DNA of 64,000 nt, taken from contig JBBHKE010000836.1 of the NCBI GenBank assembly GCA_037447655.1, forward strand, positions 582,626-646,625. Reading direction: 5' to 3'. Below are positions 1-64,000 of this stretch, piece by piece (position 1 is the stretch's first letter; each line of letters starts with the position of its first letter). The stretch is from Zygnema cylindricum (Eukaryota; Streptophyta; Zygnematophyceae; Zygnematales; Zygnemataceae). The translations under genes were made by a program, and so were the position numbers. A model generated the notes under the pieces. It saw only the letters and a program-made list of their open reading frames with translations. It was not told where the DNA came from and searched no databases.

Positions 1-925
1 GTGTAGTAGTGGATGTAGACATGGACTTTAACAGAGGCTACAAGAGTTCCTATCAACCACCCAACTGTGATATACCACAAAGAGTAACCTAAGTGACAAA
101 ATAGCACCAAAATCCACAATAATACAGTATCACATACAATATGTCAATTCCCAAAATTGCAGCCTAATTACCCCAAAAAACTATAAGATATAACACCTGG
201 AATTTTCCCAAAAACTATCCCTTGGAGAGTTAGACCTCAATTTTAGATGTTACAATTTTGGCTAAGTCCTAAACTTTATACTCACAGAGAGTATCTTCTA
301 AAAACTAACTAATCAGATGTCTACAACTGGTATTGTAGTACTGTACTACAGTATGACAATGTATTGAAACTGTACATTACTGTATTACAAATAATTCCTA
401 AACCCTATTTGCTTCTTGCTGTAATCTAAATAGTAACACATTGTAAATTAATGCACTAAACAACAAAAAACTATTTTCCAAATATTTATAAAGAGAAGCC
501 GTTCAAAAGAAATGCATTTTTTTTTAGTCCACGTCGGTCATAAAAGTTCAGAAGAATGTGGTCCTTAAGTACGGACCACTTGAGTTCGTACAGTATGCTT
601 AGTCAATTGTGGTCCCCGAACGAATCTCGTCCGTCGACTTAATTCGTATCAATTATTCAAATTGTTTTGTACAGAACATTATTAACAGATGCCTGATTTC
701 AACTTTGTCCGTCCAATCTTGAGAGTCTGCTCGTTTGATGTTCAGCACGTGTAAGTGATACTCAACCCCCTTTCGGGATATTTGCACAGTTCTCAGATGC
801 TGACGCATGTCCTTGTAGAAGTACAATACACTCAAGGTGCTTCTACTATTGTCATACTAAATAAGATACGTATTACATTTTTCTAAGAGAAAATATTATA
901 AGTCCTTAGACTCTCCTCACGGCCC
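1..925 (-). repeat. Antisense LTR fragment, Copia B family
   Basis: Read on the minus strand, this stretch resembles the LTRs of element B at 38514-39484 and 50756-51742. The left edge carries the complement of the ATGTCTACWTCCACTACTAC segment found near the 3' end of that LTR. The right end (about 880-920) carries the complement of its AGGACTTAGAATATTTTCC segment. The LTR runs off the left edge of the window. No coding sequence belongs to it; the short ORF at 653-835 is a chance frame. A solo LTR or the end of an element outside the window are both possible. Confidence 0.65.
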
Positions 926-1155
926 TGCCGTGCATGAGAGACAAGAATGAGAAGATGCATCACAACCAGCAAAGTCAGACAAGAATGGGAAGATGCATCA
1001 CAACCAGGAAAGTCATGCTCAGAAACATATATAGCAACAAATTCAAATAAGAAAAGTCAAGAATATATAAACACCATGAGAAGGAATAAAGGTGAAAATG
1101 ACCGAGAGAGAGAAGGGGAAGAATACTCCCCTAAAGTGAAGTGCACCCAATAATT
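921..1155. repeat. Direct repeat, copy 1
   Basis: This segment recurs at 2293-2470 in the same orientation. Shared landmarks are GAAGATGCATCACAACCA, AAAGTCATGCTCA, AAACATATATA and AATACTCCCCTA, and both copies end in CCCAATAATT. Copy 1 also holds an internal tandem duplication of about 33 bp around 947-1012 (GAAGATGCATCACAACCA twice). The 60-70 residue ORF here is probably not a gene. The pair could be termini of an unrecognised element or a segmental duplication around the minisatellite. Confidence 0.7.
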
Positions 1156-1159
1156 ATAC

Positions 1160-2010
1160 TAAGCCACGAGGTAGTTACTAGGCTCTCGGGTCTCTAACGT
1201 ATTCTCTACAAGAGTTATCTCGAAAAGGCAACAAAAAAAATAAACAATTTAACCAAACAAGGAAAATTCCCAATATCATGTCATAATCCACTTTCCCACT
1301 CCCAACCGAAATGCAAACAAAACAAACACAAACACTCCAACCGGGCCCTTGCAAGGAGCACCCAGATCCGAACCTCCCACGACTCACTACCACTTCCCAA
1401 AACAACACAGCTTGGGGAACCTTGGACTTAGCTTGAGCCAGTGATGGTAAACAACAAGGGCAGAAACAAAAATGTTCAACCTATCAGCCTGTGCCTACAA
1501 AAATAGAGAAAACGTGAGCAATCGGTGAGAGAGAGTAAGAGAGAATCTTAGCCGCCAAGAGCAAATTCTTGTCCAAAAACTAAAATTCTCTAAGTTTGTG
1601 AATAAGCCTAAGTTAGAGCTACGATAGGCCTAAGCGAAACTAGCCTACATCTAGTATACTTTACATGCATAAAACTAATTAAGATGTTGGCCAATAGGCG
1701 GCCAACATCATCTGCCGTACGCCTGACAAAATCCATCGTCCGAGGTTGAAAACCCTCCCTAACTACATGTATGCGTGATCGTACATGAGTTCGCGACTTT
1801 AATAAATAAAATATATCGAAGCGTTGTCGGAAATCGCGATTTGCCTCCAAATGATACTCCGAGTCCATACTTCGAAATCACACGAGTACGCACGAAATGA
1901 AGCATGCCGCACGAAATACTCGAAATCGAAATACCTGCGCACGAAATGAAAAGTATCGCAAGAATTAGTACGGTTCCACAAACATATAAATAAATGAATT
2001 GACGCGAAAT
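1160..2010. other. No gene recognised
   Basis: AT-rich, non-coding-looking sequence between the two direct repeats. The reverse-strand ORFs here show no known motif. The one clear structure is the inverted repeat at 1683-1709. From about 1860 the phrase ACGAAAT(A/G) recurs, leading into the 20-bp array. Confidence 0.5.
1683..1709. other. Perfect 10-bp inverted repeat
   Basis: GATGTTGGCC at 1683-1692 pairs with GGCCAACATC at 1700-1709 across a 7-nt loop. It is isolated, with no T-run after it and no adjacent gene. Function unknown. Confidence 0.8.
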
Positions 2011-2272
2011 TTCGCACGTGCAAACGAAAAAGCCAAACGTGCGTGCATCAAATCGTGCATGCATGTATGAAATTGCGCGTGCATGTATAAAATCCAGCGT
2101 GCATGCATAAAATCCCGCGCGCGTGCTTATAACCGTGCGTGCATGTGAAATATTGCGCATACATGCAAAATACCACGCGTGCGTGCACAATAGCGCGCGT
2201 GCGTGAGAAATATTGCGCGTGCATTCATAATGTCGCGGGTGCGTGAATTATATCGTGCGCGCGAGAAACCAA
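2011..2272. repeat. 20-bp GC-rich minisatellite
   Basis: About 13 diverged units with a 20-bp period, typified by TTGCGCGTGCATGTATAAAA. Each unit pairs an alternating purine-pyrimidine core (GCGCGTGCATG-like) with an A-rich tail. Spacing stays at 20 bp for most of the array although units differ at several positions. ORFs through it are by-products of the repeat. Confidence 0.8.
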
Positions 2273-2292
2273 AACGATACGGTATGACAGTT

Positions 2293-2470
2293 GTCGCGCA
2301 TGAGAGTAAGCATGTGAAGATGCATCACAACCAACAAAGTCATGCTCACAAACATATATACCAACTAACTCAAATATGAAAAGTCAAAAAATATATATAA
2401 AGGTGAAAAAGACCCAGAGAGGGAAGAGGAAGAATACTCCCCTAGAGTAAAGTGGACCCAATAATTCCCC
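2293..2470. repeat. Direct repeat, copy 2
   Basis: Second copy of the 921-1155 segment, lacking the internal 33-bp duplication. It starts right after the minisatellite and ends at CCCAATAATT, followed by a C8 tract and the reverse-strand Gypsy relic. Confidence 0.7.
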
Positions 2471-2479
2471 CCCCGAGCT

Positions 2480-3689
2480 CCTTAGCCTGAAGAGGAGCTG
2501 GTAACACACTAGAGGTCTTGGAACAGATATGAAGGCAGCAATGGACAGCCGGGTTGAATGATAATGGAGGAGAGAGGCAATTCATGTGGAACCCTTGATC
2601 ACTTCCTCTTCATGTATAAACCCTCTGCAACCTCAAAATATAGTTAGTATCGTTGTCCACCACAAAGAGAATGTGTGGAAAGACCTTGGTGTCGATGGTA
2701 TCAAAGAGATGACGGGAGTCGATGAGAAAAGCAGGCTCACTGAAACTCGCAACAGTGGGGTGTTTGGAAGGATCCTTTCTGGGAATGGAGAGTCGCAGTT
2801 GTCTTCCTTAAGGTCGATACTAGAAAATGCAGAGAGAGCGGAAGCCAAATGTGCCATAGTGGGCAAAGGCTTGCGAGCAAAGACTAGAGGGAGGCAGATT
2901 TTGAGTCTCGGAAAATTAGAGGGAAGATAAGAGAAGGTCTGATCATACATATCGACTCCCCCACCAATTCGGAAGATAACATCTTGTCCCACTAAGCATT
3001 TGTAGTCGTTGCATTTGGTGACCAATGCTCGGACAGAAAACTTCCACGAACTTACCCTCGGTTTCGTTTTGGAATCGAAAGGTGAGCGGGTCCTTCTTGA
3101 TTCAAACCACTGGCTCCGTGGTACCGGCTGAAGTGAGAAACCGAGTAGCCGTGGCTTGAAGCTTTTCTGGGGTCAGACAAAGCTTGAGCGCAAATCCGGA
3201 TCCGCGGATCACAGGTTTTGCTCTAGTGTCCATGAGAGGGAGAGAAGGTGCAACACTATTAACGGAGAAGGACTTTTGCGAGTTTTCCAAGAAATTGATG
3301 TGAGGATCAAGGTCACGGCGCTCATCCGCGGTAACTGGCTGAATAATGGAAATACTAAGGTTCGGCTGCAACCCCCTCAATGCGGCGGCTGCAAGGAACT
3401 CATCAACAAGGGGAGAGGCTTTGGGAACCTCATTAGGAAAAGGAGAGGCCCTGGGGGCTTCATCCATCATGGACAAAAAGTATGCTTTGCCGTTCTTTGA
3501 CTCAATGTGTATTATGTATGGTACTATCCAAAATGGTGAGAGCTTTAAGCACCATGGAGGAAGCTGTGTCTTGTAGAGGAGAGAGAGATTATTTCTCGAA
3601 AGAAAGTGGAATACAGGAATTTTGTAATTTACCGTCCCGATTGTGATCATGCAAGCCTTTATCAAAAGTAGCTGCCCGTTGTTGGACAA
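2480..3689 (-). pseudogene. Gypsy protease-region relic (gag/PR tail)
   Basis: Reverse-strand continuation of the gag relic at 3844-5137. Around 2930-3025 the frame reads LVGQDVIF-RIGGGVDMYDQTFSY, which fits the C-terminal half of a retroviral-type aspartic protease (hydrophobic strand, G-D/R-hydrophobic, then a D-x-x-x-x-x-W/Y-like strand). The active-site D-(S/T)-G is not visible. The stretch 3102-3689 is open for 195 codons but shows no motif I can name. RT, RNase H and integrase of this element are absent. The assignment rests mainly on position downstream of a gag with a zinc knuckle. Confidence 0.4.
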
Positions 3690-3843
3690 TGGAATCGTGG
3701 AGGACTTAGCAGGCCAACAATGGCATGTGTACGACTATCTTTGCCATTTTCGCGAACTGGGGTTTCATTATGGCCATAAAGGCAGCAAATTGCTCCTTCA
3801 TCATGGCGGCCATCAAGACTTGCAACTCGGTTTTTTCTCTCTC

Positions 3844-4300
3844 TCATCGGGAGATATTAGGCGGAGTTGCCACTTTCTCTGTGTTTGTAGGCGGAGTGAC
3901 AGGCTTTGCAGAACGGGCAAGAATTCCACTGTTCTGAATCTGATTGTGATAAGAGAAATTAGGGTCTTTTACATGACAATGGTGGACGAAATGTTCCTTA
4001 TGCTGGCAATGTGTGCATGTGGCTGACTTATCCGGGCAAACGCGAGCATCGTGCCTCCACATCGAAAACATAATCGGTCCCCGTTATTAATAAGCGAGTT
4101 TCCCATGGCTGACGTCTTTAGAAGCCTACTGCTGGGCAATGGGCTGCTTGTGGAGAAAGTGGGGAACTAACTTCCGAACGGTCATGAGCTTCCCACCAAC
4201 ATGATTGCATCTCATATTCCACCGCATATTGAGCGGCTTGATCGAATGTAAATTTTAGACCATAAGATTGAGTGAGATGACTTTGTATAAAACGTTTCAA
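3844..4300 (-). pseudogene. Gypsy gag C-terminal part with zinc knuckle
   Basis: Two reverse-strand fragments in different frames. The upstream one (4118-4300) reads like a gag linker (RFIQSHLTQSYGLKFT). The second (3844-4071) contains CTHCQHKEHFVHHC, a CX2CX4HX4C zinc knuckle of the nucleocapsid type that binds genomic RNA. The change of frame and stops between them show the gene is dead. It follows the capsid region at 4583-5137 and precedes the protease-like relic, as expected for gag-pol. Confidence 0.65.
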
Positions 4301-4582
4301 TTGATTTGGAAACTTTCAAACAAATTTTTGAACAACTTCCGCATCGGAAATTTGGTCTGGTAAAGCTTCTTGCAGAATCTCCATACGAGCACGTAAGTTA
4401 GGGGCGGTTTCACTAGGTTTATGAGTGATATTTATCAATTCTTTCACATGATCGGGGTTTTAGATCTGATATTCGGCTTCTAAGAAATAAAAAATAACAA
4501 AAAGTGGATCTCGTAACGGAATTTTTATCCCTCATCGTGGTGGGACGGCAGCACGAGCGGCCACAGCATATTGTCGATGAAT

Positions 4583-5137
4583 TTATGGTACTTCAGGAAT
4601 TAAGACAATACCTTGGGTATCATAGACCTCGGAAAAAGCGGCCTGGTACGGAATATTCGCTTGTCCTATCACATCTGGTGTACCAACAAAAGGAGGGGAA
4701 AATGATGTCATCGCAAGTATAGCATCATACTTGCGGTAATAAAATGTAAGGGCCGACCCTCTGAGGTAGCGACCAATAAGAGAGAATGCTACACGAAGAT
4801 CAAATTGATCTTGATAACGAAATGCCAAGTCAGGCATTTTGGTATCATAAAGCATACGAAATTGGGATAAAGACATGGTGTCTTTCATTCCCGAAAAGCA
4901 AAATTTCATCTTCCCTATGCCCTCCTCTGAAGAGGAAGCCATGTCGTCAAAGAAAAAATGCGCCGGTTGTTCCAAATTTGGACTAACCAGAAACAGGAAA
5001 CTGAAAGGGTGAGAAAAGATTTCTTTTGAAAAGTTTCTTTCGGTTCTATGTCGGTGTGACCGAGAGGAAACCGAAGATAATGAGGAAACTGTGGTCAATA
5101 CTGACCAAACTGACGGAGATCTAGGGGCCGCAACCAA
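4583..5137 (-). pseudogene. Gypsy gag capsid region
   Basis: A 184-codon reverse-strand ORF. Its middle part (DLAFRYQDQFDLRVAFSLIG followed by RYLRGSALTFYYR) fits the retrotransposon gag/capsid domain: an amphipathic helix, a run of hydrophobic residues in 'VAFSLIGRYLRGSA', then aromatic residues where W-F-x is usual. The acidic segment MASSSEEGIGK may be the true N-terminus, making everything before it 5' leader. The N-terminal 60 residues are Ser/Arg rich and probably untranslated leader. Capsid assembly in cytoplasmic particles would be the original role. Confidence 0.55.
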
Positions 5138-5159
5138 AAATGGTGAGTTGGTAGACTTT

Positions 5160-5945
5160 GAGAAACTAGAAAGATCTAACTGCTTTGGACGAAAAACTGT
5201 CGCCCCGCGGGTAGATCTAGATTGATAATGTAAGTTATCTCAATCCGTGGGCATATGCGAAGAGAAAACCCTCGATTATGACTAGAATGCTCAGAACGGC
5301 CTAACCAAGGTGGGAATAATGACAGGCCAATCCACAAAAACCAAGTCACCACACGAAGTCTATAGCAAGACCCGGTGGTCAGATTTAGCATGAAGCGGAA
5401 AAAAACAAAACCTCTACCTTGCAAACAGTGGGCAATGCCAAATGGCAGGGCCAAAGGGCTAGATCTATAAAATATAGGCAGACAACCAACCAGGCACCTT
5501 AGGGTGCAGATCTACAGTGGCACAGACGGAAAAGTGTCTAAACAGTGCTACCTACGGCAAGATCTATGAAAGAAAATCCAATCGAGATAGTCACTGGGAA
5601 ACCTCAAGGCCACTCACGGCCAAATAACATGCAAGGAAAAGAAGGGAAATGCAAATGCTCAAAAGAAAGGTTCGTAATTAAACTAATCCACACCAAACCC
5701 CTACCTCATTGTCCAAATTACAAAGGAACGCTCTTGCACCTGCAAGGCATCATGATACTTACAAACACCTTTAATACTCTCGTGAGTACTAAAAGTTAAC
5801 CGGACTTGGTCGAGGCAAGTCAGATTTTGCAGAGCTCCCTAAAATCGAACCCGCTACAGTTGCGAATAAACGTGCTAAGAACCACCGCTAACACCAAAGC
5901 AATTAGTATCCTGCTACGGTATGTGTATCGGCGCTATGCCACGCT
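5160..5945. other. No gene recognised; possible Gypsy leader/LTR
   Basis: Lies upstream (in the minus sense) of the Gypsy gag and ends where the Copia C reading frame begins. The heptamer AGATCTA or AGATCTR occurs five times (near 5169, 5213, 5460, 5509, 5558), one copy next to TATAAAATATA. It could be the leader or LTR of the reverse Gypsy relic, but no second copy exists in the window to prove LTR ends. Confidence 0.3.
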
Positions 5946-6839
5946 ATGCACATTTTGGGAATTCAGATGGAGAGAGATAGAGGGAATAGAATTATAAGAC
6001 TCACTCAAAAAGAAGCAATCGGTAATGTGCTAGAAAAATTTCAAATGGAGAAAGCAAACGGATGTACTACTCTTATGGATTTGAAGAAAGTGAGTGAGGG
6101 CAGTGAAGAGGGAGGAATATTCATCATTAATGATGAGATGGACGAGATAGAAAGAAAATTTATCGAAAATATCCCTTATCGGCAGATTGTAGGCAGTTTA
6201 ATTTATTTTATGAACTGTACCCGTCCGGATATAGCTACAGCTGTAGGTGTCCTTAGTAGAAATCTAAATGAACCAAGAAAGAGAGATTGGGAGACTGCCT
6301 AAAGGATGATGAGGTATCTGGTGGGGACAAGGGAATTATGGTTGCATTTGGGAGGGGAGCACACTGACATCACCACTTGGAGTGATGCCAGTTATGGAGA
6401 TGTGCCTTTAAGGAGGTGTACGACTGGATATGTGTTGCAAATTGGATCCGGTGCATGTTGTTGGAGTAGCAAGCAACAACAAGTAGTTGCTCAGTCCACT
6501 ATGGAGGCTGAATACATGGCTTCCTGTGCTGCCACCAAAGAATTAATGTGGGTTAAATCTCTTCTTGAAGAACTTGGGTTCATGAAGTCCGGAACTCAAA
6601 ATGTTTTTTGTGATAATCAAGCTGCTATCTCGATTGCAGCTAATCCGAAACATCACTTCAAAGCTAAGCATATGGATATTAGACTAAGCTTTGTCAGAGA
6701 GAAGGTAGAAAATAAAATTAGTAAACTGGTTCATAAAACTGATAGAGAAATGATTGCAGACATGATGACAAAAGCAGTAACTTCCCCTAAGTTGATTTAT
6801 TGCAGAGAAAAATGTGGATTAAAATTGAAAAGTGACTAG
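5946..6839 (+). pseudogene. Copia C: end of RT plus RNase H
   Basis: One frame, broken only by a TAA at 6300-6302 that replaces a lysine-type codon seen in sister elements. It starts inside RT at ILGIQMERD, just after where the YVDD motif would lie. It runs through IPYRQIVGSLIYFMNCTRPD, the RNase H core TTWSDASYGD with later D in VFCDNQAA, and the C-terminal ADMMTKAV...KLIYCREKCGLK typical of Copia RNase H. Gag, protease, integrase and the RT palm are missing on the 5' side. A purine tract AATTAAGGGGAG (6841-6852) and an LTR follow directly. Confidence 0.9.
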
Positions 6840-6999
6840 GAATTAAGGGGAGTGTTGAAAAGAGGTAATTAATAGTTCACTTCCCTATTTTAGTTTTGTT
6901 TTAAAGAAAGAGAGTAAGGATCAAAGGCGCGCCATGGCTGCCGCTATATTTAGAAAGTGGCAGTTTTTGCAGTTAGAGGTATTTTTGGCTAAAATGATG

Positions 7000-7070
7000 C
7001 CTAGGTCTAGATTTGAACCTGTGACCTCTAGATTCTTTATAGCCTTTTGCCTTAATCATTAAGGCGTTAC
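7000..7070 (-). other. tRNA-like unit in Copia C LTR
   Basis: Minus strand: A-box-like TAATGATTAAGGC (complement of 7049-7061) followed by B-box-like AGGTTCAAATCT (complement of 7009-7020). Order, spacing and the TTCAAAT loop match a tRNA gene, but the stems are degraded. It is antisense to the LTR. Confidence 0.65.
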
Positions 7071-7357
7071 GAAACGATAAACGTGACGGGTTTCATAAAT
7101 ATATAAACATTAACGAAACAGCTAATTAACAGCAGACTAACCAAATGGAGCAATTTCTGCATGTACGCGAATCTGAACCGTGTAAAATATGTTTTGATCG
7201 GACGGTCGGCATTATAGCCGCCATGCGAAGTGAGCTTTTTGGAGGCATACGGATATAGCGTCACGCGGTGCCACGTGGCGCCACATTATTTGATACCGGA
7301 GAAGATGGGAGGAGGAACCATAGCTTCCGATATGACAGGTGTCACCTTGTAGACCTT

Positions 7358-7420
7358 GTCGTACAATGGTCGTACAATAAGTACATCGCCCATTGTACCT
7401 TCTTGTACTTTATAGTGTTC
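7358..7420 (+). promoter_or_regulatory. GTAC cluster and TATA-like box, Copia C LTR
   Basis: Five GTAC tetramers at 7361, 7372, 7381, 7395 and 7405, followed by CTTTATAG. The same layout recurs in the other Copia LTRs here. GTAC is the core bound by plant and algal SBP-domain factors, so an enhancer/promoter role is likely but unproven. Confidence 0.5.
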
Positions 7421-7520
7421 CTATTGGACTAGGGTTTAATAGTAGGTAGTCGTGAGTAGGCAGACCGAGACTTAGTAATATTTAGGTACCTCTCTCTCTA
7501 AGAGAGCTTGTAACTATAAA

Positions 7521-7599
7521 GGTCATCTTTGACCAGCCAGAACTTACTGCTCAGGGGAGCAAATTCAGTGATTCTTTTTGCGTTTGACTCAAGGGAGTC
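7521..7599 (+). other. Three 5-bp/4-nt hairpins in the LTR R-U5 region
   Basis: GGTCA-TCTT-TGACC (7521-7534), TGCTC-AGGG-GAGCA (7548-7561) and GACTC-AAGG-GAGTC (7586-7599). Homologous positions in A, F and solo LTRs keep most of the pairing. They would lie in the 5' leader of genomic RNA upstream of the primer site. Confidence 0.65.
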
Positions 7600-7744
7600 T
7601 TGTCCTCACAAGGGTAAGAGTGGTCAGAATATTTGTGTGCCTGGGCGGCGCTTATTCAGCGGGAAAGTAGAAGGGGCAAATATTATCCTAGAGGCTTTAC
7701 ATAGGCTGCTCATTCTGTGGGTCAATGGAGACCACAAAATTTCA

Positions 7745-7894
7745 GATTTAATATGGAGGTTTGAATAGATTCACGGATTGGGGGAGCGAATGGATTGATA
7801 ATTAAAGTTACGTAAAAGACTCATTGAGTGGTGTGAACAAGCAATGACAAATGGACGGCGGATCGCGAAGCGATCCGATGTAAAATAAACGGAA
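7745..7894 (+). pseudogene. Copia gag N-terminal scrap after LTR C
   Basis: Directly after the LTR, the primer-site position reads GATTTAATATGG, a damaged match to GGTTATGGGCC. One frame from about 7801 reads LKLRKRLIEWCEQAMTNG, like a gag N-terminal helix region; a similar phrase lies near 22095-22160. It is cut off at 7894 by LTR D. An LTR with RNase H on one side and gag on the other suggests two C-family copies shared this LTR. GGATCGC-GAA-GCGATCC (7860-7876) is a perfect short hairpin. Confidence 0.4.
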
Positions 7895-8660
7895 TGTTGA
7901 AATAGGCGCCGCCGATACGGAGCAGCTGCGACGCAGTTAAGTCAACGCAATTGCAGCTATTTTTATGATCCGTACGGAAAGCGCAGCCAGCGCAGCTAGC
8001 GCAACTACGGATAATATGAATATGATAGATTTCAAGTAATGATGATTAAACGATAGTGGTAGCTTAGTGGTTGCTTAGTGGTAGCTTAGTTTCTGACATA
8101 CGAAGAGTACGGTGTAAATATTCTGTACTACAGAGGTTTGTCCTTTTGACTAGTTAGGTTATTAGAGTAGATACAGTACGGCTGGTATGCCTCCGTACTC
8201 TGAGTATAACTTGCAGGACTTAGATTATTTTATGCATCGCAGTCAAGTTAATCAAAATAATGGCAGACTGTTTTCTGCATCTTTGACCTGTTTGTGTGAT
8301 CACTCTGATTGATGCTTTCATGTGAAACTTTCTGGAGTTATTCTATGATATAGAATCTATATGTGTGTGAAGTTTCATTTTATTCCAGTATCTCTGTAAG
8401 ATTCTGTGAACAGTCTAAGCGGTTAGTTTGTGAAGCTGTCAACTATTTTTGGGAAACTCTGGAGCTTATATCTTCTAGATGCCTTGGTAGATTTGGCTGT
8501 AACTTTGGGAGTTTACAGTGTATATGATATACTGCATATTAGTGCTGTTTGAGATAATTTTGTTTATTGTGGAGTAATCTGTGTCGTCTGAAACACGGCT
8601 GTTTTTGAGGTAGTCTGTGGGTGTTTCCGTGAGTAATCTATGGCTGAAATAAGCTATGGA
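7895..8660 (+). repeat. Copia D 5' LTR (3' end truncated)
   Basis: Starts TGTTGAAATAGG and is rich in CAGC/GCAAC words, like the LTR at 11327-11990. Shared blocks are the GTAGCTTAGTG 11-bp repeats (about 8058-8092) and the segment TTTTTGGGAAACT...CTTTGGGAGTT. The CT-rich end found in the downstream copy (TACTACTACTGCTGCTCC) is missing. The sequence passes directly into integrase codons at about 8672. Confidence 0.65.
8058..8092 (+). repeat. 11-bp repeats resembling a tRNA A box, LTR D 5'
   Basis: GTAGCTTAGTG / GTTGCTTAGTG / GTAGCTTAGTT in tandem. The unit fits the Pol III A-box consensus TRGYNNARNNGG in part. A longer array of the same unit lies in the downstream LTR near 11540-11640. Confidence 0.6.
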
Positions 8661-8671
8661 CAACAACGTTC

Positions 8672-11166
8672 ACAGATGATTTCTCCAGGTTTACAAAATT
8701 TTACTTCATGAAAGAGAAGAGTGAGGTGCTTGGTCACTTCAAACACTACAAAGCATGGGCTGAAAAAAATCATAATTTATCTATTTTACAGCTCAGATCG
8801 GACAATAGTGGTGAATATACTTTGAAAGAATTTGAAACCTTTTTACTAGAGGAAGGCATGAGTCATCTGTTGACTGTTCTATATTCACCGGAACAAAATG
8901 GGGTGTCGCAAAGATTAAATAGAACTCTCACGGAGAGCTCTAGGTCGATGCTCGCAGATAGAAATGTGGATCCCAAATTCTGGGCTGAGGCTCTAAATTG
9001 TGTATTAAGAATATGATAGGATCAAAATCGGTAGTATCTACTCCTTACGAGATCTGGACAGGTAGCAAACCTGATGTTAGCCATTTCAAAGACTATGGTA
9101 GTAAATGTTTTATCTTAGATACGTCTACAGACAGATGGACAAATGGAACCGAAGGGATTACCAGGTATTTTGTTAGGATATGATGACCACTCAAAAGGTT
9201 ACAGAGTCTTTGTATTTGAGAGGTAGAAAATAGTTGTAGCAAATAATATCATTGTCAAAGATGAACTAGACTCGATAGATTTATTTCAAATGACAGAGCA
9301 ACAAAAGCATTAAAAAGTACAGGAGTATGTCATCTTAGATTGCATGCAAGAAATTGTCCCGCGGGTGCAACATTCTCCGGTGATGACTCCAGAATCAGAC
9401 TCTCTCCCACTTCCTCAACATGTTCAGTTCCAACCGAACCAACAACAGTCAATACACACGGATCGCAACCAGTGCAATCAGCGCAATGCGCGGCAACCGA
9501 CGATCTCAACCTCAAAATTTTCGGGGGGAAGAAGATCCAGCAGCCGCCTACAAGCAAGCTCTCACATTGCCTACTTGGAAGCCTCAGGGGAGCCCTTGAC
9601 CATCCAAGAGGTTTTCTCATCACCAGAGCGAAATCACTAGATTGAGGCGGCAAACGACGAAATGAAGTCGATCATGGAGGCACACACTTGGGAACTTAAG
9701 GACCATCCTTCAGACCGAAAAGCGATCGGCAGCAAATGGGTATTCAAGATGAAGTTAAATCGCGATAACACCATTGAACGCTATAAGGCCAGACTTGTGG
9801 CGAAGGGGTATAATCAAAAGGAAGGAATCGATTTTGAAGAAAACATTTTCTCCGTTTGTAAGATTTCCAACAGTTAGGATTTTGCTGTCCTTAGCTGCTA
9901 TAGAAGATATGGAAATTTATCAGATGGATGTAAAGACGGCCTTTTTGCACGGAGAACTAGAAGAGACCATTTATATGCAGCAGCCTGAAAAGTATGCAGA
10001 ACTAGGAAAAGAGCACTTAGTATGCAAGTTGCTAAATTCCTTGTACGGCCTAAAACGAACACTAGACAATGGAATCTGAAGCTTGATGAATTCTTGACCA
10101 GTCTAAGATTTCAAAGGATAAGTTCTGACCACTCTGTCTACGTTCTAAAGGGTGAAAAAGGGAGAGTGTATATAGCGGTGTATGTAGATGATTTATTATT
10201 AATTAACAAATCAATGCCTGAAATTAACAAAATCAAAACTGCTCTAAACTCACGGTTCGAGATGAAAGACCTCGGTGAGGCAAAGTATATTTTGGGTATC
10301 CAGGTAGAGAGGGACAAAAATAAAAAAAGAATAAAATTAACTTAAAAGGAGGCTATTGGAAACATGTTAGATGAGTATGGAATGCGGGGGGCAAAAGGAT
10401 GTCTACCTACAATGGAGTTTCGGCATAAGTTAGAGGGAGAAGAGACAGAACCAGGGGTCATTATTAGCGAGTATTTAGAGTCAAGAGAGAATGATCCTAT
10501 CACACTAATACCTTATAGACAAATAGTGGGAAGCTTAATTTATTTCATGAACTGTACCCGTCCTGACATTGCTGCAGCAGTTGGGGTACTAAGCAGAAGT
10601 CTAGAGAATCCTAGAAAATCTGACTTTGATGCAGCAAGGAGAGTCTTAAGATATTTGGCCGGAACCAAAGATCTCAAACTCACACTAGGCGGAGGAGAAG
10701 AAAAACTGCAAACGTGGAGTGATGCAAGCTATGGCGACATGCCAAGCCGGAAGTCCACAATGGGATTTGTTATGCAAATTGGGAACGGGACTTGCTGCTG
10801 GAGCAACAAACTTCAAAAGGTTACTGCATAATCGACAATGGAGTCAGAATATATGGCAGCGAGCTTGGCCCTCAAAGAACTCCTATGGGTGAAATCCATG
10901 TTGCAAGAATTAGGATACATGCAGGTTGGTCCACAGGTGATTTGGTGTGATAACCAGCCTGCCATTGCCATTGCTTCTAACCCAAGTCATCACTTCAAAA
11001 GCAAGCACATGGATGTACGATTACACTTTGTAAGAGAAAAAGTGTTCTCTAGAGTGATTAATTATGTTATTTGCCAGATGCAAAAATCATTGCTGATATG
11101 CTCACTAAAGCTCTTCCTGCTCCTAAGGTGAAGTATTGTAGGAACGCAGTGGGATTAAGTGAATAG
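8672..11166 (+). pseudogene. Copia D pol: IN, RT, RNase H (no gag/PR)
   Basis: Begins abruptly within the integrase core (TDDFSRFTKFYFMKEK). The second Asp is kept in RSDNSGEY, but the catalytic Glu position reads Gln (NGVSQRLNRT rather than SERLN). Frames shift near 9010, 9850 and 10030, and again near 11070. RT has YVDDLLLIN. RNase H has TWSDASYGDMPSRK and VIWCDNQPA. Stops at 10343-10345 and 10829-10831 stand where Gln is expected (CAA to TAA). The original C-terminus is VGLSE, stop at 11164-11166. The middle region 9190-9660 is the variable IN-RT linker. Gag, zinc knuckle and protease are absent, so the element is not autonomous. Confidence 0.9.
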
Positions 11167-11326
11167 TTGAATAATTCCACTGCCATACTGCCACTCTACG
11201 ATAAGTCCACCATTGAGATGTAGTGGGACTAGGTGACTTGCTAATTGCTATAATGCTATACTGCGATGCTGCGCTAGTTTATCATCGCAGCTGCGCCGGT
11301 ATACTGAGTCTATAGTTTTAGGGGAG

Positions 11327-11990
11327 TGTTGTATTTTTGGAAAGCTTTCAATCTCACCGCAACAGCGCAGCTGCTATACAGCAGAGCAGCGCAGCAGCGA
11401 GGTTGCAACACAGACAAGAAAACGCAACCACGATTATATTTTATATGGTCCGTACGGACAACGCAGCGTCTGATACTCTTATTGTGATTCTGTACAGTAG
11501 AGAGCAACTGCGATAAATACGATTCTACTCAACTTAGGGGGTAACTCAGTGGTAAATTAGTGGGTAGCTCAGTGGTAGCTTAGTGATAGCTCAGTGGTAG
11601 CTTGACAGATTAGTGGTAGCTTGGTGGTTTGACGTACCTCTCAAGTTCACTGGTGTTGCCAGTGCAACACAAGTATAAGACTTAGGACTCTGAACATATC
11701 TTGCATCCAGACTTCTAAGTAGTAAAACTGCAGACGGTTTTTGGGAAACTTCTGAGTATTATATCTTGAGTGTTGTCCGGTCAATTGTGCTGAAACTTTG
11801 GGAGTTATCAGTGTTTATGCTACTCTATATTTCGATATGGTTTTGTGAGGTTTAGATGCTCGTATAAGAATTGGTGAGCACTTAAGATTAGCTGTTTGAT
11901 AGGATTCTTGATAGCTTATGAGAGTGTATCATGTCTACTTCTACTACTACTGCTGCTCCTCCACCTGCATCAGTGGTTGTAGAACAACAC
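11327..11990 (+). repeat. Copia D 3' LTR
   Basis: Preceded by the purine tract TTTTAGGGGAG (11316-11326), it starts TGTTGTATTTTTGG and ends near GTTGTAGAACAACA. It shares the GCAGC-rich block and the 11-bp A-box-like array with 7895-8660. Its CT-rich end TACTACTACTGCTGCTCC is shared with the B-type LTR ends. It passes almost directly into pre-integrase codons of element E at about 12010, so it may serve as apparent 5' LTR of E although E's own 3' LTR is a different family. Confidence 0.7.
11538..11632 (+). repeat. 11-bp tandem array with perfect tRNA A-box words
   Basis: Units such as GTAGCTCAGTG, GTAGCTTAGTG and ATAGCTCAGTG in tandem, with one 8-bp interruption (GACAGATT). TAGCTCAGTGG is an exact match to the canonical A box of tRNA genes. 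No B box follows at the right distance, so this is an A-box-only array. Confidence 0.7.
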
Positions 11991-12009
11991 CAGTGTCCTA
12001 TGTGATATT

Positions 12010-14762
12010 GTTTTGTGGCATAAAAGGCTTGGTCATGTGCATCATGAGAGACTTACTAAGATGATAAAGCATGATAAGATAGAGGGAGTCTAGCTTAGTC
12101 AACAAGAGTCTTATGTGTGTGATGGTTGCGCTCTCGGAAAGCTTCACAAGCTTCCCCTATCACAAGTTTCTGATCACCGAGCCACAGATGTTCTTGGTAT
12201 TATTCACTCTGATGTTTTCAACCCTTCTAAAGTTCCCTCTTTTGGTGGCAGCCACTTCTTTATCACCTTTATAGACGATTACTCCCGGTATAGTCGCCTA
12301 TACTTCATGAAGGAGAAGAGAGAAGTCTTCACTCACTTTAAGCACTACAAAATCTGGGCGGAGAAACTTCACGGCAAATCTATTCTTGCTTTGTGGACGG
12401 ATAATGGTGGAGAGTATGTATCTACTGCCTTTGCTGATTTTTTGAAAGAAAATGGCATCTCTCGTGAATTTACTGCTCCATACACACCGGAACAAAATGG
12501 TTTAATGTTGCCCAGAGACTTAATCGGACTTTGATTGAATGTGCTCGATCTATGATGGCCGATAAAGGTGTGGATCTAAAGTTTTGGGGGGAAGCTTTTC
12601 ATTGTGCTTCCTACATCAGAAATAGAGTAGAAACCCGAGCTGTTAGGGGTAAGACACCTTATGAAGTGTGGAGAGTCAAAAAGCCAAATGTCAATCATTT
12701 TAGAGTTTTTGCTAGCAAATGTTTTATCTTGGATAATCTTCCTAATTGGAAGCTTAGTCCAAAATCTGTACTTGGTGTCTTTTTAGGCTATGATGATGAA
12801 TCTGTAGGTTATAGAGTCTATAATCCTCAGAGAGGATGCCTTCAAACAGCTAAGAATATTCAGATTAAAGAAGAGAGTCAATCTGTTGACGTTTTTAGCA
12901 TGGATGCAACTGAAAGGAATGATAAAATACAAGAATATATCATTCTTGAGAAGGTACCTTTTACTCCAACCACTTCTACTTCTTCTAACTCTCTCCCGAA
13001 TACCTCTAGGCCGTCTAATACTCCTTCTGGAGTTTCTCGTTCTGTTGATGCTCCTCCCAATACACGCCCTGTGCGGCAAGGTAAGGAACCAACAAATCCC
13101 GCGTCAGATTTTCCGTGGGGAAGAAGGCAAAGCAGCCGCCTTCGAGGCGACCGAGTTGAGAGTGTTTTTTCTGCAAGCACAGGGGAGCCGCTTACTATTC
13201 ATGAAGCTTTTTCCGTTCCTGAAAAGGATCACTGGATCTCGGCTGCAAATGAGGAGATAAAGTCAATTATGGAAGCCCAAACTTGGGAACTTGTGGAGCT
13301 CCCACCGAACCGGAAAGCTATCGGTTGTAAGTGGGTCTTCAAATTAAAATTGAACCCTGATAACACAATTGAGATGTATAAAGCTAGAGTGGTGGCTAAG
13401 GGATTTAGCCAAAAGGAGGGAATTGATTATGAAGAGACGTTCTCTCCTGTGGTTCGCTTTCCTACTGTTAGAGTTTTGCTATCTCTTGCTGCAATAGAGG
13501 ATATGGAATTGCATGAGATGGATGTTAAGACGACTTTCTTACATGGCGATTTGGATGAAGTAATTTATATGAAGCATCAAGAGATGTATGCAGAAAAAGT
13601 GAAAGAAAATCTGGTGTGTAAACTGTTGAAGTCCCTGTATGGTCTGAAACAGGCTCCGAGACAATAGAACCTGAAATTAGATGAGTTTTTAACCAATCTT
13701 GGCTTTACCAGGATCAGTTCATATCACTCAATCTATGTAATGCAAGGTGATGATGGAGTGATTTATGTGGTAGTGTATGTAGATGATTTGCTACTGATTA
13801 GCAAATCCGTCAAAGAGATTAATAAAATAAAATCAGCTCTGAATTCCCGGCTTGAAATGAAAGACTTGGGTGCGGCTAAGTATATTCTAGGAATTCAAGT
13901 AGAAAGAGACACGAAACAGAAAGTAATATATTTAACTCAAAAAGAAGCTATCAAGAACATGTTAGAAAAGTTTGGCATGTCAGAAGCAAAGGGGAGTGCC
14001 ACTCCTATGGAATTCAAGCAAAAATTGGAGGGTACGGAAATGGATGGTGGTGTTTTGGTTGATGATTTCTTGGATTCAGGGGAGGCAGATTCTATGTCCT
14101 CCATTCCTAACAGGCAGATTGTCGAAAGCCTCATTTATTTCATGAATTGTACTCGTCCCGACATCGCAGCAGCGGTTGGAGCCTTAAGCCGAAGCTTGCA
14201 AAATCCAAGGAAGTCAGACTATGAGGCAGCAAAGCGAGTTTTTGGTTATCTTGCAGGAACTCGAAATCTTCGACTCTCTCTCGGCGGAAAGGAAGTCAAA
14301 ATTCATACATGGAGCGATGCGAGCTACGGAGATATGCCGAGCCGACGCTCCATCACCGGATACATTTTGAAGATCGGAAGTGGAACTTGCTGCTGAAGCA
14401 GCAAACTTCAGAAGGTAACAGCTCAGTCTACCATGGAGGCTGAGTACATGGCAGCCAACTCGGCAGTTAAAGAGTTATTTTGGGTGAAGTCTATTCTCTA
14501 AGAGCTTCTCTTTATGCAATCTGGACCACAGATAGTGTGGTGTGATAATCAAGCAGTAATCGCTATTGCATCTAATCCTAGTCATCACTTTAAAAGTAAG
14601 CACATTGATATGAAGCTACACTTTGTAAGAGAAAAGGTGATGGGAAAAGTTATGAAGTTGAGTTATTTACCGGATGAGCAAATGGTGGCTGATATGATGA
14701 CGAAACCCTTACCTGCTCCCAAATTGAAGTTCTGTAGAGAGGCATGTGGATTGAGTGACTAG
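12010..14762 (+). pseudogene. Copia E pol: pre-integrase, IN, RT, RNase H
   Basis: The best-preserved pol in the 5' half. It starts at LWHKRLGHVHHERL (HHCC pre-integrase zinc finger, with CDGCALGKLHKLP). The integrase core follows (FIDDYSRYSR, WTDNGGEY), then a frameshift near 12520 at the conserved PEQNG. From 12531 one frame carries the rest: NPDNTIEMYKARVVAKGFSQ, RT with VYVDDLLLIS, and RNase H TWSDASYGDMPSRR. Its three stops stand at TGG or CAA positions (13665-13667 Trp, 14394-14396 Trp, near 14500 Gln). A further stop lies near 12090. Gag and protease are absent; the 5' junction is with LTR D. Confidence 0.92.
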
Positions 14763-14783
14763 CAGAGTCTAAATCTTTAGGGG

Positions 14784-15566
14784 TGTTGTTTTTAGAAAGT
14801 TTTAGTCCTCTCTATGCCTCAACTGTGAGGGAGAGAGAGCTGTTCTGGACTTAAGTTATTTATGGTTGAGTTCGGTTCAGTACTTACCAAAATTATTGTG
14901 ACAATGAAGTTCGGAGTTCACGGTTCATTCACACTTGGGACACGCGTCGTCACTTGAAAGAAATGCGTGAGTATGTCCTCCGTGGACGTACAGAAATTCG
15001 GCAAGACCACGGGAATTTGTGAAGTCAGTTCCACGGTGCTAAATCCTCTAATCGGATGGTTGACAGCCGCCGCCAACAAATATTGACGAGGCGTGACTAG
15101 ATCTCTATCACTTTACGTTGTCTGAACTTCGGTGTAAATATTTGGTAGAACTTTAGTACACAGGTATACTCACAGTATTTGTTGTGTTAGAATGTTCGAT
15201 GTAAGGTTGGAAGGCCTCCGTACAGCTTAGTGTAGTTTCGGTGTATAGAAGTAGGACTTAGTGAATATGATTCATTAGGAACAAATGATATGCAAACTGT
15301 ACACTCATTTTTATGTAATTCCCTTTCTGCATATCTCACAGATATGTAAGCAGAATTAATTGATATTTTGTGTGTGTATTACTTTTATGATATCTACACT
15401 ATGCCAAATTTTCAGGACCATTGGAGCCTTTTCCTGAAAGTTATAGTCTGTCAACGTTGCTGTTCAGCCATCGATATTTGTGGAAGATTCCTCTTATGAT
15501 TTGTTATACAATGACTACTGCTGCATCTTCTTCATCTTCAGTGCCAGCAGTTGTCTCAGAACAACA
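14784..15566 (+). repeat. Copia E 3' LTR
   Basis: Follows the purine tract CTTTAGGGG and begins TGTTGTTTTTAGAAAG. It ends around GTTGTCTCAGAACAACA. Element J carries a sister LTR at 36497 (both have TTAGTCCTCTCTATGCCTCA near the start). The end is fused to the truncated LTR of element F within the shared word ACAACA. It lacks the tRNA-like unit. Confidence 0.75.
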
Positions 15567-16208
15567 CAACATGGCCAACAAGTCAACAAGTGTAAGTTTT
15601 GGATTCATTCCTGTAATCCTTGGAGATGCTGTAATTTAATATGGTTGTGTTACGTGTCAATCGATGTGACAACAACCGCAAACCGCCGAAAACCTATTCT
15701 GCGATCTCGACATGCTTTGCAGCCGTCCGATTAAACCAGATTTCAATCGTAGCCGTCATAAATACTTGAGCAATATTTTTTTCGCCTCTGAAACAAAGTG
15801 CTTGGTATTTGTTTTTGATGTTCCGTACGCCGTACAACACAAACTTTATCTATGTCCAAATGTCCCGTTAAATGAAATAGCCTACGTGGTAATATTTATA
15901 TGATTATCAAACCCTAAACCTTATAACCTTGATGTTAGACTAATTGGCTTAGGCTACCGGCGGCTAACAGACGGCAGGTATCAAGTTCATATCCCAGGTG
16001 TGTCAATTATTATTTTGGTAAATCTACCGATCTAATGTCTGTCCGCGTCTGGATAGCATTAGGGGGCATGGCTCTATCTCCCTCTCCAACTTTCAGTGCT
16101 TGCTACAATTGTGAGAGCTGGAGAGAGGAGTTAGAGGCATACTGCCTCTGATTCTATTTTGCATTTTACAAAACCTAGAAGATACTAAAATAACCTTTAA
16201 ATTATACA
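15567..16208 (-). repeat. Copia F 3' LTR, truncated
   Basis: Reverse-strand LTR whose start (TGTATAATTTAAAGG read on the minus strand) abuts the element's purine tract at 16209-16220. It aligns with the right part (about 20885-21489) of the F 5' LTR. Roughly 390 bp at its 3' end are missing, replaced by LTR E. It includes the CATGGCTC fold-back (16066-16151) and an antisense tRNA-like unit. Confidence 0.75.
15936..16009 (+). other. tRNA-like unit in Copia F 3' LTR
   Basis: Plus strand: TTAGACTAATTGGCTTAGGC (D-arm/A-box-like) and, after GACGGCAGGTATC, AAGTTCATATCCC (B-box-like). Antisense to element F. Confidence 0.65.
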
Positions 16209-16221
16209 CTTCTTTTTTTTT

Positions 16222-18067
16222 CTAGTCAATCTTTATTTTAAGACCACACTTATCTCTAGAGAAAATTAATTTAGGAGAATGCACAAGTTTAGTCATCATA
16301 TCTGCTACCATTTCACTATCTGGATTATACTCCAAACTGATTATCTTGTTTTGTACTTTCTCCCTTACAAAGCTAAGTCCAATTTCTATGTGTTTGGCTT
16401 TAAAGTGATGTTTAGGATTGGCAGAAATGGCAATGGTTGCCTGATTATCACAAAACACTTTTTGCACACCGCTCGTAAGATGACCAAGCTCACCAAGCAA
16501 AGTCTTGACCCACATTAATTCTTTTACAGCAAAGCAAGAAGCCATGAACTCAGCCTCAGTAGTGGACTGAGCAATAACCTTTTGCTGCTTGCTGCTCCAG
16601 CAGCAAGCCCCATCACCCACATACAATACATATCTTGACGTGCATCTCCTCATAGGAGCATCCCCATTGCTGGCATCACTCCAAGTGGTAATGCCAGTAT
16701 TGATCCCACCCAAATGCAACCATAGTTCTCTAGTCCCCATGAGATATCTAAGAACTCTCTTAGGTGCCTCCCAATCTTTCTTAGTGGGAACATTCAGACT
16801 CCTACTTAGTACTCCTACAGCTGCGGCAATATCCGGACGGGTACAATTCATGAAATATATTAGGCTGCCCACTACTTGTCTATAAGGGATGGTCTGCATA
16901 AATCTTTTCTCTTCCGGGCCTACCTTATCATCTAAGATTATAACTCCCTCTTCCACACTCCCCTCACTTGCCTTCTTTAATTCCATAAGAGTGGTACAAC
17001 TATTAGCCTTGTCCATTTGGATTTTTCTAGCATGTTTCCAATGGCTTCTTTTTGAGTTAATCCTATTATCTTTCTATCTCTCTCTCTCTCTACCTAAATT
17101 ACCAAAATATACTTTGCTTCTTCCATATCCTTCATCTCAAATCTTCCTTTTAGATCATTTTTCAACTTATTTATTTTATCCATAGATTTACTTAATATAA
17201 CCAAATCATCAACATAAATTGCAATAAAAATAATTCCTTCCTCATCTTCAAACAAATAAATGGAGTGATCTGAGCTGATCGAAATATATCCCAAACTTGT
17301 AAGAAACTCATGATCGATCGGTATACCTTGCTTTCCTTCCCTTGCTCCACAAATCCTACGAGTTGTTGTATAAAAATTTCCTCTTCCAACTATCCATGTA
17401 GGAAGGCTGTCTTGATGTCAATCTGATGCACTTCCATGTCTTTAGTTGTCGCGATACTGCGAAGTATCAAAACCGAAAGAAACTTGACGACCAAAGCAAA
17501 AGTCTCCTTGTAGTTTATTCCCTCTTTTTGGGTAAATCCCTTCGCCACTAACCGAGCCTTATAGCGCTCAATGGTGTTATTTGCGTTGAGTTTCAGCTTA
17601 AATACCCACTTAAACCCAATTGGCTTCCTATCAGGAGGACAATTCATCAATTCCTATGTATCGGCCACCATAATTGAGGCCATCTCCTCATTAATGGCTG
17701 TCTTCCACCAGTTTCTCTCAAGACAAGTCATTGCCTCATTATAAGTTTGAGGTTCATCGGGGTGAGACTGTTTGGTTACCTTATTGTTAACTTGTCTCTC
17801 TTGCAGTCTTTTACTGCTTCTTCTTCCTCCCTCAAACTCGGTTGTCGGAATAAATGGCTCTCTTGAATTCTTTCGAACAATTTCTACTTCTCCCTTTTCT
17901 CTTGTTCCCGAGTCAATTTCCACCATGTCTTCCGCTTCGTTTGGAGTTAATACTAGGGGTTTCACACTTCGGTCCTTCTCGATCTGAAGTATGCCTGCAA
18001 GATGGTCATCTTCTTGAAATCTTGGATAGGTAGGAAGCTCAAAGTAATCAAAATTTTCTTGACTCAA
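16222..18067 (-). pseudogene. Copia F: RT and RNase H
   Basis: Reverse strand. From 18067 downward: the linker with FEGGRRSSKRLQE, then NANNTIERYKARLVAKGFTQKE and the RT core split over frames (17390-17650, 17192-17389, 17094-17294) with IYVDDLVILS. Then come TRPDIAAAVGVLSRSL and RNase H TTWSDASNGDAPMRR, VFCDNQATIAI and ADMMTKLVHSPKL, open from 17016 to 16222. Several frame changes between 17000 and 17400 kill RT. The C-terminal frame is intact and ends in KIKID, as in element A. Confidence 0.9.
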
Positions 18068-18292
18068 ATCTGATTCTGACTTTCTTTGTATGCTTAAAGG
18101 GATCTATAGATTTCCCTTCATCCATAACCACTACATGCTTCACTAGGATAATATCCTCTCTTTTAAGATCATAGATTTTATATCCTTTTACATCTTCATC
18201 ATATCCTAGTACATATCATGGTTTTCCTTTTAGGTCTAACTTCTAGTGTGACCGATCTGTGTCTAAATTGAACACTTGACTACAGAAAACTT

Positions 18293-19036
18293 TTAAGTGT
18301 GAAACATCTGGTTTTGGCCAGTCCATCTCTCATAAGGTGTTTGGCCTTTTACTGCTGAAACAAGAACTCTATTCTTGAGATAATTTGCACAGTTTATTAC
18401 TTCGGCCAAAAACTTCTTTCCTATCTTCTTATCTGACAGCATACTTATAGCACTATCACTCAGTGTTATATTTAATCTTTCAGGTACACCATTCTGCTTT
18501 GGATTTTTAGGAACTGTCTTTTGGTGTTGCACTCCATCTTCTCTCAGAAAATCCTCAAACTCGTTAGAGGTATACTCTCCACCATTGTCACTCCTTACTC
18601 TCTTGATTGATGTTTCATGGAGTTGTTCTCTCCATGCTTAATATTGTCTAAAAGATTCATGAGCCTCTAACTTATTTTTCAAAAAATACACCCTGGAATA
18701 CCGAGACCAATCATCAGTGATAGAATCTCTTCCCTCGGGTGATGGCACACTGGACAGCCCCCAAATATCTGTGTGTACTAAATCTAGAATCTTTTCTCCC
18801 TTATAGGTTGCAGCTTTTGGGAAGGGTAACCTGTGTGCTTTACCTTGAGCACATCCACAACAATCACTTAAATTCTCACTTTCAGCGAACTGAATCCCTT
18901 CCACTACTCCCATCTTTTTCATCTCTCTTAACTTATCTAGATTCACATGCCCAAGCCTCTTATGCCAGAACATTATATCATGAACACTAGCATAATAACG
19001 TCTTTTCTTTTCATTACTTAAAATCAGCCTAAACAT
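18293..19036 (-). pseudogene. Copia F: pre-integrase and integrase core
   Basis: The frame at 18638-19036 has MFWHKRLGHVNLDKLREMKK and DCCGCAQGKAHRLPF (HHCC zinc finger), then ITDDWSRYSRVYFLKN with the first catalytic Asp. A stop follows near 18638. The second Asp (RSDNGGEY) lies in the break between the two frames. The frame at 18293-18532 keeps the catalytic Glu in NGVPERLN. The integrase-RT linker (18070-18290) is out of frame. Originally this cut and joined LTR DNA ends to target DNA. Confidence 0.88.
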
Positions 19037-19132
19037 CCATTGGCTACCTTTTTCAGCAGTGAAATAAACTTCCTCCTCAAAACTAGCAGTAAAGACTCTT
19101 TTCCTAGTGTTATTATCAAAACCCTTATCATC

Positions 19133-20496
19133 TTATACAGACGTAGAGATGAGGTTTTTGTTCAGCTCCGGAATAAACAATGCATCGGAGAATGTAACTA
19201 TGGATGTCTTTCCTTCTACTAACACTTTCAGATCTACCGATCCTACAAGAGTAGAAGTGACTATCCTCGCATCCCTGTACTCTATCTCTATGGTGGGAAT
19301 CTTTCTTATCTTAGTGAACAGGTGTTTATCCTTACACATGTGCACGGAGGCACCTGAATCTACAATCCAGCCTGCTTCACCATTCAATCCACCGAAAGCA
19401 AATTTATGTTTTCGTGGAATTTCGACCTTGTTTTTCGCTTCCAACTCCTCATCCAATAGGAGTACATCGTCCTCGTCCTCAAATTCGCCTCATGTACCTA
19501 TTTCACAAGGGCCCTTTTCTTTCCTCTCGGGGGTCCACTGGTCTGTCCCTCCATTAACCGCAGCTTGATTAACTTAGTGCACTCCGCCATATAGTGCCCT
19601 GGTTTCTTACAAAAATGGCAAAAACCCTTAGGAGTCTTTGGTCCGAACTCCTCGGTCTGATTTTTTTTCCCCTCCTCTCTATAATTTCCGACCGGTTTCG
19701 TAGAATCATTATTCCTCCAATTAGTCCCAACTGCCATGGCTTGCCCACTCATTCCTCCTTTTCAGATCTCAATTGTATTCTCTCGAACTAGAATCATCCC
19801 TACCACTGAATTCCAAATCCACCTTGAGTCCGGGAAGTCCTGCACACGGTCGACTATGTTCTCGAACTCATCTGGTAACTTCATGAGCAAACAGTTAACC
19901 TTCATCTTTTTAGTTTCAACTTGTCCAACACTCTCTAGCTCCATGAAAAGTGTTGCAAGCTCATTACAAAAATCCAACATCTTCCCCCCTTGTATACATA
20001 TGCGTCTATTTTTTGATTAGCCAAGTGCTGTTGCTAGATCGTACCACTTAGATGCAACTCTATGAGAGCCACCCAAAGATCGGATGCCCTCTCTACTTGC
20101 AAATGAGGAGATGCAAGCCCTTGAGTAAGATGGCGGAGGATGAAGTGCTTAGCCGCCATATTGTTGTAGTCTCACGTATCGATATCATTCTCCTCGTTCC
20201 TCGGAATAGGTGACATGAATGCGGAACCGGCTGCTATTGGTGTGACCGTCTCCTTCTCCTTGCTTTTGTCCACCACCTCTCCTTCCTATGTCTCCTCCGT
20301 TGAAGATGAATCTGCATCTCTAGTGAATTTTCCTCCTGTAAACCCTGGAGGTATCCCGAGACTGGATGGACGCCTCACCCGTCCACTCACTATTCCCCAA
20401 AACCGTTTCTCACATAGAGCTCCTGTCATCATACTTTCCCAGTATATGAAGCCAGCTCCATTGAATATGGGCACCCTATATGGTGGGCCCATAACC
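19133..20496 (-). pseudogene. Copia F: gag and protease
   Basis: Reverse strand. Gag begins at the ATG inside the primer site (20491-20493 region), reading MGPPYRVPIFNGAGFIYWES, or at an in-frame LTR ATG eight codons upstream. Frames then break. 19762-19980 has the gag helical region (LPDEFENIVDRVQDFPDS), and 19498-19752 has the zinc knuckle CHFCKKPGHYMAEC. 19133-19456 is the protease with the active-site triad in WIVDSGASVHMCKD and the flap-side LFIPELNKNLISTSV. The reading order matches element A. Confidence 0.88.
20482..20496 (-). promoter_or_regulatory. Primer-binding site, Copia F (tRNA-iMet anticodon arm)
   Basis: The minus strand reads GGTTATGGGCCCACC immediately after the LTR end ...GAGTTACA. 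It is complementary to GGUGGGCCCAUAACC of plant-type initiator tRNA-Met (anticodon stem-loop), not to a tRNA 3' CCA end. The ATG inside is in frame with gag. Confidence 0.85.
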
Positions 20497-20833
20497 TGTA
20501 ACTCTGAGACCTCCATAGGACCTCAGAGTAGGCAGCTCACACGAAGCCTCTAGGATAACCCTGACCCCTTTGTGTTTCAGCAACAATAACTGCAACCCTA
20601 GCAGACAAAAACTCTGACCACCTTCAACCCTTTGAAGGCAAGACTCCCCTGAGTCTATAGCAAAAAAAGTCTCTGAATTTGCTCCCCTGAGTAGTAAGTT
20701 ATGGAGGGTCAAAGTTGAACTTTTGGACACGAACTCTTTGGGAGAGAGGGTCCAATGTATCAATTTTTTCTAGGTCCTATCTCTCTCTAAAACTCTATCT
20801 ATTAAAGTACGGCACCAACTTTAAAACTGTGTT

Positions 20834-20881
20834 GTACATAATGGTACAGGTGCCAGTGTACTTTCTGTACGACCATTGTAC
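20834..20881 (-). promoter_or_regulatory. GTAC cluster, Copia F 5' LTR
   Basis: Five GTAC words at 20834, 20844, 20858, 20867 and 20878. Same relative place as in the C, A and O LTRs. Confidence 0.5.
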
Positions 20882-21215
20882 AACAGGGCTAACAAGTCGA
20901 CATATGTCATTTTTGGATTCATTCTTGTAATCCCCAAAGATGCCGTAATCCAATATGGTTGTGCCACGTGTTAATTGATGTGACAACAACCGCAAACCGC
21001 CGAAAACCTATTCTGCAACCTCAGCTTGCTTTGCGGCCGTCTGATTAAACCGGATTTTAATCGTAGCCATTATTAATAGTGCGTGGTATTTGTTTCTGAT
21101 GTGCCGTACGCCGTACAACACAAATTGTATCTATGTCCAAATATCCCGTTAAATGAAATAGCCTACGTGTTAATATTTATATAATTATCAAACCCTATAC
21201 TGTATAATCTTGATC

Positions 21216-21290
21216 TTAGACTTATTGGCTAAGTCTATCAGCGTTTTGACAAACGGCAGGTATCAAGTTCAAATCCCGGGTCCGTCAATT
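21216..21290 (+). other. tRNA-like unit in Copia F 5' LTR (best D-arm)
   Basis: The plus strand reads TAGACTTATTGGCTAAGTC, a perfect tRNA-type D-arm (GACT / AGTC around a GG-containing loop). After ACGGCAGGTATC comes AAGTTCAAATCCCGGG (B-box-like). The T-stem does not pair, so it is unlikely to be a functional tRNA. Antisense to the LTR. Confidence 0.7.
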
Positions 21291-21539
21291 ACTATTTTGG
21301 TTCATTTACCAATCTACTGTCTTTCGCCCTTTGGATAGCATCGGCGGCCATGGCTCTTTCTCCCTCTCAAACTTTTAATGATTGCGACAAGTGTAGAGCT
21401 GGAGAGAGGACTTAGAGGCAGACTCCCATTGCTTTTTTTTTGCATTTTACAAAACCTAGGAAATACTAAAATTACCTATAATTTCTACACATTACGGGAA
21501 GAGCGACCACGGCTAAGAAACTGACAAGAAGCAGCGGGA

Positions 21540-21932
21540 CAGCTATGCCATACCATGGCCGTACAAGAAGTACACTGGCATTTGTACCTTCTAGTACTTA
21601 GGAATCTTGTGATTTGCTAGGTATAGTAGTAGTTGGGGGTTCTGAGAGCGATTGAGGACTTAGACAATTTTTGAGGCGCCTCTCTCTGAAAAACCTTTTG
21701 TATTAATAGGCCATCTTTGGCCAACAATAACTTATTGATCAGGGGAGCATATACATAAATTCTTTTTGCGTTTAACTCAAGGATGAGGGTCCCTCGCAAC
21801 GGTGAGGTTGCTAATAACTCTTGTCTAACCGAGTGGCTTTTATTTGGTCTGATAGTCAATAGGAAAAATATTATCCTAAAGGTTTCATATAAGTTGGACA
21901 TTCTTGTGGGCGAATGGAGGTCACAGAATTAC
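21540..21932 (+). repeat. LTR fragment (R-U5 part), Copia
   Basis: Plus-strand LTR piece with CCATGGCCGTACAAGAAGTACA, TTTGTACC and CTAGTAC, then the hairpin zone (GGCCATCTTTGGCC at 21708-21721, GATCAGGGGAGC) and the U5 end ATGGAGGTCACAGAATTACA at about 21913-21932. The primer-site position reads GGTAAGTTATTA, damaged. The first half of the LTR is absent. Confidence 0.6.
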
Positions 21933-22764
21933 AGGTAAGTTATTAACGGTAATATGGTTCTCATAAGCAAATCAACAACCCCAAAAAGGATTGGTAAAAC
22001 CACTTGTTTACGAGGGAGAAGTCATTTCGGGAGGTCTAAGATACCATGGTTCACAAGGTGATGTAATATCCCAAAAAGGAGATGGTCAAGTTTTCGATGG
22101 GAAGAACTAAAGAAATAGTTGGGAGGTAAAAGATGCCTCTGGCGTTACGAAAAACAACGAGTTAAGATAGTAAACGCTACTTGTGAATCTATAAACATAA
22201 AGAGGTATTCACAATGCGAAAGGTCATCCAATGGAGCGTCTTTAACAAACTAATTAACAAAATCAAAGGCTCCAATACCGGAACATAAAGAGCTTATACC
22301 CATTTGAGAAGTAGAAATCTGGAATCCTAAACAAAAAGAGAGATTCGGTGGTAAACAACTAGGGCTCTGTATGACACATTTAAGGAATTTTATAAGAAGG
22401 TGTATCTTGAAGACCTCCATAAAGTGGAGAAATGAAAGAACAAACAAGTTCAAAAAATCAATGATGTGAGTGTCGTCAACAACCGAAACAACAAACAACT
22501 TGGAAAATTTACACTCGGTGTTGTTAAAGAATATAAGTAAGTTAGAGAAAATAAAAGAGCTCATAAATGGTCACCTTGACGAGTACCACTGACTGATTTC
22601 AAAGTGGTAACGTCCTCGAGGCCACCAATTGGATGAAGTAGAGGGCTTAATTTAGTGTAAAAAACATAGACAGCAAAGAAAATTCAGTTCATTAGCGACG
22701 AGGCTAGTTGGAGCTCACGAAAATTGTCGTTGCAGTCTACAGTATGAAAAGCATTGGCATGGTA
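21933..22764 (+). pseudogene. Probable Copia gag relic
   Basis: Follows the LTR fragment where gag is expected. Near 22091-22165 short pieces in alternating frames read FDGKN, then NSWEV and related words, similar to Copia gag N-termini (F-x-G-x-N-x-x-W). The rest has many stops in all frames. The reverse ORF at 22250-22564 shows no motif and is probably a shadow. A weak call based on position. Confidence 0.3.
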
Positions 22765-23675
22765 TGCAATTCTGTGTCCTCCATTAGACAACAGAATTGA
22801 AGAAGCTTCTAGATAGTTTTAACTAACCCACTTCAAACCACAACCACTGCTGCCCAAGAATGCACATTGACAGTTTGACTACACCCATGTCCAGCTTGGA
22901 CTCCCTTGAGTCCGTGGCAAAAAGAATCACTGAAAACGGCAAACCAGCCGATAAATTAAGAGCCGGCAAAAATGCCAATTTTATACAAAGCTCTCTTACA
23001 GAGAGGTGACTATCTTCCAGATTTTCTTAAGTCCTAAATCCCTCTCACAACCCCTATCTACTAATATACGGACCAATCACATGAATGTAAAGTACAAAAA
23101 GGTACTATGGTCGGTGTCCTTTTTGTACGACCTGTGTACAACAAGGCCACTGAGCAGACGCGTGTCACTTTTTCACTCGTCCGTATGTTCTCCGGAATTC
23201 TTGCAACCAATTGTTATCCCTTAACGTGGCGTCAGGTCAAGCCACGTCCATTAACGTCAAAGTGACCATTCTGCGATCTCGGCAGTGACATGCCTAGTCG
23301 GATTAAACCCGACATTAAATGTTGACCATCGAAACAAATGTCCCATTCATTTTTTTCGTGCAAAATAACGTCCGCACTGAAATACTTTAACTAATTCTAT
23401 GTTCTTTTGTTCGCTTTCCTGTTTATCGGTTTCAGGATTATGTATTAGCTTAAATACGTATCACACCCCATGTAATTTAACGGAGTTCACGACAAACTGG
23501 TTAGAGCTATCGGCTACGCGGTACTCTAGCGATCACCCTCTCGATCCTTCATTGACTACAACAAGTATGGGGCTAGAGAGAGGAGGTGAAGGCAGGTTGC
23601 CTGCCCTTTTTTTTTTTTTTTTATACTAACCTATTTCTACCTAGAAAATACTCTAGAAATCTATTAATTTCAACA
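22765..23675 (-). repeat. Copia G 3' LTR
   Basis: The minus strand begins TGTTGAAATTAATAG next to the purine tract (complement of 23676-23688) and ends ...AGAATTGCATACC. It pairs with the LTR at 28053-29049. Relative to that copy it has lost about 105 bp around 23520, including the B box of the tRNA-like unit and the AGCCATGGCT palindrome. A T18 tract sits at 23608-23625. Confidence 0.85.
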
Positions 23676-23688
23676 CTCCCTTTATTTT

Positions 23689-24839
23689 CTAGTCTAGTTT
23701 TAACTTTAGTTTTAGTCTACATTTTTCTCTGCAATATTTCAATTTAGGAGAGGGCACTAGTTTTGTCATTATATCAGCCACCATTTCCTCATCAGATCTA
23801 TATACAAGATTCACAATCTTACTCTCAACTTTTTCCCTCATAAAACTCAATTTTATGTCCATATGTTTATCTTTGAAATGATGTTTTGGATTAGCTGGAA
23901 TTGCAATGGCAGCTTGATTATCACAAAACACTTGATACACTCCCTCTTTCATATACCCCAATTATTGCAACAAAGACTTGACCCACATCAATTCTTTCAC
24001 AAGGCCATGTACTCAGCCTCCATAGTAGACTGAGCAACCACCTTTTGTTGCGTAATGCTCCAACAGCAAGCACCTTCCCCCACATACAGCACATACCCAG
24101 AAGTGCGTCTTCTCATAGGTGCGTCCCTATAACTGGCATCACTCTAAGTAGCGCTGTCAGTGTGCTTCCCTCCCAAATGCAACCATAATTCTCTGGTTCC
24201 CACCAGATATCTCATGACTCTCTTCGATGCCACCTAGTCTCTCTTCCTAGGATCATTAAGACTCCTACTGAGTACTCCAACTGCTACCCCTATGTCCGGC
24301 CTGGTACAGTTCATGAAATAGATCAAACTTCCTACAACCCGTCTTTAAGGGATAGACTTCATAAACTCTCTCTTATCTGGACTCATCTGATCATCGAAGA
24401 TTATCACTCCTCCTTTTACACTTCCATCACTTATTTTTTTCAAGTCTATGTGAGTGGTACAATTGTTAGCCTTTTCCATCTAAAATTTCTCAAGCATATT
24501 ACGTATTGCTTCTTTCTGAGTAAGTTTGATAATCCTTTTCCCCCTATCTCTCTCCATTTAGATCCCCAAAATTTATTTTGCCTCACCTAAATCCTTCATA
24601 TCAAATCTGCCTCTAAGATCTTTCTTTAGCCTATTGATCTTTTCCAAAGACATACTGAGCAGAAACAGATCATCCACATAGATTGCAATAAAAATGACAC
24701 CATTCTCATCCTCAAACATATAGATAGAATGGTCAGAACTGATCCGGATATACCCCAAACTGGTGAGAAACTCATCTAGTTTCTTCTTCCACAGTCGAAA
24801 GCATGCTTCAGTCCATATAAGGAATTGATGAGCTTTCAC
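23689..24839 (-). pseudogene. Copia G: RT end and RNase H
   Basis: Reverse strand. 24573-24839 carries RT with KKKLDEFLTSLGY and IYVDDLFLLS. 24000-24560 holds the RNase H region with the SDAS-type core in broken frames. 23689-23961 is the RNase H C-terminus (VFCDNQAAIAIPANPKHHFK, ADIMTKLVPSPKLKYCREK). A frame change near 23965 and further stops make it non-functional. Confidence 0.88.
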
Positions 24840-26560
24840 ACTTTGCTCTCATCTCCTTTCTCCTCAAATCTCTCTGGTTGCCTTATGAATATCTCTTCCT
24901 CTAACTCACCATTAAGAAAGGCAGTCTTAATATCCATCTGGTGTTTTTCTATGTCTTCTACTGCTGCCAGACTGAGGAGAATCCTTACTAAGGGAACTGA
25001 ACAACTGGAGCAAAGGTCTCCTCATAGTCAATCCCCTCCTTTTGGGTGAACCACTTTGCTACCAATCAAGCCTTATACCTCTCAATGGTATTATCTGGGT
25101 TCAATTTAAGTTTTAACACCCATTTACACCAAATCAGTTTTTTGTCGAAGGACATTCCGCTAGTTCCCAAGTATTTGCTTCCATGATAAAGGCCATCTCA
25201 TCATTTATGGCTCTAATCAATTTGTCTTTCTCTTGACTGCTACTACCTCTGAGTATGACTGAGGCTCATCTAGGTGAGAAAGCTTAGTTACCTTGTGAGC
25301 AACATGTTTTTCCAGGATCCTTAGGTGAGAAAGCTTAGTTACCTTGTGAGCAACATGTTTTTCCAGGATCCTTTTGCTGCTGTTTCTTCCCCCCTCAAAC
25401 TCCAAAGCTGGGATGGAGGGAAGTCTTGGATTTCTCCTTACTACCTCATCGACTTCTCTATCCATGAAAGCCAATTCTGGTCCCTCCTTTTCTGTCTCCT
25501 CCAAGTCCATAGGAATATGCGAGGTTTGCGGCGGATTGCCTGTGTCTTAGATCTCTACTGAATCTGCAATCCCTGTTTCACTCATGTTTTGGGTAGGATA
25601 GAGTCCTCCTCACCTTTAGACTTAAATCTGATTCTTATCTTTTTGGTATTTTTAAAAGGATCAAATGAGTTCCCTTCATCCATGACAACTAGGTGTTTGA
25701 CCAGGATGATATCTCTCTTTGCTAAGTCATAGTTTCTATATACCTTGACATCCTCATCATATTCTACAAAGTATCTAGGTTTTTCCTTAGCATCTAGTTT
25801 CCAGTTTTACCTATTTGTGTCAAAACTGTAAACTAGGCAACCGAACACTTTAAAGTGAGAGATATCCGGTTTCTTTTTCACCCACCTCTCATAAGGTGTC
25901 ATTCCCTTTACAGCAGAGGTAAGGACTCTAATTTTAATGAAGTTGGCAGAGTTCATGGCCTCTGCCCAAAATCTCTTTCTGATTTTTTTATCAGCCAACA
26001 TGCTACATGCACTATCTCCTAGTGTTCGATTCAACTTCTCAGCTACCCCATTTTGTTCCGGGTTATATGGTACAATTTTTTGGTGCTGCACTCCCTCATC
26101 TCTCAGATATTTCTCAAACTGGTTAGAGGTATATTCCCCCCTATTATCACTCCTTATCCTCTTAATAGGGGTTTCATGCAACTTCTCACTCCAGGCTTTA
26201 TATTCTTCGAAGTAAATGGATACTTTAGACTTGTTTTTTAGAAAGTAGACTCTAGAGTATCTAGACCAAGTCATCAGTTATTGTCAACTTAAACCTCTTT
26301 CCTCCAACCGAGGGTACTTTTGCGGGTCCCCAGATATCTGTGTTTACTAGATCTAGTACTTTCTCACCTTTATACGTGGCGGCTTTGGGAATGGGAAGTT
26401 TGTGAGCCTTACCTTGAGCACAACCACTACAATCATTCATCATTTCATTATCCCCAAACTGAATGCTTTCTACTACCCCAAGCATTTCATTTCCCTCAAC
26501 CTATCAAAATGCACATGCCCCAATCGTTTATGCCAAATCTTCAACTTTGGAACACCTAAA
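24840..26560 (-). pseudogene. Copia G: integrase and IN-RT linker
   Basis: Reverse strand. 26261-26485 is the pre-integrase zinc finger (NDCSGCAQGKAHKLPIPK). 25807-26274 is the integrase core with RSDNRGEYTS and the Glu in NGVAEKLNRT. The first Asp lies at the frame break (TDD then MTWSRYSR). 25217-25510 is the linker with FEGGRNSSKR. It contains a 51-bp tandem duplication (25272-25373) that repeats RILEKHVAHKVTKLSHL. The RT N-terminus lies broken at 24840-25130. Confidence 0.85.
25272..25373 (-). repeat. 51-bp tandem duplication inside Copia G
   Basis: Two near-identical 51-bp copies starting at 25272 and 25323. It keeps the frame and doubles a 17-residue segment of the integrase-RT linker. 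Absent from F, A and H. Confidence 0.9.
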
Positions 26561-26649
26561 TAATAAGCATTCTTCATTTCATTACTCAGGTTTAGCCTAA
26601 ACATTCCTTGGCTACCCTTATCAGTCGTGAAGGAAACTTCATTTCCATG

Positions 26650-28052
26650 CTAAGCTGTAAAGACTCCCTTTTTTGTGAAGGTATCAAACTCTTTGTCATC
26701 TAACACAGACGTAGAGACAAGATTTTTACTCAGCTGAGGAATGTAGAGTACATCTGAGAATGTGAGTATAGAAGTCCTACCCTCCACTAAGACTTTAATA
26801 TCTATTGACCCCACTAGATCTGTAGTAACCACTCTCCCAGCCCCATACTCTATCTCGACAGTAGGGATTTTTCTTTGCTTAGTGAAGAGTTCATTATCAC
26901 AACACATATACTTGGATGCACCTGAGTCGATGATCCATCCTTCCTGTTGAGCTTCTCGAATTGCTCCAAGGGCACACTTTTGTCTGTGAGGGATCTCCTT
27001 CTCCTCCAGACTCTTGTCAAGAAGAAGCTCCCCATCCTCTTCAAAAGACTCATCTTCGTTTTCTCTTGTCACTTTTGTGACCACAAGTGCCTTTTTCTTC
27101 CCTCCGGAAGAACCCCCTCCACGGTTCACTTAGAGCCTCAGCTCTGACAGCTTGACACAATCTGCGATAAAAGTGTCCCGGGTTTTTCCAAAAATTACAA
27201 AGGCCTTTTGGGGGCCTTGGTTCTCCAGACTGATCTCTTTCCTCTTTGTACGATTTCTTCGGGTCCTTCCCCCATCGGACCCGTCCTACAGCTAGAGATT
27301 GAATGCTCTTTCCCCCTCTCCTAATCTCCATGGTATTTTCTTATAGAAGTATCATCCAAACCAGTGTATTCCACTTCAATAAACTATCAGTCATTTCCTC
27401 TACTCTGTACACTATGTTATCATACTCGTCTAGTGACTTCATGATGAGAGTGTTAACTTTCATTTTCATTGTATTTGTCCATCCGGCACTTTCAATGTTC
27501 ATCTACAAGCAAGAAAGATCATTACAATAATCTAACATCTTTCCTCCTTTGTAAGTGTAACTCGTTAGCTTTTGCTCAGCCATCCAGAGCTCCTGAATAG
27601 TTCCAGCTCTATAGATCTCCACTAAACTCTCCCACAACTCCTCGGCCATGTAAATGTGAAAGTGAGGGGTGGCCAATGCTTGAGTGAGATGCCTCAGAAT
27701 GAAATTCTTGGCAACCATGTTTACGTCTTCCCACATTTGAGTATCGTTCTCCACGGTCTTCACGACCCCCGATCCCGGTGCCATGGCAATAGGGGTGAAT
27801 GGTGTCTCTTTCCCTTTACCCTTTTCGGACACACTGCTGTCCCTATCATCTGCCTCCTCCGCGGAAGCAGTCGGTGCTGCTAAAAACCTTACTCCTCCAA
27901 ATCATGGCGGAATTCCCAAAAGTAGACGTTTCACTTGTCCACTGAGAATACCCCAGTATCGTTTTTCGCACAAATCCCCTATCATCATGGCTTCCCAATA
28001 GATGAACCCAGATCCATTAAAGGTGTTCACCGTAGAGGGTGGGCCCATAACC
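26650..28052 (-). pseudogene. Copia G: gag and protease
   Basis: Reverse strand. Gag starts at the ATG in the primer site, reading MGPPSTVNTFNGSGFIYWEA, with an in-frame LTR ATG upstream (MEDTKLQV then MGPP). 27503-27832 is the UBN2-type gag body (HLTQALATPHFHIYMAEELW). 27050-27331 has a zinc knuckle in which a cysteine reads Trp (CNFWKNPGHF). 26650-27129 is a protease with WIIDSGASKYMCCD and VLYIPQLSKNLVSTSV. Frame breaks separate the parts. Confidence 0.87.
28038..28052 (-). promoter_or_regulatory. Primer-binding site, Copia G (tRNA-iMet anticodon arm)
   Basis: The minus strand reads GGTTATGGGCCCACC directly after the LTR end ...AAAATTGCA, identical to the sites of F and A. Its ATG opens gag. 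Confidence 0.85.
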
Positions 28053-29049
28053 TGCAATTTTGTGTCCTCCATTAGACTACAGAATTCAGGAAGCCTCTAG
28101 ATAATTTTAGCTAACCTACTTCAAGCCACAACCACTACTCCCCAAGAATGCAAACTGATAGCTTGATTGCACCCTTGTGCAGCGTGGACTCCCTTGATTC
28201 CGTAGCAAAAAGAATCTTTGAAAATGACCAACCAGCCGATAATTTATGAACCGGCAAAAATGCTAATTTTTTACAAAGCTCTCTTAGAGATAGGTGTCTA
28301 TCTACCAGATTTTCCTAAGTCCTAAATCCCTCTCACAACCCTTATCTATTGAAGTACGGACCAATCACATGAATGTAAAGTACAGAAAGGTACTATGGCC
28401 GGTGTCTTTTCTGTACAACAAGGCCACTGAGCAGATGCGTGTCACGTTTTCACTCGTCCGTATGTTCCCCGGAATTCTTGCGACCAAATGTTATCCCTTA
28501 ACGTGGCGCCAGGTCATGCCACGTCTATAAACGTCAAAGTGACCATTCCGCAATCTCGGCAGTGATATGCGATGTCGGATTAAATCCGACATTAAATGTC
28601 GACCATCGAAACAAATGTCCGATTCATTTTTTTCGTGCAAAATAATGTCCGCACTGAAATAATTTAACTAGCTCTATGTTCTTTTGTTCGTATTCCAGTT
28701 TATTGGTTTCAGGATTATGTATTAGCTTAAATACGTTTCACACCCCATGTAATTTAACAGACTTCACGACAGGCTGGTTAGAGCTACCGGCTACGCCGTA
28801 CTATACCGGTCGGAGGTTCGAGTCCTGATGGACTCAACCTTTTGTTGAGAGTGACATTTGTCACTCTTTAGTCCTACTTGCAGAACTAAGGCAGCCATGG
28901 CTTAATCACCCTCTCTATCCTTTGGTGACTACAACAAGTATGGGGGCTAAAGAGAGGAGGTGAAGGCAGGTTGCTTGCCCTTTTCTTTTTCCTTTTATAC
29001 TTACCTGTTTATACCTAAAAAATACTTTAGAAATCTATTAATTTTAATA
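28053..29049 (-). repeat. Copia G 5' LTR
   Basis: Full-length partner of 22765-23675. It holds the AGCCATGGCTT fold-back (about 28893-28980), a tRNA-like unit with both boxes, and GTAC words at 28354, 28380, 28390 and 28413. The right end reads ...ATTTTAATA where the 3' copy has CAACA. No convincing target duplication is seen (TGGTA left against TTGTC right). Confidence 0.85.
28768..28838 (+). other. tRNA-like unit in Copia G 5' LTR (canonical B box)
   Basis: TGGTTAGAGCTACCGG (28775-28790) followed by GGAGGTTCGAGTCC; the B box GGTTCGAGTCC at 28815-28825 fits the consensus exactly. Antisense to element G. In the 3' LTR only the A-box half survives (near 23497-23510). Confidence 0.75.
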
Positions 29050-29876
29050 TTGTCAACTTAGAGAGCCACCTCATTCAAATGCAAGTCAAGAATCGCCCGT
29101 AAACTGTGGACAACTACCTCACTACCACACCAAAGTTACATAGGAAATAATTTTCTTGGGTAGCCCCTAAAAACCCTAGACACATTAGTCTTCCTTTTAA
29201 ACGATATAAGATTTTTTTGCCAACAATTGATCGAACACCACTAGCACTATATAAGATAACAACAAGTTGCATTACGACCAAAAGTGACACTACAATGCGT
29301 GGCACATGTTTTCGTCCCCAAATGAAAAGCCACTTTAAAAACCAAATCAAAACCTTGCGATTGGATTTTTCAAAGGGAAAATATCGTTGAAAATTGAATA
29401 TACCATTCTTGAGAATCCCATAGGTGATAGGTGAGGGTATCTAGCCAAACCTCTAGCAAATGTATCTTAATCAAGATTGAAAGGTTCCAAAGGTTCATAG
29501 GAGTTAAAAAAGGGCAAAACCCGATGGGTGCTGTTGGTGGAGGATCAAGAGAGCTTCAAGTAATGTTGACATGGTTGGCTTTGGTGTAAAAGGTTGGCAT
29601 GCAAGAGTTCCACAAGAGAGCTCACCACATCACCCAAAGAGCATGTCAAGTTCCATACGGGTTGTATTGGCAAGAGATGAAGCTTGATGACATCGACGGG
29701 TCACAAAAAGGTAATTACATGATCTATATATCCTTAATGAAAAGGTTTTTCATTACCACGCTGAAAAATTTGACATCGTGAACGTGTGTTCGTGCCCCAG
29801 TAGTACCCCAACGAGGGGGTAAGACAAAAACCTTAAAAAGATAATAAAATAAAAGGCCAGGTTTCCTCATTACAAA
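29050..29876. other. No gene recognised
   Basis: Between LTR G and LTR H. Reverse-strand frames around 29114-29350 and a plus ORF at 29599-29781 show no motif I can name. It could be very old element sequence or host intergenic DNA. Confidence 0.4.
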
Positions 29877-30795
29877 TGTTGAAAATAAAAAAAGGGTAAT
29901 TCCTATCCAACTTGTAAGTCTCAAGGTTAGAGGCAGAATAGAATCCGTAAGGGGAGTGTAGCCATAGCTTTGTGGCAGCCAAAGCTATGGGAAAGAGAGG
30001 AAGAAAGAACCACATGAAAAATAGTGACCTAGTCGAGATTCGACCGCGGGTCGTTCAATATACAAATGTAGTCGTCCGCTTTATTCGCTGACTTGTAGAA
30101 GTAGCGTTGATGATATAGGGTTTGATAGTTACATAAACTCCTCACAAAAATATGGAACCGACGAGGTACGACAGCCATTCTGAAATAACAAGCGACCATT
30201 TTAATGAACATTCTGCGCGCCGTCTAAATCAGATGCCATCTAAATGCGACGGACGACATTTCAAGAGCAGACGGCTCGCGTGAGAGTTGACAACCTTTAA
30301 TGGCCCTTTAAGGAGCTTGCGCCACGACGCCAAAGGTCGACGGAGGAAGACAAGACAGATCCATGGCGTCGAACATGGAAGGTACCCCATCTTTAGTGGG
30401 GTCCTACATCTGCCATACAATATCCATGGCGGTTAGTAAATTTTGTGCATAAAGCGCAGTACTTTACAGTTCACTCATTTGCTCAGGGTTAAGTAAGCAG
30501 ACTTTGACACTAAGTAGTTTAGACTTAGAGTATTTTTGAAGCCCTCTCTCACAAACGTCATGTGTATAATTTCTTTGTCTTTGAACAGCCATAACTTACA
30601 TCTCAAGGGAGCAAATTTGGAAATTCTTTTTGCGTTCAGCTCAAAGGATTCTTCACCTCACAAAGGTGAGGTTGGTCATGTTTTTGCCTTCATGGGTTTT
30701 AGATATTCCTTGATGAATCATAGTGGATTAGGGTTATCCTAAAGGCTTTCTTTGAGCTGCTCATTCTGTATGACTATGGGGTCTAACTAATTTTA
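29877..30795 (+). repeat. Copia H 5' LTR
   Basis: Starts TGTTGAAAATAAAAAAAGGG and ends ...CTAATTTTA. It has AGCCATAGCT (29956-29965), the counterpart of the AGCCATGGCT palindrome, an antisense tRNA-like unit at 30027-30095, the hairpin zone (ATCTCAAGGGAGCAAA near 30600), and a damaged primer site right after the end. No 3' partner is present because the element is fused to J. Confidence 0.65.
30027..30095 (-). other. tRNA-like unit in Copia H LTR
   Basis: Minus strand: GTCAGCGAATAAAGCGG (A-box region) then CCGCGGTCGAATCTCGAC (B-box region, GGTCGAATCTC). Antisense to the LTR, as in the other families. Confidence 0.6.
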
Positions 30796-30810
30796 GGTTA
30801 AGGTCCCACC
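30796..30810 (+). promoter_or_regulatory. Damaged primer-binding site, Copia H
   Basis: GGTTAAGGTCCCACC against the intact GGTTATGGGCCCACC of A, F and G: two mismatches, one of which destroys the ATG. Confidence 0.7.
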
Positions 30811-32844
30811 CTCTAAGGTACCGATGTGTGACGGAACAAGATTTGTTTACTAGAGAGCAGTAATGTTAGGGGCACTTTCTGAGAAATACTTTTAGGGCGT
30901 AGTGCCCAGGGATATGCCTTGTCCTCCTCGACTGCAACCAGGTTTTGGTGGAGTTCGGTTCTCTAGGGCACCACGATCCTCAATGAGAATAGTAGATCTA
31001 GCGGAGGAGGAAGTGGAGACAACCACTTCGGGGTTTGAGGAGGCTACTAAAAGAAAGGGGCTGGCAAAGGCGGATCCGGTGATAAGTGAAACATTTGGAG
31101 CTTCGGTGGAGATGAAAATTGAGACAAACGACCATTAGTTGTGGAGGTGCAAAAACGAGATGGCAAAGCACCTCATTCTTCGGAGTATGGACAAGGCGAT
31201 CGCTCTTCCACTTCTTGAGGTGGAATATGCCGCCGACATTTGGAGTGCCTTGGAGAGCATGTACTAGAGTGGCTTAATTGAAGAGCAGCAACTGATTGTT
31301 AAGAAAATCATTGCTTATAGGTATAAAAGGGGAAATATGAGAGATTGTTGTAATGATTTGGCGGTGTTGTTTATTGAATTAGTGTAACATAGTTACAAGG
31401 ACTTAGTTAGTTGAGGGCGGAATAGAGCAACTGCTCTGGTTGAAATGTTCCACCAGCACAGCTGCGATGTGAGAGCAACGCAGCTGCGATGTGAGATTAA
31501 CGCAGCATGGCAGCATAGCAACGCAATGGAATGTGATTTGATTTGTAGTTATAGAACCTAGTGTGGCTTGGACACGAAAGACTGACAGCTGCCACGTGTA
31601 CAATTGTAGTGCTGAGTTGTTTAGGGGCTAGCTAGTTTAAATGACTGAATACGTGTAGTCGAAAGTAGACTCTTTTTAAAGTAGACTCCTAATAGCGAGC
31701 ACTTTGTAACGGGAATTTTGTATTCTCTCCTCCCTGGTTAATAATACTCTTGAGCTCTTTCCTGTGCATGCCATGTCACCTTGCTGTTGCTACGAGTGGA
31801 TTCTTGTAAGCATTCCGCTGTGCACTGCTAGTGTGTGTAATACCCCTTGAGTGTTATATCACCACCCCCCCCTTTTTACAATTAGCAAGTGCTAGTTGTA
31901 ACAGAAAAGAAAAGAGTTAATACATTAATCATGAAGCTTCCCATGGAGTATAAAAATATTCTCAACCAATTAAAAGAATTAAGAGATGATGCTTAGAAGT
32001 GGGAGAAAAAAGTGGGGATGACTTTGGTGAGAGAGAACACATTGGAGCTTACGAAAGATAGTATTAGTGTACAAGCATTTGCAGATGGAACTGATTGGAG
32101 GAAGCAGCGTGATGACCCATTCGGAAAAAATTACGAAAGTTTTGGTGGGAAAAGAATAGAGGGAGGGGGTTCCGATGGAAAGGGGAGGGGACGTCCGAAA
32201 GGAGTATGCTATATTTCTAGGAAACCGCGACATTACATGGTAGATTGTAACCAGCTTGCAACTCTAAGCATGATGGATGGGCAAGCTAATGTGAGCCGAA
32301 GGGATAAGAAGAAGGCTCTTCTCACACAAGTTCATGGAAATGAGGATGAGGAGTCATCCGAGGAGGACAAAGAGTCGGAGAAACCTATATGAATGAGAAG
32401 TTTGACAGAAAACTGGTAGAGATTTCGCGAACGCAAAGGTGTGCCTTTGGAAGAGTCCGAGAGAAACTAGAGGAAGGATGGATCATCGACTTCGGAGCAT
32501 CAATGCTCATATGCCGAGATAAAAGGTTGTTTCCGAAATTGAGGAAAACTCCTTCAATTGAGATTGAGCAACGAGAGAGGAGGATAGTAAGAACTAGCCT
32601 AGTGGGGTCAGTTAATCTCAAAGTATTAGTGGATGGGAAATCATCAGTTATAACATTTTTGGAAGTATTGTTTATCCGAGAGTTGAGCAAAAATCTGATC
32701 TCAACTTCTGTGTTGGATAATAAGGATTTTGAAAGTAATACTAGCAAGGGAATCATGACAGATAGTTTCAAATATGAGGTTTACTTCACAACTAAAAAGG
32801 AAAAACAAGGGATGATTCGCATTGTTTTGAGTAACGGCAAATAA
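30811..32844 (+). pseudogene. Copia H: gag and protease, split by an LTR insertion
   Basis: Gag reads in pieces from 30811 (CDGTRFVY) through 30902-31138 and AKHLILRSMDKAI...SALESMY to 31405 (NDLAVLFIEL). It is interrupted by the LTR at 31412-31861 and resumes at about 31905 (TEKKRVN, VRENTLEL). The zinc knuckle at about 32205-32250 is CYISRKPRHYMVDC, with Cys to Ser and Gly to Arg changes. Protease at 32389-32844 reads WIIDFGASMLICRD, so the active-site Asp-Ser-Gly is Asp-Phe-Gly. The element is dead. Confidence 0.85.
31412..31877 (-). repeat. Foreign LTR inserted in Copia H gag
   Basis: 450 bp, TGAGGGCGG...TATATCA (TG...CA), inserted in gag. Next to it lies CCACCCCCCCCTTTTT (31862-31877), the complement of a polypurine tract, so the LTR probably reads on the minus strand with a few bases of its internal region kept. 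The flanks TTAGT (left) and CTAGT (about 31893) may be a target duplication with one change. It contains a near-duplicate GCAGCTGCGATGTGAGA word at about 31460-31500 and shares GCAGC/CAACGC words with LTR D. Confidence 0.55.
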
Positions 32845-35702
32845 GGAGTTTTATATACCTGTGTCAATGATGCATCATTGTGGCATAAGAGATTGGGGCA
32901 TGTTCATGTAGACGAATAAAGGGAAATGAGTTCTAAGTGAACTGTAGAAGGGATTAAGCTTGAGGGTGAAATGGAAATGGATGATCATTGTGGATGTGCC
33001 CAAGGGAAGATACACAAGTTGCCGCTTCCAAAAATTGTCAATTTTAGAGGGAAAAAGGCTCTAAATTTGGTACACATTGATGTTTAAGGACCAGCTAGAG
33101 TCATATATGCTAGGAGTAAAAAGTTTGTGCTAAGTATCACTGGTGATTAGTCACGGTATTCGCGAGTCCACTTTATAAGGACTAAGTCAGAAGCAGTTCC
33201 AGTATTCTCGAGTCCACTTTACAAGGGTTAAGTCAAAAGTATTCTCAGTTTTTTAAAAATATATAGCATGGAGCGAGAAACTTCATGTGACACCTTTAAG
33301 AGAATATAGACTAATAATGGGGGGGAATATACTTCAAAGAGGTTTGAGAGTTTTCTTAAGGAAGAGGTTATCCAACACCATTTAAGAGTTATAATATAGA
33401 GCAAAATGGAGTAGCTGAGAGACTAAACAAGACAATTAGGGATAGTGCTAGGTGCATGTTAAGTGATAAGAAAACTGGTTATCAATTTTGTGTTGAGGTT
33501 TTAAATTGTGCCAACTATCTTAAGAATAAAGTTCTTACATCAACACTGAAAGATGTAACTCCTTATGAAAGGTGGACTAGAAACAAGCCAGATTTATCAC
33601 ACCCTAAAGTCTTTCAAAGTCAAGTTTAGAGTTTAGATACAGACAAATATAAGTGGAAAATTGAAGAAAAGGGAAGTCCCGAATATCAGGTGGGATATTC
33701 AGATGATGTAAAATGATATAAAGTTTAAAATTTAAAACGGAAAGATGTGATTTTAGTGAAACACTTAGTTGTAATAGATGAAGGGAAATCAGTTGATCTC
33801 TTAAGTTTAAGAAGATAGTGAAAATCAAGATGGTTCCGAATGACAGTTCGAAAATAGAATCAGAACTTCCAAGATCAAAAACAACTCAAGGATAAAAAAA
33901 GGAAAGAGGAAAGGAGGGACAAGTGGAAGTGGATCTTCCATTGGAAAATGAACTCCAATTGGACACACAGGTCAAAAGAGACATCCTCGGAGGAGGTGAG
34001 ACTGAAAAAAAACAAGAGGAAGAGCAAAAACAAGCTGGAAAAAACTGGATAATGTCGTCCATACTGCCTCGAAGTTTGAACGAAGAAAGAGAATGAGTAT
34101 AAGACTACAAGAAAAAAGGTAAATAATGAGCTCACAAGGATGTCACATTCAAATGAGCCTCAAACCTATCAATAGGCTATCAACAGTCAAGAATGTGAAA
34201 GATGGACAGTTGCAATAACTAATGAAATGAACTCAATTATGGAAGCTAAGACTTAGGATTTGGTAGATTGGCTTCCGGATACAAAACCTATTAGGTATGG
34301 TTTTTAACCTAAAATTGAATATTGATAACTCTTTTGAGAGATGCAAGGCTCGGCTAGTGGCAAAAGAGTACACACAAAAAGAGGGAATAGAATATGAGGA
34401 AACCTTTGCACTGGTGGTAAGGTTTCCATCGGTCATAGTTTTGCTTAGTTTGGCGGCAACACAAGACATGGAACTACATCAGATGGATATCAAAAAAGCC
34501 ATCCTCCACGAAGAATTGGAGGAAAACATCTTTATGAAGCAACTTGAGGGGTTTGGGGAGAAAGGGGAGGAGAGCAAGGTTTGCAGGTTAATCAAGTCCT
34601 TGTAGGACTAGAACAAGCGCCACGACAGTGGAACATCAAGTTGGATGAGTTCCTTACCAAGCTAGGATTTATTGGAATCAGCTCGCACCACTCCATTTAC
34701 ATGTTTGTGGATGAAAATAGAGTTATTTATATTGTTGTTTATGTAGATGATCTCTTAATATTGAGAAAATCTTTAGAAATGATCACAAAACTTAAAAAAG
34801 TTTAGAGAAGTTAGTTAGATATGAAGGACTTAGGGGAGGCAAGGTATATATATCAGGAATTGAGATAGAAAGAGGTAGGGAAAAGAGAATAGTAAGATTA
34901 ACTCAAAAGGAAACAATAAGTGATATGCTTGAGCGATTCTCAATGGAGAAAGCTAAGGGATATAAAGCTCTTATGGAATTAAAAAAAGTAAAAGAAAAAA
35001 ATGCAGATGGAAGACTATGTAGAATGATGAGATGAGTGAGGAAGAGAAAGAATTCATGGAAAGAATTCCTTACCGGCAGATTGTAAGCAATCTGATTTTT
35101 TTTATGAACTGCACTAGGCTAGACATAGCTCTGACAATTGGAGTCCTAAATAGGAGTCTTAATAATCCTAGAAAGACAGAGTGGGAGGCAGCTAAAAGAG
35201 TGATGAGGTATTTGGTTGGGATTCGAGATCTATGGTTGTTTTTGGTAGGGTGTGATAGTGACATCACTAATATAAGTGATGCCAGTTATGGTGATGTCTT
35301 TGTTCAAAGATCTACCTCTAGGTATATCATGAAAATTCGGGAGGGTGCTTGCTGTTGAAGTTGCAAACAATAAAAGGTCATTTCTCAGTTCACAGTGGAG
35401 ACTGAGTATATAGCTGTTTGTGCTAGAAGAAAAGAATTGATGTGGGTGAAAATTTTGCTCCGATAATTTCGATTTATGAGGAGTGGAATTGAAAAAGTCT
35501 TTTGTGATAATCAGGCTGCCATTGCTATCACAGCCAATCCCAAACACCACTTTAAAAAAAAACAAATGGATATTAAGCTAAGTTTTGTTAGAGAGAAAGT
35601 GTAAAACAAAATTGTCAAATTGATGTATAAACAAGATGGGCGGATGATAACCGATATGATGACTAAATTTGTCCCATCGCCTAAACTTATTTATTGCAAA
35701 AA
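32845..35702 (+). pseudogene. Copia H: integrase, RT and RNase H, heavily decayed
   Basis: Integrase (32870-33650) has the pre-integrase LWHKRLGH-type start and CAQGKIHKLPLP but many stops, plus a local duplication near 33150-33240 (ATTCTCGAGTCCACTTTA-like). RT runs from about 34297 (NIDNSFERCKARLVAKEYTQ) to 34805 with VYVDDLLILR; the YGLKQ turn is disrupted. Then 35032-35358 reads NCTRLDIALTIGVLNRSL and ISDASYGDVFVQR, and 35460-35700 has VFCDNQAAIAI and DMMTKFVPSPKLIYCKK. At about 35703 it passes without an LTR into element J. Confidence 0.85.
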
Positions 35703-36470
35703 AGAGTTACGACAGAAGACAAAGAAAAAAAACTGATGGAGGAATAGTGATTGCTGACTCTTTAAATTCAAGGGAGGCAAAGTTTATGGCAACCATTCCC
35801 TATAAACATATTTTTCGTAGTTTCGTCTACTTCATGAACTGTACCACAACAATTATTGCGCTTGCAGTTAGAGCCTTTTGTAGGATTCTAGGAAATCCAA
35901 AAAAATCGGACTAAGAGTCACCAAAGAGAGTCCTCCATTATCTTGTAGGAACTTTGAATCATAAAGTCTCCCTTAAAAGAGAGGGAGTGAAGATTCGGAT
36001 ATTGAGTGATGCTAGCTATGGTGACATGCCAAATAGACACTCCAATACTAGATCCTTTCTAAAAATCTGGGAGCGAAGCTTGTTGTTGGAGCAGCAAAAT
36101 TTAGAAAGTGAAAGCTCAGTCAACAATGGAGGCGGAATACATGACTGGAATCTCAGCAAGGAGCTTATATGAGTAAAATCTCTCGTATCTATGGGTAAAA
36201 TCTCTCTTACAAGAGCACCATTTCATGCAACCTAGGCCCCAAATAGTTTGGTGTGATAATGAGGCTGCAATATTTATTGCTTCTAATCCTAGTCATCACT
36301 TCAAGAGTAAGCAAATTGTCAACAAGTTACACTTTGTGAGGGAGAAAGTGATGGGGAGGGTCCTTAAACTTAGATACTTACTGGATGAGAAAATTGTAGC
36401 TGATTTGATGTCAAATCCCTCTCTTGCACCTAAATTATAATTTTGTAAAGAGGTTAGTGCATTAGGTGGC
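35703..36470 (+). pseudogene. Copia J: RT tail and RNase H (E family)
   Basis: Starts inside the RT-RNase H connection (GGIVIADSL, then FVYFMNCTT) and continues through LSDASYGDMPNRHS, QIVWCDNEAAIFIASNPSHH and the C-terminal ADLMSNPSLAPKL. Its words match element E (QIVWCDNQA, PSHHFKSK) rather than H. A local duplication of TGGGTAAAATCTCTC appears near 36170-36205. Many stops and shifts. Ends just before the purine tract TTTAGGTGAG and its own LTR. Confidence 0.85.
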
Positions 36471-36496
36471 TAATAGAGTCTAAAGCTTTAGGTGAG

Positions 36497-37310
36497 TGTT
36501 GTTTTGAAAGCTTTAGTCCTCTCTATGCCTCAGGTGTGAAGAGAGAGAGGAGTTTCACGACTTATAATATTTCTTATGAGTCAAATTCTATATAAACCAA
36601 ATTTAGTGTCATTGTGACTGTGACACAATAAGGAGTACACCAATGCATACACTCTCGGGACTTGCATCGGTACGAGGAAGAAGACATTCATGATTATCCC
36701 TCTGTTGTTCAGTAGTGATACACTTGAGGAGCAAGATGGCACGCGGAGGTTCATTTACAATGCCGAAATTGGTATGTGGACAGCGGACAGAGATTGCCGA
36801 CAAATGCTAACTAGAGAGGACCACATTCATGATTAGATGACTTAGCATACAAACCTTTGTGTCAATATAAATATTTGGTACAGAAGTAGTTTATCTTCTT
36901 ATAATTTGTTCATTAGTGCAAGTCTATATCATGTTGACATACATTAAAGTGTTCGGTTATACCCACATTTGTAAAGGTATCATGCAGGTAGCGTACGGTT
37001 GGTATGCCTCCTTACTTCAGTTAGCCATCTCATTGGTTGACAAATTGAGTAGTGTGGACTGTGTGTATATATGAGTAGGACTAAGCCATATTTGTAATTA
37101 GAAACATTTTTGTTTCAACCATTGTGTGCATTGTTTTTGATAAGTTTGACTAAGAATAGCTCTCAAAATTGATGCAATATTTTTTTGTGAATTTGCAAAT
37201 GTGATCTTTGTTGTTGTATCTACATTGTGGTAGATTTATAGACTTAGTGTGTGTAGTTTGTATTCTCTTGTGTGTTGAACTTGTTGGTTGAAATTGTCTT
37301 CAAGTTGTTG
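36497..37310 (+). repeat. Copia J 3' LTR (E family)
   Basis: Starts TGTTGTTTTGAAAGC and shares TTTAGTCCTCTCTATGCCTCA with LTR E at 14784. Both contain a GAGAGAGAG run soon after. The end is not sharply defined. Confidence 0.65.
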
Positions 37311-37316
37311 GTTGAC

Positions 37317-37804
37317 CTAGTCTTCAGTGGGAGCTTTCAACTTGTATAATTTGTTGATGACTACTCTATTGTCTTCCTCATCTTTTATTGTTGTCACAAA
37401 ACAACGAGAGGCAAGATTATGCAAACGTCGACTGTCTGATTCGGTGTTTTCGAAGCAAACGCTCATTATATCTAGTGTTTGACTAAGGAAGAGACTAGCC
37501 GCAAAATAGACAAGTATAATGCACACAGCTGTAAGTAAAAGATACGATCCACGGCGCAGAAGACATGGCAACCTACCAATTGGCAAAATGGATTAAAATC
37601 CACCGAAACCGACAAAAATATCTTTGCCGTAGGATATGGTTTGACGCTATTTTTGACATCCATTTACGTTCGTGGAAAGGAATTTTTGTTTAAAATATGA
37701 TGGCGCAATTCGAACAGTGATAAAGCACGCACAGACAGATTTAAAATTTATTATTTTTAATCTTAAATTTTGTCCATCTGTAGAAATACAACGATCATAT
37801 TTTA
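37317..37804. other. No gene recognised
   Basis: A reverse ORF of 89 codons (37317-37586) has one hydrophobic run (LLLTAVCIILVYFAASLFL) but no family I know, and no upstream gene structure. Probably intergenic or the tail of an older repeat next to the minisatellite. Confidence 0.4.
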
Positions 37805-38513
37805 TGCTTTTGGAATCTCTAACAAGTCTCGTAGTCTTAACTCTCATATTCTTAAATCTCGTAGTCTTAATCCTCGTAGTCTTAACTCAGGTAGGTTTAA
37901 CTTGGTAATCTTAGCTTTAGTAGTCTTAACTATGGAAATCTTAGCTCTTGTAGTCTTAACTTTGGAAGTCTTAACTCTCGTATTCTTAATTCTCGTAGTC
38001 TTAACTATCGTAGTCTTAACTCCCGTAGTCTTAACTCTAGTAGACTTAACTCTCGTAGTCTTAACTCTCGTGGTCTTAACTCTTGTAGTCTTAACTCTCG
38101 TAGTCTTAACTCTCATAGTCTTGACTCTCGTAGTCTTAGCTAACGTAATCTTAGCTCTCGTAGTCTTAGCTTTTGTAGTCTTAACTCTCGTAGTCTTAAC
38201 TCTTGTAGTCTTAGCTCTCGTTGTCTTAGCTCTCGTAGTGTTAGCTCTCGTAGTCTAACTCTCGTAGTCTTAACTTTCGTAGTCTTTACTATCGTAGTTT
38301 TTACTCTCGTAGTCTTAGCTCTCGTAGTCTTTACTCTCGTAGTATTAACTCTTGTAGTCTTAACTTTTGTTGTCTTAACTCTGGAAGTCTTAACTCTTGT
38401 AGTCTTAACTCACCTAGGCTTAACTCTCGTAGTCTTAACTCTCGTAGTATTAACTCTGGTAGTCTTTACTCAGGTAGTCTTAACTCTTGTAGTCTTAACT
38501 CTCGTAGTCTTAA
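37805..38513. repeat. 15-bp minisatellite, left part
   Basis: About 45 diverged units of GTAGTCTTAACTCTC. As the unit is five codons long and one frame has no stop, it gives a long artificial ORF of (VVLTL)n, or (RVKTT)n on the other strand. The array stops at the start of LTR B and resumes at 51743. Confidence 0.95.
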
Positions 38514-39484
38514 TGTTGAAATATGAAATCTTTAGTTCAGTAGATAAGTCTGTGAGGGGAGACTAAGGACTTAGAATATTTTCCATCTTAGTTAGATATA
38601 ATTCTTACCTTTGATACTGTGAGAGTAGCACATAGACAGTAGAGTGTACTGTACTTTTGCAGGGACACGTGTCGACTGTTGAAGATGATGCATGTATTCA
38701 GGAGTGGGGGCGTCGACACCCACATATGCGTGTCACAAATCATATGGGCGGTTTCGGTGAATCGGACAAACAAAGATTAAACTGAACATTTGGAGGAGCA
38801 TTGTAAGAGATTGAAAAGAGATTGTTGATACAAACCAATTTAACGGATGCGAATAAAGTTTGTAGCACAATGACTAAGTGCGCCGTACGCACTTAGGATG
38901 TTTCGTACTAGTGATTAACATTTATCTGGACTTTTTTGACTAATGCTGAATAATCATCGGCAACATTAATTGCACGGATGGTATCTATAAATATCTAGAA
39001 AAATAATGGTTCGCGTTTAGTGCATTTGTAAATATAGTTACACTATCCATTTAGCGGCAAGTAGTAATTAGAGTTTTGGAGGTACCCACAGTAGAGTGAC
39101 ATACACATTGGATACTTTGTTGTAAGTTAATATAGTACTGTAGAACAGTAACCTAAATTAGTATTGAGTATATAATTTAGGACTTAGCGAAATTTGTGAT
39201 CATCTAGTCTAAAGATTAAGTTACCTAAAGGTAGTTTATGAGAAACTTGTAGAAACTATATCTTATGGTTGACCAAGTCAATTGGTGTGCAACTTTTAGA
39301 GTTGCCAGTACATTGTGTTTTGTGCTGTATTGATGAATTTGATTCAGTTTGGACTTGTGTATCACTTTCTGTATCAGCTGAAAGTTGGTTGTTGGGGAAG
39401 TTACTTGATTGCTTTTATTGACTAGATGTCTACTTCCACTACTACTACTGGTTCCCCTCCTGCAACGGTGGTTGTAGAACAATA
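38514..39484 (+). repeat. Copia B 5' LTR
   Basis: Begins TGTTGAAATATGAAATC and ends GTTGTAGAACAATA. The 3' copy at 50756 differs mainly at the first bases (TAAAG for TGTTG). It shares its CT-rich terminal segment with LTRs D and the fragments at 1-925 and 53056-53545. No tRNA-like unit is seen. Confidence 0.85.
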
Positions 39485-39495
39485 GGTTATAGGCC
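39485..39495 (+). promoter_or_regulatory. Primer-binding site, Copia B
   Basis: GGTTATAGGCC follows the LTR directly: one mismatch to GGTTATGGGCC, the tRNA-iMet anticodon-arm complement used by A, F and G. Confidence 0.65.
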
Positions 39496-39497
39496 TT

Positions 39498-40711
39498 TTG
39501 TCAAGAATTATTGTCTTTAATGGCCAAAAGTATGCGTACTGGGCGGCAATGGTTGAATCTTCGCTTGAAACTGCTGATTTATTGGGGGTCTTGGATGGCT
39601 CCCTTAATGAAACTGATCCGGGTTGGGCGAAAAAGAATTCAATGGTAAGGAACAATCTCATTCTTTATATTTCAGAAAATTTGGTCTCGTCTCGACTGAA
39701 AATGAAGAAGGCGAGAGAGATTTGGGCATCACTAAATCTGCTTTTGAGAAAGCGAATGTCTAGGAAGAACTCATGGTGGCTGGAAAAATCTGGGGGTACA
39801 AATACTCAAGGGAACTATGGTCGAAAATATGACAAGTTTCGTGCACTTATTGAGGCACACTCTTCTATTGGGAGCTCATTTCATGTGTTCCAACAAGCAG
39901 CTCTGCTTAATAGAGGTCTCCTAAATAACATGAAAGGTGTGTCTGTTCAGTTAAAGAGTCATGATAAAGCTAGTTGGTCATTTCAATTAGCATATAATCT
40001 TATATTGGAAGAAGATTCTAATACTAAGCTCCTTGAAGTAGAAGGACAGGTTGAAGCTTTTGCCACAGACTTTGATAAAAGAAATTATGCTAACCACAAC
40101 AGGAGTCAATCTAACCAAAATCAGAATCAGTATAATCAGCATAATAAGAGGCCAAATAGACAATCTTGTACTACATGTATTTATTGCTCTAAAAAGGGAC
40201 ATGGATACAGGTACTTCCATAAGCTGAAAAAGGCAAATTTGACAAGATTGTACAGGCCAGGTTGGCAGCAAAGCAAATATCAATGAGGTTTTTTTGGGAA
40301 TCCTACCCGTGGAAATGCTCTCTTTCTCAGCTTTTGCAACTGATGCAGATGAGTTTCCGAGCTTCATTGAACAAGAGTAGACGGAGTTATTTGCTATGGT
40401 GTCAGCCATGGAGGGTCTAAAGGATGCAGGTTGGATCATGGATAGGAGAGCATCGCCCACATGTGGTGGAACAAGGATGCTTTTACAAATTTGCAGACAT
40501 CTCCAAAGAGTATCTACTATGCTTGTGGCATGAGTGTTCAATCTTCAACTCAGGGTGATGTATCTTTAATGGTAGATATGGGGGTAAAGTCGGTAGAAAG
40601 AACTCTTCACAATGTATTGTATGTTCCAAACTTTAAGAAAAATATTTTTTTAACATCTTTAATGGGGAGCAAAGGTTTTGAGGTTATTCCGAAAGGAGGT
40701 TGACACGCTAT
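39498..40711 (+). pseudogene. Copia B: gag and start of protease
   Basis: 39498-40286 is an open gag of 262 codons: FNGQKYAYWAAMVES at the N-terminus, helical UBN2-like body, then QEGQVEAF-like and Asn/Gln-rich linker (SNQNQNQYNQHNK). The knuckle CIYCSKKGHGYRYF has lost its last Cys. After a break, protease reads GWIMDRRASP, so the active-site Ser-Gly is gone. 40461-40703 carries the flap region (SVQSSTQGDVSLMVDMG, ERTLHNVLYVPNFKKN). Element A interrupts at 40712, just after FEVIPKGG. The closest relative here is gag/PR L at 59511-60330. Confidence 0.88.
40707..40711. other. Target-site duplication of Copia A, left
   Basis: GCTAT, repeated exactly at 47155-47159. Confidence 0.9.
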
Positions 40712-40781
40712 TGTATAAATTAATGGTCCATTTAAAGTATTTTATAGGTCTAAATAGAAATATAGAAAGAAGCCGAGGCAG

Positions 40782-40870
40782 TCTACCTCTAACTTCTCTC
40801 TCCAACTCTCAAACTTGTCGCAGTCACTAAGAAATTGGAGAGGGAGCGAGAGCCATGGCTACCTAGGCTA
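40782..40870 (+). other. Conserved fold-back with AGCCATGGCT palindrome
   Basis: TTCTCTCTCCAACTCT on the left side can pair with GGAGAGGGAGCGAG-like sequence on the right around a loop holding ACTTGTCGCAGTCACT. The 10-bp palindrome AGCCATGGCT follows. Same layout in F, G, K, O and the 57003 chimera. Confidence 0.6.
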
Positions 40871-40927
40871 TCCAGAGGTTTACGGGAAATATATATTAGA
40901 TAAGGGTTTATTTACTAAAAGGTATGT

Positions 40928-41025
40928 GCCGGCCACAAGATTTGATCCTAGTACCTGCCGGACGGCAGACACCCGGTAGCCGGTAGCCTTAGCCGTTAAG
41001 TCTTTAACTAGTGTTACGTAATATA
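40928..41025 (-). other. tRNA-like unit in Copia A 5' LTR
   Basis: Minus strand: AGACTTAACGGCTAAGGC (A-box region), then CCGGCAGGTACTAGGATCAAATC (B-box region GGATCAAATC). Antisense to the LTR. Confidence 0.65.
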
Positions 41026-41382
41026 TGGTTTGATATTTAATTAAGCATTCATACGTAGGATATTTCATTTAACTGAAACTCTTTACGAGAGACATAGATC
41101 AAGTAATGTAAAAGTACGGATTACGGTACGGATAAGAAACCAAAACCCCGCATTTATTTCTTTAGTGAAACGAATACCGCGCATGTATTTATTACGGCTA
41201 TGATTAAATGTGAATTTAATCGGACGGCCGAAATTAACACCGAGATCGCGGAAGAGGATTTCGGCAGTTTTTGATCATCGCCACATCCGATGACACCTGG
41301 CGAAATGACATTGGATTGCGGCATCTTTGAGGATCAAGGGAGCGAATCCGGACATACCACGTGTCGACATTTAGGCCATGTC

Positions 41383-41430
41383 GTACAGTGTCCGTACAGA
41401 AAGTACACCGGCAGCTGTACTTTTGTGTAC
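41383..41430 (+). promoter_or_regulatory. GTAC cluster, Copia A 5' LTR
   Basis: GTAC at 41383, 41394, 41403, 41417 and 41427, spaced 9-14 bp. The 3' LTR keeps four (46771, 46782, 46791, 46805). Confidence 0.5.
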
Positions 41431-41766
41431 GGAACTATAATAAGATTGGCTCTGTACATCAATAGATAGAGTCTGTGAGAGAGATAGGACTTAGAAAAAT
41501 TAGGAGATACGATCCTCTCTCCCAGAGAGCTTATGTACAAAAGGTCAACTTTGTCCCTCCATAACTTACTACTCAGGGGAGCAAATTCAGAGATTCTTTT
41601 TGCTATCAACTCAAGGGAGTCTTGCCTTTACAAGGGTGATAGTGGTCAGAGTTATTGTCTGCATGGGTGGCAGTTGTTTTTGCTGAAACACAAAAGGGTC
41701 AAGGTTATCCTAGAGGCTTCTTAGAAGCTGTCCACTCTGAGGACTTATGGAGGTCGCAGAGTTACA

Positions 41767-41781
41767 GGTTATGGGCCCACC
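41767..41781 (+). promoter_or_regulatory. Primer-binding site, Copia A (tRNA-iMet anticodon arm)
   Basis: GGTTATGGGCCCACC abuts the LTR end GAGTTACA. Complementary to the anticodon stem-loop of initiator tRNA-Met. The internal ATG (41771-41773) is in frame with gag. Confidence 0.88.
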
Positions 41782-43260
41782 CTCTAGGGTACCAATCTTG
41801 AATGGAACTGGATTCATATAATAGGAAAGTATGATGACAGGAGCTCTATGCGAAAAAAAGGTTTTGGGGGATAGTGAGTGGACGGTTGGGGCGTCCATAA
41901 GGTCTTTGAATCCCTCCAGGGTTTGGAGGAAGCAGATTCACCAGGGAAGAGGATCCACCTTCAACGGAGGAAACAAATGAAGGAGAGGTGGTGGACAAAG
42001 GAAAAGAGAAGGAGACGACCACACCAATAGCAACTGCTTCGGCATTTATGTCACCTATTCCGAGGAATAAGGAGAATGATACTGAAACCTGAGACTTCAA
42101 CAATATGGCGGCAAAGCACTTTATCCTACGCCATCTCACTCAAGGACTTGCATGTCCTCATTTGCAGGTAGAAAGGGCATCCGATCTTTGGATGGCTCTC
42201 ATAGAGATGTACCGAAGTGGTACGATTCAGCAACAACAGTTGGCTGATCAGAAAGTTAAGGAGTATGTATACAAAGGGGGGAAGATGTTGGATTTTTGCA
42301 ATGAGCTTGCTACACTCTTCATGGAGCTAAAGAGTGCGGGAAAAGATTTTAGTGAAAAAGAAAAGGTTAACTGTTTACTGATGAAGTTACCCGATGAGTT
42401 CGAGAACATAGTCAACCGTGTGCAGGACTTGCCGGACTCAAGGTGGATATGGAACTCAGTGGTAGGGATGATTCTCGTTCAAGAGAATACAATTGAGATC
42501 CGAAGGGGAGGAAAGAGTGGCCAAACCTTGGCAAGAGCGACTCATTGGAGGAACAGGGATTCCCGAAAACCGGTCGGAAACTATGGGGGTGGGGAGCACA
42601 AAAATCAGACCAACGACTTTGGACCAAGGGCTCTAAAAGGTTTATGTCATATTTGTAAGAAACGTGGGCACTATATGGCAGAGTGCACTAAGCTAACCGA
42701 GCTTCGGTTAAAGGAGGGGCAGACCGGTGGTACCCTGAGAGGAAAGAAAAAGGCCCTTGTGACACAAGTACATGAGGCGGAGTCCGAGGACGAGGACGAT
42801 GAGCTCCTTTTAGATGAGGAGTTGGAGGCAAAAAACGAGGTCGAAATTCCACGAAGGCAGAAATGTGCTTACGGTGGATTGAAAGGTGAAGCACGCTCGA
42901 TTGTAGATTCGGGTGCCTCCGTGCACATGTGTAAGGATAGGCACCTGTTCACTAAGATAAGAAAGATTCCCACCATTGAGATAGAGTACGGGGATGGGAG
43001 GATAGTCACCACTACTTTTGAAGGATCGGTAGATTTGAAAGCGTTGTGGAAGGAAAGACATCCATAGTAACATTCTCCGATGTATTGTTTATTCCGGAGC
43101 TGAACAAAAACCTCATCTCTACATCTGTATTAGATGATAAGGGTTTTTTTACTAGCACTAGAGAAGGAGTCTTTACTGCTAGTTTTGAGGAGGATGTCTA
43201 TTTCATTGCTGAGAAAGATGTTTAGGCTGATTTTAAGTAATGAAACAAAGAAACTTTACT
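41771..43260 (+). pseudogene. Copia A: gag and protease
   Basis: Gag opens at the primer-site ATG (MGPPSRVPILNGTGFI), then meets stops at 41819-41824 and a frame change. The main frame is 42105-43067, starting MAAKHFILRHLTQGLACPH. It holds the UBN2 body (LMKLPDEFENIVNRVQDLPD), basic linker, zinc knuckle CHICKKRGHYMAEC (about 42648-42690), an acidic stretch (ESEDEDDELLLDEELE), and the protease triad in IVDSGASVHMCKD. A frameshift near 43040 throws off the C-terminal half (FIPELNKNLISTSVLDDKGF). It is the most complete gag-PR in the window. Confidence 0.92.
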
Positions 43261-43282
43261 ATACTGGTGTTCATGATATTTA

Positions 43283-44360
43283 ATGTGGCATAAGAGGCTT
43301 GAGCATGTGAATCTAGATAAGTTAAGAGAGATGAAAAAGATGGGAGTGGTGGAAGGGATTCAGTTCAGTGAGAGTGATAATATAAGTGATTGTAGTGGAT
43401 GTGCTCAAGGTAAAGCACACAGATTACCCTTTCCTAAAACAGCCACCTATAAGGGAGAAAAACTTCTAGATCTAGTACACACAGATATTTGGGGACCGGC
43501 TAGAGTGCCCTCACCAAGGGGGAAGAGATTTATGATGACTATAACTGATGATTGGTCTCGGTATTCCCGAGTGTATTTTTTGAAAAACAAGTCAGAAGCT
43601 CAAGATTGTTTTAGACAATATAAAGCATGGAGCGAAAAACTCCATGAAACTCCAATCAAGAGAATACGGAGTGACAATGGTGGAGAGTATACTTCTAACC
43701 TGTTTGAGGATTTTTTGAGGGAAGATGGGGTCCAACACCAAAAGACAGTTCCAAAAAATCTGGAACAGAATGGGGTATCTGAAAGGTTAAATAGAACACT
43801 AAGTGATAGTGCTAGAAGTATGTTGTCAAATAAGAAGATAGAAAAAAGGTTTTGGGCAGAAGCAATGAACTGTGCTAATTACCTCAAAAATAGAGTTCTT
43901 ACTTCAGCTAGAAAAGATCAAACGCCTTATGAGAGATGGACAGGCCGCAAACTAGACATATCTCACTTAAAGGTTTTCGGTAGTCAAGTATTCAGTCTAG
44001 ATACAGATCGGTATAATTGGTAGCTAGATCGTAAAGGAAAACCGGGATACTTATTAGGATATGATCAGGATGTTAAAGGATATAGAGTTTACGATCTAAA
44101 AAGAGAAGATATAATCTTAGTAAAGCATCTAGTAGTTATGGATGAAGGAAAGTTTGTTGATCCTTTCAAGTATAGAAAGTCAGTAAAAATCAGATTTGAG
44201 TCAGAAAATTCAAATGACTTTGAGCTTCCTAACTATCCAGGTTTTAGAGAATATGACATTCTTGCAGGTACAAATCAGACCGAAAAGGACTCGGCTGTGG
44301 AAACTCTAGTGAAAACTCTTCCCGAAGCAGAAGACGTGGTGGAAATTGATTCGAAATAAA
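43283..44360 (+). pseudogene. Copia A: integrase and linker
   Basis: MWHKRLEHVNLDKLREMKK with DCSGCAQGKAHRLPF is the pre-integrase finger (the usual Gly-His is Glu-His). The core is complete: ITDDWSRYSR, RSDNGGEYTS and NGVSERLNRT carry the Asp-Asp-Glu triad with 35 residues between the last two. The frame stays open to 44023. A TAG stands where sister elements have Lys. 44138-44359 continues as the C-terminal linker (KHLVVMDEGKFVDPFKYRK). The catalytic core itself could be intact. Confidence 0.92.
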
Positions 44361-46093
44361 AGAATAGGGGAGAAGCTGAGTTTGTTCGAAAGAATCCACG
44401 AGAACCATCTATTCCGGCCTCAGATTTTAAGGGGGGAAGGAGAAATAGCAAAAGACTGCAAGAAAAATAGGTTAATAACAAGGTAACTAAACTATCTCAT
44501 CAAGATGAACCTCAAACTTATGGAGAGGCAATGACTTGTCTAGAAAGAAACCGGTGGAAGACAGCCATCAATGAGGAGATGGCATCAATTATGGCAGCCG
44601 ATACTTAGAAGCTGGTGGATTGTCCACCTAACTGAAAACCAATCGGTTGTCAGTGGGTTTTCAAATTAAAACTGAACCCAGATAACACAATTGAGCACTA
44701 CAAGGCCCGACTAGTGGCAAAGGGATTTACACAAAAGGAGGGAATGGACTACGAGGAAACCTTTGCCCCGGTGGTCAGATTTCCCTCCGTCCGCATACTT
44801 TTCAGACTGGCAGCAGCAAAAGACATGGAAGTGCACCAGATGGACATCAAGACAACCTTTTTGCATGGAGAATTGGAAAAGGAGATCTTCATGCGACAAC
44901 CCGAAGGGTTTCTGGAGGAAGGAGAGGAGAGTTATGTATGCCGGCTGATTAAATCTCTTTATGGTTTGAAACAGGCGCCTCGACAGTGGAATAAGAAACT
45001 TGATGAGTTTCTTACCGGTCTGGGATATATCCAGATTAGCTCAGATCACTCAATCTATGTTTTCAAAGATGAGGAAGGTTTTATATTTATTGCAATTTAT
45101 GTTGATGATTTGCTTGTTTTAAGTAAATCAATGGAAAAAATAAATAAATTGAAATCCGATCTTAAGAGTAGATTTCAAATGAAGGATATGGGGGAAGCAA
45201 AATATATTTTGGGAATTCAAGTAGAAAGAGACCGAAAAAGAAAGATTATAAGATTGACTCAAAAGGAAGCAATAGGGAACATGCTTGAAAATTTTCAAAT
45301 GGATAAAGCTTATAGTTGTACAACTCTAATGGAGTTAAAGAAGGGAAGTGAGGGAAGTGAGGATGAAGGAGTCATAGTCTTGGACGAGGAATTATCTCCT
45401 GAAGAACAGAATTTCATGCATACTATTCCTTACAGGCAAGTAGTGGTAAGTCTAATCTATTTTATGAATTGTACCCGGCCGGATTTAGCTGCAGCTGTAA
45501 GAGTGCTGAGTAGAAGTCTAAATGCTCCCACTAAGAAGGATTGGGAGGCAGCTAAGAGAGTCCTTAGATATTTGATAGGAACTAGGGATCTATGGTTGCA
45601 TTTGGGTGGGGAGAATACTAACATCACTACTTGGAGTGATGCCAGTTATGGTGATGCTCCGATGAGGAGATGCACTTCTGGAAAAGTATTATATGTGGGT
45701 GATGGGGCTTGCTGTTGGAGTAGGAAACAACAAAATGTTATTGCTCGGTCCACCATGGAGGCTGAGTATATGGCCTCTTGCTCTGCTGTAAAAGAATTGA
45801 TGTGGGTCAAGTCTTTGCTTGGTGAGCTTGGTCACCTTAAGAGTGGTGTGCACAAAATGTTTTGTGATAATCAGGCAGCAATCGCTATTTCTGCCAATCC
45901 TAAACATCATTTTAAAGCCAAACACATGGACATCAGACTCAGCTTTGTTAGAGAAAAAGTAGAAAACAAAATAATCAGTTTAGAGTACAGACCAGATAGT
46001 GAGATGGTAGCAGATATGATGACCAAACCTGTGCCTTCCCCTAAGCTAATTTTTTGCAGGGAGAAGTGTGGTCTGAAATTAAAGATTGACTAG
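44361..46093 (+). pseudogene. Copia A: RT and RNase H
   Basis: 44361-44713 has linker and RT N-terminus with stops at former Gln (EK*VNN), Trp (ADT*KLVD) and Arg (PPN*KPIG) codons. From 44714 a single 459-codon frame runs to the end: [46 protein letters not shown], the catalytic IYVDDLLVLS, IQVERDRKRKIIRLTQKEA, NCTRPDLAAAVRVLSRSL, and RNase H TTWSDASYGDAPMRR, MFCDNQAAIAI, ADMMTKPVPSPKLIFCREK. Ends KLKID, stop at 46091-46093. RT core and RNase H look intact. Confidence 0.95.
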
Positions 46094-46106
46094 AAAATAA
46101 GGGGAG

Positions 46107-47154
46107 TGTAGAAACTAATGGTTTTAAAGTATTTTCTAGGTCTGAAAAGAAATAAAGAAGCCGAGGCAGTCTATCTCTAACTTCTCTCTCCAACTCTCAA
46201 ACTTGTCGCAGTCACTGAGAAATTGGAGAGGAAGCTAGAGCCATGGCTACCTAGGCTATCTAGAGGTTTATGGGAAATATATATTAGTTAGGGGTTTATT
46301 TACTAAAAGGTATGTGACGGCCACAAGATTTGATCCTAGTACCTACCGGACGCAAGGCAGCCGGTAGCCGGTAGCCTTAGCCGTTAGGTCTTTAACTAGT
46401 GTTACGTTATATATGGTTTAATATTTAGTTAAACATTCATACGTAGGATAGGTCATTTAACTGAAACTGTTTACGGGAGACATAGATCTAGTAATGTAAA
46501 AGTACGGATTACGGTACAGATAAGAAGCCAATACCGCGCATTTATTTCTTTAGTGAAACGAATATCGCGCATGGATTTATTACGGCTACGATTAAATGTG
46601 AATTTAATAGGACGGCCGGAATTAACGCCAAGATTGCGGAAGAGGATTTTGGTGGTTTTTGGTCATCGCCACATTGGATGACACGTTGCCGAATGACATT
46701 GGATCGCGGCATCTCCGAGGATTAAGGGAGCGAATCCGAACATACCACCTTTCGACATTTAGGCCATGTCGTACAGTGTTCGTACAGAAAGTACACCGGC
46801 AGCTGTACTTTTGTGTATGGAACTGTAATCTGATAGGCTCCGTACATCAGTAGATAGAGTATGTGAGAGAGATAGGACTTAGAAGAATTAGGAGATAGGA
46901 CACTCTCTCCCAGAGAGCTTCTGTACAAAAGGTCAACTTTGACCCTCCATAACTTACTGCTCAGGGGAGCAAATTCAGAGATTCTTTTTGCTATCGACTC
47001 AAGGGATTCTTGCCTTTAGAGGGGTGATGGTGGTTAGAGAAATTGTCTACCAAGGTGGCAGTTGTTTTTGCTGAAAAACAAAGGGGTCAGGGTTATCCTA
47101 GAGGCTTCTTGGAAGATGTCCGCTCTGAGGACTTATGGAGGTCTTGGAGTTACA
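46107..47154 (+). repeat. Copia A 3' LTR
   Basis: TGTAGAAACTAATGG...GGAGTTACA directly after the purine tract. It mirrors the 5' copy, with the tRNA-like unit at about 46316-46410 (minus) and hairpins GGTCA-ACTT-TGACC and TGCTC-AGGG-GAGCA intact near 46930-46975. Followed by the GCTAT duplication. Confidence 0.93.
46316..46410 (-). other. tRNA-like unit in Copia A 3' LTR
   Basis: Same A- and B-box words as in the 5' LTR, except that the segment between them has a small rearrangement (CGCAAGGCAGCC in place of CGGCAGACACCC on the plus strand). Confidence 0.65.
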
Positions 47155-48963
47155 GCTATTAGCAAGAAAGGGAAAGTAGCAATAATAAGAATTAGAGATG
47201 ATAGCAAAATGTACCAGATCGACGTGGTTGAATATAAAGAAAATGATATTCTCTACTCCAATGTCCTGTCTGTTAATGAGCAATCTCATAAAAGATTAGG
47301 ACATATGAATTATGTTAGTCTAAAGAAAATAGTGAATTCGGGACAAGTTGATGGAGTTTCTCTCACATCTCATCCTATAAAATCATGTGATGGTTGTTCA
47401 CTTGGCAAGATCCACAAATTGCTATTTCCATAGGAAACAAACCACGGAGCGGAAAAAGTTATGTAACTCATACAGGCTGATGTTCTCGGACCTTCACAAG
47501 TGCCATCGACTTCAGGTTTCCACTTTATGGTTACATTCACAGATGACTACTTATGGTAAATCAAATTTTAGTTCATGTAGCATAAGAGTGAAGTGTTTAC
47601 TCACTTCAAACAATACAAAGCGTGGGCGGAAAAGCTTCACGGAGTTCAAATCTTGGCACTCAGATTGGATAATGATGGAGAATGCACATCAAAAGAATTT
47701 GAACAGTTCCTTATTCAAGAAGGTATAAGTCATAATCTTACGATTCCTTATACATCAGAAAAGATAGGTGTATTTGAAAGATTAAATAGGATAGTGACAG
47801 AAAGTGCTCGGTCCATGCTTGCAGATAAAGGCTAGATCTGAAATTTTAGGCTGAAGCGATTAACTACGCAGTTTACATTAAGAATAGAATTGCTTCAACA
47901 TCAGTTAGTACTACACCATATGAGCTATGGACAAGAGAAAATCTAGATTTTAGTTATTTTAAGGTCTTTGGCAGCAAGCGTTTCATTCTCCATACATCAT
48001 AGGATAGATGGAAAATGAAAGCTAAGAGCTTATCGGGCATTTTCATGGGGTATGATGACAATGAAAAAAGCTATAGAGTGTTTGTATTTGATGAAAAGAA
48101 AAGTGATTATCTATAATAATATCCAAATTAAAGATGAACAGGATTCAATTGACTTATTCAAGGTGACAAGCCAACAAGAAAAAGGGAAAGACTAGGAGTA
48201 TGTCATATTTCACCATACACAACGAGTTTCCTTCCCACATACAAGTGAAACACCTTTTCACTCGGTTCCCCTGGTGAATCCATAGCATACTTCCAAACAC
48301 TTTCCAACTCAGGCGGAGCCAGTTGTTACATGATCAGAACCAACATAGGTCACGTTTCAAAAAAGGCAGAAAAATTCCAAACTGCCATCGATTTCAGTTC
48401 GGAATTTCCTGGGGGAAGGAGATCTAGCAGCCGGTTGCAAGCAAATTCTCACTTTGCTTTTTTGTTGCTACAGAGGAGCCTCTAACTATTCAAGGGGGCT
48501 GTTTATCACCTAAGACAAATCAGTGGATCAAGGCGGCAAACGATGAAATGAAGTCTATTATGGAGGCACAAACATGGCAACTGGTGGATCTTCCTCCGGG
48601 TAGAAAAGCCATCGGCCACAAATGGGTATTCAAGGTGAAGGTGAACCGCGACGACACCATTAAAAGGTATAAGGCCAAACAAGTGGCCAAAGGGTACAAT
48701 AGAAATGAAGGTACTAACTTTGAAGAAACCTTCGTTCCAGTTGTTAGATTTCCTACTCTCAGAATTTTGCTAAGTCTAGCAGCTATAGAGAATATAGAAA
48801 TACATCAAATGGATGTTAAAACTTCTTGCATAGAGAGTTAGAGGGAACCATTTACATGAAGCAACCTGATATATATGTAGAAAAAGGAAAGGAAGAATTA
48901 GTGTGTAAACTGCTGAAATCTTTGTATGGGCTGAAACAAGCACCTAGAGAATGGAATTTGAAG
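47155..48963 (+). pseudogene. Copia B: pre-integrase, integrase, RT start
   Basis: Resumes after element A with ISKKGKVAIIRIRDDSKMYQ. The pre-integrase finger is HKRLGHMNYVSLKK plus CDGCSLGKIHKL. Integrase is broken (TDDY near 47540, LRLDNDGECT, GVFERLNR at 47770). The linker 47850-48540 has many stops. RT starts at 48548 ([45 protein letters not shown]) with a shift near 48835, then SLYGLKQAP. It is cut at 48963 by the solo LTR. Confidence 0.85.
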
Positions 48964-49297
48964 TAAAAATCTGTGGTCTCCATTGACCCACAGAATGAGC
49001 AGCCTATGTAAAGCCTCTAGGATAATATGTGCCCCTTCCACTTTCCCACTAAATAAGTGCCGCCCAGGCACACAAATATTCTGACCACCCTCACCCTTGT
49101 GAGGACAAGACTCCCTCGAGTCAAACGCAAAAAGAATCACTGAATTTGCTCCCTTGGGCTGTAAGTTATGGCTGGTCAAAGATGACCAATATAGTTACAA
49201 GCTCTCTTAGAGAGAGGTACCTAAATATCAATAAGTCTTGGTCTGCCTACTCATGACTACCTACTACTAAACCCTAGTCCAATAAGAACACTATATA

Positions 49298-49345
49298 GTA
49301 CAAGAATGTACAATAGGAGATGTACTTATTGTACAGCCATTGTAC
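49298..49345 (-). promoter_or_regulatory. GTAC cluster in C-family solo LTR
   Basis: GTAC at 49298, 49308, 49322, 49331 and 49342, next to CTATATAG on the transcription-start side. Matches 7361-7408 in the other copy. Confidence 0.5.
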
Positions 49346-49635
49346 GACATGGTCTACATGGTGACACCTGTCAAATCGGGAGCCATGGTTCCTCCTCCCA
49401 TCTTCTCGGATATCAAATAATGTGGCGCCACGTGGCACCGCGTGACGCTATCTCCAAATGACGCCAAAATCTCACTTCGCGTGGCGGCTACATTGCCCGC
49501 CGTCCGATCAAAACATATTTTACACGGTTCAGATTTGCGTACATGCATGAATTGCTCTTTTTGGTTAGTCTGCTGTTAATTAGTTGTCGCGTTAATGTTT
49601 ATATATCTTTGAAACCCGTCACGTGTATCGTTTCG

Positions 49636-49710
49636 ATAACGCCCTAGTGGATAAGGCTTACGTCTACATACTAGTTCACATACCCAGGTTCAAGTCTGGA
49701 CTTAGGCAAC
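49636..49710 (+). other. tRNA-like unit in C-family solo LTR
   Basis: CCCTAGTGGATAAGGC (A-box region, 49642-49657) and CCAGGTTCAAGTCTGG (about 49684-49699), where CCAG/CTGG still pair around the TTCAAGT loop. The most tRNA-like T-arm in the set. Antisense to the LTR. Confidence 0.72.
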
Positions 49711-49851
49711 ATTATAGTAAAATATCCTCTACTTCAAAATCTGCCACTTTCTACATATGGCGGCAGCCATGGCGTGCCTTTGATCCTTTCTCTCTTTCTT
49801 TAAAGTAAAACTAAAATAGAGAATTGAAATTTGAATTACCTCTTTTCAGCA

Positions 49852-50732
49852 TGAAGTTAGATGAATTTTTGACTGGGCTAGGTTTCAAGAGAATTTGCTC
49901 AAATCACTCTGTGTATGTTTTTCAAGGGGAGGATAGGATACTATACATTGTTGTACATGTGAATGGCTTATTATTAATAAGTAAGTGAATGGATGAAATA
50001 AACCGCATTATTGTAGCTAGTTTTGTGATGAAAGACCTGGGTGAGGTCAAGTATATCTTGGGCATACATGTAGAAAGAGCAAAAAGAAAAAGCTGATTAT
50101 GTTGACTTAGAAAGAAGCGATAGGTAATATGCAAGAAAAATTTGAAATGAAAGATGTAAAAGGATTTGTGAAGCCCATGGAATTCAGACAAAAAATGAAA
50201 GTAAGGGACTCTGATTTAGGCATGATGATAAATGATAATCTTTAGTCAGAGGAGGAAGAGTTCATGGCTTCAAAACCCATATAGACAGGTAGTTGGAAGT
50301 CTTATATATTTTATGAACTGTACAAGACTTGATGTTGAACTTGCTGGAGATGGAACTTGCTGCTCGAGCAACAAACTACAAAAGTTTACAGCTCAATCTA
50401 CAATAGAGTTAGAATATATGGGAGCAGCTTCTGCCCTCAAGGAGTTTCTATGGGTTAAGTCTGTTTTAGAAGAACTTGGCTATATGCAAATAGGCCATCA
50501 AGTTATCTGGTGTGACAACAAAGCAACCATTTCAATTACCTCTAACCCTAGTCATCACTTAAAGACCAAACACATGGATATTAGACTTCATTTTTTCAAA
50601 GAAAATATGAGTGCAAGAGTCATTAAATTGTCTTATTTACCAAATGAGAAAATGGTGGCTGACATGTTAACTAAAGCCCTTCCTGCTCCTAAGTTGCAGT
50701 TTTACAGAGAGGCTATTGGGTTTAGTGAGTAA
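49852..50732 (+). pseudogene. Copia B: RT end and RNase H
   Basis: Continues the RT from LDEFLTGLGF. The YVDD position reads VHVNGLLLI, so the catalytic Asp pair is lost. NCTRLDVELA runs straight into GDGTCCSSNKLQ, so about 240 bp covering the RNase H first Asp (SDASYGD) are deleted. The C-terminus is QVIWCDNKATISITSNPSHH, ADMLTKALPAPKLQFYREA, ending GFSE, stop at 50730-50732. A purine tract (AGATTTAGGGGAG) and the 3' LTR follow. Confidence 0.88.
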
Positions 50733-50755
50733 TCAATTCTAAAGATTTAGGGGAG

Positions 50756-51742
50756 TAAAGAAATATGAAATCTTTAGTTCAGTAGATAAGTATGTGAGGG
50801 GAGACCGAGGACTTCAAGTATTTTCCATCTAATTCGATATAATGCTTACCTTTGATAGTGTGACAGTAGCAGATAGACAGTAGAGTGTACTGTACTTCTC
50901 CAGGGACACGTATCGACAATTGAAGATGATGTAGGTATTCCAAAGTGGCGACGACACCAACATTCACATGTCACAAATCATACGAGCGGTTTCGGTGAAT
51001 CAGACGGACGAAAATTAAATCGAACATCCGGGAAAGCATTGTAAAAGATTGAAAGGAGATCGTTGACGCAGATCAATTCGACGGACGCGATTAAAGTTCG
51101 GAGCAAAATAACAAAGTGTGCCATACCCACTCAGGTTGTTCTATACCACTGATCAACATTTATCTTGACTTTTGTGATAAAAGCTGACTAAGCATCGACA
51201 ACATTAATTGTGCATAAGGTAGCTGTAAACATATGAAAAAATAATGGTTGGCGTTTAGTGCATTAGTAAATAGTGTTACACCGTCCATTTAGCAGCAAGT
51301 AGTAATTAGGGTTTTGGAAGTATGCACAGTACAATGACGTACAGATTAGATACTTTGTCGTAAGTTAGTATGGTATTGTAGTAGAATTACCTAAATTAGC
51401 ATTGACTAGTAGATACTCACTGTGAGTACTGAATTTTGGATTTAGCCAAATTCGTGATCATCCAGTCTTGAGATAAAGTTACCAAAAGGCAGTTTATTAG
51501 AAACTTGCACAAACTATATCTTATGGTTGACTAGGCCAATTGGTCAACATCTTTGGGAGTTGTCAACAAATTGTGGTTTGTGATGTGTTGCTGAATTTGA
51601 TTCAATTTAGACTTGTGTATCACTTTCTGTATCAGCTGAAAGGTTGTTGTTCGGGATGGTAATTGAAAGCTTTTGCTGACTAGATGTCTACTTCCACTAC
51701 TACTACTGGTTCCCCTCCTGCAACGGTGGTTGTAGAACAATA
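50756..51742 (+). repeat. Copia B 3' LTR
   Basis: Starts TAAAGAAATATGAAATC and ends GTTGTAGAACAATA, the partner of 38514-39484. The minisatellite resumes at the next base. Confidence 0.85.
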
Positions 51743-52103
51743 GTTAACTCTCGTATTCTTAACTTTTGTATTCTTAACTCTCGTATTCTTAACTCTCGGA
51801 GTCTTCACTCGCGTAGTCTTAACTCTTGTAGTCTTAGCTCTCGTAGTGTTAGCTCTCGTAGTCTTAGCTCCTGTAGTTTTAGCTCTTATATTCTTAACTC
51901 TCGTAGTCTTCACTCTTGTAGTCTTAACTCTTGTAATCTTAGCTCGCGTAGTCTTAACTCTTGTAGTCTTAACTCTCGTAGTCTTAACTCAGGTAGTTTT
52001 AACTCTTGTAGTCTTTACTCTCGTACACTTAACTTTTGTAGTCTTAACTCTCGTAGTCTTTACACTTGTAGGCTAAACTCTCGTAGTCTTAACTGTCGTA
52101 GTC
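51743..52103. repeat. 15-bp minisatellite, right part
   Basis: Same GTAGTCTTAACTCTC unit as 37805-38513, about 24 units, ending at the left edge of LTR K. Confidence 0.95.
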
Positions 52104-53055
52104 TGCAACTCTGAGACCTCCATTGGTCCTCAGAGTATGCAGCTCACACGAAGCCCCTAGGATAGCCCTGACCCTTTTGAGTTTCAACAAGAATAAATGC
52201 CACCTTCGCAGATGAAACCGCTGACCACCTTCACTCCTGTGAAGAGAAGACTCCCCTGAGTCAATAGCAAAAAGTATCTACGAATTTTCTCCAACAGTAA
52301 GTTATAAAGGTAAAAAATGACCTATGGTACAGGAGCTCTCTCAGAAAGAGACGGCTACCCAAAATTTGTTGAGGCCTAATCCCCTTTCTAAACCCTCGAC
52401 TACTGGTATAGATCCAATAAAAACACTATACACTACAGAAAATTACTCGAGCCGAGGTACTTTTTGTACTGCCATTTTACGACATGGCCATTCCATGGAC
52501 GCTTATCATATCCGAACTTGTCCTCATACTTTTCGGAGATTCCGCAATCCAATGTGATGCTATCACGTGTCATTTGGTGAGTGAATGACCACAAATCGCC
52601 AAAAAGTCCATTCCGCGTATTCATCGCTCACCATGGCCTTCTGATTCAGGTCGGCTTTTAATATAAGCCGTCGAACTAAATGTACGCCTCATTTTTTTTG
52701 TATGACATTTATTGTACAACGAGGTTCTATGCACTTAAGTCTGTTGCGTCTGTTAAATGAAATGTTCATCTCGTAAATATTTAAATAGTTGTAAAACCCT
52801 ATGTATCTCAAAATAAGTCCAATACTATTGGGCAAAGCTACTAGATACCGGCCAATTTGACGAATAGAGGGTACCTGGATCAAATCTTGGATCCGGCAGC
52901 CTTTTTGGTAAGGATGACTTGCTTTGCAGTATATCTCTTTCAAAGGCTTAGGCAGCCATGGCTCAAACTCCCTCTCTGGTCTTCTGTAACTACGACAAGT
53001 GTAAAAACTTGAGAGAGAGGAGTTGGAGGTAGGCTGCTTCAACTTCTTTTATTTT
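52104..53055 (-). repeat. LTR K, Copia, solo or truncated
   Basis: The minus strand ends ...GGAGGTCTCAGAGTTGCA at 52104, as in F. It contains the hairpin zone, GTAC words near 52465 and 52475, an antisense tRNA-like unit, and GCAGCCATGGCTC at about 52951-52965. No coding sequence is attached. The right limit is blurred against the next LTR. Confidence 0.7.
52830..52905 (+). other. tRNA-like unit in LTR K
   Basis: ATTGGGCAAAGCTACTAG (A-box region) and GGTACCTGGATCAAATCTTGG (B-box region). Antisense to the LTR. Confidence 0.6.
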
Positions 53056-53545
53056 TTTTGTTCTACAACCACTAGAGTAGGGGGTGAAGCAACTGTAGTA
53101 GTAGAAATAGACATAATTCACTTCACATAAGCTAACCAAGAATCCTACCAAACAGCTGTTTTTTACAGCTCACTAAATCTGACACAGTTTTCCAAACTGC
53201 TTCAAACTATGCCATAGTATAGAATATCACAAAGACTAACAACTCCCAAAGTTTCTACCGAATTGATTCAGCATACACCAAGATATACAACTCAAAGGTT
53301 CCCAAAAACAGTCAACAGATTACACAGTCTGGAAGTCTGGGTACATAAAATGTTCTACGTTCTAAGTCTTATACTCGTAGTGAGTTTCTTATCCTAGTTG
53401 TCTTTTAACATAGTTATGTACCTCAAATACAAGTGTTCTTCAGAGATAGGTCTAAAAACCAAAGTGCCACTAAGATCTAAGTACTCTTAATCACGCTAAA
53501 GTTAATCTATCAGTGTACAATCAATATTACTGAGAGATCACCACT
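53056..53545 (-). repeat. B/D-type LTR fragment, antisense
   Basis: The minus strand resembles the last 480 bp of the D 3' and B LTRs: ATGTCTATTTCTACTACTAC then GTGGTTGTAGAAC at its end, and CTTTGGGAGTTGTTAG inside. It is joined directly to the methyltransferase codons of Gypsy N at about 53545, so that element lost its 5' side here. Confidence 0.65.
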
Positions 53546-53547
53546 AA

Positions 53548-54533
53548 GTGATTGTGCAATTAATTGACGTCGACTTTCATGTGGAAGCTATTTTAAAGGT
53601 GGGATATAAGGTGGAAACATATTTAGCTATAGAGATCTCTCCCAAGGCCCGCGTAGTCAAGAACACCGCCTCAACCAGCTCCACCAACTCTACCCTCGGC
53701 AGCTTCGAGTGTCTACATTCTCAAACGCTCACTGGAGTCTTCCCCATAACGTGGAAAACATCATGACACCTCATCTAGCCAATCTGGGGAGAGTAGACTT
53801 AGTAGTGGCAGATTGACCTTGTCAGGGATACTCCCTTGCACGACAAGGAAAATGACATCGACACAGTAGAAGCAAAACATTTTTTCAGATGATCCAATTA
53901 ATCTCGTGGATACAGCAGCTCTAGGACACACTAGTGGGATACGCTTTGGAGAATGTCAACCCCGAAGATGATAAACGGAAACAGGTTGCTGAAATCTACA
54001 ATCTTGTGACCCAGATTTTAGGAGCTCCATTTGTTTTTGATGCAACACAGATGGGATCATAAGCGCATCGAGTTAGGGTGTATTGGACCAATATGATCCC
54101 GCTTCCCTTCCTCCGGCAACTCTTAGATAAGGAGATCCCTAACCTCCAAAATTTTGTGCAGCACATCCTTAGGGAAGGACGGATGGCAGCACCCGTGGCC
54201 AAACCAAACCGCTCCCCTTTTCTTTGGTGCAACAGACCAAGATTCCCACGAAAATCACTCCCCACTTTGGTTATCTTTTCTCACAGCCTCGCCTATTGGA
54301 AAGGAGTAGTAGGAATGATCTTTGATAGCAAGCGAAGAATCTATAAAACACCAACAATCGCAGGACGGGAATAGGCAATGGGATTCCATAAGAAACCACG
54401 GCCGGACTAGGTATTTCAAACCCCTAAAGGTGTAATTGGGCAAAGTATGGATTTAAAAGCAATCACATGGGTGCTCAAGCTTGCTCTTGCCTTTTCTAGT
54501 CTCCAGTCCCCAAAATCTTGGGCTATTTATCTT
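53548..54533 (+). pseudogene. Cytosine-5 DNA methyltransferase carried by a Gypsy element
   Basis: About 320 codons with the ordered C5-methyltransferase motifs. The motif I flank is VEAILKVGYKV (53581-53613); the Gly-rich loop before it is missing or decayed. After one frameshift near 53665 all others share one frame. Motif IV PCQGYSLARQG (53817 on) has the catalytic Cys. Motif VI is ALENVN (ENV at 53949-53957), and motif VIII is AHRVRVYWTN (54063-54092). The late motifs are FSHSLAYWKGVVGMI, GRE*AMGF (54363-54386) and GQSMDL (54438-54455). The order is canonical, not the permuted order of plant DRM enzymes. In-frame stops (e.g. TGA 53814, TAA 54060, TAG 54372) inactivate it. It lies directly upstream of Gypsy RT in the same orientation, so it was a pol domain and not a host gene. 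The subfamily is unclear. Confidence 0.85.
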
Positions 54534-55600
54534 TAAGCTCCTCCGATTTTGGCAATGCAAGGAACTTTGTAACTTGAGGGGGTGAGAGAAAGGAGAAGGA
54601 GAAAAATTAACATTCCACACTTGCGGGTTTTCCGTGTAGGGTGGAGTGGCGGCTCAAATAATGACAACTTAGTGGAAGTTGTCAAGAGTAGTGTTCTAGT
54701 AGGAAGGGTAGAGGCCGACCCACAGGTATGGTTGGAATTCGACATCAACCTTTGGGAAGACCACCGAAAGCTTGGGCAGCTGTCGAGCCTGGGAAAATGG
54801 ATTGGACCTTAGGGGAGCAGTTGGACCCTCAGCAAAAGGCCCGGCTCTACAAACTATTGGAAAAAGACAAACTGGTGTTCTCATGGTCAGAAATTTATGT
54901 CGGCATCTAAAAAGGAACCTCTTTCCGAATCGATTTGATCGACAAGACGACTACTGTTTGGCAGAAGCAGTATCCTCTCAACTTCAAGTAGAAGGTATTC
55001 ATCACGGCTAAAGTTGAAACTTTGGTGGAAGCTGGATTGGTTCACGAATGTACAAGACTCCGTGAGTTCACTTCCTTGACAGTTCTCCCTCCCAAGAAAG
55101 ACTCTTCCAAAAAAGCTGTAGATTTCTGAATGTGTGGGGATTATCGCATGCTGAACACGACCACCATTCTGGGCCAGTATCTCATGCCGACCCCGGAAGA
55201 GATATTCGACTCTCTTGTTGGTGCCACCATCTACTCCACTCTAAACATGAAAAACGGATTTCACTAGATTGTCATGGAACCAAAGCATTGGGAGAGAACA
55301 ACATTTTTGGCAGGCTTTAGACGGTATGAGTGGATTTACATGCCCTTTAAGCTGAAGAATACATTGGCCAAATTCCAACAAGCAATGGAGGAAGCTCTCC
55401 AAGGAATCAATTGTGCTCTGTGTTATAATGATGATGTCATTATCTTCTCCAAGAACTTTGAGGAGCACTTGGAGCATGTCCAGATCGTCCTTCGGGCACT
55501 CCAAGCAGCGGGCTTGAAATGTCAGTTGGGCAAGTGAATTTTTAAAGTACAGAAAAAATTACATTGGACATGAAGTCACCCTTAAGATAGTGGGTCCCTA
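54534..55600 (+). pseudogene. Gypsy N: reverse transcriptase
   Basis: Downstream of the methyltransferase. The RT lead-in is LDPQQKARLYKLLEKDKLVFS (two segments, 54728-54910), then TLVEAGLVHECTR and VLPPKKD, and CGDYRMLNT. The palm motif reads STLNMKNGFH, with Asn where Asp is usual. FAGFRRYEWIYMPFKLKNTLAKFQQAME follows, then CYNDDVIIFSKN at the catalytic site (Tyr-Asn-Asp-Asp in place of Tyr-Ile/Val-Asp-Asp). Stops at 54908, near 55128 and 55267, and after CQLGK (55537). The domain order methyltransferase-RT-RNase H is unusual for Gypsy. Confidence 0.88.
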
Positions 55601-56255
55601 CATGGTCAAGGTGGTAGCCCTTGACGCTCTTCCACCCCCGTAGGACATCTTGGCCCATTCGCACATTCTTAGGCTTACCCAACTACTATTAGCCATTTAT
55701 CCTAGAGTTCAGTAGTCATATCCAGCCCCTCAATCAATAATTGTAAAAGGACTAAGAATGGTAGTGTGCTAAAGAGCAACAGATCGCCTTCCAGTTCTTG
55801 AAGGATGCTCAAAAGAAGCACTACGTGCTCCGGATGCGTGATCACTAGGGGCCTTTCCTCCTTTATACTGATTGGACTAAGTTTGGATTGGGGGCAATTT
55901 TGACTCAAGTAGACGACGCCGGGGCTGAGTATGTGGTGGCTTTCACCAGCCAAAGTAATAACCGAACGGAGGGAAATTACAGCAGTGAACATGGATAACT
56001 CTTCGTTGCTGTTTCGGCAATTTAGCATTTCCGACCCTATTTGTACGGGGTCCATTTCACGCTTATCACCAACCAACAACCCTTGAAATGGATCATGGAA
56101 AATAAAAAGTTAATTGGAAAACTCCACAGATGGGTTTTTATCCTACAGGAATATGATTTCAGCATTATTCACCAGGCAGGAGAATTCCACGCGAATGCCG
56201 ACGGACTTAGCCCAAATCGCAATCCCTCCCCCTTGAATTCTACCGGGGCTCAACA
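55601..56255 (+). pseudogene. Gypsy N: RNase H
   Basis: FLKDAQKKHYVLRMRDH leads to LYTDWTKFGLGAILTQ (first Asp), then NNRTEGNYSSEHG (Glu), and FTLITNQQPLKWIMENKKL with the last Asp region near HANADGLSP (56041-56210 frame). Several stops. No integrase follows; at about 56256 the sequence changes to a Copia RT-RNase H relic. Confidence 0.82.
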
Positions 56256-56257
56256 CG

Positions 56258-57002
56258 ATGAGGACCCAAAAATCAGTTTGGGACTCAAACTCGGAACCAA
56301 TCAGTTTGGGAAATAGAAAACTGGTTGGAAAGGGAGACTTCAACGGATTTGGAGGAAAGGGGAGAAGTAAAACAAGACGGGATTTTAAAGGATGGGGGAG
56401 AAAAGAAATAATTAATGAAAAGTTTAGGGGAGGAGAAATACTCTTTGAGAATCATTATAGAAAGTGACAGCGGAAAGAATTCCATGGGAGAGAGTGAGGA
56501 AAGTTCAAAAAATTGGGTGAGTATCATGGATAAAACTATGAGCTCGGAAGATGTAGATTTTATGAGGAAATTAGTGGGGACTCTTGATATAACGATAAAT
56601 TTGGGGGGTAATGGTTTTGACATCACTAATGGGAGTGATGACATTTATGGTGGTGTGCCTGTGAAAGGGTTACCATCTGGGTGTGTGTCGCAGATTGGGG
56701 ATGGGGCTAGTTTTTTGAATTGCAAGAGGGAAATCGGATTCTGTGTGGATGGAAAAGAGATGAGTGGGATAAAATCTTTGCTTGGATTTATGGAAATTTG
56801 TATGCTAAATAAAATATGTGATCAGCAAGATGGAATGTTTATTTCAGCTCATCTAATGGACCTTTTAAAATACAAGAGTATTCACTTAAAGTTTTATGAG
56901 GAGAAAAGAAAGAGGAAAAAGAAAAGAAGGAAAAAAAAATAATATGATATATATATTTTTTAGTGGGAGTTGAAAAGAAAGTAGACTAGAAAATAAGGGG
57001 AG
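56258..57002 (+). pseudogene. Copia R: degenerate RT-RNase H tail
   Basis: Reading 56415-56942: SIMDKTMSSEDVDFM matches the ...EEKEFM segment before IPYRQ, but it then jumps to RKLVGTLDITINLGG, so the IPYRQ...NCTRPD block is deleted. RNase H is eroded: TNGSDDIYGGVPVKG for SDASYGD, QIGDGASFLNCKRE for GACCWSSK, and MNKICDQQ for FCDNQAA. It ends in a Lys/Arg run. The purine tract AAAATAAGGGGAG (56990-57002) and an LTR follow. A copy of the 56643-56805 part lies inverted at the right edge of the window. Confidence 0.8.
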
Positions 57003-57194
57003 TGTTGAAATTTATGTATTTTCTAGGTCTGTATTAAAAAAAAAAATAGAGTAAGTCAGCAAAGGCGACCTGCTTCTCGCTCAAATCTCTCCGGTCCCCA
57101 TACTTGTTGCAGTCACTGAAGACCAGAGAGAGAGCTAGAGCCATGGCTATCTAAAGAGGATAGGCTAATTCGTAGTTTGTACCAAAATGTGTAT

Positions 57195-57270
57195 ACCGGA
57201 TCCAGAAATTGATCCTAGTACCTACATCCTTAATAGACGTTAGCTTTAGCCTATAGCTTATTGTCAACGT
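57195..57270 (-). other. tRNA-like unit 1 of the chimeric LTR
   Basis: Minus strand: CTATAGGCTAAAGC (A-box region) then GTAGGTACTAGGATCAATTTC (B-box region). A-type. Confidence 0.6.
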
Positions 57271-57349
57271 AGCATACATAGGGTACAATAGGTATTTATA
57301 AATGTACAAGATGAGAATTCTAACTAACTAACAAATAACCAAAAACTGC

Positions 57350-57415
57350 TCTACACTAGATTTGAACTGGTTTATGGTTATATTTGTAGAGGTATGCCTT
57401 ATCCACTAAGGCGTT
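57350..57415 (-). other. tRNA-like unit 2 of the chimeric LTR
   Basis: Minus strand: CCTTAGTGGATAAGGC (A-box region) then CCAGTTCAAATCTAG (B-box region). C-type, close to 49642-49699. Confidence 0.68.
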
Positions 57416-58033
57416 GACGAAACGATACACATGACGGGTATCAAAGGTATATAAACGTTAACGCAACAGCTAATTAACGGAAGACTAACGAAAAGGAGCA
57501 ATTCATGCATGTACGCGAATCTGAACCGTGTAAAATATGTTTTGATCGGACGGCCGCCATTGTAGCCGCCACGCGAAGTGAGCTTTTGGCGGCATTCGGA
57601 GATAGCGTCACGCGGTGCCACGTGGCACCATAATATTTGATACCGGAGAAGATGGGAGGAGGAACCATGGCTTCCGATTTCACAGGTGTCACCTTGAAGA
57701 CCATGTCGTACAATGGTCGTATAATAAGTACATCTCCTATTGTACCTTCTTGTACTATATAGTGTTCCTCTTGGACTAGGGTTTAGTAGTAAGTAGTCGT
57801 GAGTAGGCAGACCAAGACTTAGTGATATTTAGGTACCTCTCTCTAAGAGAACTTGTAACCATAAAGGTCATCTTTGACCAACCATAACTTAATGCTCGGG
57901 TGAGCAAATTCAGTGATTCTTTTTGCTGCGGACTCAAGGGAATCCAAGCTACACACGGGTGTAGTCGGTTAGAGTCTTTGCGTGCCAGGGTGACACTTAT
58001 TCAGTGGGAAATTCAAAGTGGGGAATATTGTCC

Positions 58034-58515
58034 AAAACACATATTCAAGCTTTGCATTCAATGGTGGAACTGAGCACATAGAAGGTCTTCTCTTCACAGG
58101 GGTAAAAGTGTATTGAGGTTCTTATTGTCAAGGGATCATTTTTTTGGGTTTATATCAACTTGGAGTCGGCACTATCTAGATTAGCTTCTTTTGGATCTGC
58201 GAATTCTGTGGGCAATGGAGCCCATAGAATTCAGTAGTTAGAGGTCTTATTAACACTATGTAAGATGCAGCAGTGAAAATGAAAAAGGATGATAAATCTA
58301 GCAAGACACTTCAGTTAGCAATTGAAACTCTGAGACCTCCATTGGCCCTTAGAGTATGCAGATCCCAAAGAAGCTAATCTAGATAGTGCCAAATCCAAGT
58401 TGATATAAACCCAAATGACTGACCCCTTGACAGTCACAACCCCAATATAGATTCACCCCTGTGAAATAACACTTTCTATGTGCTCAGTTCCACCACAGAA
58501 TGCAAAGTTAGAATA
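58034..58515. repeat. Inverted repeat of about 160 bp joining two LTR ends
   Basis: 58034-58200 (with TTCAAGCTTTGCATTC..., GTGGAACTGAGCACATAGAA, GTTTATATCAACTTGGA, AGATTAGCTTCTTT) is repeated in inverted, diverged form at 58365-58515. The arms lie in the U5 regions of the chimeric LTR (+) and solo LTR O (-), separated by about 165 bp holding LTR ends and a gag scrap. Confidence 0.8.
58240..58322 (+). pseudogene. Copia L gag fragment, left of solo LTR O
   Basis: 58264-58322 reads DAAVKMKKDDKSSKTLQLAI, in frame with the continuation at 59511 (IILDEESTSKVV) once LTR O and one copy of GCAAT are set aside. The same region of element B gag reads KSHDKASWSFQLAYNLILEE. Confidence 0.7.
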
Positions 58516-58778
58516 TGAGATTTAGACACATTCACCCACTTTGACTTTCACTTCGAAATGCAGCCACCCTGGCAGACAAAAACTTTGACCGACTACACCC
58601 CTGAGTAGCCTGGAATCCCCTGAGTCGGCAGCAAAAAGAATCACTGAAAATGGTCAAGTAATTGATAGTTATGGGTGCCCAAAGTTAGCCATTTATACAA
58701 GATGCTCTCTGAGAGAGGCGACTACCTAGTGAAAAATATTCTAAGTCCTATTCTCACTCTAAGACCCTATCTACTGAC

Positions 58779-58853
58779 GTACGGCACCAATCACTTTACT
58801 GTACCGTACAGATAAGTACAGGTGCCGGTGTACTTTCTATACGACAATCGTAC
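58779..58853 (-). promoter_or_regulatory. GTAC cluster in solo LTR O
   Basis: GTAC at 58779, 58801, 58806, 58816, 58830 and 58850, the densest cluster in the window. Confidence 0.5.
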
Positions 58854-59227
58854 GATATGGCTGAAATGTCGACACATGTCAAATATCTATTTGTTCCCGT
58901 AATCTTCGGTGGCGCAGCAATCCAATGTTGACGTGCCACGTGTCATCCTATGTGGCGATGACCGCAAACCGCCAAAAGTACATATCCCGTGATCGCGGCG
59001 CCTATCGCGGCCATCCGATAAAATCCGGCTACATTTTTAGCCGTTTAAAATAGACTCGCGGTATTTGTTTCGCGGTCGAACCAAATGCGCGGTATCCGTT
59101 TCAATAGAGAAATCCGTACTCCGTACTATCTATAACTGTATCTATGCAATACGTATATATTTCCAGTTAAATGAACTAGTGTATGTGTAACTATTTAAAA
59201 ATTTATCAAACCCCATATGTCGTAACA

Positions 59228-59312
59228 CTAACTCTAGTCTAAACGGCTAATGTCACTGGCTAAGGGCAGATTAACGGATGGTAGGTACCAAGGATCAATT
59301 CTTAGGTCCGTC
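59228..59312 (+). other. tRNA-like unit in solo LTR O
   Basis: TAGTCTAAACGGCTAATGTC (A-box region) and GGTAGGTACCAAGGATCAATTC (B-box region), ending GGTCCGTCA like the F units. Antisense to the LTR. Confidence 0.62.
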
Positions 59313-59367
59313 AAGTACCTTTTGGTAAGTCTTACTAATTTACTCCTTGTCTTCTCTAGAGAGCATG

Positions 59368-59460
59368 GGCAGCCATGGCTCTAGCTCCCTATCCAGCTTT
59401 CAGTGACTACAACAAGTGTGGGGGCTTGGAGAGGGGAGTTAGAGGCAGACTGCCTCTGCC
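59368..59460. other. Fold-back module, solo LTR O
   Basis: GCAGCCATGGCT then CTCCCTATCCAGCTTTC, loop with GTGACTACAACAAGTG, then GGGCTTGGAGAGGGGAG, which pairs back; then GAGGCAG-A-CTGCCTC, a perfect 7-bp stem. Confidence 0.65.
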
Positions 59461-59510
59461 TTTTTCTATCCTATTACAGACCTAGAAAATACACAAATAT
59501 CAACAGCAAT

Positions 59511-60330
59511 CAATATTATATTAGATGAGGAATCTACATCTAAGGTCGTTAATGGAGAAAAGTAAGCAGAGGCTTTTAATACAGATTTTGACACAAGAGG
59601 TCAATTTAATCAGCCCAAGAAATTGTTTAATCCACAAAGGAATCAGTTTAATCAGAATTAAAGTCAATTTAATATGTTTAATCAAGTCCCGAATAAACAA
59701 TTCTTTGTTGTATGCTTTTACTGTTCAGAGAAAAGCCATGGATACTGGTACTGCCTTAAGCCTAGAAAGGCTAATGAGACAGGTTTATGTTAGCCAAGTT
59801 GGCAGCAGAGCCAATTTAACCAGGGCTTCTCTAGAAATCAGCTGCAAAACAATTCCTTGTTATCATCTTATGTAACTAAAGAGGATGAGTCTTTGAGCTC
59901 AATGAGCACGATGAATTGGATCTATTTTTTATGGTGGCAGCGATAAAGGGCTCAAAAGACGGTGGATGGATCATCGACACTAGGGCATCAACCCACATGT
60001 GCTGGAACAAGTTGGTATTTATAAATCTAAAGGCAACACCTACAAAGAATATCTACTATGTGTACGGCATGAGTCTCCAAACATCTGCTCAGGGTGATGT
60101 GTCTTTGATGGTAGATGTAGGAGGAAAGTCAATTGAAAGGACACTTCACAATGTTTTGTATGTTCTACACTTTTAGAAAAATATGTTTTCTACTTCTTTA
60201 GTTGAAAGCGAAGACTTTGAAGTCACCCTTAAAGGGGGTAGGAAGGTTCTCAATAAGTTAGGCAAAGTAGCTGTCACACGAACTAGAGATGAGAGCAAAA
60301 TGTATCGCATGGATATGAGGGCAGCGCAGC
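59511..60330 (+). pseudogene. Copia L: gag end and protease
   Basis: The gag continuation is Gln/Asn/Phe rich (FNQPKKLFNPQRNQFNQN). The zinc knuckle is intact, CFYCSEKSHGYWYC (about 59711-59752). Protease is at 59916-60176: WIIDTRASTHMCWN, with the active-site Gly replaced by Arg. The flap region is SLQTSAQGDVSLMVDVGG, and ERTLHNVLYVLHF matches element B. 60183-60300 continues FEVTLKGGRKV...RDESKMYRMD. At about 60320 the Copia frame ends and Gypsy M sequence begins, with no LTR between them. Confidence 0.86.
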
Positions 60331-60439
60331 TAGCTTCATGGTCAACTCCAGTGCGTCGGGGAATTTCATCAACGAGAAAACGGAAAGAAGTTGAAGCTTC
60401 CTCTCGTGGCTATTTAGGACATCTAGTCGGCCGAGTATA

Positions 60440-62220
60440 GTTGGCCGATTGCAGTTCTCTTTGGATCACTCATCGTACACCTTGGTTACGTGTCAGTATG
60501 GGGAGTTTCCACTAGTACGAGATGCTCCACAAATCACCTCTAAGAGACCATGAGGTAATCTTGGGGAAGCCATGGCTCTAGAAATGGAACCAGACAATTG
60601 ATTAGAGGACCAACAGTATGAGAGTGAAGAAAGGTGAAACAGAGTTTGCACTAAATGCGGGAGCGGCGGGTAAAGGCGTGGAAGAGGGATGTCTGCTTCC
60701 ATCTTTACCACTTAAGAGGGGACTAAGTAAAGGGGAAACAATTACAATTGTTGTCGTGCGACTTGTGGAGGAGGTAAAGGAGGGGATCCTAGAAGAGTGG
60801 TCGAAGAAAGATCCGGACTTTAACACCAAAAGAGGTAACGATATAGGAGAGGTTTCCGTTGAGGCCCTGGAAGCCATTGCAAAGCTTCTCGAGGAGTATG
60901 TCGATGTTTTTCCCCCAAAGCTCTCAGAAGGTTTTCCTCTTAAAGGCAACGTGGACCACAAGGTCGAGCTCATTCCCGTGCCTGTACCCTTGGCCAACAG
61001 GATGTATAAAACAAGCTACACCGAGTTGGTTGAGCTCAAGAAACAGCTCTCCAAATTAGTAGAGGTCGAAGCTATTGAGCTGAGTAAGTCACCGTTTGGA
61101 GCCCCCGTCCTCTTTGTGACCAAGAATGATGGGAGCCTACGTATGTGTGTGGACTATTGAACGTTGAACAAGCTAACAATCAAGAATGCGTACCCCCTCC
61201 CAAGGATAGATGAACTGTTAGACCGGTTAGGAGGTGCTCAATACTTTCATAAGATAGATTTACGCAGTGGATACCACCAGATTAGAGTAACGGAAGTTGA
61301 TGTAGAGAAGACTGCATTCAGGTACAGGACTGTAGGGTCATTTACAGTTTTTGGTAATGATATTTGGGTTGACTAATGCACCGGCTACCTTTGTGCACTT
61401 AATGAGTTTTATCTTCAGGCAGCATCTGGATGCGTTTGTTATAGTCTTCTTAGATGACATTTTAGTGTATAGTGAAACGTTAGAAGAACATGTCAAGCAT
61501 CTAAGAACCGTGTTATATATCTTAAGAGAAAATTAGTTGTACGCTAAGTTGAGTAAATGTGAGTTCATAAAAGAAAAGTTAGAGTTTTTAGGCCATGTGG
61601 TTGATCACAATAGAATCGCAATGGACCCCAACAAAATTAAGGCAGTCAAGGAGTGGCTGCAACCGAAAAACGTCACGGAGCTAAGGAGATTTCTTGGACT
61701 ATGCTCCTACTACCGAAGATTCGTGGGAGGCTTTAAAGTTGAATACCCTACGGAGCTGCTCAAAAATGATGTGCCTTATGAGTGGAAGCAAGGGCAAGAG
61801 GCAGCCTTTAGCACGCTAAAAGAGCGGTTGGTTACCTCCCCTGTATTAGCTGTCCTCGACACATCTTTACCTAGGACAGTGATCACCGATGCCAGTGATA
61901 CAACTATTGGAGCGATCCTTATGCAGGACCATGAAAAATGTCTTCAACCTATTGCCTACAACAGTCGAAAACTGAAAGCAACATAACCCAACTAGGCAAC
62001 TCATGAGAAGGAGACTATAGCTATCATTAAAACGTTGGAGGTTTGGAAGTGTTATATCCAAGGGAAGCGTGTCACTATGATCACTGACCACCATGAGCTA
62101 CAGTATCTACAAAAGCAACAAAAATTGTTAAAGAAGCAAGCCAGATGGATGACCTTGCTAAAGATATTCGAAACCAGAGCTAACAATAAAGTAAAAGTCA
62201 TGCAAGACAAACCTTATTGA
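60440..62220 (+). pseudogene. Gypsy M (chromovirus): PR end, RT, RNase H
   Basis: The protease C-terminal strand VILGKPWL is at about 60556-60582. The RT lead-in is LEEYVDVFPPKLSEGFP with RTD-type HKVELIPVPVPLANRMYKTS (60618-61160). The RT core follows: [76 protein letters not shown] with the catalytic Asp-Asp, [17 protein letters not shown]. RNase H has [37 protein letters not shown] and VTMITDHHELQYL. Stops at 61158-61160, 61534-61536 and 61984-61986 plus a frame change near 61350. Better preserved than Gypsy N and of a different lineage. Confidence 0.93.
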
Positions 62221-62399
62221 TGCTCTTTCAAGAAGGCAAGGCATTGCTGAACCAACGAAGGGGTCCATACCGTTGCCACCGCAAGATTGTAGCAATGGTG
62301 CCTTTGAGAAATCAAAATCGCAACCATCGCAAGACCGCAACAATAATACCAAGGAGGCGAGTAGTGAAGTGGCCGACAAGAATCAGGACCAAAAAGTCA

Positions 62400-63480
62400 G
62401 CGCAGTGACAAGTAAGATGAAAGTTGACGAGCATTGGTTAGACGGAATCAAAGTTGCATACGAGGAGGAAGATATGATCAAGGAGCTGGTCAAGAAGAAA
62501 ATCCTAGTTAAGACTGCCAACGGCATGTGGCGATACAAACTAAGTCAGACAACCCGCTTTTAAGTTCCAACTAATCAAGAGTTACGACATATGATCCTCC
62601 AAATGAGTCATGACGAACCCTTCAGCAGACAATTTGGGCGAGACAAAACAACCACACGAGTGGCTGAGACATACTACTGGCCCAATATGACGAAGGAAAT
62701 TGTTGAGTTAGTCAAAAATTGTGACTCCTGTAACAGAAACAAATTGGATCAGGGTCATCAAGGGCTTTTGCAACCTCTGCCGACAACATCCGCTATTTGG
62801 GAGGCGACCTAAATAGATTTCGTTGTCGCTCTTCTGATGACTCTAGAGGGCTAGGATTCCATATTTGTCATCGTAGACCACCTTACAAAGATGGTTCACT
62901 TTCTCCCTACGAAGACCACTGCTACAACTCGAGATATAGTATAGCATTTCTTTCGAGAAGTATTCCGTCACCATGGACTCCCAAAAAAGGTCGTGAGTGA
63001 TAGAGACAGATATTCCATCAGCCAGTTTTGGAAAAGTGTGTTCTTAATATGTGGGAAACAGTTAGCTATGTCCACTAAGTACCGCACTCAGACGGATGGT
63101 CAGACCGAAAGAGTGAATATGACATTGGATGAGGCCTTACGCGATTATGTGTCGGTACACCAAACAGGCTAGGTTAACAATTTAATAGCAATCGAAGTGA
63201 CGTACAACAGTGCCATGCACTCATCTACTAATGCTACACCCTTCTCACTCAATGGACAAAATCCCATCCTTCCCAAAAATCTACTAGCCACCAAGTGCCC
63301 AACACGTGCCGTGAGAGACTTTGTAAAACAGCTTCATACGAATTTGGAAAACGCAACAAGGGCCCTTTAAAGTGCAAAAAAATGTCAGAAAGTGTAGTCT
63401 GATACTAAGAGGAGGGACGTTGCGTTCAAGGTTGGAGACAAGGTCCGATTAAAGATGAAAAATTGTCTCTACTGTGCTCT
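62400..63480 (+). pseudogene. Gypsy M: integrase
   Basis: HHCC finger: LRHMILQMSHDE...H and CDSCNRNKLDQG (62591-62812), with TRVAETYYWPNM between. The core carries Asp in IDFVVAL (near 62815), Asp in SDRDRYSISQFW (about 62995-63030) and Glu in QTDGQTERVN (63089-63118), the DDE triad. Downstream is YNSAMHSSTNATPFSLNG and the FKVGDKVRLKMKN strand of the GPY/F-type C-terminal region (63425-63465). Many stops and shifts. Confidence 0.9.
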
Positions 63481-63689
63481 CTTTCCCCAAAATTGGCACT
63501 AAAGTTTACAAGACCATTCACCGTCATCTCCGGGATAAACGAGGTGGCTTACAAGCTCGATATTCCTTAGGCCTTGGAAATACATGATGTGTTCCATGTT
63601 TCACTCCTTAAACCGTTCCGAGACCCTAATTCATTGTTCCCTAATCGACTCCAGCAAACCTTACTTCCACCAATTTAAGGTACCCAAGA

Positions 63690-63835
63690 TGAGTACGAGG
63701 TTGAGAATATTCTACAATCTCGCCTGCTAACCCGTGGAAATTCCCAAACTGCTTAGTATTTGGTTCGGTGGAAAGGTTATGGCGTTGAGGATGATATTTG
63801 GGTGGATGAGGAAGATGCTGATCACAAATTTTAGT
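63690..63835 (+). pseudogene. Gypsy M: chromodomain
   Basis: Frame from 63687: DEYEVENILQSRLLTR, then a TAG at a former Gln codon, then YLVRWKGYGVEDDIWV-DEEDADHKF and stop. The E-V-E-x-I-L start, the Y-L-V-R-W-K-G-Y core and the W of D-x-x-W/I-W-V match chromodomains at the C-terminus of chromovirus integrases, which steer integration to modified chromatin. The aromatic cage positions Y (first strand) and W (RWKGY) are visible. Confidence 0.88.
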
Positions 63836-63840
63836 TAGCA

Positions 63841-64000
63841 TCCCACTTTTCATAAATCCGAGTAAAGATTTTATCCAACTCATCCCTTTTCCATCCACAC
63901 AAAATCCGATTTCCCTCTTGTAGTTCAAACAACTAGCCCCATCTCTAATCTGCAACACACACCCAGATGCTAACCCTTTTACAAGCACACCTTCATAAAT
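63841..64000 (-). pseudogene. Copia R-family RNase H scrap, antisense
   Basis: The minus strand reads VKGLASGCVLQIRDGASCLN then EIGFCVDGKGMSWIKSLLGF, nearly the same as 56643-56805 on the plus strand. It abuts the end of the chromodomain frame of Gypsy M and runs off the right edge. Confidence 0.85.

Follow-up and report, generated by a model that had tools for sequence, protein, structure and literature searches.

Since DNA methylation is usually directed at transposons, elements that carry a methylase of their own turn the usual story round. The closest described system is KnitGypsy-Dnmt3 of Klebsormidium nitens, a Gypsy element with DIRS-like repeats that encodes a DNMT3 within its Pol (de Mendoza et al., 2018, PMC5890265). 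According to the main text of that paper, its methyltransferase (MT) is under purifying selection, and the published activity test of the Klebsormidium enzyme in yeast was inconclusive (PMC5890265). The same text describes SymbioDIRS-Dnmt3 of Symbiodinium, a DIRS-like element with a tyrosine recombinase, and the statement in the initial annotation of the locus studied here, namely that retrotransposon-borne methyltransferases have been reported from charophytes and dinoflagellates, is correct as far as this text goes (PMC5890265). A paper of 2019, whose passage on methylase-bearing transposons treats them by way of citing the 2018 study, states that they are absent from land plants (PMC6338049), a view to be revisited should the present host prove to be a land plant; a survey of 2025, in a passage with the same citation, mentions DNMT3 in streptophyte retrotransposons and speaks of LTR Copia and DIRS (PMC12344493). 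In the open-access literature, at the level of titles and the beginnings of abstracts, we found no further primary account of a DNMT carried by a Gypsy element, nor any Gypsy element that has both a DNMT and a PHD finger. Chromodomain Gypsy elements (chromoviruses) have a chromatin-reader domain behind the integrase.

The locus described here lies in a 64-kb window (the whole stretch of DNA that was analysed). It is very probably a truncated and decayed copy of a Ty3/Gypsy element whose Pol carries a DNMT3-type MT directly before the reverse transcriptase (RT), an arrangement seen in its relatives. The Gypsy fragment extends over about 53480-56400 of the window and is bordered on both sides by Copia-type sequence, with the following features:

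53058..53473, minus strand: Copia-type fragment forming the left border of the Gypsy fragment (window self-comparison)
53557..53760, plus strand: N-terminal part of the MT (motif I region), no stops in 68 codons, frame differing from that of the remainder
53763..54509, plus strand: main part of the MT, DNMT3-type C5 (motifs IV, VI, VIII, IX and X), six in-frame stops
54510..54790, plus strand: MT-RT linker, by eye like the linker of the unbroken relative L014
54800..55561, plus strand: Ty3/Gypsy RT, decayed (RVT_1 1.2e-13; Ty3 RT 1e-23)
55771..56211, plus strand: Ty3/Gypsy RNase H, decayed and in the third frame (RT_RNaseH 1.1e-26; Ty3 3.5e-15)
56402..58083, plus strand: end of a Copia RNase H and an LTR-like repeat, forming the right border (self-comparison; protein-level similarity to the Copia pol of the window, 1e-15)

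In frame translation, the MT (53557-54509, plus strand) is decayed and has its motifs in canonical order. The motifs quoted in the initial annotation are present at the place and on the strand it gave, and its range of 53548..54533 is right. From motif IV onward the motifs share the main frame, and the motif I part lies in another. Between 53763 and 54533, the main frame has its six stops; the other two frames have 17 and 15, and shuffled sequences 14.1 +/- 3.6. A methylase profile search, which the annotation had put forward as a check, did return a match: Pfam DNA_methylase scored just below its cut-off of 22 with the main part (E=2.3e-4, 21.1 bits) and just above it with the N-terminal frame prefixed (1.0e-4, 22.3 bits). 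The NCBIfam dcm model (2.8e-6; at 27.2 bits well short of its cut-off, 100.65) and a phage MT family profile (3.9e-6) matched as well. The top PDB chain was DNMT3A (0.0054), and a further comparison again placed catalytic-domain chains of DNMT3C, DNMT3A and DNMT3B at the top (0.00049-0.0059). Five of ten control sequences were scanned with the profiles (one reversed, four of nine shuffled) and gave no methylase match, the reversed one producing an unrelated match to Exportin-5 (0.066). Neither the motif I piece nor the motif IX/X piece gave a methylase match by itself in profile searches; both assignments in the window are by-eye alignments with unbroken genome copies such as L014, with which 53557..53760 aligns. 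A single-sequence structure model (pLDDT 33.9) was set aside. Six in-frame stops and one change of frame interrupt its MT, and the window copy is dead and cannot make the enzyme.

Downstream of the MT, Ty3 is the best match of both the RT and the RNase H. The MT-to-RT gap is 257 nt, with both parts on the plus strand, and the codon statistics of the linker show no clear frame. Between 50 and 60 kb of the window the search found neither an integrase nor a PHD part belonging to the Gypsy element, nor was any gag, protease or terminal repeat of it recognised at this copy. The main MT part, used as query, found no further MT copy in the 64-kb window, and Rfam at gathering cut-offs gave no match.

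Other repeats share the window. A Copia element at 40712-47155 (plus strand) has long open pol frames, and its long terminal repeats agree at 90% over about 1.05 kb. When a Copia RT of the window was compared with the protein collection, relatives were found at 36-46% (best 120), and the sources named by organism are green plants, including Closterium. At 60300-63800 there is another Gypsy element, in which profiles identify RT and RNase H and an integrase is recognised by eye; no MT was seen in it, and its C-terminal end is chromodomain-like by eye. Finally, a 15-bp minisatellite found at 51744-52112 and 37790-38531 adjoins the same Copia-like segment, on opposite sides of it.

The architecture can be read from relatives in the same genome. 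Twenty stretches were fetched, these being the top 20 of 123 Pfam methylase matches. The element MT is present in 19 of them, with an RT just downstream in 17 (partial in L011 and L026), an integrase in 13 and a PHD part in 11, and the MT-RT gap in 17 relatives is up to 369 nt. Two stretches, L009 and L025, have the MT without an RT. L015, likewise without RT, is an exon of a chromomethylase-like host gene: its best structures are 9mvy, 7ubu and 4fsx (1.3e-28), the last of which we take to be a maize chromomethylase, followed by a group named DNMT1 (1e-12). One stretch, L020, holds two MT-RT copies on one strand within 10 kb.

The unbroken relatives include L014 and L023. In L014, one open frame of 1520 aa comprises MT, RT, RNase H, H2C2 and rve integrase together with a C-terminal PHD that scores weakly (0.0044, under the cut-off). 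In L023, one open frame of 2395 aa runs from a zinc knuckle (0.0086, below cut-off) through MT, RT, RNase H, H2C2 and rve to a PHD (1.5e-9), and this PHD part matches PHD-finger structures at best with 3.6e-16. Integrase catalytic residues and the YIDD of the RT are recognisable by eye in the relatives. Their predicted polyprotein joins the MT to the replication enzymes. In L027, the frame preceding the MT has an aspartyl protease match (0.0014, below cut-off); the 715-aa frame upstream of the L014 pol has no profile match. The initial annotation had proposed that, within a Gypsy pol, a C5 MT of canonical, non-DRM motif order directly precedes the RT. The relatives have this arrangement genome-wide, with unbroken MT-RT frames in L014 and L023. 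It had also placed the MT behind the gag and protease side; the order in the relatives bears this out, with gag and protease profile matches that fall below cut-off. A 5743-aa open frame at C961 was rejected as an artefact, as it runs into an N stretch (2491 N in L031).

The ends of the element were studied at L023, where the repeats are ordered A1 (931 bp)-coding-B1-A2-B2, with B of about 243 bp. The A copies are 100% identical and the B copies 99.6%. The outer ends read TGTC...GACA, and the flanks CTTGG and TTTGG give a hint of a 5-bp target duplication in which one position is mismatched. Such DIRS-like split direct repeats are present at one family B copy, L023/L030. At L014, the only family A locus examined for repeats, A1 and A2 are 97.8% alike and B copies are found too; this locus is rearranged and contains about 3.7 kb of additional DNA.

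Among the aligned MTs, family A copies share 92-100% residue identity. A second branch (L011, L026) is 56-60% identical to family A, and family B (L013, L023, L024) 38-42%. Because the order of MT and RT is the same in both families, the data fit one DNMT3 capture before families A and B split. All 12 aligned copies, which come from both families, keep the catalytic Cys, the motif VI E-N and the motif VIII arginines unchanged. In motif IV, family A keeps PCQ, while in all three aligned family B copies Glu replaces the Pro before the catalytic Cys (ECQGMS). Nei-Gojobori dN/dS was calculated from 12 MT and seven RT sequences, which leave few pairs, and the decayed window copy was excluded. For unsaturated pairs with dS above 0.05, dN/dS is 0.12-0.41 for the MT in family A, 0.10 for the MT of L011/L026, and 0.06-0.32 for the RT. 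Near-identical pairs carry little information (L009/L010 0.74, L023/L024 0.32), and comparisons between families are saturated, with L013/L026 giving 0.32 at a dS of 2.2. These values suggest purifying selection on both MT and RT. The CpG observed/expected ratio is 0.56 for the window fragment, 0.61 for the whole window, 0.63 for the L014 pol, 0.64 for L027, 0.89 for L023 and 0.71 over the 20 fetched stretches, so a CpG depletion of the elements is not clear.

This last result, together with the ECQGMS of family B, would suit an MT that is kept, at any rate in family B, for binding DNA or RNA and not for methylation. Such a role is unlikely in view of the invariant catalytic Cys, E-N and motif VIII arginines and of the PCQ retained in family A, both of which speak for a catalytic MT.

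The kind of MT was addressed with a profile built from the 12 copies and compared with PDB chains. DNMT3A (1.9e-20) and DNMT3B (2.4e-18) lead, and other kinds follow with 3g7u (9.2e-9), M.HhaI (3.6e-8), 4onj (7.3e-7; presumably tobacco DRM), DNMT2 (9.1e-7), DRM2 (9.4e-7) and DNMT1 (0.0055). DRM enzymes have a rearranged motif order according to the main text of PMC5890265. In the element MT, motif I precedes IV, VI and VIII in one direction (by eye), which is not the DRM-type order. The element could instead have acquired a bacterial or phage Dcm-type methylase in place of a eukaryotic DNMT3. Its motif IV is PCQGYS, the window piece matches the dcm and phage profiles named above with E-values no worse than those of DNMT3 structures in another database, and tblastn finds a Croceibacter phage MT (2e-6, 24% identity, 86% covered). 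Moreover, the DNMT3A match of the 12-copy profile depends on motifs IV-VIII; the segment with motif I contributes 13.2 bits, and the IX-X segment, with 2.3 bits, is no evidence alone. Against this stands the distance in the 12-copy profile between DNMT3A and the best other chain, 3g7u, or M.HhaI, and we regard a Dcm-type origin as quite improbable. The element MT is accordingly classified as DNMT3-type by its profile, the support coming from motifs IV-VIII.

That the MT and the RT belong together was examined over the whole genome (352.8 Mb, 2689 contigs). The Pfam methylase model gave at least 123 scored places (782 candidates). The window MT as query gave at least 150 (1467 candidates), with 51-68% identity to 149 others, and the window RT likewise at least 150 (2888 candidates), with 64-78% identity to 149 others. 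Some copies may represent alternative haplotypes, as the MT is identical in L016/L017 and in L027/L028. Linkage was judged by coordinates from the best 150 MT matches, the best 150 RT matches and the Pfam places (122 of 123). For at least 68 of the best 150 MT matches, an RT match lies 934-1118 nt downstream (start to start). Conversely, at least 77 of the best 150 RT matches have an MT or Pfam methylase match within 3 kb upstream; among these 150, an MT match lies on the opposite strand in none and downstream within 3 kb in two. A listed RT match is found downstream at 31 or more of the 122 Pfam places. From the best 100 RT matches, 30 lie on contigs without a listed MT match, and 20 of these were fetched. 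Within 2 kb upstream, all except one (L044) have an MT in the same orientation, and these 19 MTs are at least 900 nt long in 11 cases and shorter than 500 nt in seven. Because of these pairing counts, the association of MT and RT is not due to chance. A host DNMT3 gene, or a retrocopy of one, that decayed beside a Gypsy element by accident, for which one could cite that the MT and RT frames differ in the window and that no unbroken polyprotein remains there, is therefore extremely improbable given the near-constant spacing of the 68 or more pairs, the unbroken joint frames of relatives and the MT upstream at 19 of 20 sampled RT matches; the genome-wide linkage speaks against the chance joining that the initial annotation had named as its own refutation. 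Outside this genome, the window MT found no relatives in the protein collection (0 of 247 and 0 of 1365 candidates), and no confirmed relative came from viral_contigs with the MT (three stretches) or the RT (five stretches), or from genome_contigs with the RT (64 stretches).

For the DNMT3-bearing Gypsy element, working copies would make the MT within Gag-Pol, and the enzyme would travel with the replication enzymes. Its methylation targets may be CG sites in the cDNA of the element itself or in DNA close to the insertion, and the C-terminal PHD finger behind the integrase may read histone H3 and steer insertion. Methylation of its own DNA or a change in host silencing, as supposed in the initial annotation, would be possible for working copies. 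As a whole, this mechanism is plausible yet falls somewhat short of probable. With many copies, some of them unbroken, the host would allow two questions to be tested: do these elements methylate their own DNA or that of the host, and do a methylation writer and a histone reader move as a pair?

How does the element compare with the known systems? Like KnitGypsy-Dnmt3 in its published description, the relatives have a non-rearranged DNMT3-type MT in a Gypsy Pol, a DIRS-like repeat order (at L023) and suggested purifying selection on the MT. In L014 and L023, the MT shares the Pol frame with RT, RNase H and integrase, as in elements of that type, whereas the window copy has broken frames and no integrase found between 50 and 60 kb. 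Since the relatives show these features, the window element is assigned to the KnitGypsy-Dnmt3-type elements. SymbioDIRS-Dnmt3, as described in the same paper, shares with the relatives here the DNMT3 in Pol and the split direct repeats (seen at L023); unlike in that element, the relatives' integrase is of the rve type and the window RT is closest to Ty3. The Ty3/Gypsy placement thus combines an RT and RNase H closest to Ty3 in the window with an rve integrase in the relatives only. The chromatin reader behind the integrase resembles that of chromoviruses, with a PHD replacing the chromodomain and an MT in addition.

The kind of element has already been described from Klebsormidium, in the text cited, and is hence not wholly new. 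GRAS genes point to a host among the Zygnematophyceae or land plants and not to Klebsormidium: the window's genome has 27 matches (best 4.7e-54) and the 14 control genomes none, and plant GRAS factors, by the account in Feng et al. (2024, PMC11096116), go back to the ancestor that Zygnematophyceae and land plants have in common. It is possible, though less likely than not, that a single ancient DNMT3 capture founded a Gypsy lineage persisting across streptophytes, at least from Klebsormidium to a zygnematophyte/land-plant host, with DNMT3 writer and PHD reader as a portable chromatin module. Set against the description of KnitGypsy-Dnmt3, there are here at least 150 scored MT places and, among the fetched copies, two deeply diverged families, and the motif IV Glu of family B may be a further difference. 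So may the C-terminal PHD, the main text of PMC5890265 being without the words "PHD" and "zinc finger". Relative to that text, the host clade, the two diverged families, the PHD finger and the family B Glu are new, and the Gypsy form of the DNMT3 element is extended beyond Klebsormidium, as far as the literature covered goes.
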